Assembly (NCBI GenBank): GCA_949317995.1
Contig: OX439046.1
Span: 73,920,286-73,984,285, forward strand
DNA length: 64,000 nt
Direction of reading: 5' to 3'
Origin: Acholoe squamosa
Lineage: Eukaryota; Annelida; Polychaeta; Phyllodocida; Polynoidae
This document shows, in pieces, positions 1-64,000 of the stretch. The notes beneath the pieces were generated by a model that worked only from the letters and a program-made list of their open reading frames with translations, ran no database searches and was not told where the DNA came from. Position 1 is the first letter of the stretch. Each line of letters starts with the position of its first letter. The translations under genes and the position numbers were made by a program.

Positions 1-1403
1 GCTGTATCAGTTAAGCTTTGATTCAGGGATCTTTCCTGATATCTGGAAAATTGCTAGGGTAAGTCCTATTCCAAAGGATGGAAACAACAAACTAATCAAA
101 AACTGGAGGCCTATCTCTCTTCTCCCGGTGCCAGGAAAGATTGCTGAAAAAATTATGCATGGTCATATAACAGATGTTACTAACAGAGCTGGTACAATGT
201 CAGTGCGTCAATATGGTTACAGACAAGGGTTAGGAACAGGAGACGCTATATTTGCCTTTTTAAACAAATTATATGAGAATAGAGATAGAGGCCAGTTATA
301 CCGACCTTAGAAAGGCATTTGACTCTGTGCATCATTTATATCTTATTGAAACTCTGGGGGAATTGAGACTGGATGATTGTAACCTCAATTGGTTAATGAG
401 CTATTTGACGGGAAGAAGTCAATTTACAAAAATGGGAAATTATACATCACAAGTAATGCCAGTTCGTTTTGGAGTCCCACAAGGGTCCGTGTTAGGACCT
501 CTGTTGTTTATTCTTTTTGTAAATGATATTGGTACTGTGCTACAAAATTGTGATTTTTATATGTATGCTGATGATCTAGTTTTACTAACTTCTGGTTGCA
601 GTGCTGATAGGGCCCAAGGAAAAATGCAGAGTGCTTTAGATAGTATACTGTCCTGGTTTATATCAAAAAGATTGACAATAAATATTGATAAGTCCAAAGT
701 GGTCTGGTATGGTAGTAGTCATAAGTTAAAGAAGATGAAAGTACCTTCACTTAAAATTGGTACTACTGAATTAGAGGTGATTGAGAACTATTGTTACCTT
801 GGCCTAAACATAGATAAGACCTTGAGCTTTAATAGTGCATTAAAGGATCTTAATTCAAAAGTAAGCCATAGACTGTTTAGATTTAGTAAACTGAGGCACA
901 ATTTGACTGAAAATGTGGCTCTTACTGTTTATAAAACTACTATTATGTCATTATTTGATTATGCTAGTTTTGTAGTTGATGGTGCAAATGAGGACTATCT
1001 TAAAAAATTAGATCGGCTTCAGCTGAGAGGTCTGAAGATTGTATTTAGGGGTAGGAACTTGTCTGAGGCTGAGATGTATAAATTAGCCGATATACCAACT
1101 TTAAAGAGGAGAAGGGAGGTAATGCTACTGTGTTACATGTTTAAACTTGCAAAGAATCCTGAATATCTAGAGAATGAACCAAGGAGGCCTGGTTTAAGAT
1201 CGGATAACAATGTAAAGTTTAAAGAATACACTGCTCAAAATCATGGTTACAATAAATCACCGATGCATCGTGGTATAACGTTATGGAATAATTTAGGGAG
1301 CTGGTATCAGCACAGTAAAGATAAGATTATATTTAAGAAGCGATTATCTGGCATAACTGACCTGACTAAAGTCAGTAAGAATCCTGTTAACATGGATGAT
1401 TGA
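1..1403 (+). pseudogene. LINE ORF2 reverse transcriptase, frameshifted
   Basis: This is the RT and C-terminal domain of a LINE ORF2, the enzyme that copies the element RNA at a nicked chromosomal target. Frame 2 runs from base 2 to a stop at 308-310 and carries 'NWRPISLL', the classic RT block 1. The protein then continues in frame 3 from about 290 ('DLRKAFDSVHH', 'GVPQGSVLGPLLFILF', the catalytic 'YADD' at about 561-572) and stops at 1401-1403. The switch near 285-300 is a one-base-type frameshift, so this copy cannot make an intact protein. The endonuclease domain expected upstream is outside the window. The C-terminal 150 residues show the usual LINE 'TLWNNL' ending. Confidence 0.88.
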
Positions 1404-1948
1404 TATGTTTTTACTGTGGGAGCTGTTGTAATGACTACCCCCTCGTGTAAAGTAGGAGCTGTTGTAATGACTACTCTTACTGGACACTGAGTATGTTGCC
1501 TAATCTTGGAAAATCTAGTAATGGTTGTCGTATGGTTATTGTGTGCTGCAATGTCATTGTTTGTGGGAGCTGTTTTAACGACTACACCCATTGACAATCT
1601 TTAATGCTTATTTGCCGGAGTCACTTAATAACTACATACTTCAAATCTTGTATTGTCTTACTCTATACTAAATGTAATATGTAATGAAGCATGTGCTAGA
1701 GCCCGCTTTACCCTGTTATCCGCTGTGTCACTGTTGGCCATTAAGTCCTATGGTAGTCTTGTTTTTGTGTACATAATACATATTTTCTCTACCTGTTTGA
1801 CCTCATTTCATCATGTACATTCATATATATGTCATAATGTGAAAATAACTGGATTTGTAACAGATGAATTGGATGAGGAATCACCTTTATTGTCATTATC
1901 CACTTTTGTTAAATTGTGTCGGACAATAAAATTAATTTTCAAACCTCA
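1404..1948 (+). repeat. LINE 3' UTR with degenerate subrepeats
   Basis: The untranslated tail carries a short motif, GGGAGCTGTTGTAATGACTA and variants. It occurs at about 1418-1438, 1455-1475 and 1564-1584, with a weaker copy at 1616-1636. AATAAA at 1925-1930 precedes the A-run. Such UTR subrepeats may take part in RT recognition of its own RNA, but that is inference. Confidence 0.65.
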
Positions 1949-1959
1949 AAAAAAAAAAG

Positions 1960-2814
1960 AGGTAAGAATCCAATAGATATTCATACGCCCGTAAGGACCA
2001 AGGACAAATTTGAACATGAAAAGTTGTGTCACGCTGCACTAAAGTCGGCGTTCGCGACGCAGTCAACATGACGGGGAAAATTTTGCTCGATTCAATTTTT
2101 ATATCTTCAATCCTGTAGGTAGGTTATAGAATATAATGGCTACTTTCATCCTCTATACGCGTTAAGCTTCTAATGCTATAGTTTTTTTTATTATTGAATT
2201 AAATTGTTCGCTGTCCACTTGCTGTCACGTCGTCTTGATCCAAGTGTCAACATGGGTTCATTTACCGCATACTATTTGAACTTCATTATCAGCTGTCAGC
2301 ACCGTAAAATTGTTCAAGAACGTGATAACCATGGTATAATAAGGGTATAAATAACAAATAGAGGTTCACGAGTTGATTCTAGTGGCAGATAAGAAGCACG
2401 AGGCCATTTTAAAGTGTCTGAAGCATGCTGGTGATGGCACGGTCAGCTGCTTCTCGGCAGGTGACAGTACACTGATGACATGCATCAGGCCAGTGACAGC
2501 CCAGAATGGTCACATCACGTCAAATAAGGTCAAGAGGTGATTGAAGCAACCCACTGGATGCCTGTTGGCTCCCGGTGTGCAGCGATAATGGGTTTTAAAA
2601 GATTTGGGGTGAAGTAAAAACCAATATAACAAACTCCAAGCTCTAATAGAACTAGAAAAATCTCAGACCCTATGGATACTGTTCTATCCATATTCGCCTC
2701 TCTCTGGTATCCACTTTACCTTTGGGTTCACCTCTCCCTGGTACCCAGTTCTCCTATGCATTCACTTCTCCCTGGTACTCATTTCTCTTGGGGTTCACTT
2801 CTCCATCCCTTATC
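1960..2814. other. Non-coding, nothing recognised
   Basis: No convincing coding frame, RNA gene or transposon end is seen. A pyrimidine-rich stretch at 2690-2810 repeats words such as 'TTCACCTCTCCCTGGTA' two or three times just before the duplicated block begins. Confidence 0.5.
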
Positions 2815-3275
2815 ACCCACTGCCTATTTATTACTGGTCAGCCCCAACCCTTCTCTCTCCAAACTCACAGGGCCTTTAGAGACCTGCCCCATATAAAACT
2901 GACCTTTGGTTACGATTACACATTAACCTATGGTGTGGGAATAACTCTGAGCAATTCACCCATTGTGTTGTATAGGGCTGGTCATTCCACCATCACTAGA
3001 CATTATACCCACCCTGACCGGATCCGGTACTGCCCAGACCCTCCTCCTCAACTTTGCATATCCTCTCAGGACTGTATATAGATCTGGAGTTTAAGGCAGG
3101 CCTTTGACATTGATTAAAAATTGACCTTTGTTCAAAAGAAAGACAAAAGAACTTCCTGGATTTGAAAAAAAAAAACAGTTATACATAGTTATAAAATTTG
3201 AAATATTAGCTATTTGTGCAGCATGCATCATATAGGGACTCTGCATGCCTCAACCCATGTACACTACAGAAGTTG

Positions 3276-3290
3276 TCTAGGGGGCGCCAT
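3276..3290 (+). promoter_or_regulatory. CTCF-like motif (copy A)
   Basis: TCTAGGGGGCGCCAT matches the core of the animal CTCF recognition sequence (C-A/T-A-G-G-G-G-G-C-G-C). The same core sits at the equivalent place in copy B (12036) and, inverted, at 21051. Binding is inferred from motif shape only. Confidence 0.35.
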
Positions 3291-4218
3291 CTCACTGAAT
3301 GACCCCTCAGTGGCCCTGAGCCACTATTGTGACTGGCTCCATGGGTCTAGAAGTCACACCTCAGGAGAATCTTGGACTTGTCTTTCTACTTCTCTGATGC
3401 TTAGTACTAACTCAACTGTAAGGTGCATGGTCATAGCTATATGGATCAATTGTTTTTTAACTGGCATTTCCATCTTAGAGTATTTGAACAGGGTCAATGA
3501 AGGGTTCGGGGAAATTTCTGCATTTGAAGGGAATGACAAATAACAATTGGTGCTATATCATGGTATTATATATGGAATATGACATTGATCAGGTATGTGT
3601 ATTGCAATAAATTAAGCTTTTCTCACGAAATGATATTGATGACTTACACTCTATATTTAGCTTTATTCAAGAATAATTTAAAGTGAGCAACAAGCATTAA
3701 AGTTCTCACATGACACCAGTACCAGTTTCAAGGTAAACCCTGATCCATGGATGTATTTATTATCAATATATTCCGGTCCATTCCATACAGTATTAGAACT
3801 TTGATTTTAAAAAATATTCACTATACTTCACAAGGACTATTTGCCTTCTAAACAGACATTCATTGAAAGTGATCTAGCTTCTCTTGTATACAATGAACAA
3901 TGTGGAACGAGACAAGAATTGATAATACATTGTTAATCTCATGCTATAGATTGTCAATGATGATAGCAATACATCTTTCAATGGTTCTTTTTCATCTTTA
4001 ATCTGTTGTCTCAGTTATAGATGAGGCAGCCCCTTTGCCTTTCAGCAGTGTCTCCACTGCCTCCTCCCCTAGTATATATCTTTCTCACTCAGGACCCTGC
4101 TATACTCATCATTTATTGTCAATGGTATCAATCGTTCTCACTCAGAGTGCTGGACATACCCATTATTCACCTTCTGTGCTGCCACCTACAGGAGCTGCAG
4201 AGACAGATGCGATTTTGG

Positions 4219-4469
4219 TTAGGCCTTTAAGGGCGACTAATGCATTAATGCATGCTGCCCATTGATGGTTATGATGCATGAATGCAGCCCTGGTGAGTCA
4301 CTTGCCAGAGCTACATTCATTCCCACCCTATGGGGTCAATATACCTCCAGAGAGTTGTCAGGGTGCTCCAATATAGTGCTGCAGAGCAGACTCACCAGCA
4401 CCCCATTGGTGAATCATGCCTACCAATGGATATGATGCACTCCTGCATTAGCATCCCTTATAGGGTTAA
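4219..4469. mobile_element. TTAA-flanked MITE (piggyBac-like)
   Basis: The right end reads CCCTTATAGGGTTAA. The left end reads TTAGGCCTTTAAGGG, a mutated TTAA. The interior is a set of imperfect palindromes, for example AATGCAGCCCTGGTGAGT facing ACTTGCCAGAGCTACATT at about 4281-4318. About 250 bp with no ORF. TTAA duplication with CCC-type ends is known for piggyBac elements, so this is probably a non-autonomous relative. A related element sits at the matching place in copy B (14169). Confidence 0.65.
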
Positions 4470-5125
4470 AGATTATCTTTAAACACTCCTGTTTGGCCAC
4501 TGATGTATTAATAGTATATCATGCCCATTGGGCCTCATGATGCAATAATAAAGTCAGTCTGCTCTACATTATGTCATAGGAGGCTCGTGCCAATCATCTG
4601 GGACTCTATCAAGTCAGCTGGGTGCTGGGTCAGTATGAGGCATCATGGACCCATAAATGGACAATATGCATGGCTTTGTCTCTCTGAAATGAATACTTTC
4701 CTGGTGTAAGTATAATTTCTGAAAGAATTTCAGCTTTCAATGTTGTAATGGTTTATTTATTAACCTTTGAGTTATGATGTCAATTATTTTACCTTAATGA
4801 TATGCCTATAATTAGGTATTTGAATGAAAGTTTAAATGCATGAGAAATTTTGACCTTTCAGATATATCAGTATCTAGCTGCAATTCTAAATTAAATGGCC
4901 TGATGGGGCATGTGACATCTTATCTCTCACAATTTTACCATACATTGATAGATTAGAAGACAAGACATGTGCCTCCTGCAACCCACCTTAAACCTACAAA
5001 CAGACGCCCTCTGAGAGCCGCTACCCATGAATATTTGATGTAACCATCTTTTAGCTTGCCTCCTGTTATAGCATAATATTGAGGGTATATACAGGCCCGT
5101 GAGGCCGGGCCAGTCAGTCCACCAG

Positions 5126-8100
5126 ATTTTGAAACAACCCTACACTGTTAGTGGACTGCATTTTAACATAGTACACTAGATTGTAATTGTGCATTTTAAC
5201 ACTCGGCAGCCTTTGATAAAGGGAAAAGGGTAACATTGAAAAAGAGAGAGACAAAAGAATGAGGTATTGACACAAAGATCACCTCCCGAGTAAAGGAACA
5301 GCACCCACACCTCTAAGCTCCCATTCACCCTCCCAGACTCACTGCACACTCATAGAACTAGGCCCCCATCCAGTCAGTTTCCATGGTAACAGCTATTGTT
5401 ATCTACCCTGACCACTGAGAGTTGGGCTGCAAGATGAAGAGTTGGTTGACCTCAGTGGTACAAGCCTGAATAGGGCAGTTTTTACCCTATATGGACCAAA
5501 TGTTTGCCCAAAGGGTGGCTTCCCTTTTTTTGTCATGAAGCACCAATGCAGTGCTGCTGGCCCTACTCACAACAAAGACCCTCCCTAGGTGCATTAATGG
5601 TGCTGAGTGAAATCAGCAATGAGGGTAATGTATTCATGCATCACGCAAATGGCTGATGGGAGGGCCGAATAATGGGTGAGGCTGCAGAGTTCAAGGAAAA
5701 ATAATGGCTTTTAGGGAGGATATGGCAGCAGGACCTAGAGCCATTAAGGGTTTTGATGTCCGAGTTAACTGTAGCTGATTAAAAATGTAATTATTTCAAA
5801 AGTTAGCCTTTTCATTCATGTGTAAAGTCATATCATACAGGAAATATCATATTCTGGTCTGGTCTATTCATAAAACATAGGACCTTGGACTGCACATTTT
5901 GGATATCGTCCACATAAACAATATCAACAAAAGGGCTACTAAAGAAAAACTAAAAGTATCTGCTATCCTACTCCCATTGAATCAATAATGGACAAAGACA
6001 GAGGGCAGAAAAGGATCCTTTAGTACGGTGAATGTGATTGAGTCAGTCTGACAACGAGTGAACGGTGAACATGAGCTGAGCCTTGTTGGATCACTGTACC
6101 ACTGGGGGGATGGGTAGTTGGGGTATGCTGGGGTTGGGGCCATGGGTCATAGAGGATCCTGGAGGACTAAGGTAGACCATGAATACCATTAAAATGCAAT
6201 AATGTCTCTCAAGATTATGGATCTACCCTTTCTATATCTGTGCCTGGTTTCCATTATAAACTGTGATGAGGTGAGTGATTGCTTTCTTGCCCTACCCCAC
6301 ACATACACACACTCCTGCCTACCTTTGTATTTATCCATGACTGTTCAAAACAAGCTCCTTATCTGCACATATCTCCTTTTTCACTACACATACCTTTAGA
6401 TTTCACATAGATTGCTAGACTGCTATTTAAAAGTAAGTGTAAATGTGACTACATAACTCACCAAATGTCTAAATCATGAATCGACGAGACATAACCCCTC
6501 TACTAGGAAAGTGTCCCACCCTCTGAAACTTGAAGTGTTATAATATCAAGACTTCCAGTTACTTAACACATAGGTGTTGATGTACAAGATTTTCATTGCC
6601 TTTGCTCCAATGATGCATCTTGCTAAATGTCACAGTAAAAGGAAATAGACATGGATATATAGCAGCTGGGGGAGTGCAACTTTAGGCTATATTGCTGTAA
6701 ATGTATTGCAAACACCATACTTCATCTTCTTTCTACCCAAACACATATATAAAGGCATACAACAGGAAAGGTCATATCATATAGCTGTCAGTGATACACA
6801 CCATTTCCAAGGAAATGTCCGGATATCAGAGTATAGGCTAAGGGTTGAAACTTTCGTCTCTGCATTCACAGAGCAGTCGGTGTCGAAGTGGAACCATTTG
6901 TCGAAGGAAGCATCAGTCTGACTGTAGATCTAGACTACAGGGTCCTTTGGTGAAAATCACTTGTTCAGAGACTTCACTTGTGACATCATTGAGAAATAAA
7001 ATCATTTTTCATTTCTCATGATGATGACATGCATTTCTCCTGAGAATTCTTACCAGAATATCTTGGTATATCATCAATGCGCAATGTGCAAATGCCTTAC
7101 ATATCCTGCAGGCCTTCAAGGTGCAGATACCCACCAACTCTTACATCTCTATTGTAAAACACCACAATGTGAATCAACAACACTATCCTGTTGTTCCTGC
7201 CATGAGATGATAGTGGCACCATGTGTAATGGTAGTCTCTGTATGTTTCACACAATCTTGGTCCATTTAACCCTTACTAACTGGTGCATTAATGCATCATG
7301 CTGGCCCTGAAGTCCAGGAGGTCATTGATCTGATGCTCTTGTATGTGTATTCCTTGATCTACTCTTTATTTTGTTGTTGTCATTTTTTTCAATTTTGTTT
7401 TTGGCACAGAAAAATAGCTATTTGTTACCTGATTTGATCTTTTGCAAATAAAACTTTTAAACTAAAACCATTTCTTAAGGTACTACTACCACATACGGCT
7501 ACTATGATTTGACAACCTAAATGTTCATGACCTATGACTGCTCTGTATGATAAGCACTTATGTAGCAATTACATGAAGTTTGGTAGGCCTGGAGGGTGTT
7601 GCTCCTATGGGAAAAGTTAGTATTGGCTAGGAAGTGCCTCTTCTACAGAACTGGCTTTCCATCTATTTGCTTTTCACTTGTGTTGCTCACAAAGCAGTCA
7701 TACTAGTACGGTGCTAGAAATGGGCAATTTGAATAGGTACCTAGTCAGGAGAAGTTTGTGAGATGAGTAGGTACCTGATAGAGCAGCTCTCTATTCTAAA
7801 CAAGGCAGGTGACTAATGTGGTGAGTACAAGTTGAAAGGTGAAGCAGAGTGTGACTTGTTTTGAAAAGAGGGCACCTACTGACAGCTCTATTTACCATAG
7901 GAGCAACACTCTCCTGTCATAGTATTGCTGCTACTAAATGGCCATTACTGTTGAGCTGTATTTTCACAAAAAAATAAGGGTTATGATTTGAAAGTGAGTA
8001 GTCATAGTCATTTGAGATAAGGGCTCCAAGGCCAACTACTAATTTCTTTTTTAACTGGACATGAAAAACTTTTATGGCTTTTAGATCAGTCGTTCTTCCA

Positions 8101-8980
8101 ATCCGATCATATAAAACATCCTGTTATGTCATCAGAACGAATTGGGCAGCTGATCCCATAATTTCAAATAATTCCAATAACTGTTTGTCCATGAATTGTC
8201 CCCAATCATGTCATCAGATACCATTGACTGTTTCAATGTTGTGGGAACATCTTAAAGCAACCAGGAAGGCCTGGTGAGTTATTCATTAGTGCTACATTCC
8301 TGAATCATTTCAGGAACATGCATGGTGTATTAAAATGCAAGAGTAAAATTCCCGCACAGAAAATCTTAATTGCCCAGAGACAAACATTCATAGACCTAGT
8401 CCTAGCTCAGATTGTCTATACCATCTGCACCTTCAGCATAACTTGTGTTGTCATAGAGAGTGGTGTATGTAAGAGGGGGGTTTGTAAGTGCAGCAGAGGC
8501 AGACAGTGACACCAACATAAGAAAACAGTCATACATAATGTATATAGGGCGAATTATCACTGAGACACAGTACTTCCGGTGCAGAATACAATGCCTACAG
8601 TGCCCCCTCTGTGTGGAAGTCTATGGTTAGTGACTTTAGTAGATGCTCTATTATGCCAGATACAAGCAGCAGAAAGGGTCATTTGCCTACTGCCAAGCAG
8701 TGAAGATTGTTCCCAAAATTTGAAACAAACTGACAAACATAATTGTCAGTGTAAGCAATTGTAACCATTTAAGAAAAGAAAAAAGAAAAGAAAAATGATC
8801 TGTTGTTGACCTCCCTGTGAAGCGAAGACTTAAAAGATGAACATAACTGCAAACTTGATCAACAGTACCATTTCATTAGTTGTTTTTATTCCACTTATAC
8901 ATTATATTTGACTCCATTTTTTTTGCACTGTGACCAAGAAGGTAATAGAACAAGAGGCAATTTCATTTCTTTTGCCTACC
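5126..8980. other. Non-coding with MITE debris
   Basis: No coding region is supported. Fragments sharing words with the TTAA MITEs (GCATTAATG, ATGCATCATGCTG) occur at about 5500-5760 and 7263-7320 (TTAACCCTTACTAACTGGTG). A short purine-rich tract lies at 8773-8795. Otherwise nothing recognisable. Confidence 0.5.
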
Positions 8981-9365
8981 ATCGCCCTCTATGCAAGGGT
9001 GCATTAATCATTCATGAGCAGCTGTGTAGTTGACTCTGTACATCACATGTTTTCTCTTTCCTATCCGGATGATAGACAGCCTGTATAGTCCATCTCTGTT
9101 ATGAATGTAGGCATAATGGTAGGTGGTAGGTGGTGGTGATAGCAGTGCTTGCTGATGTCTAGAAGCTGCTTAGTCCTTTGAAGTTAACATACTGCATATC
9201 CACCAAAAGCAGGCATTCCCCTGTCAACGGTTTGTCAGATTTTCGCTAATCAAACCTTGGCATGATACATGGCCTGGGGAGTAACTTGTCAGAGCTACCT
9301 TCATTTTTCAGGAAAGCCAATGGACATTATGCATATTTAATCATTAGTGGCCCTTGAGGGGTTAA
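8981..9365. mobile_element. Degenerate TTAA MITE
   Basis: The right end, 'CATTAGTGGCCCTTGAGGGG' followed by TTAA at 9362-9365, matches the family terminus. Interior words (AGAGCTACCTTCATT, GGCATGATACATG) fit the other copies. The left boundary is uncertain. Confidence 0.4.
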
Positions 9366-10187
9366 AAGGGCAAAAGCAGGCCCTACCTTACACAACACCA
9401 GATATTCCTCAGGTTCCATTATACATAATGTATGGTGGTGGTGGTGGCCTAGTGATGGCTTATTCTATGTATGATTATAGCCAAAGGAGGAATTAGGCTT
9501 CATTTATGCATTATTCCTGTTGGTCTGATGGGTCATCTCTTATAATCTTCTACCCTTGTACCATTTCCTAAAGTCTGAACATGTCTTTGTCGCTGTCTGA
9601 TTCTCTTCCCTTTTTTTTTTTAAATATAAAGTCAAGTCATCCATACACTATGCCATAGTCTCACAATGATCCTTTTTTTCTTTTTTTTGTGCTATGTACA
9701 GACATATCCCTAGCCCTCCTCTACCATGTATCTATCTAAGCACCTAGTGCTTGCTTATGGTCAGTCAGATCCAGCCCTCTCCCCTTGCCCCACACAGACC
9801 TGCGGCATAAAGCTGACCTTTGGTATTGATTAAACATTAAACCTTGCCCACCCCTAACCCCACACAGTCTACCCTGTATTACTGACCTTTGGTATTCATC
9901 AAACATTATCTCGAGCAATTCTGCGTAGATCACCCACTGTGCTGATCATCATGGAGATACCCGTCCTGACTCAACTCGACCTCGTAATGGCCCTGCTTGC
10001 CATTTGTTAAGCAATGTCACATTTACCATTTGGAATTTTTTGGTTTTCAGTATTTTTTAGGTTTTGTTTTCATTAAAATGACCAACAGAAGCCTTCCCTG
10101 GTATGACTGATATCATTCACCCCTCCTAATGACACTTTATTTTCACTCACAACAGATGTATATACCTAATCTGCCATGCACCCATTG
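9366..10187. other. Non-coding with degenerate repeats of a duplicon word
   Basis: At about 9797-9835 and 9880-9910 there are two copies of a phrase like AAGCTGACCTTTGGTATTGA, plus 'CCCACTGTGCTG'. These also occur in both duplicated blocks (about 2897, 10256, 11335). The local unit has therefore been multiplied more than twice. T-runs lie at 9609-9621 and 9671-9690. No gene is seen. Confidence 0.45.
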
Positions 10188-10361
10188 TCTATACCTCACC
10201 GGTCAGCCCCAACCCTTCTCTCCCAAACTCACATAGCCTATAGAGACCTCCCCCATAAAGCTGACCTTTGCCATTGATTACACAGTAACCCATTGTGTGG
10301 GACAAGCTCTTAACAGATTGCCCACTGTGTTGTACAGGGTTTATCATTCCAACAATACCCC

Positions 10362-11260
10362 CTCATCATCACTAGACCTGATACCCGCCCTTAACATCAC
10401 TACACCTGATACCCGCCCTCACCATCACTAAACCTGATACCTGCCCTCACTATTACTAGACCTGATACCCGCCCTCACCATCACTAGACCTGATACCTGC
10501 CCTCACCACCACTAGACCTGATACCCGCCCTCACCATCACTAGACCTGATACCCACCTTTATCATCACTAGACCTGATACCCGCCCTCACCATCACTAGA
10601 CCTGATACCTGCCCTCACCATCACTAGACCTGATACCTGCCCTCACCATCACTAGACCTGATACCCACCCTCACCATCACTAGACCTGATACCTGCTCTC
10701 ACCATCACTAGACCTGATACCTGCCCTCACCATCACTAGACCTGATACCTGCTCTCACTATCACTAGACCTGATACCTGCCCTCACTATTACTAGACCTG
10801 ATACCTGCTCTCACTATCACTAGACCTGATACCTGCCCTCACTATTACTAGACCTGATACCCGCCCTCACCATCACTAGACCTGATACCCACCTTTATCA
10901 TCACTAGACCTGATACCCCCCCTCACCATCACTAGACCTGATACCTGCCCTCACCATCACTAGACATGAAATCCACCCTCACCATCACTAGACCTGATAC
11001 CTGCCCTCACCATCACTAGACCTGATACCTGCTCTCACCATCACTAGACCTGATACCTGCCCTCACCATCACTAGACCTGATACCTGCTCTCACTATCAG
11101 TAGACCTGATACCCGCCCTCACCGTCACTAGACCAGATACCTGCTCTCACTATCACTAGACCTGATACCTGCCCTCACCCTCACTAGACCTGTTTCCCGC
11201 CCTCACCATCACTAAACCTGATACCCGCCCTTATCAGCAGTAGGCCTGATATCCACCCTG
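10362..11260. repeat. 28-bp minisatellite, about 32 units
   Basis: Back-to-back units read roughly CACCATCACTAGACCTGATA followed by CCYGCCCT. They vary at a few positions (CCCGCC, CCTGCC, CCTGCT, CCACCC), and the variants are partly arranged in runs. The homologous site in copy A holds only one unit, at about 2988-3016. There are no unique spacers and no ORF. Confidence 0.95.
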
Positions 11261-11523
11261 TCTGCATCCGGTACTGCCAGGACCCTCCCCTCAGCCATAC
11301 ACATCCTACTAGCATGGACTGTATAGATCTGGAATTTAAGGCTGCCCTTTAATATTGCTTGAACATTAACCCATGGTTTGGTAACTAATCACAGCAGTGT
11401 GACAAGGCTGGTGATTCTGCTCATAGCCTCTCTAACTGGAGAGGCCCAACAACCTAAGACAAGAAAACAGCTTTTTCTGGTCTAAGACCCAAGTCCACGG
11501 ATTGATTCAGGGTTGGACAATAG

Positions 11524-11545
11524 GCATCAGGTATTATATAAAAGG
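11524..11545 (+). promoter_or_regulatory. TATA-box-like sequence
   Basis: TTATATAAAAGGGG is a strong TATA match, but no start codon with a worthwhile frame follows. It is recorded only as a motif. Confidence 0.15.
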
Positions 11546-12035
11546 GGAGTGAATTGCAATCTACCACTGGTCTTTTCTGTCCTTATCTGCAGCCAAATTC
11601 TCCACTGTAGGACATACATCTTAACTAAATAGAAACATGTGGCTGCACTAAGGCTCCACTGGCACAGTTGGTATGAATGCTTTATAAGGGTTGGCCTAAC
11701 CCAAAGGGCTGCTGGTGTATTCTTGAACCATGCCCATTGGATGATGCATCATTACAGCCATGTTGAGTAAATGGCCTGACCTATATATCCAATTTAGAAT
11801 TGACTTGCCCCAATGGAAAATAACTGATAGTGGAAAGACATATTAATGTTTTTAACTCTCTATGAACTGCTGCTTAAATTGTGTTTGATTGATGGTTTTT
11901 GATACCTTTGTTCAAAAGAAATAAAAAAGTTATACTTTTGGATTTGACAACAAACACTATATAGTTGCAGCATGCATCCTATAGATAGGAACTTGATCAC
12001 TGCATGCCTCAGAACCATGTAGGCCACAGAAGTCG

Positions 12036-12050
12036 TCCAGGGGGCGCCAC
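12036..12050 (+). promoter_or_regulatory. CTCF-like motif (copy B)
   Basis: TCCAGGGGGCGCCAC is a better match to the CTCF core than copy A, in the same relative position and orientation within the duplication. Function is inferred only. Confidence 0.4.
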
Positions 12051-12355
12051 CTCTCTGAATGACATCTGAGTGACCATGAGCCAGTCACACAATAGTGACA
12101 GGCTGCAGAAGTCTAGAAGTCACATCTCAGAACAATCTTGGACTTGTCTCTCTACTTCTCTTATGTTTAGTAGTAGATGGGCAAGATTCTGTTTTTCAAC
12201 TGACGTTCCCACCTAAGGTTATCTAAACAGGGAATGAAAATTAGTGCTATATCATGGTATTACATGGAATATGGTGGAATAAAATAATTTTATGTATTGA
12301 ATGCAATGAATTTTGCTTTTCTGATGAAATGATATTGATGCCTATCACTCTATAT

Positions 12356-13620
12356 GGGTCAATCCACTGAAAGTGGGCACTTGTCCATGGTAGAGGGTCA
12401 TTTTTGAAAACTCGGAATAAGATCATGAAACTTAATTTTATTGATAGCCTTTAGAAAGGTTCATTCAAGTCACTAACTCCCAAGCGTTCAGTTTTTATTG
12501 CAGATAGTCAAAATTATAAAAATATAATGGGCGTGAGCAAAATGAATTCTTCTCTAAACCACAGAAATATTTGTCAGAACTACATGATTTTCAGTTAGCT
12601 TATTTGACAAAAGGTCCCAAAAAAACACCATGAAGGAAAAAAGGAAAAGAAATATCTATATTGACAATACATAAGGAAATAATATGAATGTAATGGGTGT
12701 GAGCATAATGGGCTTGAGCGAAACAACTTTTCCAGGCTTCAGACAGCTACTCAGTAATAAAATCTCAACCAGCATTGATCTAGGTAATAGAAATGATTTA
12801 AGAATACATATAGGATGCATTTGGAATGCATCCAGCCTGCCAACATTCTTGCACTGCATTACACTCACGCCCATTTCACTCAGGCACATTACATCCGTCA
12901 GTTGACCCCTCTGTTTGGCATAACCAAGGCATGTAGAGACTCCATTATTTTTTAAAATGACTTATTAACAGTAGATGTTCCTGTTAGGCTGGTTGAAAGA
13001 AAGAAAACTTTGATAGTATTTGTCCTGGATGCAGAAATATAAATGTAATGGGCATGAATAAAATAGACCTGAAAATACTTGAATATCTATTGCATAGTCA
13101 TGCCTGCAAGTAGACCCTAAGCTTTTGTACCAGAAAAAACAAACCTATGAGGACCCTAATCGTGGGAAATAAGAAGATTGAGGATAATGTTATAGTAGGC
13201 ATCCTAGATTACTTTTATTTTGATCAAACCCATTACATCAACTTTATTTGGTTACAGAAATGAACAGGGGAAAAAGAATGCCAACCACAGCACCTCCAAA
13301 CCACATGAAAATGTTAGATAGGACCCCCCACTAAGGAAGAGATGAAATTATATGAGTCTGTTGCTGCTTGGCTTGATGGTATAGAGTGTGGAGCTAGGTG
13401 GAAATTGAAAAAAAGGCAATTTTGGCAATTTTTGGGCCATTATATCTGAGAAAATAGCAGGCCAACATCCAGAAATTTGCCCTTCATTTGAAGCCCAAGG
13501 TGTTTTCTTTCAAATGAAACAAGAAATAAGAAGAATGGTGATATACTTTTTATTCTATAACCCCCTGTATCTAAAAAAGACCAAAAAGGACCCAGGTGCC
13601 CACTTTTGGTGGACTGACCC
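12356..13620. mobile_element. TIR DNA transposon, non-autonomous, 1265 bp
   Basis: The left end GGGTCAATCCACTGAAAGTG matches the complement of the right end, which begins GGGTCAGTCCACCAAAAGTG; identity continues through GGCAC. ATAT flanks both sides (12352-12355 and 13621-13624). The duplicated block copy A has the uninterrupted site at 3653-3656. Internal motifs like AATGGGCGTGAGC recur in both orientations (about 12527, 12691, 12865, 13048, 13228). No transposase ORF is present. The superfamily is not assigned. Confidence 0.85.
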
Positions 13621-14168
13621 ATATTCAGCTTTATTTATGAATTAGTCAAAGTGAAAAACAAACACTGACATGAAACCTGGCAATTTAGAGTGAAACCCTG
13701 ATCCATAGATGCTGTTATAATCAAAATAGACTAGTGCATTCAATTCAGTATTATATGCCTAATTCCATACATTAAAAACAATATTCCCTATACTATATTT
13801 AGGAATATTTACATGTAAACATTTTAAGTGGACCATCAGTGAAAGTGATCTAGCTTGTCTAGTATACAATTAATCTTCTTTTGGCAATATTTTATATTTC
13901 CTGTTATGATGATACCAATAAATCTTCCTATGGCTCTTTTTCATCATAAATCTGCTGTCATAGTTATAGAAGAGGCATCCCCTTTGCTTTTCAGCAGCAT
14001 CCTCAGTGCCTCCTCCCCTAGTATCTATCCTTCTCACTCAGAATCCCGCTTTACCCATCATTCACTGTCAGTGGTATCCATCGTTCTCACTCAGGGCCCC
14101 GGACATACCAATCGTTCACTTCTTCTGCTGCCAACTAGAGGAGCAGCAGAGACGGATGGGAATATTTG

Positions 14169-14460
14169 TTAACCCTGTAAGGGCCATGGATGAATTCATG
14201 CGTCATACTCATAAATCGTCATGATGCATGAACGAATTCCTAAATCATGCCGACCCTATATATGTGGTCATTACACCCCTGGATGGTCAGTATGGTGTAA
14301 ATGAGGTGCTGGGCAGTTTGGGTATTTGGGTATAATGCCGACCCTCCGGGATCATTTCAACCTGATAGCGTCAGCATGATGCACAAATGCAACCATGTTC
14401 AGTTATTAATCAGGGTTGCATTCATTCACCGATATGAGCATGATGGTTAACATGCATGGT
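14169..14460. mobile_element. TTAA-flanked MITE in copy B
   Basis: The left end is TTAACCCTGTAAGGGCC, at the same place in the duplication as the 4219 element, so insertion probably predates the duplication. The interior shares ATGATGCATGAA and CATGCCGACCCT words. The right end is eroded, somewhere near 14420-14460. Confidence 0.55.
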
Positions 14461-15200
14461 GTTGGTTTCAACAATTTCCTGGTGCAAGTATAATTTCTGA
14501 AATAATATCAGCCTTCACAATTGTATTAATTCATTCATTCTCCTTTGAGATGTGACAGGGCTTTGACCTTTTCCAATCTTAATGACACTTTTAATGATGT
14601 GTTAGATTGATAGTCTAATTCATAATGATATTTCATCTTAGATTTTTTAGCTTTAGGAATTCATGCTGACAATCGGTATTCAACAATGACCTGCAATTTT
14701 ATCCAGAAGACCAGGCATATTGCTGAATACTCATCTCTTGTAAATACCCACCCTTAAATAAAAGACCACACTGAAATGATCGGGTTTTCAAAGTGAGCAT
14801 CATAGAAATAATGAGATCAAACATGTTACATTAAACATGGCAGGTCTGGTACAGACTCTGTTCACAACTTATGTGCCTATATTGACAAGTTAATGGTCTG
14901 TCATTAGGGTTGACAAGTTTAAACTTCCCTGAATGTTAGGTTGTTTATTCTATGCTGTTCATTTAGAAGACCTTAGCAATCTTAAATCTTTTGTGTGCAG
15001 GCATATATGCCTTCAGGTTCCCTCTTTCAACATAAAAACAGATGCCCTCAGAGAGCCGCTACCCATGAATATCTGATGTACCAATTTCTTAGCTTGCCTG
15101 CTGTAATACATTACCTATACATTATTTGAACCCAGTCAATTTAAATTCTTAGCTGAGCCTTGGCCAGTATTGCGAACATATATAGGCCAATCAGTCAGCT

Positions 15201-17640
15201 AGCAGTGCTGGTCAATCAAACAGGTTACCAGACAGCAAGGAACAGATTGTATCTCCCCAGCTTCTGGTACAGCATTACTAGTACGGACAGGCTAGTTATG
15301 AAATAGTATATAGACTGGTCAGTTGACCCAATGACAGCTTCTCAACCCAACATTTAGAACCAGTTATAAACCATACCTCACCCATAGCCCTATAGACCTT
15401 CAGACAAGACCACAGCAATCTATGTATGCACCTTGAAAGTGAGAGGGCTAGAACTGGATGATTGACATGTCAATCTTTGGCCACTACTGGTGTCCTATGT
15501 AGAGGAGCATATCTAGGATGTTGGGACTATTTTACATACATACACATTTAATCTATTAGGAAGGCAGACCTGGAATGCACCAAGTCTGATGCAGTGAACT
15601 TTTATAACAAGTTGTTGAGAATGGTTCACAGAGTATATAAGTAAATGTCAATGACCATAGAATACTTTTGCATCGTATTTATGGCATTTATGTCATGGCC
15701 CATGGGATAATTTGCTTTTAAATAAAGACGAAAAAACCTGTTTGCTGCAGCAGGTCACATAACCATCAGCCATTGAATACAGACACATTGTATTCCATCC
15801 CCCCATTGAATATGATGTGTTCAGTACTGTTCTTTACTAACGATCGTATCAGCCATGACATAAGATTGGGGACATTTCTAAAGGGGTAAAAAGCCAGGGT
15901 TAACATCATGAACCATTATGTAGATTTATAGATTAGTACTTCAAGACTTAACCAATTTTTGTAGTATGTAGCAGGGGAGTTAAAAAACAGAATGACAAGG
16001 AAGTGGTGTAAATTGAACTGTGTCTCTAAAAACTATAACCTAGAGGCAGAAGTAAGGTTTGCAGGATCTCTAAAAAGAAAATGCAATTGACTTTAAGGGT
16101 AAAAGCCAGGACATTATATATAATTACAGGTACAATTCCATCACACACTTTTCGCCCAATAGAACATTGCATGGCGAAGGCATTTTCTACAGCATAGACA
16201 TTGAGTGGACAAGGTGTTTTGACCTAATGGAGCCTAATGGTGGGATTTGCCGGATTTACTCCTTTACTTTGAGGAGCTTAACTTCTTTTATCATAGTATT
16301 TCAGAGCAGAATGTACTAGGAGGCTTGAGCTTTCAAAAACTCTTGGAATTGTGTAAATATTCAAATTAAGGGAAATGGTGATGGATTAAGCTAGGCTAGT
16401 TAATCAAAAAGAGCAGAACCTAAGTTTTCTATCTACTTTAACTAGTAAGATTTATCATCAGAAAAGTGATGTTCTAATTCGCAAAATCGATCATTGAATC
16501 TAACTTCAAATTGCAATATCTCAGTAATCCCTAACTTGATTTTGATGAAATCAAGTGCACATTATAGGAAATATTGAATTTTACTGGAAATTTGATAAAT
16601 GACAAATGTTTTGGAATATTCTTTTGGCCACCATCACAACTAAAACTATCCCAAAATCATCATTTTTAGCATATCTGTTGCCATGGTAACCAGCCAAAAT
16701 GGCCAATAATGCATCAAAATACACTGAAAATTTCAATGTCATTTTGTTCAGCATGGAAAAATGTACAAAGTCAATTTTCACCCAAAAATTAATATTATTA
16801 CATTTTTCATGATTTTTGGCCTAGATATTGATAAAAACTATTGCAAACTTTTATGCTGAATCCAAACTGTGTTTTATGTTTGTAAGTCTGCCATATAAAA
16901 ACTATAAGAGGTACAGACTAGTTCTTTGGACTGTGCAGAGAACCCAACTCTAGATGAGAAAAATCTAAGGATTTCAGTTGATTTTGAAGAAGATATAGGG
17001 TGCACAAAATCGGCCATAATCAGCCCAAACTATGCATAAATGCGTAATCGGTAAAGAAAGAGTTAAACCTTACCTTCACCCTCACCCTCACCCTCTCTGC
17101 ACAATGCCCATTAGAGGGCTAATTGCTTCTGTTCCATGGAGAGGGGATATTGTGTTTTCAGGATACAAATCCATCATAGGCATGGTTAAAGAATGTAATA
17201 TATAAATTCTCCTTTCATGAATGTATATAGGCTATGGACAATATAGTGCTACTCTGTCCTTCCCCTTGAGGGATGACAAATAAGACTAATGATGGTTGTA
17301 GTATATGAGGATAACCACGACACAGGAATAGCTCTGGGCTAGACTTAAGAAAAAAAAACATATGTAGAAATATGTAGAGAAGTTGGGAGTGTGTCTTATA
17401 CAAGGAGTGCACTTATCAATGTTATAGCCAAAGTAGTAATATTTCATAAAGCTGTCATATGGCATTATCATGGACTGAAGTTTATTGTGAACTTGATTCT
17501 CTGCAGCCTACCAACTGAAAGTTTGATATTTTAAAAAACCTAGCACTTCATTGGTTCATCGTGACAGTCAATGGGCATTAGCAGCCTTAAAGGGTTTCAG
17601 TGACGCTGGGAATATAACAGTGGGATATTAGAATAACAGC
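15201..17640. other. Non-coding, nothing recognised
   Basis: AT-rich with only short frames. A short CCCTCA-type run lies at about 17070-17095. No RNA gene, transposon end or coding region can be supported. Confidence 0.5.
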
Positions 17641-18440
17641 AGCTGCAGTGGTTGTTATATCTGTTTTGATTCATGTTTGTCAGACATTGTTTCATGCATT
17701 ATTTATCCCTGGTGGCTGTTAAGGGAGTTACTGCAGGCATTTATTAAAACACCAAGGTGCTGCTGCCTGGTGAGGAGTGAGCTTGATATGTCATACCGTT
17801 TTTGGAAGCAATAACAGTGTAACCCTTGAATGGGTGCCAATGCATTGGTGCATCATGCTTATTGGTTGCATTGATGCATGAATGCAGGCCTGCCAGATTA
17901 CTTGGCAGGGGGGCTACATTAATGCAGCATGCTGATCCCCCCCCGCTCCATCCCAACAAACAATCAGCAAAATTGGTGCAGAAACCAACAGGAAACCAGG
18001 AAGTGTTGCCTAGAAACTATATACGCGCCAGTACACTTTCTCAGATGCAACAGGCCAGGCTATTATTATGCGTTTCAATATATGGTTACCTGTTAAGTCT
18101 ATCTTATACAAAAAAAAAAACACATGATTTCATTACCTATCAACATATTCTATTACCCATCTATAATTGCATGCAAATATTGTAGCCTCAATTACTCAAA
18201 CTCAATATACATACAGGCCTCATTTTGTAAGATTTTTTCCATATATTTCATGGATACAATCTCTGATATAACATAGTTATGGAGCCGCTGGTGCCATATC
18301 TTCTCTTAACATCTTAACAGAATTGGGTTTATTGGTTGTGCAATTAGATTACCGCAGCTATTTGTTCATGATAATGACCATATAAGGTGTGGCAGCCCAG
18401 GCCAGATTACAACAGAAATTACCAAGACCCTGTGTTGTAT
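17640..18440. repeat. Duplicated block, copy C
   Basis: Matches 22290-23165. Shared phrases include 'GATTCATGTTTG...CATTATTTATCC' (17672 and 22302) and 'ATTTGTTCATGATAATGACCATATAA' (18359) against 'ATTTGTTCATGGCAATCACCATATAA' (23091), followed by GCAGCC. The two are 4.65 kb apart, same orientation. A MITE fragment (about 17821-17950, CAATGCATTGGTGCATCATG) lies only in this copy. Confidence 0.65.
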
Positions 18441-18834
18441 TGGCCCATCATCAAGAACTCAGGTACTACACCATCATGTTCAAGCAACCAACAGTATTTG
18501 ATCCAGCAGCCTCAATTTCCCCAGCGCTCATACAAGACTCACTTATTCAGAATGACGTTTATTTCATGAACCCTCTACCCCTGGCACATAGTTGCGACTG
18601 GTGTTCATTAGAATCCCTGTCCTTAAACACAATGGTATGGTAAGTGCCATTTATAAACAAGCAGTGGCAATTAGCATCACTGTTAAATTCTGAAGATAGT
18701 GTACAAATAAGTGCTGGTCTAAAACAGGGGCTGGGCATAGAAGTGTATTAAATTATTAAAGTACTATGGTGCTCTACAAAATAGGATTTGGTTGAGCAAT
18801 CGTAGCATTGCAGGCACTAAGATAGGTCACTCTG

Positions 18835-18865
18835 ATCAACACAGAGCTGATAGCTCTGTGTTGAT
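18835..18865. repeat. Perfect 14-bp inverted repeat, 3-nt loop
   Basis: Arms ATCAACACAGAGCT and AGCTCTGTGTTGAT flank GAT. It lies about 160 bp upstream of the tRNA-like gene. It is not followed by a T-run, so a terminator role is unlikely. Confidence 0.7.
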
Positions 18866-19026
18866 GCTTTATAAAGAGGTTCTACTAATGAGGCTTAATA
18901 GTGTAGGGGTTCGTTCCCCCGTCTGGTGTGCAGAGCCTTCAGAGGGACTGTTCACTTGATTGTGTCACTCCCCCTATGTATACCATACCAATCAAGGGTA
19001 GTTAGAAGGTAGAGAATGTCAGGCCA

Positions 19027-19097
19027 GGAGAAGTAGCTCAGGGGTAGAGCTTCCGCTTCGAAGTTGGAGGGTCCGGGTTCAAGTCCCGGTTTCTCCA
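19027..19097 (+). tRNA. tRNA-like gene, anticodon loop reads CGA
   Basis: 71 nt fold as a type I cloverleaf. Acceptor GGAGAAG/TTTCTCC has one G-U pair. D-arm stem is GCTC/GAGC. Anticodon stem TCCGC/TTGGA has one G-U and one C-U mismatch, with loop TTCGAAG. T-arm is CCGGG-TTCAAGT-CCCGG; discriminator is A. Box A (TAGCTCAGGGGTAG) and box B (GGTTCAAGTCC) are good. TTTTT at 19103-19107 can stop Pol III. CGA would be a serine anticodon, but the 4-nt variable region is wrong for tRNA-Ser and the body resembles tRNA-Ala. It may be a remoulded tRNA or a pseudogene. Confidence 0.65.
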
Positions 19098-19102
19098 TGA
19101 CA

Positions 19103-19107
19103 TTTTT
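19103..19107 (+). terminator. Pol III T-run
   Basis: Five T residues 6 nt after the tRNA-like gene, the usual RNA polymerase III stop signal. Confidence 0.5.
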
Positions 19108-19204
19108 CGCTGACCACTACAATCTAGTAATTGTAATTGTTCCTGCATCTATCGTTTTCTGGTCTCCATGATTCTTCACACAGCCCTGATCCATTGTGGT
19201 ATCC

Positions 19205-19850
19205 TAATTATTTTAACATACAATACAAGCATAGTTAATCCTATTTGTCATCTGCTTGAGCGGAATCATGTACATTAGGATCTACATCTGGCCTCCTATT
19301 GGCTCAGCAATGAAGTGTGTAATTTTTCCTTAGTCATTATTGTGCACCAATGAAGTGTTGGTGAGTCTGAATGTACTTTGTTGAAACATTATACAAAATG
19401 TTGAAATGCAGCCCAGCTAAGTTACTCACATGGACTGCATTCATGCATCATCTTCCTTTCATTCTGCTAATGCAACACTTGCTGAATTTATTATTATAGC
19501 CAACTGCTCTGATGTTACTTAAATCTCCAAATAGCGTTATAATGATTCACTGTTCATAGAAAGTAGGACATAAACTCTTTAAAGACTGAAGCCACAGCTC
19601 TCCTGCCTTAGACAAAGGTTCTAACAATTGTACAACTTAGTTAGTAAACATTTTGTTATTGTCTGTTCCTACAATTACCTGGTTGCATTGATGCATTGAT
19701 GCAGGACATTTCTGTGTCGTGGTTATCCTTCTATACTAAAATAATTAGTCTTGTTTGTCATCCTCCAAGGGGAAGGAGACCCTACATCTGCTGTCCTATT
19801 GTCTTAGTAATGAAGTTTGTTTATTACTTAAGTTTCTGAAATATGCCATG
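19205..19850. repeat. Local direct duplication (19205-19345 / 19725-19850)
   Basis: Both arms share 'ATTTGTCATC' or 'GTTTGTCATC', then 'ACATCTG...CTCCTATTG' and 'CAATGAAGTGTGT' or 'TAATGAAGTTTGT', in order. A MITE fragment (19395-19455, TTACTCACATGGACTGCATTC) lies between them. No coding function is seen. Confidence 0.5.
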
Positions 19851-22289
19851 TCTTATAATTAAATGACTTATCAATCATTCAGTTCTAGCCCTCTCACCTG
19901 GCGGCACATGATGCATGCACAGATTGGCCCTGAAGGTCTATGGAGCAACAGGCGAGCTACTATAGAAAAACTGTTCTAAGTGCTGGATTGGAATGCAGTG
20001 AAATGGTCAGATGTTCTAACCGCTGAGAGGTAATGGGGCTGCCTCATCTAAAACTAAGACAGCAGATTAAAAATGAAAAAAGTGAAGAGGGAGATGAGTT
20101 GGCATCATCATAGACAATTTATAGTGGGACAAATAAAACATGTTTTTATTGCTAGTCTAGTTAAACATAGATACATCATATACTAAAGACAAGGTCAATC
20201 ACATTAAATGATTGCCCATTCAAATATTCCTTATGAGGTATGTTAAATATTGTTTAAAATTTATGGAAACAAGCATATCATACTGAATGGAATTCACTGG
20301 TGTATATTGATAATATCATCATCTATAGATCAGGTTTTGACTCTAATGTGGTTTCTTATTGTAACTTTAACAGATGCTGTTCACTTTGATGTAATTATGA
20401 ATAAAGCTAAATATAGAGTGATAGGCATCAATGCCCTTTGTTCAGCAAAGCTAACCTTAACGCAATATCCGTACCCTGATCCATACATGTATGTTTCATT
20501 CTATCAAATTCATTATATCATGGTAATCGACATTTTGCACTAATTAGGGTTCATATTTATAGCTAAAAGTAGTGCATAAATGTAACTATGGCTAGAAAGA
20601 ATGATGTTGACACTAGAACAAAACATACTATGACAGTGAGTTGACAGCAAAATATATCCACTATTTCTAACAGAAATCAATGGATTCCATCAATTTAAAG
20701 GTAAACTAATGGTGGAAACTGTGATATATAAAGGCAATATATGACAGCTATTAATGCACTTGTTGATTTTCGCTTCTTGCTTTATCTTGGGCTGAAATCA
20801 ATAACTGTCATATATCCCCTAAACATAATATCATGATATAGAGCAAAATTATTATTTCTCATTCCATTGAAATGCAGGAACAGAAGGTTCCCCAACCCCT
20901 TCACTGACCCTGTTTTAGATGGTATTGACAGTTGATGAAAAGTTTTAGCTCTGATCATGTACTCTGCTGAGATGTGACTCCTAGACGAAAGAAGCCTCTT
21001 TCTATCGTGCTGTTATGTCTGTTCCAAGGCCACCCAGAGATCATTCAGATAGGTGGCGCCCCCTGAATGACATCTGTAACCTACAAGGGACGAAGTCATA
21101 AAGTGAGTCTTTATAAAATGCCTACTGCATGCATAGGTAACATGTCAACTTTCATGAAAATATATTTTCTCTCAATTCCATGCTTATTTCTCGTTTTCCA
21201 ACAGAGACATGAATATGCTTAAACAAAAGCAGCAGTTCCAAGAAGGATAATGAAATCACTTTGAAAAGTAGTAGCAATAAATCCTTGCAGTTAGGGGTCT
21301 TTAAGCTTTTAACATCAAGGGTTATATTAATGCATCATGCCGACATTATGGAGTTGATACAATGCTGGATAGGCGCCATGAAATCCTAGCCACCAGACAC
21401 TCTAGCACTTCATTTGTGCATCCTGCACCCCTGAATCAGTAGCCCCAATTGCTATAGCAACCCTTATGTGTTGATTATATATAGAAAGTTCAGATAGGCA
21501 TTCCCTATTTTTGTGATCTTAACCAAATATCATAATTTCATGATGCATTTTTCTGAATGAGTTTCCATTGACGTAAGCAATCATTATAGCTGCAGTCTTT
21601 ATTACTACATGATATATCTCTATCTATCTCACTTTATATACCTCACATGGTATCCTTCCTGACACATTTGCATCCAGTCATTCCTTATTTGCAAACTACT
21701 GTTCAATGGAAAAAAATACTAAATGTCACATGAAGTAACAATAAGTAACCTCCGATTGGTGCATAATTATCTCATTTATTAACGGATGTGGGTTCTGACC
21801 TTATGGTTACAAATGTGTAATTATAACCTGAATTGGTAGTGTCATTCTCCAGATAAAGAGGCTTAGTGGCCGAATAATGTTTTGTCATGAAAATGATCAG
21901 TACGGGAGCGGGTATATAGCAGAATTTCTTTTTTATGAAGATTATCAATGTCAGTGGGTAGTTTGCCAAAGTGAACCAGATGACATTGTATAAACATAAT
22001 ACAATTAGTCTTTTTGAACAAAAATATCCAATCTGCAATTCAACAAATGATATCAATGATAAAAATGTACTCATTTTCTGTCTGAACCTTACTGTTGAAT
22101 CAGATACCCGGATAAGATCACCTTAAAGAAAAACGAAGAGACAAATAATACTTGATTTGCCTCAAAATCTCATAAATGCAATGCCTACTATGGTGTAGGA
22201 AGTATAAAGTCAAGCAATACAGCACATGGAAAGATGATGTATGTCTCCAATAGACTTTTTCCTGAAACTATAGCATCTGCCAAATATTT
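19851..22289. other. Non-coding
   Basis: No convincing gene. A MITE fragment is present at about 21310-21440 (TTATATTAATGCATCATGCC) and a CTCF-like motif at 21051. Confidence 0.5.
21051..21065 (-). promoter_or_regulatory. CTCF-like motif, inverted
   Basis: AGGTGGCGCCCCCTG is the reverse complement of the copy B core and keeps some duplicon flank ('CTGAATGACATCTG'). It is centred in a near-palindrome, TCATTCAG...CTGAATGA, at 21041-21070. Confidence 0.35.
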
Positions 22290-23165
22290 CTTTCCTGCTT
22301 AGATTCATGTTTGGCTTGCATTATTACAAGCATTATTTATCCAAAGTCCTTTGAAGTTACTACAGCTGCAGCTGCATGCAATCAGTAATACACCTCCAGT
22401 CTGGCCTTTTAGTGTTAAGTGCAAGGAAAATGGCCTCTGACCTTCTTGTGATGACAAGAGGTAATGTAATATTGGCATATCAGATCCTAATGAATCCAAT
22501 TGCAACCACATTAAAACCAAGTGTTAAGCCGACCCCTGTCATAAGCTTGGGTAGTTTTAAAGTAGATTGTAGAAGCCGATCTTAGTAAAAAATATCCTTA
22601 AATAAAATTTGCTAACAACCAGGGCTTTACGGTAATTTTTTGCAAAAAAAACAAACTTACCATACTCTCCATTTGAGAACCAGTCATGGAAAACCTTTTT
22701 TTAAATGGAAGACAGTTATCCATAGACTGATGACCTTTTTGTCATAATGACTCTGACATAGAAATGGGGAGTGCAGAACATGATTAATTAATGTGTTTAT
22801 TTAGTCTTTGCAAATATGTCAAAGTTACTAAATAAATATACCCAGGCATTTTGTTTTTGAAAACTTGTCAATGTTTCTCCATTTATAGACATGGCTTCTT
22901 TAACAAAGGCCATGTAGGCAACATACTTTGCTGAATTTACAGAGATGACCTCATTTTTTAAGAGTAGCCCATCAACTTCACTTCTCCAATCTGAGATATA
23001 ACTTAGTTCTTGGGTCGCTGGAGGCAGCATGTTCTTTCTGAATCTCTGATAATCAGGTTTGTTAGTTGTACACTGCAATTACAGCACCTATTTGTTCATG
23101 GCAATCACCATATAAATTGTAGCAGCCAAGGGCAGATTCCAACATGGATTACCCAGTTTAGTAGA
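22290..23165. repeat. Duplicated block, copy D
   Basis: Partner of 17640-18440. It is uninterrupted by the MITE fragment seen in that copy. It ends close to the (TA)n tract that flanks the next element. Confidence 0.6.
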
Positions 23166-23208
23166 TTAGAATCTGTATGAGCAGGCTGAGCTACTGACAA
23201 GCTTCACC

Positions 23209-23216
<8 letters not shown>

Positions 23217-23275
<59 letters not shown>
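23217..23275. repeat. (TA)n microsatellite, left of element
   Basis: About 29 uninterrupted TA dinucleotides immediately before the left terminal inverted repeat of the 23278-25023 element. Confidence 0.98.
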
Positions 23276-23277
<2 letters not shown>

Positions 23278-23278
<1 letters not shown>

Positions 23279-25023
23279 GGTGGGGCTCCAGAAAATGTCC
23301 ATTAAGGAAAATTTGTCATGTTTTCTTTAATAACTCTGTAATAAGATCATTTCAGGTGATATGAACAGCATGGTTACAAAGATCTCAATGAGTACTTATG
23401 TAATAACTAAGGAATAAATTATATTTTTCCTGTTATTTTCTGAATTTACCCATATTTTGCTTGAAAAATACCAAAAAATCCATGTCCCCTGAGAAAAAAT
23501 GATTTTCATTCAAATTTTTTCTCTATTCACATTGTATTAACCCATTTTGCAATTAATACAACATATTTTAGAGACCCTTCTGTACATCACCGTGAATTTT
23601 CAAATTTTTTCATTATCTGGTGAAAATCTTTAAAAATAGAGTTTTTCTCATGAAATCATGTTTTTATTTTAAAAATGTGTTATCTATATGAATAGAATGC
23701 ATTTGAGGTAGTTTTTTGACAGTATGTAGAAGTCTGACACCCACATATTGGAGCAGATATGCAAAAATCTGAATATTTTACTGTTTTCTCTCCATAAATG
23801 AGGCCCAAAGAGGGGTAGAAAAATGACCCTTTTAAGGCTATTTTCTTTGGGGAATAATTTATTATATAAATATAAGGCATATAAAGATGAAATTCAGTTG
23901 ACACTGTGTGTGGTGGGGACCTGGAAAGGATCTTGCCATTTGACTCCGGAAATTCCACTTCAAAGTATGATAAAAGACAGAAAATTGAAAATGTTACGTT
24001 CATCAGATTTATGTTACGTTCATCGGATTCACATGGATGATTTACCTCTAATTTGCCTAATTCTTCAATAATAGTTAAAACAAATATCAATAGGGTACCC
24101 AAGTAGTGAACTGCACCAGCTAGTGTAAGATTTTGTTCAATGTAGATTATCGTTTTGCTGTAATAGGAATGCAATCATAAATGTTACATTCATCAGATTT
24201 ATGTTACGTTCATCGGATTTATGTTACGTTCATCAGATTTTTGGTGTTACGTTCATCAGACTGTTACATTCATCGGATAAACTGATGATAGCATATGTAT
24301 GGCATAAATCATCCATGAAGAAAATTTTAAACAACCAGTAAACCTGAGAAAATCAACCTAATCAGCATGGGATATGAATTTTCCAGATAGATATATTCTT
24401 TAAGGAGATATTTCATGATTTTCCCCAAAAATGTTACGTTCATCGGATTCAGGCTAATGACTTATCAAAGATAAAATCCTTTATAATGCATAAGTAGATC
24501 AAAGAAATATCTTTAGGTATAGCTAATAAAAGTGAATACAATCATTTCCAATTGTCAGTTAGTGGAACATTGTTCAATTTTATATTTTTTTGTTGTTTAC
24601 AAGAATTTTTAAATGAACTTAGAGCAAATCCATCATTTTTTCAATTTACCTGATATTTTAAGCATGACACAAGATATGTGGAAACGAAGGAAAAATTTAT
24701 ATATGATATTCTGTGCATAGAAGAGATACATCTCTACCAGGTTCCAGTGAATATATATCATGGTATATTGTTTGAAAATCATTTTTCCACAATTTTATCT
24801 CATTTAATCAAATCTGATGAACGTAACACCCCTCTTAATGCTTAAAATATATGCATTTTGAGCTAAAAAATAGAAAATGATGGAAAAATCCCAACTTCAC
24901 AATATTTAGCATTCTCATGGCTTATCACCTACTCCACAGTCATGTAAAACTATAGAAGTCTAAGGGTAATTAAAAAATTTGATCATTTTTTCTCAAAATT
25001 GGACATTTTCTGGAGCCCCACCC
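23278..25023. mobile_element. TIR DNA element inserted in (TA)n, 1746 bp
   Basis: The left end GGGTGGGGCTCCAGAAAATG is repeated as a perfect reverse complement at the right end; the arms are 24 bp. Both sides abut TA microsatellite, as expected if it inserted into one. The interior carries about nine copies of TGTTACRTTCATCRGATTT: clusters at about 23990-24030 and 24181-24280, a single at about 24430, and one inverted at about 24812. These resemble subterminal transposase-binding repeats. A 164-codon minus-strand frame (23680-24174) has no recognisable domain and partly translates the repeat. No transposase is seen. Confidence 0.8.

Positions 25024-25107
<84 letters not shown>
25024..25107. 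repeat. (AT)n microsatellite, right of element
   Basis: About 42 AT dinucleotides with one interruption near 25047, directly after the right terminal inverted repeat. Confidence 0.98.
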
Positions 25108-25114
<7 letters not shown>

Positions 25115-25349
25115 TACTGGTAAAATGAAAGAAATGTTATTGTCATGAATCAAATCATTGTACATCTACTTACACCATATATTAAAAAGATGTATGATTA
25201 ATGAATTTGCACAGTCTCTTTAGGTCATTGCCAGTGAATCATTAAAAATGAGACTTACATCGTTTTTGAATCTTATGTCATATATCACAACTCTATTCTG
25301 TCTAGGAATGGTTGCAGTACCTAGTAATGAGTGAAGTGGATGTTAACTA

Positions 25350-25757
25350 ATCAAACTCTACCTACAATTCCTCAATACTGACAAGAGTAATGAGAAACTT
25401 CCTGAAGGTGTTATCCATCAACTCATTTAGTTCAACACTGGCCATACGCCTACATCATTTGCTAGAACAGCTTGCGCCATGGGGGATTAGACTTACCTGG
25501 CTCTTTAAGCTGATTTATAACTTGCAGCACTTGGAGGGATATTGTGTATCAACAAGTCAAACACTGCCTACAACTTTTCAATACTGACTATAGTAGTCAA
25601 TTTTCCTGAAATCACTAGATATCAACTCCTTCAGTTGTCCTCCTTGGTCATAGGCCCACATCATTCCTTAAAACAACTTGCCCCATGCATGGGGGAGTCT
25701 ATGTCCCTCATTCCTTGGTCTTCATTTATAATGTACAGCATTTGGATTGATATTGAA
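25350..25757. repeat. Tandem duplication, about 200-bp unit
   Basis: 25350-25528 and 25555-25757 share 'TCAAAC...CTACAA', 'TCAATACTGAC', 'ATCAACTC', 'CATACGCCTACATCATT' or 'CATAGGCCCACATCATT', 'CTTGCGCCATG' or 'CTTGCCCCATG' and 'ATTTATAA...CAGCA', in order. They are diverged and non-coding. Confidence 0.65.
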
Positions 25758-25914
25758 GACAGTTCTGGCCTCAGACCCAGTGAATAATGGCTGGTCTTAG
25801 TGAGGGTTATTCCACGATTTCTGGGTTTCTCAGTGCTTTTTGCTGGATATTCCCATGCACATACCTGTCGATATTGCACACCCTGTAGGCTGTAACATTA
25901 ATTTTGTAAGGCGT

Positions 25915-26285
25915 GTGGTTATCCATGGATAACCTGCACGCCAAAGCTTTAGCTGTCCGCTGCCAGGCGACGAGGTGTATTATACACAAACATAACCGCG
26001 AGAAGCATTCAAACAAAGCCAAGCTGAGACGGGCGCTGTTGCTGTCCGCTGCCGGGCGATGAGGTGTATGTACCTGTACACACACTATGGCTGGCTTCAA
26101 GCCCCGTGGAGGGGGAATAATTTTTGTTTTCAACTTGAATTTATTGATATTCTATTGATTATTTATTGGTGTCGTGGAATAAAATAAGTAGTCAATGGAT
26201 AGTACACCCTTGTGTAATTATCCTTCACTAACACACACGCGTCATGAATTATCCATTGATTACTTGTTCAATAAAATCATCTAAG
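25915..26285. repeat. GC-richer patch with palindrome and short repeat
   Basis: GGTTATCCATGGATAACC (25918-25935) is a perfect palindrome. GCTGTCCGCTGCC followed by GGCGA and GAGGTGTAT occurs twice, near 25950 and 26041. From 26130 to 26285 'ATTGATTA' and 'AATAAAAT' words recur in opposite orientations. This may be a decayed DNA element, not classifiable by eye. Confidence 0.35.
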
Positions 26286-28695
26286 CCATCTTAGGCCAGA
26301 CACCCAATCTCAATGAGAATTTAATACCTTATGGAAGTACTGCTTGAGGAAAAGACACTCTAGATTATATCGATGTGTTCATATAACCCTGTTAATTCTA
26401 AATGTTCAATGGGAGTACATTTTCCGCCAATGCAAAAACTATTGAGCCCATGTGAGAATGCTATTATTTCAACAATACCAAAATGGAGTGTTTTTGCCCC
26501 TCTGTGCAAAGTATGAGAATTAATTTCAATCTACAATTCCACTTGGAACTATGGAAGTAAGATTACAGCCATCCTGGATTTAGAAAAAAAAATATTCATA
26601 TTTTCAAATATACCACCTGACTATAAAATTGTGTCCATGAAGGCAAATAGAACTAAAATGATTTGGAGTGAACATAATAAACATTTTCCAGCTTTTATTT
26701 CTTTGGAAGCAGTGCACAGGGTGCTTCAATCTCGAATTAAAAAATGAGTAGCAGATTCCTGTTTCCCATGTTTGCTTCACATGTTAGGACTGTAGACGAT
26801 GTCCCCAGTTCAACTCAACAGCTCAAGCTGTTGTGTAAAGTATAAAAAAGATGGTTCACTGTTTAATGAGTAGATGGGCAGCCTATTATAAGTTCTTTAC
26901 TCCCTATACATCCCCCTTCAACTAAAGGTTAAAAAAAATGATACTCCAAAGTCACACCAGCAGCGTTGGGTGATGGTGGACTGATTAACACTTACCCTAA
27001 TTAACTACAGCTCTGTGAGCTGCTCAATGATGCTGAGCTACTTAGTAGAGGATGGGGAGCAGTTACTAACAGCTCACTGATGGGCTAACCATTTCACCAT
27101 TCAAAACCTCTCCTACAGGGCCCATAGGATACTAGACTAACTCTCACGGCAAAGTCTAAAGTACTGTCTTCTGTAACTGAAGTAAGTGTTATTATGGACA
27201 TTTGACACTGAAGTGTTATATCATGATGGCTCATATCCCTCTTGAACTGTTCATGTGCCCAAAGAACCTCCAATGATGACACTGGTAAAATGATACTGGA
27301 TACAGTGTTTCTAGCATGGACAAATTAGGATGGATGTGGTCTCTATAATTTGCATACATGTTAGTTCCAAATAGCTGCTTACTTTTGGGAAAGCAAGGGT
27401 GAATGCAATACAAGGTTGGGCAGATCTAATCTAGGAAGACTGTCCATATCACCTGTGACCCTGGTCAATTTAAGGATGCTTAACTTATAAATCACACTGA
27501 AATTGTTGGGTTTCTTCTCATTTCTGAGTTTTTTATGTTAAAGATGGATGAAATGTGATAAAAGAGCCAATACAAGTGATACATTTGGTAGGACGCTTAT
27601 TTTTTCCATCATTAGATTTATATATTCTGGATAAAACATGTCTTTAACATTAAGACAATATGGTATATATAGTCACTATGAACCTATTCATTGCCTATAA
27701 GATAGTGCTTTTCCATATTAAAAGAGACCTATGTTATTCAAGTTCTATATGGCTTTGCTTTCTGACATTGTAAGGCAGTGTTCCAGCCTGATCCTCATAT
27801 GAGGTTCTAATTGAGTTAGACCAGGCCTTTATAGAGTGTTGCAATGTGTTTGTCCCACCAACTTTAAACCTATAAGGTCGACATGTAACACCTCTCACCT
27901 TATTTTCTGCTGTACTAGAAATGCAGCACTTCAGCAAGTCTACTATCCAGCACTGTATTGGTGCATCATAGATATACTCTGAGGTTGCATCTACCCCATA
28001 TGATTGGCATTTCTGGTGAGGTACCAGCCAATATTGCATTCATGCATCATGCTGATTAAACAGCATACTTTATTAGAGTGTTATCCGGGCCACATGGGCC
28101 TTAATAATAGCAGGCAGGGAGGGGCCCTCTGGGATTAGTAATGAGATCTTGTACCCTGAAAAAGCTGTCCACAAGTGAGGCCGGAGCAATGTGCTGCCTG
28201 ATAGGGCATCTGTCTACTGTGGGTGTACTTGGGTGTCCATGGTACTAACAGTATTGATTTGATGTTATTGCAGGACTAGTTAATGGTAACATTAGTCCAT
28301 AAGTAACATGGTGAGTCAGGAAAACAACTTTGAGCAAAACCTGTCCACACATTATTCATTAATTAAGCCACCATTGGCTTTAAAGGCAAAAAGTCCCCAA
28401 TCAAAATGATGGTGTATTATCATTACATTGATAGCAAATAAAATTATTCTGACTTATAAGATGCATTTTCATGTTTTTGTAGCTTTTCTTGTGGCAGGAT
28501 TTATCTTTTCCTTTGACATCACTAAATGACCCTACCTAAGTTTCCTGTTCAATATCATGATAGTTGGCACCTCAGTACATTTGGTGCATCTGGGCAATCA
28601 TGATGTCATCCGATAGATCTGCTGCTATCCTCTATAGTAACAAATATTTCAATAACTATGCCAGGTTCATTTTAGCTGATATGAAACCTATATAT
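26286..28695. other. Non-coding
   Basis: No supported gene. A MITE-like fragment lies at about 27950-28060 (ATTGGTGCATCAT ... ATTGCATTCATGCATCATG). Confidence 0.5.
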
Positions 28696-29060
28696 TGTAG
28701 GGGCCGGTATCGTCGTATATATATTAGTGCCGTTCATCCGAGAGACGTGTTCGTGTGGTGCCTGTTCCTTCTATGCCAGCTAGGTGTCGCTTTGTGATAC
28801 CCCGTTGGTACAAGAGGGGGCGGCACCATGCCTCGCGTCCAGCTCCTACTAAGGAGCCGGACGAGCGGCAGAAGGTGACTGGATCTAGTCCAGTCCAGAC
28901 GCGCAGCCTAACCTGTAGACTAGAGTGGAATAAAGTCCTACCCGAGAGGTAGGGGTTTCTGGGGCTTTGCCCAACCCGAACTACTCGTGTTGTGTTGGTA
29001 TTTCTAGTGGTAAGCGAGCCAAAGAGCCACCCAACATATAAGTCAATACGAACCATTACA
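28696..29060 (+). repeat. 5' LTR of Gypsy element 1
   Basis: TG...CA ends. TATATATATA at 28716-28724 lies only about 20 bp from the left end, and AATAAA at 28929-28934. If both are used, U3 is extremely short and R begins near the start of the LTR. It also holds a frame that is open only by chance. Confidence 0.95.
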
Positions 29061-29061
29061 C

Positions 29062-29074
29062 TGGTGCCGTGACC
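29062..29074 (-). other. Primer binding site, tRNA-His type
   Basis: One base after the LTR, TGGTGCCGTGAC is complementary to the 3' end of animal tRNA-His (GTCACGGCACCA). This is where minus-strand DNA synthesis starts. The match covers about 12 nt. Confidence 0.75.
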
Positions 29075-29076
29075 AG

Positions 29077-32000
29077 TTGGTTCGGGGGTGGCGCGCGGCC
29101 ACATTGGCCGAAAGCCTCGGGAAACCCGAAGCGGATCCCCCCAGCCCTGGGCTAGAGGGATTCGAAGAGGATGATTTTACATCCCAGCATCTGTTGTTAG
29201 ACTGGAAACCCAGTCAACAACAAATGTATAATCCGGCGGGTGTCCGAACTGTTTTCTCGACACCTGGTCTGATGGACGGTGCCACAGGTGAGGGTATCGT
29301 AAACTTGTATCCGGGTACACCCCGAATGGGAGTACCGGATACGGGATTGTTCAAGGGAATAGTAAAACCCCCAACTCTAGACCTGAGTGATTGGTCCCAA
29401 GCTATAACTAGTAGACGCCAGCTGTGTCCTATTGTACCAGCAGGCTCGGCTAGCAATTTGGGTACGCCAGTGGCACAAAGCCCTGGAAAACGTACTGCGA
29501 CCCTCCCAATAGCAGTACCGGATGGTGCAAACGAAGTACCCCCATTAATGACATCGTCGGACCATGAGAGCGATGATGTCAAAGCCATAAGGGACGCAAT
29601 AGTCCCAAGCATAAATGCGAAGAATAAGCCTAGGGGTGCCGAACCGAAAAGCTCGGAAAGGCATCACTTAGGCCGATCGCTAGATGAAGGCTTGTCTGAC
29701 TCCATGTTTAATCCTGGAGGCAGTCGCAGGTCTATATACGGACGTCAGATGGGCCCTGGGTATAAAAATACCCCGGCCTATTTGAAAGCCAAAGAACAGG
29801 TAGAGTTACAAGCTAAGCGGCAACATGAACAATTCATGGCGGCCCAATAAAAAATAGAAGAGGAAACTAAGTCTCGGATCGGAAAATTACGTTCCGAGGA
29901 GCAGGAGGCGATTCTAAAAGAATCTGACCTAAAGTATCGTCTAACTTCGGCAACCCATCGTTTGGAAAGGAAGGAGAGAGACGAACTCGAGAAAGAGAAA
30001 AGATTGGCTGAGTTGGAACTCGAAGAAGCCAATAGACTTAGAGTAATCGAAAAGGCTAGAGCCGAAGAAGTTGCTAAGGCCCGGGATGTAAACAGATTAC
30101 AATCCGAGTTGCATGCTATGGAGGAGAAGCTGAAGAAACTTCAACTCCGAAAGGCGGAGACCGAGGCCAAATTGGTCTCGGAACAAGCCGAGATAAGGAA
30201 GGAGACCAACGAGTATCAAAGGTCTCAGAAAGAAAAAGGTGAAAAGTACCGCTTACTAAAGGATACTTTTAAGCGGGAGGCTTTAGCCGCTCAGGAAGAA
30301 CGAAACCGAGCTGTGGCGGAAAATGAAAAGATTCGATCCGAAATCTTAGCAGAAAATGCACAGCTGAGGGAGGAACAGCGAAACCTGACCACAGATCTAG
30401 CTACCCTCACAATAAATAAGTCTGCCATGGAGAGTTATTTACAAGAGCAGGAGCAAGCGAATGCCCCTCCGGCGAGTAAGGACACAAACCCGAACTCGAC
30501 TTTCGTTAAACAGGGCGACCCTGTCTCCTGTTCTACACCGAAGCATCCGCCGTATAATCCATTTGTCAATGATAATGCGACGCGGAATGTAGATCAAGGG
30601 GGAGTTTATATTAGAACCCAAGATAAACATGGCCGAACTAGTAGAGTCCGGATAAGTGAAGTGCCCATAGTCCACAATTTGGACCCGGACTATGTACCAC
30701 GGGAAGCCTCTGACAGCAGTGCAGAGACTAGCGGATTCCACATACATGTGGATCCGAGTGACAATGTGGGGTTGGGAGCTGGTAATGACAGCAACCAACC
30801 CAATCCATCAAACCATGGCAGTCATCCGACAGGTAACCAGCCTTCTAGCGGCGGTTATCAAAGCACACAAGGAGGGGGCAGTACCCCGGGTCCCACAGGC
30901 TACAGTGGTACCTCGGGTCCTGGCCCTAACCAGGGTGGCGTGGGTTATACGAACCACAGTGTCCCACAGTGGACGTATACTCAGCCACCACCACCACCTC
31001 CACCGGGCAATACGAGCTTCGGTGGTATAGGGAGCAACCGTACCTTGAATGAAACAAAGGCGGTTGAATGGAGCAAACAGCAATGCACTAGATTGATGTA
31101 TGCTCATAATTCTGCCCGAAGGGTAGCCGTTATTCCAAAAGAATATGACGGTACTCGACCATGGAAAGAGTGGTTTGAAGACTTCATCGACGTGATGAAT
31201 TGTAATGGGTGGACCCCATACGAGGCCAAGCCACATCTGGTAAGATGTCTGAAGGGCGGCCCGGGTCGCATGGCTGTAGAGCAATGGCGAACCTGGTACG
31301 GTCTCGTTGGAAGTTTTGAGCAGTTGGTAGAATCTGCTAGTGGACTGTTATGCAACATGGTCAAGGAGGACCCGATGGTCCGTTTCAAGAAGCGAACACA
31401 GAAGCCCAACGAAGCTTTTCGAGCATACGGTATGGAGCTCCATGCCCTGCTAAGCAAAGCCAGACCCGGTACTGAAAACCAGGACTGGTATATGGACGAT
31501 CTGATTACCCAATTCGTCAAGGGTCTGAGAGACCAAGATGAGCAGGTTGCTGCCAGGGATGCCTGGAAAGAAGGCGTAACACTTCACGACATATTTAATG
31601 GTATAGATATGGCCGTGAAGAAGCGAACAATGTTAGCTGGTGACATACCGAATGCCAGCCGCTCGGCTCCCCTGGTATCGGTAGTCCAGCAATCTGAGGT
31701 GCAAGTCCCCTCAGATGATTTTGAATTGATTGAAATCGAACAGGAGGACGGAACCTTCTGTTCGGTCCAATTAAGGAAGAATACTTCAGGCAGGAAGTAT
31801 ATTCCTAGGAAATCTTTTAATAAGCCAAGGGACTCAAGACCACCATCCGAGGTCAAGAGTGACCAGAAGGCTAGTGAGAAGGCATCCAAACCTTTAGTAA
31901 GCGCCGATAAATCGAAGGGTCAGTCCCCGGACATGACCAAACTTATGGAGGACATGTGTAAGAAAATTACAGATGCCATCCAAGCCAGTCGGCAGAGACC

Positions 32001-32163
32001 CCGAGTGGATCGCCGAACTGTAAAGTGTTTTAGATGCCAACGCATGGGACACTATTCGTCTGAATGTACCGCTGCTAAACCGGTAATGGCTGCCTTCTAT
32101 GAACCCGAAGACAACGGCGAAGGAAGGGAGAACACTACGGATTCCACTGATGTGGAAAACTAG
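29077..32163 (+). pseudogene. gag: Gag, interrupted by one stop
   Basis: Structural polyprotein that packages the element RNA. The frame is open from before the primer site (29014), with no ATG until 29224. It is cut by TAA at 29848-29850 and continues in the same frame to TAG at 32161-32163. After the stop comes a Glu/Lys/Arg-rich coiled coil (about 29860-30440), then a Pro/Gly/Ser-rich spacer. A capsid region (about 31120-31630; 'EYDGTRPWKEWFEDF', 'FKKRTQKPNEAFRAYG') resembles the retrotransposon gag family. One CCHC zinc knuckle (CFRCQRMGHYSSEC) starts at 32026. At about 1030 codons it is long for a Gypsy gag. The TAA looks like a nonsense mutation. Confidence 0.85.
32151..32163 (+). other. 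Gag-to-protease frame change, candidate -1 frameshift site
   Basis: The protease frame is -1 relative to gag and opens at 32151. Directly before the gag stop the bases read G GAA AAC TAG. GAA-AAC could re-pair in the -1 frame as GGA-AAA. It is not the canonical heptamer, so this is a candidate only. Confidence 0.45.
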
Positions 32164-33026
32164 TGGGGGTTGTATCAACGGCATCTGATACGACCCCATG
32201 GAAGAACGAATGCCAAAATGCTACCGGGGGTGACCCGGTGGAAAATTTCGAATCAATTACACCTGGAGGCCGGGTAGCCGGGGGTGCGCACCCCTGCACC
32301 CTGGCCGGGGCCGGGGACCCTAGTGTTTATATGTATGAGGGTGAGCGTATGGAGGCGAGTGGCCACACTAGGGGAGAGGAAGGATGGATCAAAGAGTTGA
32401 TCCGAGTGTGTGGGACACGCCTTCCCCCAAGTCATCCGTGTCTGGAATTCTTGAGAGGACTCGGATTGAATCTTGGTGATTCGGGAGACTTTCACCAGTT
32501 TACCAGTAACCCCTCACCTTTAGGGGGGAGACGGTGGTATGTACCCATATCTGTGGAAGGCCGGGTAGGAGAATTCTTGGTGGATACTGGAGCTAGCCAT
32601 TCCTGTGTGTCCAAAAGGTTCTTCGACTCGGTGGCCAGCAGCCATGAGAACCTCAAAACGGGGGTAAATGCTTGCACGGCCGACGGAAGCAGTATGCGTA
32701 CATTTGGTAGGACGTTTATGCCTATCCGTATAGGAGGCAAAGAATTCGTTCTTTCGCCAACTATAGCAGAGGTTAGTGATGACGGAATCCTCGGACTGGA
32801 TTTTGCAAGTTTATACGGGGCCGTCTTGGACCCGAGGAACGGTATGATGAGTATACGGAACCCGTATGGCTTGCATGTCCAATGCGTATTGAGACAGGTG
32901 TCTTCGGTCGCATCAGTGATACATACGGTGAAGATCCCACCGGGTACCACTTGCGATGTCCTTTGTGGCGGGTCCATGGCTCAAAGGAATGAAACTGGAG
33001 TCTATGGTTCAGTAGTGGTTCAGTAG
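32163..33026 (+). CDS. pro: Retropepsin-like protease region
   Basis: Aspartic protease that matures Gag and Pol. The catalytic motif DTGAS lies at residues about 141-145 (32583), preceded by 'EGRVGEFLV'. The second half has 'DGILGLDF', matching the flap-to-second-strand region of retropepsins. There is no ATG at the start; it must be read by frameshift from gag. It stops at 33024-33026 inside the second copy of an 11-bp tandem duplication (TGGTTCAGTAG at 33005-33015 and 33016-33026). That duplication moves the frame, so protease and RT were probably once one ORF. Confidence 0.85.
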   Translation: MGVVSTASDTTPWKNECQNATGGDPVENFESITPGGRVAGGAHPCTLAGAGDPSVYMYEGERMEASGHTRGEEGWIKELIRVCGTRLPPSHPCLEFLRGLGLNLGDSGDFHQFTSNPSPLGGRRWYVPISVEGRVGEFLVDTGASHSCVSKRFFDSVASSHENLKTGVNACTADGSSMRTFGRTFMPIRIGGKEFVLSPTIAEVSDDGILGLDFASLYGAVLDPRNGMMSIRNPYGLHVQCVLRQVSSVASVIHTVKIPPGTTCDVLCGGSMAQRNETGVYGSVVVQ

Positions 33027-33058
33027 TCTATCTGAAGCGAGGCGACTGTATTGGGAGG

Positions 33059-35302
33059 ATGAGCTCGGTAGAACATGTCGCCGAAGCAAAATTCAATAAA
33101 CCACTGAACCCTGTTAGTAAGCATCCTTTGGATGAAGAATTCCAAAAGCTGATTGATCAGTCCGATTTAGAAAATACGGAAGATAAGGATTGCCTGTCGA
33201 AACTCCTACAGAAGTACGAGAGTGCTTTCGGTAGGGAGGGAGGACCGGTGGGTAGATCCGATAAGGTGTTGCACACCATAGATGTGGGCAACGAGAAACC
33301 TTTTAAAATTCCGTATCGCAGACTTCCTCTAAAGAAGAAGTTAATTTGTGAAGAGGAAATACAAAAACAGCTAGACCTAGGGGTAATCGTGCCCAGCTCG
33401 AGTCCCTGGTCTAGCCCTGTTTGTATGACCACTAAGAAAGACGGTACAATCCGCTTCTGTGTCGATTATCAGAAATTGAACGGTATGACAAAGAAAAACT
33501 CGTATCCTTTACCAAGGATAGACGAGACTTTAGATAGCTTGGGCGGGAACCAATGGTTCTGTACCTTGGATCTACAGTCCGGGTATTGGCAAATACCGAT
33601 GCACCCCGATGACAAGGAGAAGACAGCATTCTCCAGTCATATGGGGCTATTCGAGTATAATGTCTTACCCTTCGGATTGTGTAACGCCCCCGCTACATTC
33701 GAGGCTATGATGGAATCCTTACTGAGTGATCTTTTGTGGAAGAAATGCCTGGTTTACTTGGATGATGTGGTCGTGTTCGGCAAGTCATTCAAGCAATGCC
33801 TGGCGAATCTGCAATTGGTCCTCGACCGGATACTATCAAACGGTCTTAAACTTAAACCCAAGAAGTGTAATTTGTTTAAGAAAACCATTACATACTTGGG
33901 AAGGATCATTACTCCTAACGGAGTGAGTGCGGATCCGGAAAAATTGGAAGCCGTAGAAAATTGGGAAAGACCCACGAGTGCTAAGGAGGTGAGATCATTT
34001 TTAGGATTTTGTTCCTATTATCGTGATTTCATACCAAATTACTCTCGTGTGAGCTTCCCCATGCAGTGCCTAGCTCACTGGACTCCGGGTAGGGCACGGG
34101 ACCCATTCCCATGGACCAGCGAGCAAGAAGAATCTTTTAATAAAATAAAAGATTTGTTTAGGAATACACCAGTGTTGAAATATCCCACTCCCGAGGGACA
34201 TTTCATCTTAGACACCGATGCGAGCAATGATGCAATTGGGGCAGCTCTCTCTCAGGTCCAAGAGGGAGTCGAAGTGCCGATAGCATTTGCTAGCAACACG
34301 TTAAGCAAGACACAGCGAAATTATTGTACCACCAAACGAGAACTCCTCGCTGTGGTGGTGTATACGAAGAAGTTTAAGCATTTCCTCTGGGGAAGTGACT
34401 TTACCTTAAGAACCGACCATTCGTCCCTTAGGTGGCTCCTTAATTTTAAGGACGCCGAGGGGATGATAGGACGATGGTTAGCTCATCTATCCGAATTCGG
34501 ATTAGAGCATAAACAGATAGAGCACCGACCCGGTACTAAACATATCAATGCGGATGCCTTGTCGAGACGACCCATCCGAAGGTGCCAGAATGCCACTTGT
34601 GATGACTGCGGGGCCCACAATGCTGTGGTAGCCGGGTTGGTATTTAATCATACCACCCCCCGTATCCCCTGGGAGGAGGCTGTGTGCAGCTATCTTGATT
34701 GGTCCCTGGAAACGATCAAGAAGTTCCAACAGTCGGATCCCACCACAACTCGCATAATGGAATACCTACGGTCAGGTATTAAACCGGCAAGGCCGCTAGT
34801 ATCCCTAGAGGACAGGGAGGCGAGGCGATTGCTAGCCCAATGGACCGAGCTAGAGATCCGAGACGGCATACTGTGCAGGTGGAAGACAACTCCCACCAAT
34901 GGTATGCTGTTGCAAATAGTGATACCCACCCCGATGAGGAGGGATATCATGTATTATTGCCATGGCCATCAAACAAGTGGCCATTTCGGTAAGAAAAGGT
35001 CAATAGAGCGCCTACAAAGGCGTTACTACTGGCCCGGTATGAGAGGCGACCTGCTTCGGTGGATCGCCACTTGCCCGGATTGCTGTAAAAACAAGCCGGG
35101 ACCCGGCCTGGGTAAGCAACCCCTATCCCAGGAATTGTTTGGTGTCAGATTCGCTCGAGTGGCGATAGATATCATCAGTGGAATTAAAACGACGCCCCGA
35201 GATAATACTTGTATGATGGTAGTGACCGACTATTACACAAGTACACTCGGGTGTTCCCCCTTCCTAACCACAAAGCCGCCACGTGTGCGGAGGCATTTGT
35301 GA
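33059..35302 (+). pseudogene. pol: Pol: RT, RNase H, N-terminal integrase; broken
   Basis: Reverse transcriptase and RNase H copy the RNA, and integrase inserts the DNA. RT: 'RFCVDYQKLNGMTKK', 'LDLQSGYWQIPM', 'LPFGLCNAPATF', catalytic YLDD at residues 233-236 (33755). RNase H: 'LDTDASNDAIGAAL', 'YCTTKRELLAVV', 'RTDHSSLRWL', 'HINADALSRR'. The integrase HHCC zinc domain is at about 34950-35100 ('HGHQTSGHFGKK', 'CPDCCKNK'), then the first catalytic Asp ('AIDIISG'). The frame is open from 32993, overlapping the protease ORF. A one-base deletion near 35235 throws the integrase core into the next frame and causes the stop at 35300-35302. Confidence 0.93.
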
Positions 35303-36309
35303 AAGGCTGGGTATTACATTTGGGTGTTCCCCTTATGATGCACAGCGACCAAGGAAGGGAGTTCGAGTCGGGGCTATGGCAGGAAATGTGCCATTACCTA
35401 GCCATTTGCAAGACCCGAACAAACCCATACCGACCACAGTCGGATGGGCAGGTAGAGCGTTTCAACAGAACCCTCATACAAGTGCTAAAGCCCCTGGTCA
35501 ATACCCACCAGGACGACTGGGATGAACAGTGTGAGTTTGTGGTACATGCCTACAACAACACTGTCCATTCATCCACTAATTGCACTCCCAACCTGCTAGT
35601 GTTCGGCGAGGACATCATAATGCCCGCCGACTTAGTGTATGGAGTGGTTGGTATAGACCCGGAGGCGCCCTGCACTGTGTTGTTTGTGGAGTCATTAAGG
35701 GACAGGTTCAAACAGGCATACGAGGCCGTTCGTAAAGAACTGCTGAAGAGTGCGAAGTGGCAGAAGGTGGGTTATGACACCAATGCTAAACGAATTCGTT
35801 TTAATGTAGGGGACAAAGTCCTAAGGTATTATGAGCCGCTGGAGAAGCTGAAGCTCGTAACGCCTTGGGAAGGTCCGTTTAAAATAATTCGTGTCATCTC
35901 CGAATCTACGGTGATGATGGAGGACTGCCTAACTGGTAGGAAATGGAAGACAAATGTCGGAAAACTTCGGCCCTGGAAGGGACGCGAAGAGGCGGAGAGG
36001 GAGTTCGGCTACAAGCCACCTGTATCTGTCCCTAGTGGACCGAGCGTGGTAGTACCAACAAAACGCCCTAGAGGCCGGCCGAGAAAGACGCCGGGAGACG
36101 AGGGTATGGTGAAAAAGAAGACGAAGGCCAGGAAACGACCTAATCGTAAGAAAAGGAAAAATGTCTCGCTGAGTGAAGGCATTACGTATGGGAAGGTGCC
36201 CGCTGTGGCCAGGCGGAATCCAGAGAGGGCCGTACGTAAAGCCGGGAAAAATAAGAGGCTACCCGAAGGCGTTAGACGCAGTCCCCGGTTGAGGTCTGCC
36301 GTAACCTAA
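35209..36309 (+). pseudogene. pol: Pol, C-terminal integrase in shifted frame
   Basis: Continuation of the same integrase after the frame break; real homology starts near 35240. The second and third catalytic residues are present: Asp in 'HSDQGREF' (35347) and Glu in 'QVERFNR' (35455), with 35 residues between, as in the D,D-35-E rule. A C-terminal basic tail follows 'GPFKIIRVIS' and includes 'RPRGRPRK', an AT-hook-like DNA-binding motif. It stops with TAA at 36307-36309. Confidence 0.9.
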
Positions 36310-36817
36310 CTCAGTACACAACGAGCTGCTGCGTGTTGTCCGCCATAGTCGGGTAACATATGTCCACGGCTGGAGATGCCGAACGTGCCCTCCCCGGGGA
36401 GCTGTATCCCGTGAGCGGCGGTCGGATTAACCGGTACATTCGCTTTGAAGCGTTGTATACCCTGCCAAACTCCAGCAGATAGCACTCGGGTGGTAGGCCG
36501 CGTCCCGCATGTCGAGTCGAATGTTAGTTCGGATCTAGTTCCCTAGGTGGCGCCGCGGGTGCGGCGGGAAAGGTTGGAACTAGGTCACCGGATAGCCACG
36601 GCGGGATCTCGCGAGGCGAGATACGTGACGTCATACTGGTCATAACTAGAGCGGACTCGTGGTGGTTAGACGCCACCCGTTTTTGCTCTAGTTGCTGTTG
36701 GCGGTTTACAGGCCCCTAGCTGTCGGTTAGCTTGTCTAACACCACCTTTTGTTGGACGAATCCTTCGGGAGGAGTCCAACACAGACGCCAAATTATTTGG
36801 AAGTCGCCCTCAGTGCC
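36310..36817 (+). other. Spacer between pol and accessory ORF
   Basis: GC-rich, about 500 bp, no supported coding frame. It could hold a splice acceptor or internal promoter for the downstream ORF, but no strong signal was seen. Confidence 0.4.
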
Positions 36818-39800
36818 ATGGCACAGGGGACGATTGACGCCGCGCGTCAAACTGCCAACGTTCTGTTGGAGGTAGGCGAGGACCCGAAGGTCCCGTCTCG
36901 GGTCGAGGAATCTATGGATTCTTCGACAGAGGAGGCCGCCCGGACGCTCTCGGCTATGGCCGAGGCCACCGACCAGGAGAGGATGCCACCTCCACCACCA
37001 CCACGCCCGGAGCGCTCGTCTGCAGCAGCTGCTTCGGGTAGCAAAGTGGATGTCCTGGACATTCCAATGTATCCTCCGGGATTCAAGACTCGGATCGAAC
37101 GTATGGCACACGTCGACCTACATCCCCATGCACGCCTCCATGTTCGGATGTGGACCAATGGCGGTGGAGCAGGGTGTGCCCGAGCCCATACCAGATGATT
37201 TCAAGACTCTGGTAATGGACTCGTGCAGTGACGAGCTGGCTGACAATATGCCAGTTTCTTGGCTCCGCAACTATCTGAAGTTAGCGGAGAATATGGCGGT
37301 GAACGAGAGTCTGGCCCGAGCCGTCTTGATCTCTGAGGGCATCACCCGAAAGGCCTCAGAGTTAAGGGAGTCCGAATCCGATATGGATACAGACTCCACA
37401 GTAACCTTGTCGTCGGTGGAAACCGACCGGGTCAAGCGATTGACCCGTAAACCTGCGCCTAAGGGTCCTCTCACTGAGAGCGATCTGGAGGCTGAGGATG
37501 TCCGCATCGCCGTCGAGAGGTCCACAACCGAGACCGACCCAGCTGCCGACATCCCGGAGGCACCTGGCGAGATCTCGGATGAGGACATCTCGCGCCAACA
37601 GGCTGCTGTGGAGGCAAAGCGAGCCGAGCTTGCCAAGCAGCAGAAGGAGCTCACCGCAGCTCGCCGGGCCCATCGCAAACAGCAGGCCCAACAGAAAACC
37701 AAGGTCTCTTCCGACTCTGACTCCCCGGTCAGCGGAAGGAGGAGCCCTCGTACAGAGGACAGGAATCGACGAGAGTCGGATTCCAGCCCTGAGATGCCGG
37801 CGCAGCCCACCAAGGTTCAGCGCCGGAAGAAAAAGAACGGAGCGAAAGCGTCTCCCGCAGAACCCACACCCCCCACCAAGCCGAGGGGTAAGGGTCAGCC
37901 GAAGACGCCCGCCTCCACCACCGCAACCACAACCACCACAGTAGCCACCTCGGCTGCAGCTTCCACTGCCAGCACCAGCGGAAAAGGCGCCAAATCCTCT
38001 GCCAAGGCTTCGGCTGGTACTACCACCACCAGCAGAGCGAGCCGTAGGGGAGCTGGTATCTACACAGACAGTGAGGATAGCGACAGCGATCCAGAACTGC
38101 CCGAGTCTGCCAAATCTGATTTGGAGTCCGTGACAACGTGGGAAGAGATGACCACGGATGTCCCAAAAGACGACAATCAGAAATGGATGTGGAAGAATGC
38201 AGCCGAAGGGTTCAAAGAACGGACTCCTCGCTGCTTCGCGGACTGTGCCTACGACACGGTCCATTACATGTGTCCCGGCGCCGTCAATAAGGAGGGTGAC
38301 AGCGATGACGAGGAGTGGATGAAATCCGGCCCCTCGGATACGCCTGTAGGTAAATTCTACCTCATTTGGATTGACCAGCTGAAATCCAAATTGGGGTCGA
38401 TTTACAGCTACGAGGCCCGGACGAAAGTTCAGTGGGCAATGACCCAATGGGGACCAACCGGCAGCCGCCGACGGTGCCCATTCGAGTCATGCCAGCTGGC
38501 TCTCACGGGTGAGAAGATGTTCGAGACGAAGCCTCGCTTCGCTCGCCACATTGTTGAACATCACATGCACCACAAGCCTGTGATGATGTGTGTGCTTGGG
38601 GACCGCCCGAGCAAACATTGTGATGGATCGTTCAGCACTCACCGGCGCCGAGACATGGCTCTGCACTTGCAGAAGGCCCATGGCATCGGCCTGGAGAAAA
38701 CCAGGAAACGAGCCATCAAGTGCTTCAACGAGCTCCTAGCTAACTGGGCCTCGTTGAGCATTAAAGACGTCAAGGAGCAGGCATTCGAGACCGGATTCTG
38801 CTCATGGAAGAGCGGCAACTTGTTGACCTTCTTCCATATCAACTTCTCTTCCACGAAGTTCGGGATGCCCAGTGAGGTGCACCTGAAGGTAAAAAAGTGG
38901 CGAGGAGATGATAAGCGAGAGAAGGCCAAAGCCCGCTCTAAGGGTCCCGGCGGAGGCACAACAACAGCTACCGGTGCTTCCAAGAGGACCCGAGCAGACC
39001 GGTCCGTGAGCCCTTCGGGTGGCAAGGACCAGCCAAGACCAGCTAACCCAGCTGATCGTCGCGAGTCGGGACAACAAGTCTCGGCTCTGGATATGCCTAG
39101 CAACCAGGCCCATAGGTCGGGTAGCCAGGCAGCCACAACGGCGACTCCAGCCACCACCACCTCTACACCTGCACCCGCGGAACAACGCCCGGGCGAAGCC
39201 ACTGGCAGCCATGATGGTGGGGGCGAACTCTTCGCTCCCCCATCTGGGTATTCTTCTTGGTGGGCCGGAGAGGGATCTTCCGGCAAGCGCCCCACGTACA
39301 GTGAGTACGCGGCGAAGTTCCCCGCTATGGGACCAGCCGGACCCGAGTCGCAGGTCCTTACCTCCCTGGGCCGGACCAAACCCCGTGGTAGAGGCCGTGG
39401 TGGGCTGGAGTCCACCCGAGCTTCCCCGGGCGGTGGCCGAGGCCGGGGCGGTCTTACGGTTGAGGGCCCGTCTGCTCCTCCAGCAGGTACTCCACCTGCT
39501 CCAGTGGAAGCCACCGCGCCTCCACCAGTCATTGCTCCACCAACGGGCCCTCGGGTACCCCTGATGGAGTTAATTTCGGATACGCTGTCAGGTCTTCAGG
39601 ATCCGAACACGTTTGTTGACCACAGAGATGTCCAAACGGTTCACATCCAGAATGAGCTGATGGCGGAGTGGCAGGCATTGCACCGCCAGAAGTCAGTCGA
39701 CTACTGGCGGGCGATGACTGAAGCCACCCTCAATCTGGTATACGAAATCCAGAAGAGGGAGGAAGACAAGATCAGGCAGCTGGAGAAGGACAGAGTCCAG

Positions 39801-40301
39801 GAGGCTCTCGAATCCTGCCGGCGTCAGCAAAAGGAAGCCGAAAAGCTTAAGGAGTTTCACCAAGCTGAAAACGCCAGATACATCCATAGGTTTAAGGAGG
39901 CTGACCTCAAGTTTTTCCTGGCATTCGGGAAACATCTGGAGGAGTGGGACGGCTTACCGTCGTCCCTTATCTTCATACCAGATATACCCCCGGATGCCCC
40001 GCCAGCCCCGGCTACTCCACCGGTTCTGGCCACTCCACCGGTCCCGGCTGCTCCGCCAGTTCCGGCAGCTCTCCTGCTCCCACCCCCTACCGTCACCCGG
40101 ACTGTTACAACTGCCACGGTCGCTTCACCAGCATCCGAGGCAATGGACAGTCCATCCGCGGTGATGAGGGCCTTGAGCTTGGAGGGCGATACGCCCAGCG
40201 AGGCTTCCGCGGCGCTCTCTACGAGCAGCTGTAGCAGCTCGGCTCCATCTGCCACAATGGAGTCGGCTGAGAAGATGGACACGGATCCGGAAGATCTTTA
40301 A
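36818..40301 (+). CDS. Accessory ORF3: zinc-finger / coiled-coil protein
   Basis: This occupies the env position but has no signal peptide or membrane segment. The best start is ATG 36818 in frame 2 with a strong Kozak context (GTGCCATGG). Around 37150-37170 the sensible reading moves to frame 3, which is open from ATG 37050 to TAA 40301 (1083 codons), so a frameshift or unseen splice lies there. Numbering from 37050: acidic/Ser-rich and Ala/Thr/Pro-rich disorder about 100-340; two C2H2-type fingers, C476/C481 with H500/H504-505 and C514/C524 with H539/H544; Gly/Arg-rich 'RGRGRGG' about 775-810; a coiled coil about 895-940; a Pro-rich then acidic tail. Function is unknown. RNA or chromatin binding is a guess. 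The codon pattern looks genuinely coding. Confidence 0.7.
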
Positions 40302-41083
40302 GTGTCCATCTGACGGTGTCTCCTTTGTACCCGAGGGTAAAAGCATTTAATATGCGAAAGGCACTGTTCCTTACGCTGGACTCCTGATATCTGGAACGTA
40401 ACCTGCAGCGAAGATGGACGCTAAACCCGACACACCAAAAAGGGATTACCACACCTACCCGGGGCTCCATCTTCCCATCTTCATCAGGGCACATCACAAC
40501 AGCAACGTGGCTTGCCACCACACATATGTCGCCGGATGGAGCTGCAGAAACCAGTCGTTCCAGATTCGCGGGAAGTCCGGTATATTGTAAGGGTGATCCT
40601 GCTACCCTGGTAGGACACCTCTATTTGTCAGTATTATTATTTTTGTATAAATATATTTTTATACCAAATATATATTTTTGTAATAAAAACAAACAAATTT
40701 TTCTCTCGGAATATCTACCCCACCTCGGGTCGGTTAGTTAATACTGTAAAATTTTATTCATATCGCCTGATTACTCGTCTACGACTTTTTAATGCGTCTT
40801 GTTCATAATAATAACACTATTGTAACACTGTTACTACACATCACCATAGGTCGATGGTGCATAAGGCGCCACTTCCTATTTGTTATTATTAATTACCACT
40901 ACTTCGGGTTATATGCGACGATGCCTCATTATGTACATATTATTTATAATGCCCCTAAATGTTCTATATGCTATACGAACTGTATATATAGACTTACCTA
41001 TTTGTGTATAATATTATTGTATAAAGTTAACAATAGGTATTTATTAATTACACCCAACCCTAGGTATAGTCTAGTGGGGGTGG
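40302..41083 (+). other. 3' untranslated region and polypurine tract of element 1
   Basis: GC-rich to about 40600, then very AT-rich to 41060. AGTGGGGGTGG at 41073-41083, directly before the LTR, is the likely polypurine tract that primes plus-strand DNA. No ORF is supported. Confidence 0.65.
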
Positions 41084-41448
41084 TGTAGGGGCCGGTATCG
41101 TCGTATATATATTAGTGCCGTTCATCCGAGAGACGTGTTCGTGTGGTGCCTGTTCCTTCTATGCCAGCTATGTGTCGCTTTGTGATACCCCGTTGGTACA
41201 AGAGGGGGCGGCAGCATGCCTCGCGTCCAGCTCCTACTAAGGAGCCGGACGAGCGGCAGAAGGTGACTGGATCTAGTCCAGTCCAGACACGCAGCCTAAC
41301 CTGTAGACTAGAGTGGAATAAAGTCCTACCTGAGAGGTAGGGGTTTCTGGGGCTTTGCCCAACCCGAACTACTCGTGTTGTGTTGGTATTTCTAGTGGTA
41401 AGCGAGCCAAAGAGCCACCCAACATATAAGTCAATACGAACCATTACA
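41084..41448 (+). repeat. 3' LTR of Gypsy element 1
   Basis: 365 bp, identical to the 5' LTR except for four substitutions (G/T, C/G, G/A and C/T when read 5' LTR to 3' LTR). AATAAA is at 41317-41322. Confidence 0.95.
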
Positions 41449-42244
41449 ATATCAAATTATACTACCATAACATTTAACAGAGGAAATCCAGTTAAAGCGA
41501 TGATTTTATAAGTGGGTCTTTGTTGCAAAACACCAGCTCTTTCCAATAAAAATTCATTACATTTCATCTGGTGCTTTTTTAGATTTATTAATCTGATAAC
41601 TGTTTATGTGACAGTTTTAAATAAAGCCTTAACACATAGTTTACTATGAGCCTAGGAGTAAAACACTAATGGGAGAGTGTTGTAGTGACCATTACAATGA
41701 AGCTTAAGATCACTCAGCCTTTTCTGCTGACATACCATGCCATTAAAGTGACTCACTTAAGGTCTGCAAGTTACTCACCAAAGCCAAACTTATGCATATT
41801 GACAACCTATTTGCATGATGCATTTATATAGCCCATAAAGCCCATAAAGAGATAGTACCCATAGTTCATTCAGTCTCTGTTGCCTAAATTTACAAAGGCT
41901 TAGTATGGCTCATTTGCACGATGGAGGCCAAGTTAACAATTGGCTTCTTCCCATCCACCCCCACGGCACATACCTCACCTCACACCCTAGTATTGACAAG
42001 GTATGCTTCAAGACTTGAATAACGTCATAATGTATTATGTTTTTTGCTCGCTAGGATGGATGTTTCTCTCGAGTGATTTCCTTTGCAAATTAGATTTTAT
42101 AAACCTAAATTTTAATGCTTGGTGCATTTCTGAAAATTGGAAATGATGCATTGATTATATTGATGAGAAGACTGGTGGAGGGGAAGGGTGGAGTATTGGG
42201 TGGGGGCATCTCATTGTTTGTCTTGTTAAAAGGATATCAGTGTC
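41449..42244. other. Non-coding
   Basis: AT-rich host flank with no supported feature. Its first bases, ATAT, complete the likely target duplication of element 1. Confidence 0.5.
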
Positions 42245-42605
42245 AGTGTGGGTCTGGCCGTGCCAAGGCTTCGCTTTATCTGACATTTAGTTGGGGACGG
42301 TCCAAGCATGCTGCCTTGGTGCACTCCACTCTTACACTGCCCAATAACCCTTACTATTCCACTGCTGCTAGAACTGTTGCTTCAAGAAATGGCGACATAT
42401 TATATAAATATGATAAATATACATGTATAGTTTTCCTCAAGTATAACATTCATCAGAGCCTGGCTGTGCCAAGGGTCAGCTTTATCTGACAGTCTGCTGA
42501 GGACGGCCAAGCATGCTGCCTTGGAGCACTCCACTCTTACACTGATCATTAACCCTTACAGCCCTGCTACTGCAAGAGTTATTGAATTGTGCTGCAAGAG
42601 AGGGT
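42245..42605. repeat. Direct duplication, about 213-bp period
   Basis: 'GTCTGGCCGTGCCAAGG' (42251) and 'AGCCTGGCTGTGCCAAGG' (42463) each lead into 'CTTTATCTGACA', 'CAAGCATGCTGCCTTGG', 'GCACTCCACTCTTACACTG', 'AACCCTTAC' and 'CTGCTA'. The copies are about 80-85% alike by eye. AATAAA follows at about 42634. No gene is evident. Confidence 0.75.
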
Positions 42606-43424
42606 AACATTTTGTATAAAAGTTTCCGATTCAATAAACTTGCTATTGCTGCATACATGTTTGTATCATTTTCATTAATTTATACATATAATAGGTAAGC
42701 ACCAAGTATAAGAGGACACCACAGAGGAATCTATGGAATCATGTATAATTGATAACGAAACACTATATGATAACATTTCATTCAGTTATAATATGCTGCA
42801 TTGATCTGCGCCTCCTGCAAAGAAAAGGCACACCATTAAATATAGCAACGATCAGGACCTTAGAGGAAGGCAGGGACAAAAACCATTAACTATTCTTTGT
42901 TATAATCGAGCGGAAACAACTCTAACATATATTTAATGTCAATATTGCTGGAAGTTGAGATGGTAATGACTAGCCTCAGTTTATAACACTTGTATATTTC
43001 TAATGGCATATGGGAAGGGTAAATCAAATGGTGAGTGCTCCCAGCCTTGCGTGATTTTTTTGGAAATGCTTAAAGCACAGGTCCAGGCAGAAGCACATAT
43101 TAACTACTCAAGGGATAACTGACAGTACATTATTTCCCTATGCATATAACCACCCTCCCCACTCCTCCTCAGATTATCACTGGAAACATATTCAGAAAAA
43201 GGGTTGATGCAGTTTTGGCGGAAAAAGCAGAAGACAATTGGATAAAGAGTGTCCAAGTGATGAAGGTTGAGTGTGTCTGATCGAGCCATCCATTTATCAT
43301 GATACACTTATCGCACAATTATGTCAGCCTCTTAAGTCAGTCTGTGAATGAAAATGTGAAAACGCACTTCACTCAGGCCAGTATTGGTTCAGTCTTTTGT
43401 GGATCAAAAATCTATCAGTATATC
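42606..43424. other. Non-coding
   Basis: No supported feature. Confidence 0.5.
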
Positions 43425-43742
43425 AATGCACGCTGGTTATCATGGTGTATGAATGCAGTACTGGTGAGTAACACACCAGATCTGCATTCATGTTTTGGCA
43501 GACACTCTGCACTGTCAGCCACCACAAGGGTTTTACAGCAGAGTGCTTCTCATTCTGAAATACAGTAGTAGCTGCTGCAGGTACAAAAACTATGACGTGA
43601 TGCAGATCCTACTGTTGGCACTACAGCAGCATTTATAGGCCATTTAAAATTGTGTCTGAGAGTGTGTTGTTGCCATATGTTGCATCATGCTGACCAGTGT
43701 GCATGGAGCACATATATATGTTCCCAGCCCTTACAGGGTTAA
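43425..43742. mobile_element. TTAA MITE, diverged copy
   Basis: The right end CAGCCCTTACAGGGTTAA (TTAA at 43739-43742) matches the family. The interior has GAATGCAGTACTGGTGAGTA facing CACACCAGATCTGCATTC. The left end is unclear. Confidence 0.5.
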
Positions 43743-45350
43743 AGCACTATGTATGAGTAATGTAAATATTGAATAAACCAGGCTCCTATCAGTCTGTGTA
43801 CTAGCTCTGTGATGGATCTAAGTGAGGAGCCGGAGACGTTTCACAAAGCGGATTAAGGAATTCTAAATGTATTAAAGACAAATGCTACACGGTACACAGA
43901 AGCCACCTGGTGGCAGAAATCAGAACTCATCAGTTATACTATTTTAATGGGTTTTCTCATCTCAGCTGGGTCACTTTCCCTCTACATATTTTCTTCTGTT
44001 TATTTCTAATTACTATAAATGCATTAAAGATATTTATATGTTATTTGAATTCCAATAGGATCCTTTTGTTAAGGGAAAATTTACATTTTTGAAAAGTTCA
44101 CAGATGAATCAATAGAAGATCATTTACTATCAAGCTAATACTATCCAGAGTTATTTGAGATTATCAATAGAAGATCTAACATTGATCAGCCTGTAGCATT
44201 TGTCTCTAAACTAAGACCTGGTCACAGTTGTCTTCAGTTGCTTGTGTGTAGGCAGTATTGTAACATGGCAATGTTTTATAATATATACTGCTTACAGACA
44301 GACACTCTGTGTTTATTCTGTACTTATATAAAACTTGCATATCCCTATCAGTCAATAGAGACCCAGTGGCTTTGGGTCTCCATAAATACCATTTAAAATA
44401 CGCCTTAATTGCAAAAGTAATAGAGCTTATGGTACCTAAAAAACTAAACATTCCAATACAAACTTTTTCTTTTCATTACAGATGCCCTTTTCTAATAATT
44501 CACTGCATGGGTCTTGTAAATATGTCCCAAATCATATAGAATGTTGATGGTTAATATTAAATCCACACAGTAAACCATAAACCCACTGAAAAGGGTTATG
44601 TTGAAGTCAGATTTCACACTTCCATCTTTATATAGCCATATACATCAACATATGGATATTTTACGACCATACTCAGTCAAATTTTCATCGGCCACATCCT
44701 TGCAGAAGGCTTGCCTGTCATATTTCTATTAAAAGGCATACATTTGCTTTGTATCAGACAAGACTCTTAATAAGATGGCTATATTTTAACATCGGCACTA
44801 AAAGCCAAAAGACTCCTGGCTAAAGTATGTTTGTAAATTTCATTAAAATTGTTTCTGAAGATGTATATAATTTAAGATGTACATTAAGATCATCAATATT
44901 TTATGAAGTTAGATGGGACACCAGAGGAGACCTTACCATGCGCTTACTCTCAAAATCATTTGTTCAGACTAAATGAATGGCACTTAAACTTGTAAGTATA
45001 GCAATTTTATCCGAGCCCACAGGGGTTGTTCATCTAACAAAGAATTCCAATACTAAGAGGAAGTCTATGCCTATCTATTAGTTTGCTCAAATAGCTATGA
45101 ATCAAGTGATTACTATTGACATTTTACATGAGATCCCCTGATAACACAAAGGTCTGATTGATTGGCTGTTTGTAGAACTAAAAGAAGGTATGGGTGTCTC
45201 CCACCCTACTAGATAGAGGTGCGTGTCAGGCACCCATATCCCACAGGCACTATAACACGGCCCCATCTATTCCATATAGAGACAGATTGGTCTATCCCAC
45301 AGACCGACCTGCACCAGGCGGTCTGTAACAAGGAACCTTGGCTCTACATC
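43743..45350. other. Non-coding
   Basis: AT-rich, no supported gene or repeat boundary. Confidence 0.5.
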
Positions 45351-45605
45351 TTAAGCATTTAAGGGCCGCTGATGCAAGTGTGTGTCATGCCCATGTGGTC
45401 ACCAATGAAGTGCTGGTGAAACTGCTTGCCAGCGCTTCATTGGACCATCATGCCAACCCTTTTCGGGTCAATACATGTACTCTCACAGGGTTACCATGAT
45501 GCTCCAATAAAGTTTTGGTAGACATTCTGGTCAGCACTTTATTGGTGCATCAAGAAGACCAATTGGCATGATGCACTCCTGCATCAGCAGCCCTTAAAGG
45601 GTTAA
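45351..45605. mobile_element. TTAA MITE, best-preserved copy
   Basis: TTAA at both ends (45351-45354, 45602-45605) with matching terminal words (ATTTAAGGGC, GCCCTTAAAGGG). It contains a near-perfect hairpin, CCAATGAAGTGCTGG (45402) facing CCAGCGCTTCATTGG (45429), and a second one around ACTTTATTGGTGCATCA. 255 bp with no ORF. It is non-autonomous and probably mobilised by a piggyBac-type transposase, judged by TTAA and CCC ends. Confidence 0.8.
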
Positions 45606-46479
45606 CAGGCAAAACCAAGTTGTGAACTATCATACGATAGTTTTCCAATCAGGTGGATTAATGGTGATAGATGGTGAGTTTCTAAACTTGAGGTATCAAA
45701 ACAATTTGCTTTTCCTTCTTCATTTGTTTTGTCCCTAAACAATATCTCATTTGATACACCAAATTCCTTAAAAGCTGGGATGTATTTTCTGATAAAAGGT
45801 TATTTTTGAGTGTCTAATCTTGTGCACTATGTTAGGGAGTGCTATAAATCATAGTGCTCTGCTAGCTCACCATGGAGTTTCAAAGTATTTTGTATTGTAT
45901 TTGAAAACATTTAGTGGATTGATCACTGGATGGTCTTCCATATATGCAATTGAGTCAACCAGGCTCTATGCATACAGCAAGAAACAGGTATTGTTGATTA
46001 ATGATTAAAGATATAGACGTGAACAGATATGACTTATAATGTGCCCTGGAAATGACATATCAATGTTAATTTTAATTCATAAAACAAAATGAAATAAAGG
46101 GAATGGAATTAGCTGCAGCAAGACTAAAAATGCAATTTGATCCTTCATGATTAAAGCGAATAAATGCGAATCAATTTAATATGTGTTATATTACAGTTGC
46201 TGGAATGGGTATAATGAGCCTCCACAGGAATTATAATAAAAACCTTATGTCTGTATGGAAATGGATAGGATTGCTTGATGTATTTATAAAAAGGAGACTT
46301 CTTCTATTTTGGTCACATCAGAAAGAGATTAGAGTATATCAATATAAATGGTTCTAACCAACATAGGCAATGTGCTTATTCTGCTGGTCTGCCCCTTAAA
46401 TCATTAAGGCCAGTACATGGTACCTAAATGCTTTTTGCAATATTCACTGTTAGCGTAAGCTTGACCCCCTTGAGGGGTG
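45606..46479. other. Non-coding
   Basis: No supported feature. Confidence 0.5.
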
Positions 46480-46782
46480 CATCAACCCTGAAGGGTAGGC
46501 GTAATGCATAAGTGCAGTACTGGTAAGTACTCCCATGGAATTGTGTTTATGTTTATGAATGGTAACTTCTAATTGATGCGATGCATGATAATTGTGCAGT
46601 TCTGGTATTTACTGACTAACACTGCGTTCATGCTGATTAGTTAGTGGGGGCATCATGATGACCTCCAGGAGTGTATCAGACCTACAGGTAGGGTTGTCAT
46701 GATGCAATTAACTCACCAGGGCTGCATTTGTGCATAAAGTGGGCATGACATATCAATGCATGAGGTGCCCTTAAAGTGTTAA
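46480..46782. mobile_element. TTAA MITE copy
   Basis: The right end GGTGCCCTTAAAGTGTTAA ends at 46782. The interior has AAGTGCAGTACTGGTAAGTA and CACCAGGGCTGCATTTGTGCA, as in the other copies. The left boundary is approximate. Confidence 0.5.
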
Positions 46783-46923
46783 CAATAGAGCTGTTCTTTA
46801 TACCAGATCCCAATGGTGATCCGATCAGTCACCGTCAATATGAATAGACCTGCACTTACAATAGGGGACATCAAAAATACAGGAATTGATGTAGTGCTGC
46901 AGGAACAAATGCTGGAAACCAAG

Positions 46924-47488
46924 TAAACCCTCTAAAAGCAGCTGATGCAGGAGTGCATCATGCCTATTGGTCGTCATTATATACTAATGAAGTTCTGGCA
47001 AGACTGCTCACCAACACTTTATTGGAGCATCATGCTGCATCTATGGGGCTGTATCAATCCCTTTAGGGTCATCATGATGCATCAATGTAGCCCTGGCAAG
47101 TTACTCACCAGGGCTACATTCATGCAGCATGACAAACCATGGGCATTTATAAATATGTATTAGCTTCCCTTCTTAACACAGTATTGGTGCATCATGCTCC
47201 CCCTTGACACTGTTTCAACACTGTGCAGTAGTCATGTTATAGTAAGTTACTCGCCAGTGCCATATCTGTGTACAGTGCTGACTAAAAAACTGTATAATGT
47301 ATTTATGCACCCTCTTGGCGTGTATCAACCCTGTAGAATATATAAATGCATAACCATTACCCTGGTGAGTAGTCTTGCTAGGGATGAATTTTAACATCAT
47401 TGGAACCAATAGCAATCAACGGACATGATGCATGGTGCACTGTAGGTGCTAGAATGGTTAAAATCATATGGAGCCCTTAAAGGATTAA
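46924..47488. mobile_element. Two adjoining TTAA MITEs
   Basis: Copy one, 46924-47176: starts TAAACCCTCTAAAAGC and contains hairpin AATGTAGCCCTGG (47084) facing CCAGGGCTACATT (47108). Copy two, 47173-47488: shares the TTAA at 47173 and ends GCCCTTAAAGGATTAA. Together with 45351 and 46480 this makes four copies in 2.1 kb directly upstream of the next LTR. Confidence 0.6.
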
Positions 47489-47519
47489 CAGCAGCATGTA
47501 AAGCACTATAAGAAGATAC

Positions 47520-48195
47520 TGTCAGTAGACCGTTATAGGTATTGTACTTATCATATTTATTTTTCACCTTGACTCTACCATGTAACCCAGTGTCCGAGTC
47601 TACCCACAAGCCAAACCATACCAAAGACCAAAGGCTGGCGGCGTCAACTGCACTCAGTGACCCCGCCTCCTCCCACTGGAGGATACGCCGTCAATCACAA
47701 GCAGCTCGCTGCATGCTGGAAATTCCTAGCAGACAATGTTTAGAAACAACTCCTCCTGCTGGAGGACATGCCCATTGATCATGAGCAGCTCACAGCATAC
47801 CGGGAGTTCCCAGCAGCTATATTTAGAACCACACTGAACTCTGTGAACCCCAGTGCTATGTTTGGGATTCCCCCTACATACCTGCACTGGAGTTCCCCAG
47901 TTACTATATTTAGCTCACCTGATACTATTTTTAGGATGAGCTGGGTGAGCAGCTCCTACTACAAATACCTGTGGAGGGAGCAGCTCACTCATCTTTCCAC
48001 CTCCATACTTCATACCTCACACACTCACGTGAGACCAAGGCCCTTGGCTCAAGGGCTAGGCTTGGACACTGTTGGGCACCTTTATACTGTATCACCAACT
48101 ATACCTCGTGGACTTCAATGAATAAAGTGGATATCAAACTGGATTCCTGATTCGTCTGTATTCATCCTTATTCATCATTTACGGACTCGTTGACA
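47520..48195 (+). repeat. 5' LTR of element 2
   Basis: Ends form a 5-bp inverted repeat, TGTCA/TGACA. U3 holds a tandem repeat of about 84 bp (from 47666 and 47750; shared words CCTCCTG/CCACTGGAGGA, GAGCAGCTC, TTCCYAGCAG, TATTTAGAA) plus a third partial unit near 47890-47930. Each later unit carries TATATTTAG, a TATA-like word. AATAAA at 48121-48126 would be the polyadenylation signal. Boundaries rest on one LTR only. Confidence 0.65.
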
Positions 48196-48196
48196 A

Positions 48197-48214
48197 TGGT
48201 GGAAAACCCTCACG
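48197..48214 (-). other. Presumed primer binding site, tRNA not identified
   Basis: TGGTGGAAAACCCTC follows the LTR by one base and starts with TGG as expected for pairing with CCA. I could not match it to a tRNA 3' end by eye. Confidence 0.4.
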
Positions 48215-48247
48215 TATCATCCCACAAGTTACCACCTCTCATGAGCC

Positions 48248-51200
48248 ATGGACAACAGTGAGACCCTACCAAAGGAGCCAGCCCCACAACGTATCCCCAC
48301 ATCTCTGAACAGAGATCAGCAAGAAGCCACCAGCACACAGTACACCACGCCGATAGACTCCTCGCCAGACGCGCTCCAGCTGGACCCAGTGCTGCCAGCC
48401 CACAGACGCACACATAAACAAACACCTGTGAGTTCAAACACCTTACCCTTTTCATCTACTATAGTGGACACCAATACAGGTGCACCCACCAGTACACCAG
48501 CAGGAGCCCCACCACCAGGTTTAAACCTCACCCTACCTGGTTATTCACCCTCAGAATCACCACCCCTGAGATTAGGTGGTCTTCAAAGTACCACATACAG
48601 CACGCCTGAAAATCAGTCACCTGGTTACCTCCACCTAGATAGCCATCTAGAGGAAAGATCCAATAGCCTGCAGGAAGCCCTGGAAGCTGCTGGACGGTCA
48701 CCCTCACCCAGCAGTGATTCTGATCCACTGTGCGCACCTGACCTAAGTTGGGACAACCTCACTGTACCAGACATCCAAGCCCACCCATCAGTAGCAGACA
48801 ATTACTGGAGGAGCAGGCTAGACTCAGCAATCCACAGGTGGAGAGAAAACAGACTCAACACAGGACGTGCACAGCAAATACCAACCGGAGCTACACCAAG
48901 CTACCAGTGTGGTGAGAGTCCCTCTGTTTTTCTAGACAGGATAAACCGTATTTTAGAAGAGCAGTGGCAAGACAACTCCAATCTCACCAATTTGCTAAGG
49001 CCGCACCAAAACCCACAGCCTGATAGCAATCCACCTGGAGGAAACCCTAGGCCTTACTACTCCTACTCTACCTCTGAGGAAGACAAGGCGACACCTCCAG
49101 CACCAAATTCATCCCTGAGCACGCCCCCAAGAGCCAGATCCTTTGAAAGGCCATACCCCACCCATAGACCCAGGAGAAGGGTACGATCATCCTCCCCTCA
49201 TAGGCCAAATACTCCTGTGTTTTACAGACTTCAAAGAAGCCTGGACTCTGCAGCTAGAAGAGGCGACCTAGTGGCCACTACTCCCATCCTACACAGAAGC
49301 AATCACTTCCCCGCCCACTTACAAACAGAGTCCACCTCTGAAGAAGACACAGAAGTAACCTTCCCCCACCTGCACAGAGCACCTGCCTACCCAAACATGG
49401 CCACTGCAGCTCCACCTCCAGAGTACAACCAGGATGACATGACGAGGAACATAGTCAGAGAATGCACCCAGGCAGTCAATGACTCCCTCTCCAACCTATT
49501 AACAGGACAAATGAACTTATTGTCTGCTGAAATAAAAAGGATTGGAGACGACTCCTCCTGCCAACTATCAAGGATAAATGACAGATTGAATGACATGGAC
49601 ACCTGGAAATCGCACCTGGAGAATGCCATTAGCCAAATACAGAGAAGAGCAGCTCAGGACAATGCTGATGTTCTGAGAAGGTCTGAAATAGCGTCAGCCA
49701 ATCTGTCTGACAGAATCAACAGAAACATTGATGGAATGAGAACTGAAATATTCAGGGCTATTGATAGGACAAGAACACCTACCAGCCAAAGCCAAAACAG
49801 CCATTTCTCACCCACCAACACTAGGCTACCCCCTTCAGGCCAACCTTCACAGGTTATGAGCACCTCTACCAGAATGCCGACATCATTACCGGTAGGATAC
49901 AGGCTCAGCCCCCCAAGCCTTTTCCAAAATACAGCCCGAACCATAGCGACAGGTGCCACGCCCACCCAACAAGGCGCGACACATGCAGGTTTTGGTAGTT
50001 CAGCCACAACCCACCAGATGGCGCCCTCTACCACTCGTCCATCACCGGTAGCCGCCACATCACTTTCAGGCAGTGTTTACAACCATGTATACATACCCCA
50101 CCAGGCACACACGCCCTACAACAACCCTATACCGATGTATGGTTTGTTTACAAACACTCCACCTGCCCAAGCAGCTGCCCACCAGACTGCAGCTCAGTCC
50201 ACACCAATGATACCAAATCTAGGACAATCCAATTTCTCCGCTCCCACTGGATACAGGAGTTTTGAACCTGAGCGACTCACATCTGCCCAATTAAGCTGTT
50301 TTAACAAGCCAGAACCCTTTGACAAGCCCTCTCCCTACAGGTCTGCAGCCAGATTCCTGGCAGAATTCAAATTCTATATAAGAAATGCATACCCCCGCAG
50401 CCCAACAATGCATGCATCCTGTATGTATACCTTTTTAAAGGGCAGAGCAGCACAATGGTTTTTCACAAACATTTTTGACAAACCAATCATGTATGACACT
50501 GAGGCAGTCTATACCGCCTTTCTCAGCATATTCAACCAGCCTGACCCTGCCACAATAATCAAAGGATATAGAAACAGAAAGCAGCAACCCAAAGAGACTG
50601 TAGAGGAATACATAGCAGATATGACCTTATTGCTATCCAACAGCAACCTGGATGAGTCTGTACAAGTGGACTATCTTATAAATGGCCTCAAGAATGAAAT
50701 AAAAAATGTTGTACTCTCAGACAGCCCCAAAAGCATTAGGGAAGCCGAGACAGCAGCATTAAAACAAGAATTGGTCATAGAAGCAGCCAAAGCAGCCCAT
50801 GCCTCAAACCAATCTTCAGACTTGTGCGCCATGAACTACAATAACTACAATGGGCAAAAGAACAACAGCTACAATGGCAACAACAACAACAATAACAGAT
50901 CCAGGAAAGATCAGTACAACAACAACAAACCCCCTGGAAACAGCAACAATAAACAGTATGACGATAAATCTAAGCCAGGATACAACCAAAATCAGCAAGG
51001 TTACAACAACTCCAGATCCGGCTCAAACAACAGATCAGGCTCCAAGAATAGATATCAGTCACCAGGCAGGAGCAGATCTCAGGAAAACAACAAAAGCAGG
51101 TCCAAATCCAGCGACACAAGAAATAACTTTGTTTTCATCCCTGTTGCCTCCACCCCCACCAACACCCGCCAGGTGTCCTTCCAGAAACTACTGGTCCCAG

Positions 51201-51358
51201 CAGATTTCCCAATCCCTGATGATTGGACCCAGCAACAAAAGAAATCCAGGGACCCAACACCAGGCAGAAATGACAACAAAAAGACAGGAGACAACCATCC
51301 TGACAACCAACCTCCTGATTCTGAACAAGGAGAACACTACAATGACAATATTGAATAG
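48248..51358 (+). CDS. gag: Gag polyprotein without zinc knuckle
   Basis: 1036 codons from ATG 48248 (GCCATGG context) to TAG 51356-51358. Residues about 1-390 are Pro/Ser/Thr-rich and probably disordered. About 400-520 is a coiled coil ('AEIKRIGDDSSCQLSRINDR'). About 680-860 is a retrotransposon-gag capsid ('FLAEFKFYIRNAYPRS', 'FLKGRAAQWFF', 'KETVEEYIADMTLLL', 'YLINGLKNEIKN'). About 865-960 is very Asn-rich then Arg/Ser-rich and basic. The last region replaces the usual CCHC nucleocapsid, as in errantiviruses such as gypsy, whose Gag also lacks a zinc knuckle. The frame is intact. It packages genomic RNA and assembles particles. Confidence 0.92.
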   Translation: MDNSETLPKEPAPQRIPTSLNRDQQEATSTQYTTPIDSSPDALQLDPVLPAHRRTHKQTPVSSNTLPFSSTIVDTNTGAPTSTPAGAPPPGLNLTLPGYSPSESPPLRLGGLQSTTYSTPENQSPGYLHLDSHLEERSNSLQEALEAAGRSPSPSSDSDPLCAPDLSWDNLTVPDIQAHPSVADNYWRSRLDSAIHRWRENRLNTGRAQQIPTGATPSYQCGESPSVFLDRINRILEEQWQDNSNLTNLLRPHQNPQPDSNPPGGNPRPYYSYSTSEEDKATPPAPNSSLSTPPRARSFERPYPTHRPRRRVRSSSPHRPNTPVFYRLQRSLDSAARRGDLVATTPILHRSNHFPAHLQTESTSEEDTEVTFPHLHRAPAYPNMATAAPPPEYNQDDMTRNIVRECTQAVNDSLSNLLTGQMNLLSAEIKRIGDDSSCQLSRINDRLNDMDTWKSHLENAISQIQRRAAQDNADVLRRSEIASANLSDRINRNIDGMRTEIFRAIDRTRTPTSQSQNSHFSPTNTRLPPSGQPSQVMSTSTRMPTSLPVGYRLSPPSLFQNTARTIATGATPTQQGATHAGFGSSATTHQMAPSTTRPSPVAATSLSGSVYNHVYIPHQAHTPYNNPIPMYGLFTNTPPAQAAAHQTAAQSTPMIPNLGQSNFSAPTGYRSFEPERLTSAQLSCFNKPEPFDKPSPYRSAARFLAEFKFYIRNAYPRSPTMHASCMYTFLKGRAAQWFFTNIFDKPIMYDTEAVYTAFLSIFNQPDPATIIKGYRNRKQQPKETVEEYIADMTLLLSNSNLDESVQVDYLINGLKNEIKNVVLSDSPKSIREAETAALKQELVIEAAKAAHASNQSSDLCAMNYNNYNGQKNNSYNGNNNNNNRSRKDQYNNNKPPGNSNNKQYDDKSKPGYNQNQQGYNNSRSGSNNRSGSKNRYQSPGRSRSQENNKSRSKSSDTRNNFVFIPVASTPTNTRQVSFQKLLVPADFPIPDDWTQQQKKSRDPTPGRNDNKKTGDNHPDNQPPDSEQGEHYNDNIE
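51356..51358 (+). other. In-frame UAG between gag and pol, candidate readthrough
   Basis: Gag and pol share one frame. The bases after the UAG (51359-51448) are open in that frame right up to the first pol ATG. The stop is followed by G, and GC-rich segments GGGGAGGCC (51365) and GGCCCCGCCCC (51389) could pair into a stem a few bases downstream. This recalls gammaretroviral UAG readthrough. A simple nonsense mutation cannot be excluded. Confidence 0.5.
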
Positions 51359-51448
51359 GACCCAGGGGAGGCCTACCATGCATCTTGCGGCCCCGCCCCC
51401 ACTCTGGACAACAAAATTAGAACGTCCCCCACATGCCATATTTCACAC

Positions 51449-54400
51449 ATGAATGATGGAGCAGAATTAAATTCAGCAGAACATCAGAACCACGACCCCC
51501 AGCCTGTGAATTGTGACGAAGACTCCTCATCAGACAGTGAGGACCTCTATGAGAACCAGAACAAGAGAATTTCCACCCTCCAATTAAAAGTCGAGACCAG
51601 TAAGTATGGGCAGCAAGGTAAGACCTCTTACATTAATACTGAATTGACTAAAGGCGCAGTTAATGTTGATATCAATGGCAGTTCTTACAGAGCCCTTGTA
51701 GACTCTGGAGCCTCCCTTTCCTTTATCAGCCAGAAAATGGCAGATAAAGCCATATCAACCCCCAATTTCAGACATGGTAGGAGATCTCGTATGGTTATCC
51801 TACTAGCTGATAAATCCTCAGTTCAGGTCAACAATTCCATCACCATAACCTTTCTAATCGATGACACAGAGTTTAAAACAAGACTACATGTGGTCCCAAA
51901 GCTAAACCACCCCATAATTCTTGGCGTAAAATTTATGACCAAATATAGGGCCAAAATTTCCTTTGGGACCAAGTCCCCTTCACCACACTTCATAAGAGCA
52001 GCCAAAGGTCTAACCATGCCACCAAATTCTGAATCCACATTCAATGCAATCGTCATAGGACCTGATTCCTTAATAGGTAAAACAGGCATCACAGAAAATG
52101 TTGACACGACATTACCGGTACTAATCAAACACGCCCTTGTTGAACCAAGGTCAACAAGAAAAATCATACCGGTAGCAGTGGCCAACCCAAATGATTTTTC
52201 CATCAACATCAAAAAGCACATGAACCTAGGCATTTTTGCACTTAACAATCTAAACAAAGCCATTCCCATTGGAAAACTGAACAGCCAACACTCCCTCAAC
52301 AGCATAATCTCTGACAAAGACATGCTCCCCATCAATTGTGGAGATGATCCCCTAGATCAGCTACCCAAAGGGGACGACCCTCTAAAATACACAATATGCG
52401 ACAAGCTCACTGAGGCCCAAAAACAACAAATCAAAAACATTGTTGAATCAAATAGAGAGGCTTTTGTATTAAATGAGAGTGCTATAGGATTAAATGTTGA
52501 AAATGAGGTCAAATTAGAATTAAACCCTGATTTCAAACCCTGCAACAGACCATCCTATAGAATGTCACCCAAGAAAGAGATTTTCCAAAGAGAGCTGTTA
52601 GATAAACATTTACAGCAAGGTGTCATTGAAGAATGCACCAAACCCTGTGAGTGGAACTCCCCAGCTTTCTTAGTACCCAAACCCCAGGGAGACAGGTCTG
52701 TAGCCTCAGGATGGAGAATAGTCGTGGATTATAGATGGGTTAACCAAAACCTAAAATCTTTTTCCTACTCCTTCCCCAGAGCAGACGATCTCATGCAACA
52801 AGTTGGCAGAACAGGTGCTAAATATTTTTCCAAATTGGATGTATACAGCGCCTACCATCAAATTCCTCTAGCTAAAGAATCAAGGCCTTTAACAACTTTC
52901 TCTGCCAATGGCACAAGATATATGGCCAAAGTATTACCCATGGGTTTAAAAACTTCTGGTTTGTCATTCATGAATGTAATGGAACAATTGCTCATGAAGT
53001 GCAAATACAGAAATGCAGTAGCCTATGTGGATGATGTGGCCATATACAGCCCCACATGGGAAAGACATCTGCAAGACCTAGATGAAGTGCTAAAACTTTT
53101 CATCAAAGGAAACATCAAATTAAAATCCGAAAAATGTGAATTTGGCACCACCAAAATGGAATTCTTAGGTTTTACCTTAGATCAACACGGCATCTCACCT
53201 TCCCCAGACAAAATCTCACCGGTTAAAACCTTCCCAGCACCTAAAAACATCCACGACCTTAGGTGTTTCAATGGAATGGCACAATTTTATAAGAGATTCA
53301 TTAGAGGTTTTGCCCATATAATGAAGCACTTATATGAAGCCACAAAGGGTACCTTCAAATGGACCACTCAATGCCAAACAGCCTTTGAAAAAATCAAAGC
53401 ATCAATTTGCACTGAGGCAATCCTAAAATTCCCAGACTATAACAAACCCTTTATCATCTTCACAGACTCCAGCAATTTCAGCTTAGGAGCAGTTATTACA
53501 CAGGTAGATGAACATGGTTTTTATAGACCCATTGAATTCTCTGGGAGAGGTCTAACACCTCAGGAAACCAGATATGGAATAACTGACAAAGAGCTACTTG
53601 GGATAATCTTCGCTGTCAAAAAGTTCCACCATTATGTGGACGGCACTCACTTCAAAGTATATTCAGATCACACAGCCCTAGTCTCCCTCTTCAACAAAAA
53701 GGAGAATATCACCAATGGGAGATTGGCAAGATGGATAGATACTGTTATGTCCTATGATTTTGAAGTGAAATACCTACAAGGTAGAGCCAATCTAGTGGCA
53801 GATTGCCTGTCCAGAAGAAAATATCCCCCTGGCTCTGATGATCCAATACCAATTAGATCACAAGGAAGAATTATCCTCCCACCAAAGAAGGTACAATTTT
53901 CAGATATATCCATAACAAAAGTTTTCAGATCAGATGATCCAATTCCCAATAATCCCATCTGTTTGGGACCTCCTAGATCAATATTAAAAGGAGGCAAAAT
54001 TTGGGGAAGCACAAATATACCACCAAAAGGCATCATAGCAAGAAAAGGCACCCCGGAAAGGCAGCAGGGTGTGAATCCTGACCTGTGTGTACTCACTCGA
54101 GCACAGTCCCAGTCCCAGGACGACACACCTCCAGCAGCCAGCCAATCAGCGCCCAGTAAAAAGACCCGCCCACTCAAGCCTAAGCGCAGCAGTCCTCGCC
54201 CCAGAGGCAGGCCCGCCAAATCTAGGTCACCTAGGGTCTCCATCAAAACTGCAAACGCCAAGAGAGCTAAGCTCTCCCGCCGTGTGCTACCTCTAGCTGA
54301 AAGGGCAATTCAGGAAATCTGTAAACACCAATCCCTGACACCTTCTAGAGAAACACTAATTAAAAGCCAAAAAGAAGACCTTTTTGCATCCTCCATGGCA

Positions 54401-55843
54401 AACTACATTGAAAAAGGTAGCCTGCCACACGACTCAGGATTAATGAATCAAATACTACGTAACCACGACCAATTCATCTTACTGGATGAAGTCCTCTTTA
54501 GAATTACTGATACCAACTTGGGTAAAACCTTAGAGCCCACACTGCAAATTGTAATCCCAGAAAAATGGACAGAATCTTTAGTGGAAGCAACCCATTGCTC
54601 TCCCCTAGGTGGACACCTAGGTCCAGTCAAAACCTACACAGCCATAAGAGCTAGGTATTACTGGAGATCAATGTTTAAAGAAGTCTTTGATTTCTGCGGC
54701 ACTTGCCACACATGCCTGACCACCAAAAAGAGACCCAAAAACCTGAAAACTCCAATGAAACTACGTGACCCAGTACTTACAGCATACTCTCATGTCACCA
54801 TGGACACAATAGGCCCTTTTTCCAAGGCCGCTGATGGCTCTCACTACATACATGTGGTGACCGACCATGCCACCAGGCATGTAACTGCCTGGACAAGTGA
54901 AGAAAATACGGCTGCAATTGTAGCACTTGGTTTCTTCCAAAAAGTCATATGTATCCATGGCACTCCCTCAGTACTGAACACAGATAATGCCCAGCAATAC
55001 GTCTCAAAATTATTCAAATATTTCTGTGAAAAGTTCGGCATTAAACATGTGACAGGAAGTGCACATTGGTCTAGGTCTCAAGGTCTCTGTGAGCGCCAAC
55101 ATCAAACCATAGAATCATCCCTCAGAGCCTTTGTATCAAAATCACAAAAGCATTGGTCAACCTTCCTACAAGCTGTAGTCTTCAGTATTAATAATACTGT
55201 AAGCAGCGCTTTAGGCTACTCAACAAACTTGTTAGTTTTTGGCAAGCAGACACACCTACCAACTGAAGCAGCCTTGTCCTTGATTAAAGCTGAAAAAGAC
55301 TCAAGCACCAAGGAGAAAATTATGGCCAGCCTACTAAAGTTTAGGGATGATATTCAAATGAAAGCTGCAGAAAACATGATCTCTGCTCACAAAAAGATGA
55401 AAGCCAGACATGATACTTCAGCAGAACTCAGCTCATATAACACAGGCCAATTGGTATATTTACATATACCCACCCTACTGGTCAAATGCACATCAAAAAA
55501 GTTGCAACCCACATACTCAGGCCCCTACATCATAATGAAGATGACTTCACCAGTTACAGCTATTTTAAAAAGGCTACAAGATGGAAAAGTACTGAAAAAA
55601 TCAGTACATGTATCAAGGCTGAGGAGACCAATCACAAGAGCTAGCGCCAAAGCCATCATAAAAAGGCTACAATCAGGGCCCACAAGCTCACTTCACAACC
55701 CCGACCAGGATGACCCCTCCAATGTGAGTCTCACCACTCCCAAAATGAAGAAAAAGAGAGGAAGGCCAGCCAAAAAGGGAATAATCTCCTTCAGCCCCAT
55801 GCCCTCCAGAAAATCAAGAAAAATTTCTAAGCGTCCATTATAG
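51449..55843 (+). CDS. pol: Pol polyprotein: protease, RT, RNase H, integrase; intact
   Basis: 1464 codons from the first ATG; if readthrough occurs it is fused to Gag with about 30 more residues. Protease: DSGAS at residues 85-89 with 'HPIILGVKFM'. RT: 'WRIVVDYRWVN', 'SKLDVYSAYHQIPL', 'LPMGLKTSGLSF', catalytic YVDD at 526-529. RNase H: 'IFTDSSNFSLGAVI', 'TDKELLGIIFAV', 'YSDHTALVSLF', 'ANLVADCLSRR'. Integrase: HHCC zinc domain ('GGHLGPVKT', 'CGTCHTC'), then D1119, D1179 and E1215, the last two with 35 residues between (D,D-35-E). The C-terminus is basic ('KKKRGRPAKK'). All catalytic motifs are present and the frame is unbroken. The order is Ty3/Gypsy. Confidence 0.95.
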   Translation: MNDGAELNSAEHQNHDPQPVNCDEDSSSDSEDLYENQNKRISTLQLKVETSKYGQQGKTSYINTELTKGAVNVDINGSSYRALVDSGASLSFISQKMADKAISTPNFRHGRRSRMVILLADKSSVQVNNSITITFLIDDTEFKTRLHVVPKLNHPIILGVKFMTKYRAKISFGTKSPSPHFIRAAKGLTMPPNSESTFNAIVIGPDSLIGKTGITENVDTTLPVLIKHALVEPRSTRKIIPVAVANPNDFSINIKKHMNLGIFALNNLNKAIPIGKLNSQHSLNSIISDKDMLPINCGDDPLDQLPKGDDPLKYTICDKLTEAQKQQIKNIVESNREAFVLNESAIGLNVENEVKLELNPDFKPCNRPSYRMSPKKEIFQRELLDKHLQQGVIEECTKPCEWNSPAFLVPKPQGDRSVASGWRIVVDYRWVNQNLKSFSYSFPRADDLMQQVGRTGAKYFSKLDVYSAYHQIPLAKESRPLTTFSANGTRYMAKVLPMGLKTSGLSFMNVMEQLLMKCKYRNAVAYVDDVAIYSPTWERHLQDLDEVLKLFIKGNIKLKSEKCEFGTTKMEFLGFTLDQHGISPSPDKISPVKTFPAPKNIHDLRCFNGMAQFYKRFIRGFAHIMKHLYEATKGTFKWTTQCQTAFEKIKASICTEAILKFPDYNKPFIIFTDSSNFSLGAVITQVDEHGFYRPIEFSGRGLTPQETRYGITDKELLGIIFAVKKFHHYVDGTHFKVYSDHTALVSLFNKKENITNGRLARWIDTVMSYDFEVKYLQGRANLVADCLSRRKYPPGSDDPIPIRSQGRIILPPKKVQFSDISITKVFRSDDPIPNNPICLGPPRSILKGGKIWGSTNIPPKGIIARKGTPERQQGVNPDLCVLTRAQSQSQDDTPPAASQSAPSKKTRPLKPKRSSPRPRGRPAKSRSPRVSIKTANAKRAKLSRRVLPLAERAIQEICKHQSLTPSRETLIKSQKEDLFASSMANYIEKGSLPHDSGLMNQILRNHDQFILLDEVLFRITDTNLGKTLEPTLQIVIPEKWTESLVEATHCSPLGGHLGPVKTYTAIRARYYWRSMFKEVFDFCGTCHTCLTTKKRPKNLKTPMKLRDPVLTAYSHVTMDTIGPFSKAADGSHYIHVVTDHATRHVTAWTSEENTAAIVALGFFQKVICIHGTPSVLNTDNAQQYVSKLFKYFCEKFGIKHVTGSAHWSRSQGLCERQHQTIESSLRAFVSKSQKHWSTFLQAVVFSINNTVSSALGYSTNLLVFGKQTHLPTEAALSLIKAEKDSSTKEKIMASLLKFRDDIQMKAAENMISAHKKMKARHDTSAELSSYNTGQLVYLHIPTLLVKCTSKKLQPTYSGPYIIMKMTSPVTAILKRLQDGKVLKKSVHVSRLRRPITRASAKAIIKRLQSGPTSSLHNPDQDDPSNVSLTTPKMKKKRGRPAKKGIISFSPMPSRKSRKISKRPL

Positions 55844-56727
55844 ATCATAAGACGTTGTGTCAAACACCAAGCATCCATATAAACAACCCTCCTTTAATCC
55901 CCACAGGCGCCACGCGCCCCAACCAAATTAATCAGCCATTAATATACCAACCACTTAAACACACTGACAGCAACAGTCACAGCCCAACGCCCAACCTATT
56001 TATACTAACAACCATAAAAATTCCTATGCATCCAAAATCAACACTGCCTTGATTAACTGTATATACAACCACCTACCCATTCTAAGTGGAATGCCAAACA
56101 CTGGCAAATGGATTATCAAATAATTAGGTTAGGTTACCCACGCCACATACCGACCGCCCAAGGCAGCGCTGTATCCTCGGTTTGTGTATAAACTTCAAAA
56201 CACACATGCGACGGCTTGTTACCACTTCAAGACCACTATTTCCAATGATAAACCTATTGTAGGAAGATGGACCTCTGACACCCACACCCCATGTTTACAC
56301 CACTGTCTCTGCCAACCCTTAAGTGCTGTGGTGGCACATATACAAATCAATAACACACTGCCCTCAAGGTCTTTAAAAGCCACAGGGACGCCATAGCAAC
56401 CATATCACCTTGGCCAGGGATAAAACACCCCCCCGCCAAGCTTCCCAATATGCTATCTTTAGACAATATCTCACCACCAACCAATCCAGGCCAGGATAAC
56501 CCTAATTTGCATATGGGACCGTACAACCCCACTTGCATCCACCAATAATATTTGGCCTACGCCTCTTTCAAAGCAAGACATACCACCTATGGGAGATCTC
56601 AGACTGAGAAGTAGCCAAACTCAGTCTCAGGTTTATAAGCGCTTGCCCACCCACATCTGATCACAACACAACCCACAACCAATACCACCACACCTTAAGC
56701 ACGGCAACAAGTGTCTGGGAAGGGACC
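55844..56727 (+). other. Non-coding spacer after pol; candidate internal promoter
   Basis: No supported ORF over about 880 bp. TATAAG at 56634-56639 (TTTATAAGCGCTTGCC) lies 94 bp before the env start codon. The same TATAAG-N-GCG form recurs at 59600 and 59622. Confidence 0.4.
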
Positions 56728-56756
56728 ATGGCAGACCCATCATGCAACCAGCCCAG
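56728..56756 (+). CDS. env: Envelope gene, first coding exon (29 nt)
   Basis: ATG 56728 has a strong Kozak context (ACCATGG) and runs nine codons plus two bases to a splice donor, CAG/GTAGGAGT (GT at 56757). The frame stops at the very next codon if unspliced. Its phase fits exactly the acceptor at 57738-57739, where the envelope frame resumes just before a hydrophobic signal-peptide core. The phase match across a strong donor and acceptor is the evidence for splicing. Confidence 0.6.
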
Positions 56757-57006
56757 GTAGGAGTATCTTATGGGTCTATTTTAGCATTTAGGATTTTTAA
56801 CAGTCGTTCTAGCATTGTACATGATAGTAGTTTTATTATCATGGTGCCCAGGTACCCCTATTAACCAATGGCGGTGTGATCCTTAAGTGTGTGTAAAATG
56901 TGGAAGAACTTCTCCACTATCCTATAATTTTTAACATTGATAATCCAATTTACTAAACCTCTTCAGCCAAGCAAATTCCCCACCTTTACCTCTCTCCCAT
57001 TCACAG

Positions 57007-57566
57007 CCCACTTAGACCCTTTTTCCTTTATGACTTACAGCCTGGACCCACCGGCAAATAAGCACGGCCCAAATGCTACATGGACCATACACAGCCTCCT
57101 CGGACCACATGGGATCAGGAGTGATCTCATGGATCCTTTTGAAATTAGGAGCATAATCATGGAACAGCAACACCTCATCACCTTCCTTGCCCAGGAAGAT
57201 ATTAAACATTACCTCAGCAGCCCTGTGCTAAGACAGGAGCTGGACATGAGCAATCACTCCATAGCAGCAACCATAAAAGCCTTCATGGTCGCTGTAGCTG
57301 GGGATAATCCCCGCCGGCCTCCATGGGGCAGGTTTAACCATAGATCTGCATCATACATAGCACTCTTATGTGCTCGCACACTTCTAGCGTCAGAACAGCC
57401 CCTCAGGGACTTACCCCGCCAATACTCCAGAATTGGACGCGAACTGGCCATAAGGAATACAGCCAGCCTGGTATTCCAGTTCGCTGTTTTCGAGATAAAC
57501 AGATTCCATGCTCAAGCACGTGTACCGCCCCTGACGGTGACAACAGGCACCAGTCCATCTGCATAA
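57007..57566 (+). CDS. ORF X, 179 residues, unknown function
   Basis: This ORF lies entirely within the env intron. A strong splice acceptor (CTCTCTCCCATTCACAG, AG at 57005-57006) precedes it, and the first ATG is 57030 in frame 3; it stops at 57564-57566. The protein is helical-looking and basic at its C-terminal half, with 'RRPPWGRFNHRSASYIALL'. The WGR followed by small/hydrophobic residues vaguely recalls the Bcl-2 BH1 region, but no second Bcl-2 motif is convincing. The upstream 29-nt exon is out of phase with this acceptor for ATG 56728, so ORF X would start at its own ATG from an alternatively spliced or separate RNA. I do not recognise the family. Confidence 0.5.
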
Positions 57567-57739
57567 ATCCATTTCATGTAACAACAACCCAACCACCCAC
57601 AGAATCCCCGACCTTTGTAAATACTTGACCATACTAACATCCCATTTGTGACTAAGCTAATGCTATTTTTAAGTGAACCCCACCATCAAATTTCAAAAAA
57701 AAAATCCTCAAAATTTCTCAATTTTTCTCATTTTTCTAG

Positions 57740-58949
57740 AGCAGCAGCCATCCTAGCAGTCTGTATATTCTTACATCTGCTCCTCGGCTGCACCTCAACA
57801 TCAGACACCAATCTGAACACCATCTTCAGACCCAACTATGGCGCACTGTTTACCAAATTACCCCAAACATTACTAGCCAATTACATGGACTATCCGTTGA
57901 CCTTCAGCCTTAACTTGACCTTTGACCAGAACCTAAGTCAGCCAGAACTACTCAGCCCACTCATCAGCACCGATGCATCCCAATACATTAAGCACACAGC
58001 CCATGCCCTAGATAACATGATACAGAGCCTATTCTCCAAGTCAAAAACAACACTAGAAACCTTGTCAAAATTAATCTCCCCTCCAAACGTCAGGCAAGCC
58101 AGAAATGCCCCAGGCCAAGTCATCGGTGACATTTTAAGAGCTTCAATAGGCCTCGGGACTCAACCAGAAATTGATATTCTAAATTCTGAGATGTCTGACC
58201 TGGATAAAAAGTTGGCCACCAAAATGCACATGGTAGAATTAGCCACCCATTTCTTGTTAAATATTTCAGAATTTAATTACAATTCTGTCAACATCTTCTC
58301 AAAATTCCAAAACGACACCGATGATGCTCTATCTTTTATTTCCGGAAAATTAGAGCATTTAAATTCAAACATCTCATCAATATTATTAAAATTAGAACTC
58401 CAATCCAGACAAGATACCTTCTATTCCATGTTATTCACAGCAGCAAATTCTCAAATAGAGTCTTTAATTGACCTCCAAAGTGACTTGGAAAATCTACTCT
58501 TAACCATTAATAATCTACTTGAGGGCACCCTACCCCAATCCATAATTACACAAGACGACCTCAGTTTAGGTTTAAACAATTTATCCAGCCTCCTGCACGA
58601 GGTACATCACGGCATTATTTTAGAAGGCCTACCCATAAGTTATTATTATAGACGCCGAGTACATGTGCACTGGAGCCATAACTCGAGCCTGTTAATAACC
58701 ATACCAGTACCCATAACCAGAGGGGGAAGCACCTTTTCTATATTTAGAATAGAAACCTTCCCCGTACCTTTCGACACCTCCGACACTAAGTCAGTAGGTC
58801 ACACCCAGGTGGAGCCACTTCCCGGCTACTTGGCTATGTCCAGGACCCACTCACACTACATACAGTTTACACAAGCTGACCTGGATATGTGTGACCTCTA
58901 CCCCTATTGTCAGCCACACACCCCACATGCACTCTATCCTTATTTTTAG
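57740..58949 (+). pseudogene. env: Envelope (F-type fusion protein), main part
   Basis: Membrane fusion glycoprotein of the baculovirus F / errantivirus Env kind, judged by layout. A hydrophobic signal core ('AILAVCIFLHLLLG') opens the exon after the acceptor CTCATTTTTCTAG (57739). A minimal furin site RQAR (58092-58103) is followed by a Gly/Ala/Ile-rich stretch like a fusion peptide, then a long heptad-rich region (about 58170-58560). Several N-glycosylation sites occur (NLT, NLS, NIS, NDT, NSS). 'PGYLAMSRTHSHYIQF' and 'CDLYPYC' start the Cys-rich part. The frame ends at TAG 58947-58949. The protein appears to continue in another frame, so this copy is broken (or misread) by a one-base-type frameshift near 58930-58947, close to a T-run. 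Confidence 0.7.
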
Positions 58950-59539
58950 ACCTACCAGAGGCGGTGCACCATACCTGCAGTTTTAAAGCACACATGGCAG
59001 CACCCATACCAAATCTTATCCAACCCTTATCTCACAGTACCTTTCTATTAATAACTGACCATCCAACTTCCATGCTGCAATGCACAGATTCAGGCCAAGT
59101 CGAAATTAAAGATAGCGCATACTCAGTCATCTCAGTCCCATGCCTGTGCTCCATTAAAAATGCCGGCATGATTTTAACCAATTCTGATTTTTCTTGCACC
59201 CAAAATTTCACCCTAGAACCCATATCAAAGGCCTATTTCAATTTACCACTGTGGCGACATTTTGGTCAACCTCCAGCCAATGTCTCCGGCATCACCATGG
59301 CAACCACTACCCAGACCCTTCACCTGCCCAATTTTGAAAAATTAAAACACCTACACAATCAAAAAATAGCACCCCTCTTTCAAGACACAATAACCCTTAA
59401 AAGAGCCGCACAGGGACTTAAGGACCAATCCGCCCTCCTATCCACCAACTCCCTGATGCATCTGGGATATCACCTCCAGTTCTCACCTTGGATACACTTG
59501 GTATTATCATATACCATTTTATTATTCCATAAATTGTAA
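58907..59539 (+). pseudogene. env: Envelope, C-terminal part in shifted frame
   Basis: Continuation after the break; real coding starts about 58930-58945, and the ATG at 58907 is probably not a start. It holds five spaced cysteines ('HHTCSF', 'LQCTDS', 'VPCLCS', 'FSCTQN'), as in the Cys-rich half of F proteins. Glycosylation sites NFT and NVS follow, then a membrane-proximal helix and a C-terminal hydrophobic anchor ('WIHLVLSYTILLF') with a three-residue tail before TAA at 59537-59539. Confidence 0.65.
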
Positions 59540-59594
59540 CATATTTTGTATTAATTAAAGGATATCTATGAAATTAATACATAGGTTGGTTCTA

Positions 59595-59850
59595 AGAGCT
59601 ATAAGAGCGCTCAAAACTTTGTATAAGAGCGTTCATGCCCCACTGCACACCAGCCAGAGTCAGTTAGACAGAGTTTCTGACATCAAAGGCTCCGACCTAA
59701 TGGTTCACTGCACAATATAATAAAAATGAGGGTCTCAGTGTGCGACCTCATGGTTCAGTGCACAAACTAATAAGTTGTAAGTGAATGCAACCGGCCGTCA
59801 CGGGTGCCTGAGCACCGCTGACGCCGTCATGAGTGTCTGAGCACTCTAAT
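59595..59850 (+). promoter_or_regulatory. Candidate internal promoter with paired direct repeats
   Basis: Two TATAAGAGCG boxes at 59600 and 59622 are followed by TCAGTT at 59660, a possible initiator. Two repeat pairs follow: CGACCTMATGGTTCASTGCA at 59693 and 59743, and GCCGTCANGRGTGYCTGAGC at 59794 and 59823. GTAAGTG at 59777 is a strong splice donor and could end a 5' UTR exon of the downstream gene. All functional statements are inference. Confidence 0.4.
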
Positions 59851-60949
59851 AACTGAACAATGGGTTACATAAGCACGACGCCATAACCGTCCGGTCGCTC
59901 TAGCGTCGCTCCTGAGCAAGCTAGATCAAATATCAAAGCATTTATGGAAAGCCCATAATTAGACGGTCAGAATGAGCCCAAGATCGAGGCGGAACTCCCA
60001 TTATTAAGGAAGTTATGCCATGGAGACTGAATGGAGCTCCGAGTGCACTACAGACAAACCGGCGGGAGTTACGCGCCTATCCAGCGGGCAGTTCAAACTT
60101 GGCATATTCAACTCCGCGCATGCGCAAAATGGCGGCTGTAGCTGCGTTAACGACCGAGTTATGAGGGTTTGAAGTTACAGAACCGACCAAGACAATGGGG
60201 GACACAGCGGCGTCCATGGGGGTCCTTTGTGCACCCAGTGACACATGAAAGGCTCCCCTCTAACAATTGTAGAGTTAGGCAGATGCTACTGGCCCCAGTC
60301 AGTCTGGAGGTGCTTTTCCAAGATTTGCTACAAATAGCCTGTCTGCACCTCCAGGAGGACAGAACACCAAGAACCGCTCTAGAGGTAACATCTCCAGCCA
60401 TCTCCTGCTACCTGCCATACCACTGCACTATGGTGAAACTATGCTAGACAGGCATTGGTTTCCATCATTAGTGGCCAGGGGGTATCTTCCTCAAGACTTC
60501 CACCAGAGGGTAAAGTTATTCATTATTACATTATTCCTCTAAGCAGCAGGTCAGGAGCTAGGTGTGGGAACCCACCTAGAACTATGCTGGACATTGTATT
60601 ATTAATACCTCACAGGTGGAGTGGAACAGAACATTATACTTTATAAATTACTGTATATTTACTGTATGTACAAATCACCTACATACTAACTACTGTATGA
60701 TTGATATTTCTTACATGTTGCCTAAAGCTGAATAAACCAGTGACAACTGGAAATAACACTATTTTATGAGAGCTTAATGTATTTACACTATATACCACTA
60801 GTCTTATGATATTTCTCATATGACAACTTGATCATGCACAATAACTAGTATGACAGTATCACCCCTCCTGGCACTACTTTGCTGCGCATTAACCCTTAAA
60901 AACCATCTTCGTGTCAATCAGTTGGCGCGCTTTATCACACTAGTCTCAG
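59851..60949 (+). other. Non-coding; CpG-rich promoter-like patch then AT-rich
   Basis: GCGCATGCGC (60116-60125) directly followed by AAAATGGCGGC (60126-60136) is an NRF1-like plus YY1-like pair, typical of animal TATA-less promoters. The ATG inside it opens only 11 codons. From 60190 to 60450 there is a short open stretch ending in a donor-like GTAAC (about 60385), not recognised. AATAAA-like 'CTGAATAAACC' lies at about 60730. This section is less A/C-biased than its surroundings and may be inserted DNA. Confidence 0.4.
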
Positions 60950-63703
60950 CAACCCGAACACCCAAGATGGCTAATGCGGAGAGTTGGGATCATTTTAAAG
61001 ATCTGATACGCCAGGCTAACAAGGACTGGCCAGCCCCACCAACGACCCCAGAAACAGATCTAGAATATGTACAGTCGCCTGGCCGTTACCAGAACATGTT
61101 CACCTGGATTTTAATGGCAACCCTCCTATACATCACATGGATTACCGCCAAGAGGTGCCTGCTACACTGGCCCTACTGCAAACAGGACAGCCACAGGACA
61201 CCTTCAATTGTGGCCAAGATTCATGCCAACGGTCAAACCTTTGATTTCACCGTTGGCAAGATGATCTATGGACAAAATCTCTGGGCACCCATCATCACAG
61301 CCCCTAAGGTCTCCCCAGCTCGCCTTACAGCACCCCTGGGCAGACACTTGGATCTCCATTGGAAGTCCGACATCAGGACGATGATCGGGGGACAAGTCCG
61401 ACAGATCCCGCTGCAGCGCTATCCTCCGGTACCACTTCTATGGAGAATACCACTGTACAGAATCTTGAAGGGAGCCCACCACATGACAGTGGTCATCTCT
61501 TCAGAAGGACAGCCCGATTTCCAGCTGGCCTCCAGTGATACTGACTCAGCCATACAGCTACCCTGTGAGTCCTGGCCAGCTGATCGCCATGACTCCCCGG
61601 CAGAGCTCACTAAGTACACCCCACTCCGGCATCAGCCAAAAACAGGCAAATACATGTACAAGCCACCGGAGATGATGCTCACACCACCCTCAACATCAAC
61701 CCGCGGTAAGTTTCCTTCAGAAACCTCCTTTGATCCTCATGTGGGGATCAAATAGCCGCCGGCCACCCCCCATATAACCTAGTAATGGACTCTCCCGGTC
61801 GCCCAATCCACCAGATAGCCCCATCTAACACCTTCATGTGGGGATCATCCCCATCCTCAATAGCTCCAAATCCGACCCCCACCCTCAATTAAAACCATTT
61901 TACAACATCTCCAGTACCACAGCACGGTGTAGACCCACAATAACACAGTTATTTCGACTCACTGTGAAGGCCCACTGCACGATGAGACGTCGCCATCTTG
62001 TTTCTGACGTCGCGTCTGGTTCTCCGCCAAACGCTGCGTCAGAACGCCGGCGCTGCGTCTCACCACTGCCGTCGGCCTCCCCAACGTCAGATCTCTTTCA
62101 TTTTTCCCACGTTGGGATGACAACTTAACGTCAGTCAGGACACCCCCACTCAATATCTGCGTCAAAACAATAACATAAGCACGTGTTAGCAATATCACTA
62201 GACTTGTTTTCGACCCAAGTTAACAATACCACCCCGCATGAGATTTGAGAGCCCGCCCATGCCAATTTAGAATCCCAGAATAAACAACATAACTTCTAAC
62301 TGGTGGTGGACTTCTTATATATTATCAAATTATCACAGATCAAGCTCCTGGCAAACGAGTTATTCGTCATCACAGTTTTTCATTGTAAAATCATCATCAA
62401 ATCACAGTCAATCGCATTAGGCCGGGCCACCTTCTGGAACTGGTCCTTTTTCCATCTTACTGGCGCACTCAATCCTGTCTACCGGCAGGTACTTCTACGC
62501 CTCAGTTTCTGGAAGACACAATTAATGAGCCCCTGTGAGCCACCACTCTACCTAATAAAATCTAAAGTGAGATCAAAATCCAATCTTCTTTTAGCAGACT
62601 GATTTTCCTTTTCAAACAAATTCCAACCAACTCACTCCAAATTACATTTACCAGCCAGGGCCATCAGAACACGCCACAGGGCCCACTGGCCCGTCCCTCA
62701 GGGCCATCGGGCGGTCCACGGACCCGGTGACATAGCACTGGCACCTGCCCGACATGAACCCAAACCAGGACAATCCTGAAACAAAAAAAACATGGCGTCA
62801 GACCACCGACACCACGCCCAAATACACGAAAACCCCAAAAAATCGAAAATTTGTACTGGTACTCACCCAAACATGCCCACCAGCACCAGCAGGAGAAACA
62901 GACATCCTGAAGGCATTACTACGAGCTGAACCCGTACAATCATGGTCCCGTGGTTTCTTTCTTTCGGGCCGTAAATAATCCAAAATCTATGGCTCGTCTC
63001 GTCAGTCATGTATCGCCTTCCAATGCTAAAAATAGCTCCACATCCCTTTATAGCAAGACCCACCGCGGGAGCATTGAGTTAATTTTTGAACCACCTTTTT
63101 CGACCAGGCGCACTACCAAAATTCAAAATTTCAACCAATTAACCTCACCTTTAGGCCCAAAAACACCTAACCCAACATCGGAACAGACACTCACACATGA
63201 CCCAACAAGGTCATGGCAAGTCTACACCATTCACCATACCATTTCCCCATACCATTTCACGAACGCCGAACAAACGCCAGCTCAGTGGCGCCAGCCAATG
63301 TTTATCGCATGAACTAAATAAGAACAGATCCCCATGTAGTGGCGCTACCCGTGCCGCGCATCAGAACTAACCTGGACCCTGGATATTCCAGTTTCCCGCT
63401 CACATTTGGCCATGAGTCTACACCGGCCCGGTGACACTGCACATCAATTTGCACTGCCCAATTCACTGCCTTACCTGTCAATTTGGTATTTTTGTTGGTC
63501 GCCTTGTAATCCATGCACTATAATCGACCCTAAAACTAAAAATCCCCCCTTCTCTTGTTCTGTTTTTCAATACAGAGGCCAACGACCTAATCGAGGAGGC
63601 GGAGACCGTATTGACAGGCCAGCAGGAGTTTCCAGCAGCAGGCCAGGCACGCCCATACCAACCGGCCTGCCCCATTGGAGCGCACGAGTCTGCTCTCCAA
63701 TAG
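60950..63703 (+). CDS. Gene Y: spliced membrane protein (60950-61705, 63576-63703)
   Basis: The frame is open from ATG 60850. ATG 60967 (CCAAGATGGC, strong context) is preferred, just after an acceptor-like TAGTCTCAG at 60949. Residues about 45-62 from 60967 form one membrane segment ('MFTWILMATLLYITWI') with a short N-terminal part and a long, basic, Pro-rich C-terminal part. A strong donor, CGCG/GTAAGTTT (GT at 61706), ends the exon in phase 1. A strong acceptor (CTCTTGTTCTGTTTTTCAATACAG, AG at 63574-63575, shown in parts) opens 42 codons in matching phase, acidic first ('LIEEAETVL'), to TAG 63701-63703. Unspliced, the frame stops at 61753-61755. I do not recognise the family. It might be an accessory gene of the element or a host gene beside it. 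Confidence 0.5.
61706..63575 (+). other. Presumed intron of gene Y
   Basis: 1.87 kb bounded by GTAAGT and a pyrimidine tract with CAG. At 61984-62135 it contains several CRE-like words (GACGTC 61985, TGACGTC 62004, ACGTCA 62083 and 62128) and CCATCTTG, which together look like a CpG-type promoter. A 74-codon frame from ATG 62754 to 62978 reads plausibly but has no recognised domain. Confidence 0.4.
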
Positions 63704-64000
63704 GGCCACCCACTAGATTTGCCACCCTGGGAACAAATTGTCCCCACCTAATGTACAGCTACAGTTGCCCATGCAGCATCAACAAAGACAATAGACCAGA
63801 AACTTTCAAAACAATTGGCTCGACCCAGGTCTGGAGACCCCTACCCAAAATATACCAAGCTTCATCTGAGGAGGACAGTGACTCTAGCACCTCCCTCTCA
63901 GCAGAACCAATAAACATGGACCCTGCATACAGTTCCGATCTGAATTTGCAGCCTGACTCAGGCAAGCCTAGCAGAATGCATTTCAGCAAAATTGTAAACT
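63340..64000 (+). CDS. Open frame running off the window end
   Basis: Frame 1 has no stop from 63340 to the last base (220 codons). ATGs are at 63412 and 63751. It overlaps the last exon of gene Y in another frame, so part of it is chance. The part after 63700 reads best: a Cys-containing start, then an acidic serine cluster ('SSEEDSDSSTSLS') and a Pro/Ser-rich stretch. It may be the start of a further gene or a downstream exon. Not recognised. Confidence 0.3.

What the first reader, a model, noticed from the sequence alone, without database searches (positions are those of the whole stretch)
47520..64000. Very large env-bearing Gypsy-type element with a multi-gene, spliced 3' half
After gag and an intact pol come at least three more coding units: ORF X, an F-type envelope and gene Y. 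Splice sites match in phase and candidate promoters lie inside the element. No 3' LTR appears within 16.4 kb. Most Gypsy elements are 5-12 kb with at most one extra ORF. A retrovirus-like layout with nested and spliced accessory genes in an animal Gypsy lineage would be new to me.
Basis: partly seen in the sequence, partly recalled or inferred. Interest (0 to 1): 0.9.

Follow-up and report, generated by a model that had tools for sequence, protein, structure and literature searches.

The report
Giant enveloped Gypsy element, extra genes

Summary
This copy's 3' LTR lies 6 kb past the window, so the element is 23.2 kb, with a 4-bp target duplication and 1 mismatch in 676 between its LTRs. 7 of 13 LTR pairs are 16.2-16.9 kb apart, so about 17.1 kb is usual. 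The excess is a 1351-bp solo LTR of another family (59505-60855) and a tandem duplication of about 4.76 kb. 'Gene Y' is the C-terminal third of env: 20 of 20 other copies lack the solo LTR and have one frame across the junction; 10 of 20 hold an unbroken 901-925-aa ORF. The layout is gag-(UAG)-pol-leader exon-X-env-Z. X, env and Z are under purifying selection (omega 0.14-0.22) and splice sites are conserved. Pol is Ty3/Gypsy-like. No relative was found for X, env or Z. I judge it a new variant of a known kind: a recently active Metaviridae element with foamy-virus-like gene complexity. No RNA evidence was available.

The parts
47520..48195 (+). 5' LTR (676 bp, TGT...ACA); flanking TSD ATAC at 47516-47519; 3' LTR outside the window at window-frame 70082-70757
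   Evidence: LTR pair differs at 1 of 676; ATAC directly outside both LTRs
48245..51358 (+). gag ORF (first ATG 48248), capsid-like domain at residues about 730-848, ends in TAG 51356-51358
   Evidence: Ty3_capsid E 3e-4, Retrotrans_gag 8e-4, both below Pfam cut-off; TAG in 24 of 24 covered sequences, i.e. this window plus 23 copies
51359..55843 (+). pol: protease, RT, one RNase H, integrase; same frame as gag across the TAG
   Evidence: omega 0.10-0.12 over 51449-52900 in six sequences, 0.49 over 51449-51559 with more sequences
55844..56727 (+). probably non-coding region with a TATA-like box TTTATAA at 56632-56638; candidate internal promoter
   Evidence: longest stop-to-stop ORF 87 aa; TATA in 17 of 17 covered copies; promoter function inferred
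56728..56756 (+). leader mini-exon with ATG (29 nt), followed by splice donor GTAGG at 56757
   Evidence: ATG and donor GT in 18 of 18 covered copies; use of the site inferred
57030..57566 (+). gene X, 178 aa, no relative found in Pfam, NCBIfam or PDB sequences
   Evidence: omega 0.17 (0.08-0.33) in 11 copies; 150 of 150 scored genomic copies without stop, best 150 of 1749 candidates
57740..59504 (+). env, 5' part: acceptor AG at 57738-57739, signal-peptide-like segment, basic cleavage motif, Cys cluster; frame broken between 58895 and 58949 in this copy
   Evidence: acceptor AG in 20 of 20 copies; omega 0.14; features read in L010
59505..60855 (+). solo LTR of another LTR family inserted in env; TSD GTAT 59501-59504 = 60856-60859
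   Evidence: absent in 20 of 20 other copies
   Evidence: one frame across the junction in 20 of 20 other copies; omega 0.19
61707..63575 (+). candidate intron: donor GTAAGT 61707, acceptor ...TACAG 63575; encloses a CpG-rich patch at about 61.98-62.13 kb
   Evidence: donor 20 of 20, acceptor AG 18 of 18 covered copies
62451..63028 (+). variable block: aligns end to end with the window in 3 of 20 other copies (L010, L042, L045), poorly or not in the rest
63576..64000 (+). start of exon Z (continues past the window, stop near window-frame 64137); acidic Ser/Asp/Glu stretch then Arg/Lys-rich C-terminus
   Evidence: omega 0.22 (0.13-0.37) in 12 copies; sequence in L010/L009
59893..64000 (+). first unit of a tandem duplication of about 4.76 kb (window-frame 59893 to about 64649, repeated to about 69401)

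Best explanation
[not shown]
Against: No transcript, ribosome or protein data. The 90 nt between UAG and the first pol ATG show weak frame constraint (omega 0.60 in pol frame, 0.39 and 0.66 in the others), one or two copies have one-base gaps there, and no significant RNA structure follows the UAG (z +0.54). The next 110 nt of pol gave only 0.49. TATA-like boxes are common by chance. X, env and Z match no known family. Copies were taken from the best hits, which favours intact ones; even so 10 of 20 have a broken env, and single copies are rearranged (L016, L017, L041, L042, L047). Omega was computed from all pairs of related copies without a tree. The non-coding region before X also gave 0.31-0.35 in two of three frames.
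Confidence: 0.82

Rival explanations
1. A standard three-gene env-Gypsy element whose extra length is mostly captured host DNA and nested insertions; X and Z are passengers.
For: This copy does carry a nested solo LTR and a tandem duplication; LTR elements are known to capture occasional ORFs (PMC6431247, passages); a variable block lies between env and Z.
Against: A spacing of 16.2-16.9 kb recurs in 7 of 13 LTR pairs; X and Z show omega 0.17 and 0.22; 0 of 11 X and 2 of 12 Z copies have an in-frame stop; the splice sites are conserved.
Confidence: 0.1
2. A foamy-like endogenous retrovirus (Retroviridae) rather than Metaviridae: internal promoter, spliced 3' regulatory genes, about 17 kb.
For: Layout resembles foamy viruses, whose internal promoter and Env-Bet fusion product are described in PMC6950176 (passages); fish foamy-like ERVs of up to 17 kb exist (PMC6431247).
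Against: RT/RNase H scores 303 and 227 bits against Ty3 entries versus about 100 bits against the Pr125Pol entries (foamy virus by recall); only Ty3-type RNase H models and no second RNase H domain by Pfam.
Confidence: 0.05
3. Two abutting elements: a gag-pol Gypsy element plus an independent unit (X-env-Z) that were joined by chance at this locus.
For: X has its own upstream promoter-like region; Y seemed detached in this copy.
Against: 8 of 8 stretches picked from the X search have pol end, leader, X, env and Y in the same order; 10 of 12 3' halves show the same LTR downstream.
Confidence: 0.02

Closest known systems
Insect errantiviruses / iERVs (gypsy, ZAM)
   Same: Ty3/Gypsy pol; env downstream of pol made from a spliced mRNA in which an upstream exon supplies the start (PMC12992720, passages)
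   Different: Here the mini-exon lies after pol, not upstream of or within gag; about 17 kb; long env C-terminal part; extra genes X and Z; UAG between gag and pol; no Pfam F-protein match
Foamy viruses and fish foamy-like ERVs (up to 17 kb)
   Same: Candidate internal promoter, regulatory-looking spliced 3' exon, possible Env-accessory fusion by splicing (PMC6950176, PMC6431247, passages)
   Different: Pol is Ty3-like with one RNase H; X sits between pol and env; accessory genes match no Pfam family
Burro giant Gypsy elements of planarians
   Same: Giant env-bearing Gypsy with extra coding capacity (PMC6431247, passages)
   Different: Burro has env inside a huge polyprotein between gag and pol and totals over 30 kb; here env and accessory genes are separate units with splice sites
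Plant Retand/Ogre Gypsy elements
   Same: Long pol-to-3'LTR region (PMC11963269, abstract and passages)
   Different: Retand ORFs there are described as mainly antisense
Lokiretroviruses
   Same: Env-bearing vertebrate retroelements outside canonical retroviruses (PMC9040795, first of four parts read)
   Different: They have a dual RNase H; this element shows one

Membership tests
Metaviridae (Ty3/Gypsy) | Two LTRs flanking the internal region, 4-6 bp TSD | tested here: met
   (ATAC)
Metaviridae (Ty3/Gypsy) | pol order protease-RT-RNase H-integrase, Ty3-like, single RNase H | tested here: met
Metaviridae (Ty3/Gypsy) | Gag with Ty3-type capsid | tested here: inconclusive
   E 3e-4 and 8e-4, below Pfam cut-offs
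Metaviridae (Ty3/Gypsy) | PBS complementary to a host tRNA and a PPT | tested here: inconclusive
   ATGGTGGAAAACCC after the LTR and a purine-rich GGAATGTGGGGATT before the 3' LTR; no tRNA match established
Metaviridae (Ty3/Gypsy) | One to three genes (gag, pol, env) in the ICTV profile | tested here: not met
   five units gag, pol, X, env, Z with frame-specific constraint; ICTV text PMC7879559 read whole
Metaviridae (Ty3/Gypsy) | Position in an RT tree | not tested
   no named reference set at hand; nearest unnamed relatives 44-68% identical
Errantivirus | F-type (baculovirus F-like) envelope | tested here: inconclusive
   Pfam scan at E <= 10 gave no F family; fusion-protein-like layout only
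Errantivirus | Env from spliced sub-genomic RNA | tested here: inconclusive
   sites conserved, no RNA data
Errantivirus | Membership of the monophyletic errantivirus pol clade | not tested
   no named reference set at hand
Spumaretrovirinae / foamy-like ERV | Retroviral pol closer to foamy viruses than to Ty3 | tested here: not met
Spumaretrovirinae / foamy-like ERV | Internal promoter driving a transactivator | not testable with these tools
   TATA-like box only
Lokiretrovirus | Dual RNase H | tested here: not met
   only RT_RNaseH-type models matched

The most novel reading that the evidence does not exclude
Probability: 0.35. Interest if true: 0.85.

Novelty: new variant of a known kind. 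Interest (0 to 1): 0.68.

Why it matters
Complex regulation by accessory genes is usually treated as a retrovirus trait. A young Ty3/Gypsy family in which env and two unknown genes are under strong purifying selection, with at least 150 scored copies of X in one genome, would let one ask directly whether such complexity evolves repeatedly once a retrotransposon becomes infectious, and whether env is needed for its spread.

Tried and rejected
Gene Y as a host gene or separate element gene: rejected, because it continues env in 20 of 20 other copies. Missing 3' LTR as truncation: rejected, because it is at window-frame 70082-70757. Reinitiation of Pol at the first downstream ATG (an ATGA overlap in this copy): considered after a six-sequence test, rejected because 14 of 24 covered sequences lack that ATG. 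Structured readthrough signal after the UAG: no support. Relatives outside the genome: none in IMG/VR for pol, Y or env by pattern. Env gave none at E <= 1e-3; one search used a fragment whose length limits would have excluded full-length env, so one search repeated it with the full ORF of a natural copy. Rfam: nothing at E <= 0.5 in 55800-64000. Structure of X: AlphaFold without alignment, pLDDT 40, not used. The env fragment was never folded (tool not accepting jobs). Host species: not identified; a RAG1 search did not complete. Papers: Chary and Hayashi 2025 (eLife, env-carrying gypsy across metazoans) could not be opened; I saw it only as cited in PMC13172572 and PMC12859917 (passages). 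The titles and abstract starts listed by ten paper searches showed no vertebrate Gypsy element with this layout; that is no proof of absence.
Full report
Checking the observation. Pfam finds protease, RT, RNase H and integrase in 51359-55843 and weak capsid matches in gag. Among solved structures pol is closest to Ty3 (303 and 227 bits; then an 'Enzymatic polyprotein' at 135 and the rest at about 100 or less). No second copy of the LTR was found in the window.

Where the element ends. The window lies at G000:C12:73920286-73984285 in a 1.48-Gb genome of 63 contigs. The LTR query lists 40 places (a cap; the query itself included) at 99-100%. The second LTR of this element starts 22,562 bp after the first, so the element spans window-frame 47520-70757 (23.2 kb); its LTRs differ at 1 of 676 bases and the flanks show a 4-bp TSD, ATAC. 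Thirteen neighbouring same-strand LTR pairs can be read off the list: 7 of 13 are spaced 16.16-16.85 kb, the others 18.8, 19.7, 21.2, 22.6 (this one), 29.3 and 33.1 kb.

Why this copy is longer. Bases 59560-60780, used as query, match 40 listed places at 98-100%, with six same-strand pairs 14.5-15.0 kb apart (two further close pairs are 19.1 and 27.2 kb apart), so they belong to an LTR of another family. The whole insert is 59505-60855; here it stands alone, with TSD GTAT. It falls where GC skew drops to near zero and CpG rises. A unit of about 4.76 kb beginning at 59893 is repeated directly downstream at 99.6-99.9%, which is why Y occurs twice at this locus. Subtracting both gives about 17.1 kb, the usual size.

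Gene Y is env. I fetched twelve stretches of about 9 kb from Y hits, four of them also LTR hits (L010-L021), and eight X-centred stretches (L041-L048). None of the 20 holds the solo LTR; in 20 of 20 the env end abuts Y without a gap and one reading frame crosses the junction; in 10 of 20 (L010, L011, L015, L020, L043-L048) one stop-to-stop ORF of 901-925 aa runs from the fusion-peptide region to the end of the Y match; in L047 an insertion of about 1.3 kb cuts off the last 100 nt or so of Y. The other ten carry breaks. The order pol end-leader-X-env-Y holds in 8 of 8 X loci, and X-env-Y-Z in the twelve 3' halves, except that X lies just outside the fetched stretch in L016. Local damage: part of env repeated in L016, about 190 bp inserted near the end of X in L017, deletions inside env in L041 and L042. 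Ten of the 12 3' halves show the LTR within the fetched stretch; L017 and L019 do not.

Selection. With frame fixed by L010 and codons with gaps or stops left out, omega is 0.17 for X (codon bootstrap 0.08-0.33, 11 copies), 0.14 for the env ectodomain (0.11-0.19), 0.19 for the env C-part (0.12-0.29) and 0.22 for Z (0.13-0.37), 12 copies each. The other frames of these regions give 0.94-2.59, and stretches taken as non-coding 0.64-0.97; but the region upstream of X gave 0.31 and 0.35 in two of three frames (2.30 in the third) although it has stops, so omega alone is not proof there. In-frame stops occur in 0 of 11 X, 3 of 12 env ecto, 1 of 12 env C and 2 of 12 Z copies. In the genome search 150 of 150 scored X copies lack stops, but only the best 150 of 1749 candidates were scored.

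Expression signals. In the copies that cover them, the TATA-like box is kept in 17 of 17, the leader ATG in 18 of 18, donor 1 GT in 18 of 18, the env acceptor AG in 20 of 20, donor 2 in 20 of 20 and the Z acceptor AG in 18 of 18; the X ATG is kept in 18 of 19. By position, the 29-nt leader leaves two bases of a codon, and the env and Z exons each supply one, so both joins are in phase, as is donor 2 to Z. The env frame upstream of its acceptor varies by indels between copies, so env needs an upstream start codon; the leader could supply one. Whether the leader RNA starts at an internal promoter or is spliced from the LTR transcript cannot be told.

Gag to Pol. Gag ends in TAG directly before, and in frame with, pol. 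TAG is kept in 24 of 24 covered sequences (window plus 23 of 25 fetched pieces; one further piece mapped without covering the site, one did not map); pol frame has no stop after it (one or two copies have one-base gaps); the first later ATG is missing in 14 of 24. Readthrough is therefore the best guess, but codon constraint in the 90 nt after TAG is weak and no RNA structure stands out.

Host. CpG observed/expected is 0.05-0.42 in the flanking DNA at 26.5-28.5 and 41.5-47.5 kb, which suggests a methylated vertebrate-like genome; the species was not identified.

Comparison. ICTV describes Metaviridae with internal regions of 3 to over 15 kb and one to three genes (PMC7879559, whole text). Env-carrying gypsy elements are reported across metazoans (Chary and Hayashi 2025, seen only through PMC12859917 and PMC13172572). 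Giant env-bearing Gypsy elements and foamy-like fish proviruses of up to 17 kb with accessory ORFs are known (PMC6431247, passages). What appears new is the combination: a Ty3-like pol, UAG-split gag-pol, a post-pol leader exon, and two selected unknown genes flanking a long env, in a young multi-copy family.

Noticed in passing
28696-41383: A second LTR element (LTR copies 99% identical over at least 300 bp) with Gypsy gag/pol and a further 1141-aa ORF (36876-40301) after pol without Pfam match; CpG observed/expected 0.6-1.2 against mostly 0.05-0.4 in the flanks.
   Followed up: partly
59505-60855 and one search places: The solo LTR belongs to another LTR family with six pairs 14.5-15.0 kb apart, so it too may be an unusually long element.
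   Followed up: no
62451-63028; L010 4801-5600: Block between env and Z that aligns end to end with the window in only 3 of 20 other copies, while the sides align at roughly 78-97%; cause unknown (recombination or fast turnover).
   Followed up: partly
L010-L016, L018, L020, L021, 71 bp before the 3' LTR: The first 12 bases of the LTR also occur 71 bp upstream of the 3' LTR in 10 of 11 loci searched (not in this element's L009).
   Followed up: no
10360-11251: 28-bp minisatellite, about 32 copies.
   Followed up: no
23209-25124: AT-repeat-bounded inverted-repeat element of about 1.9 kb (96% complementary arms).
   Followed up: no
264-1403: Reverse transcriptase ORF of 379 aa, LINE-like by eye.
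   Followed up: no
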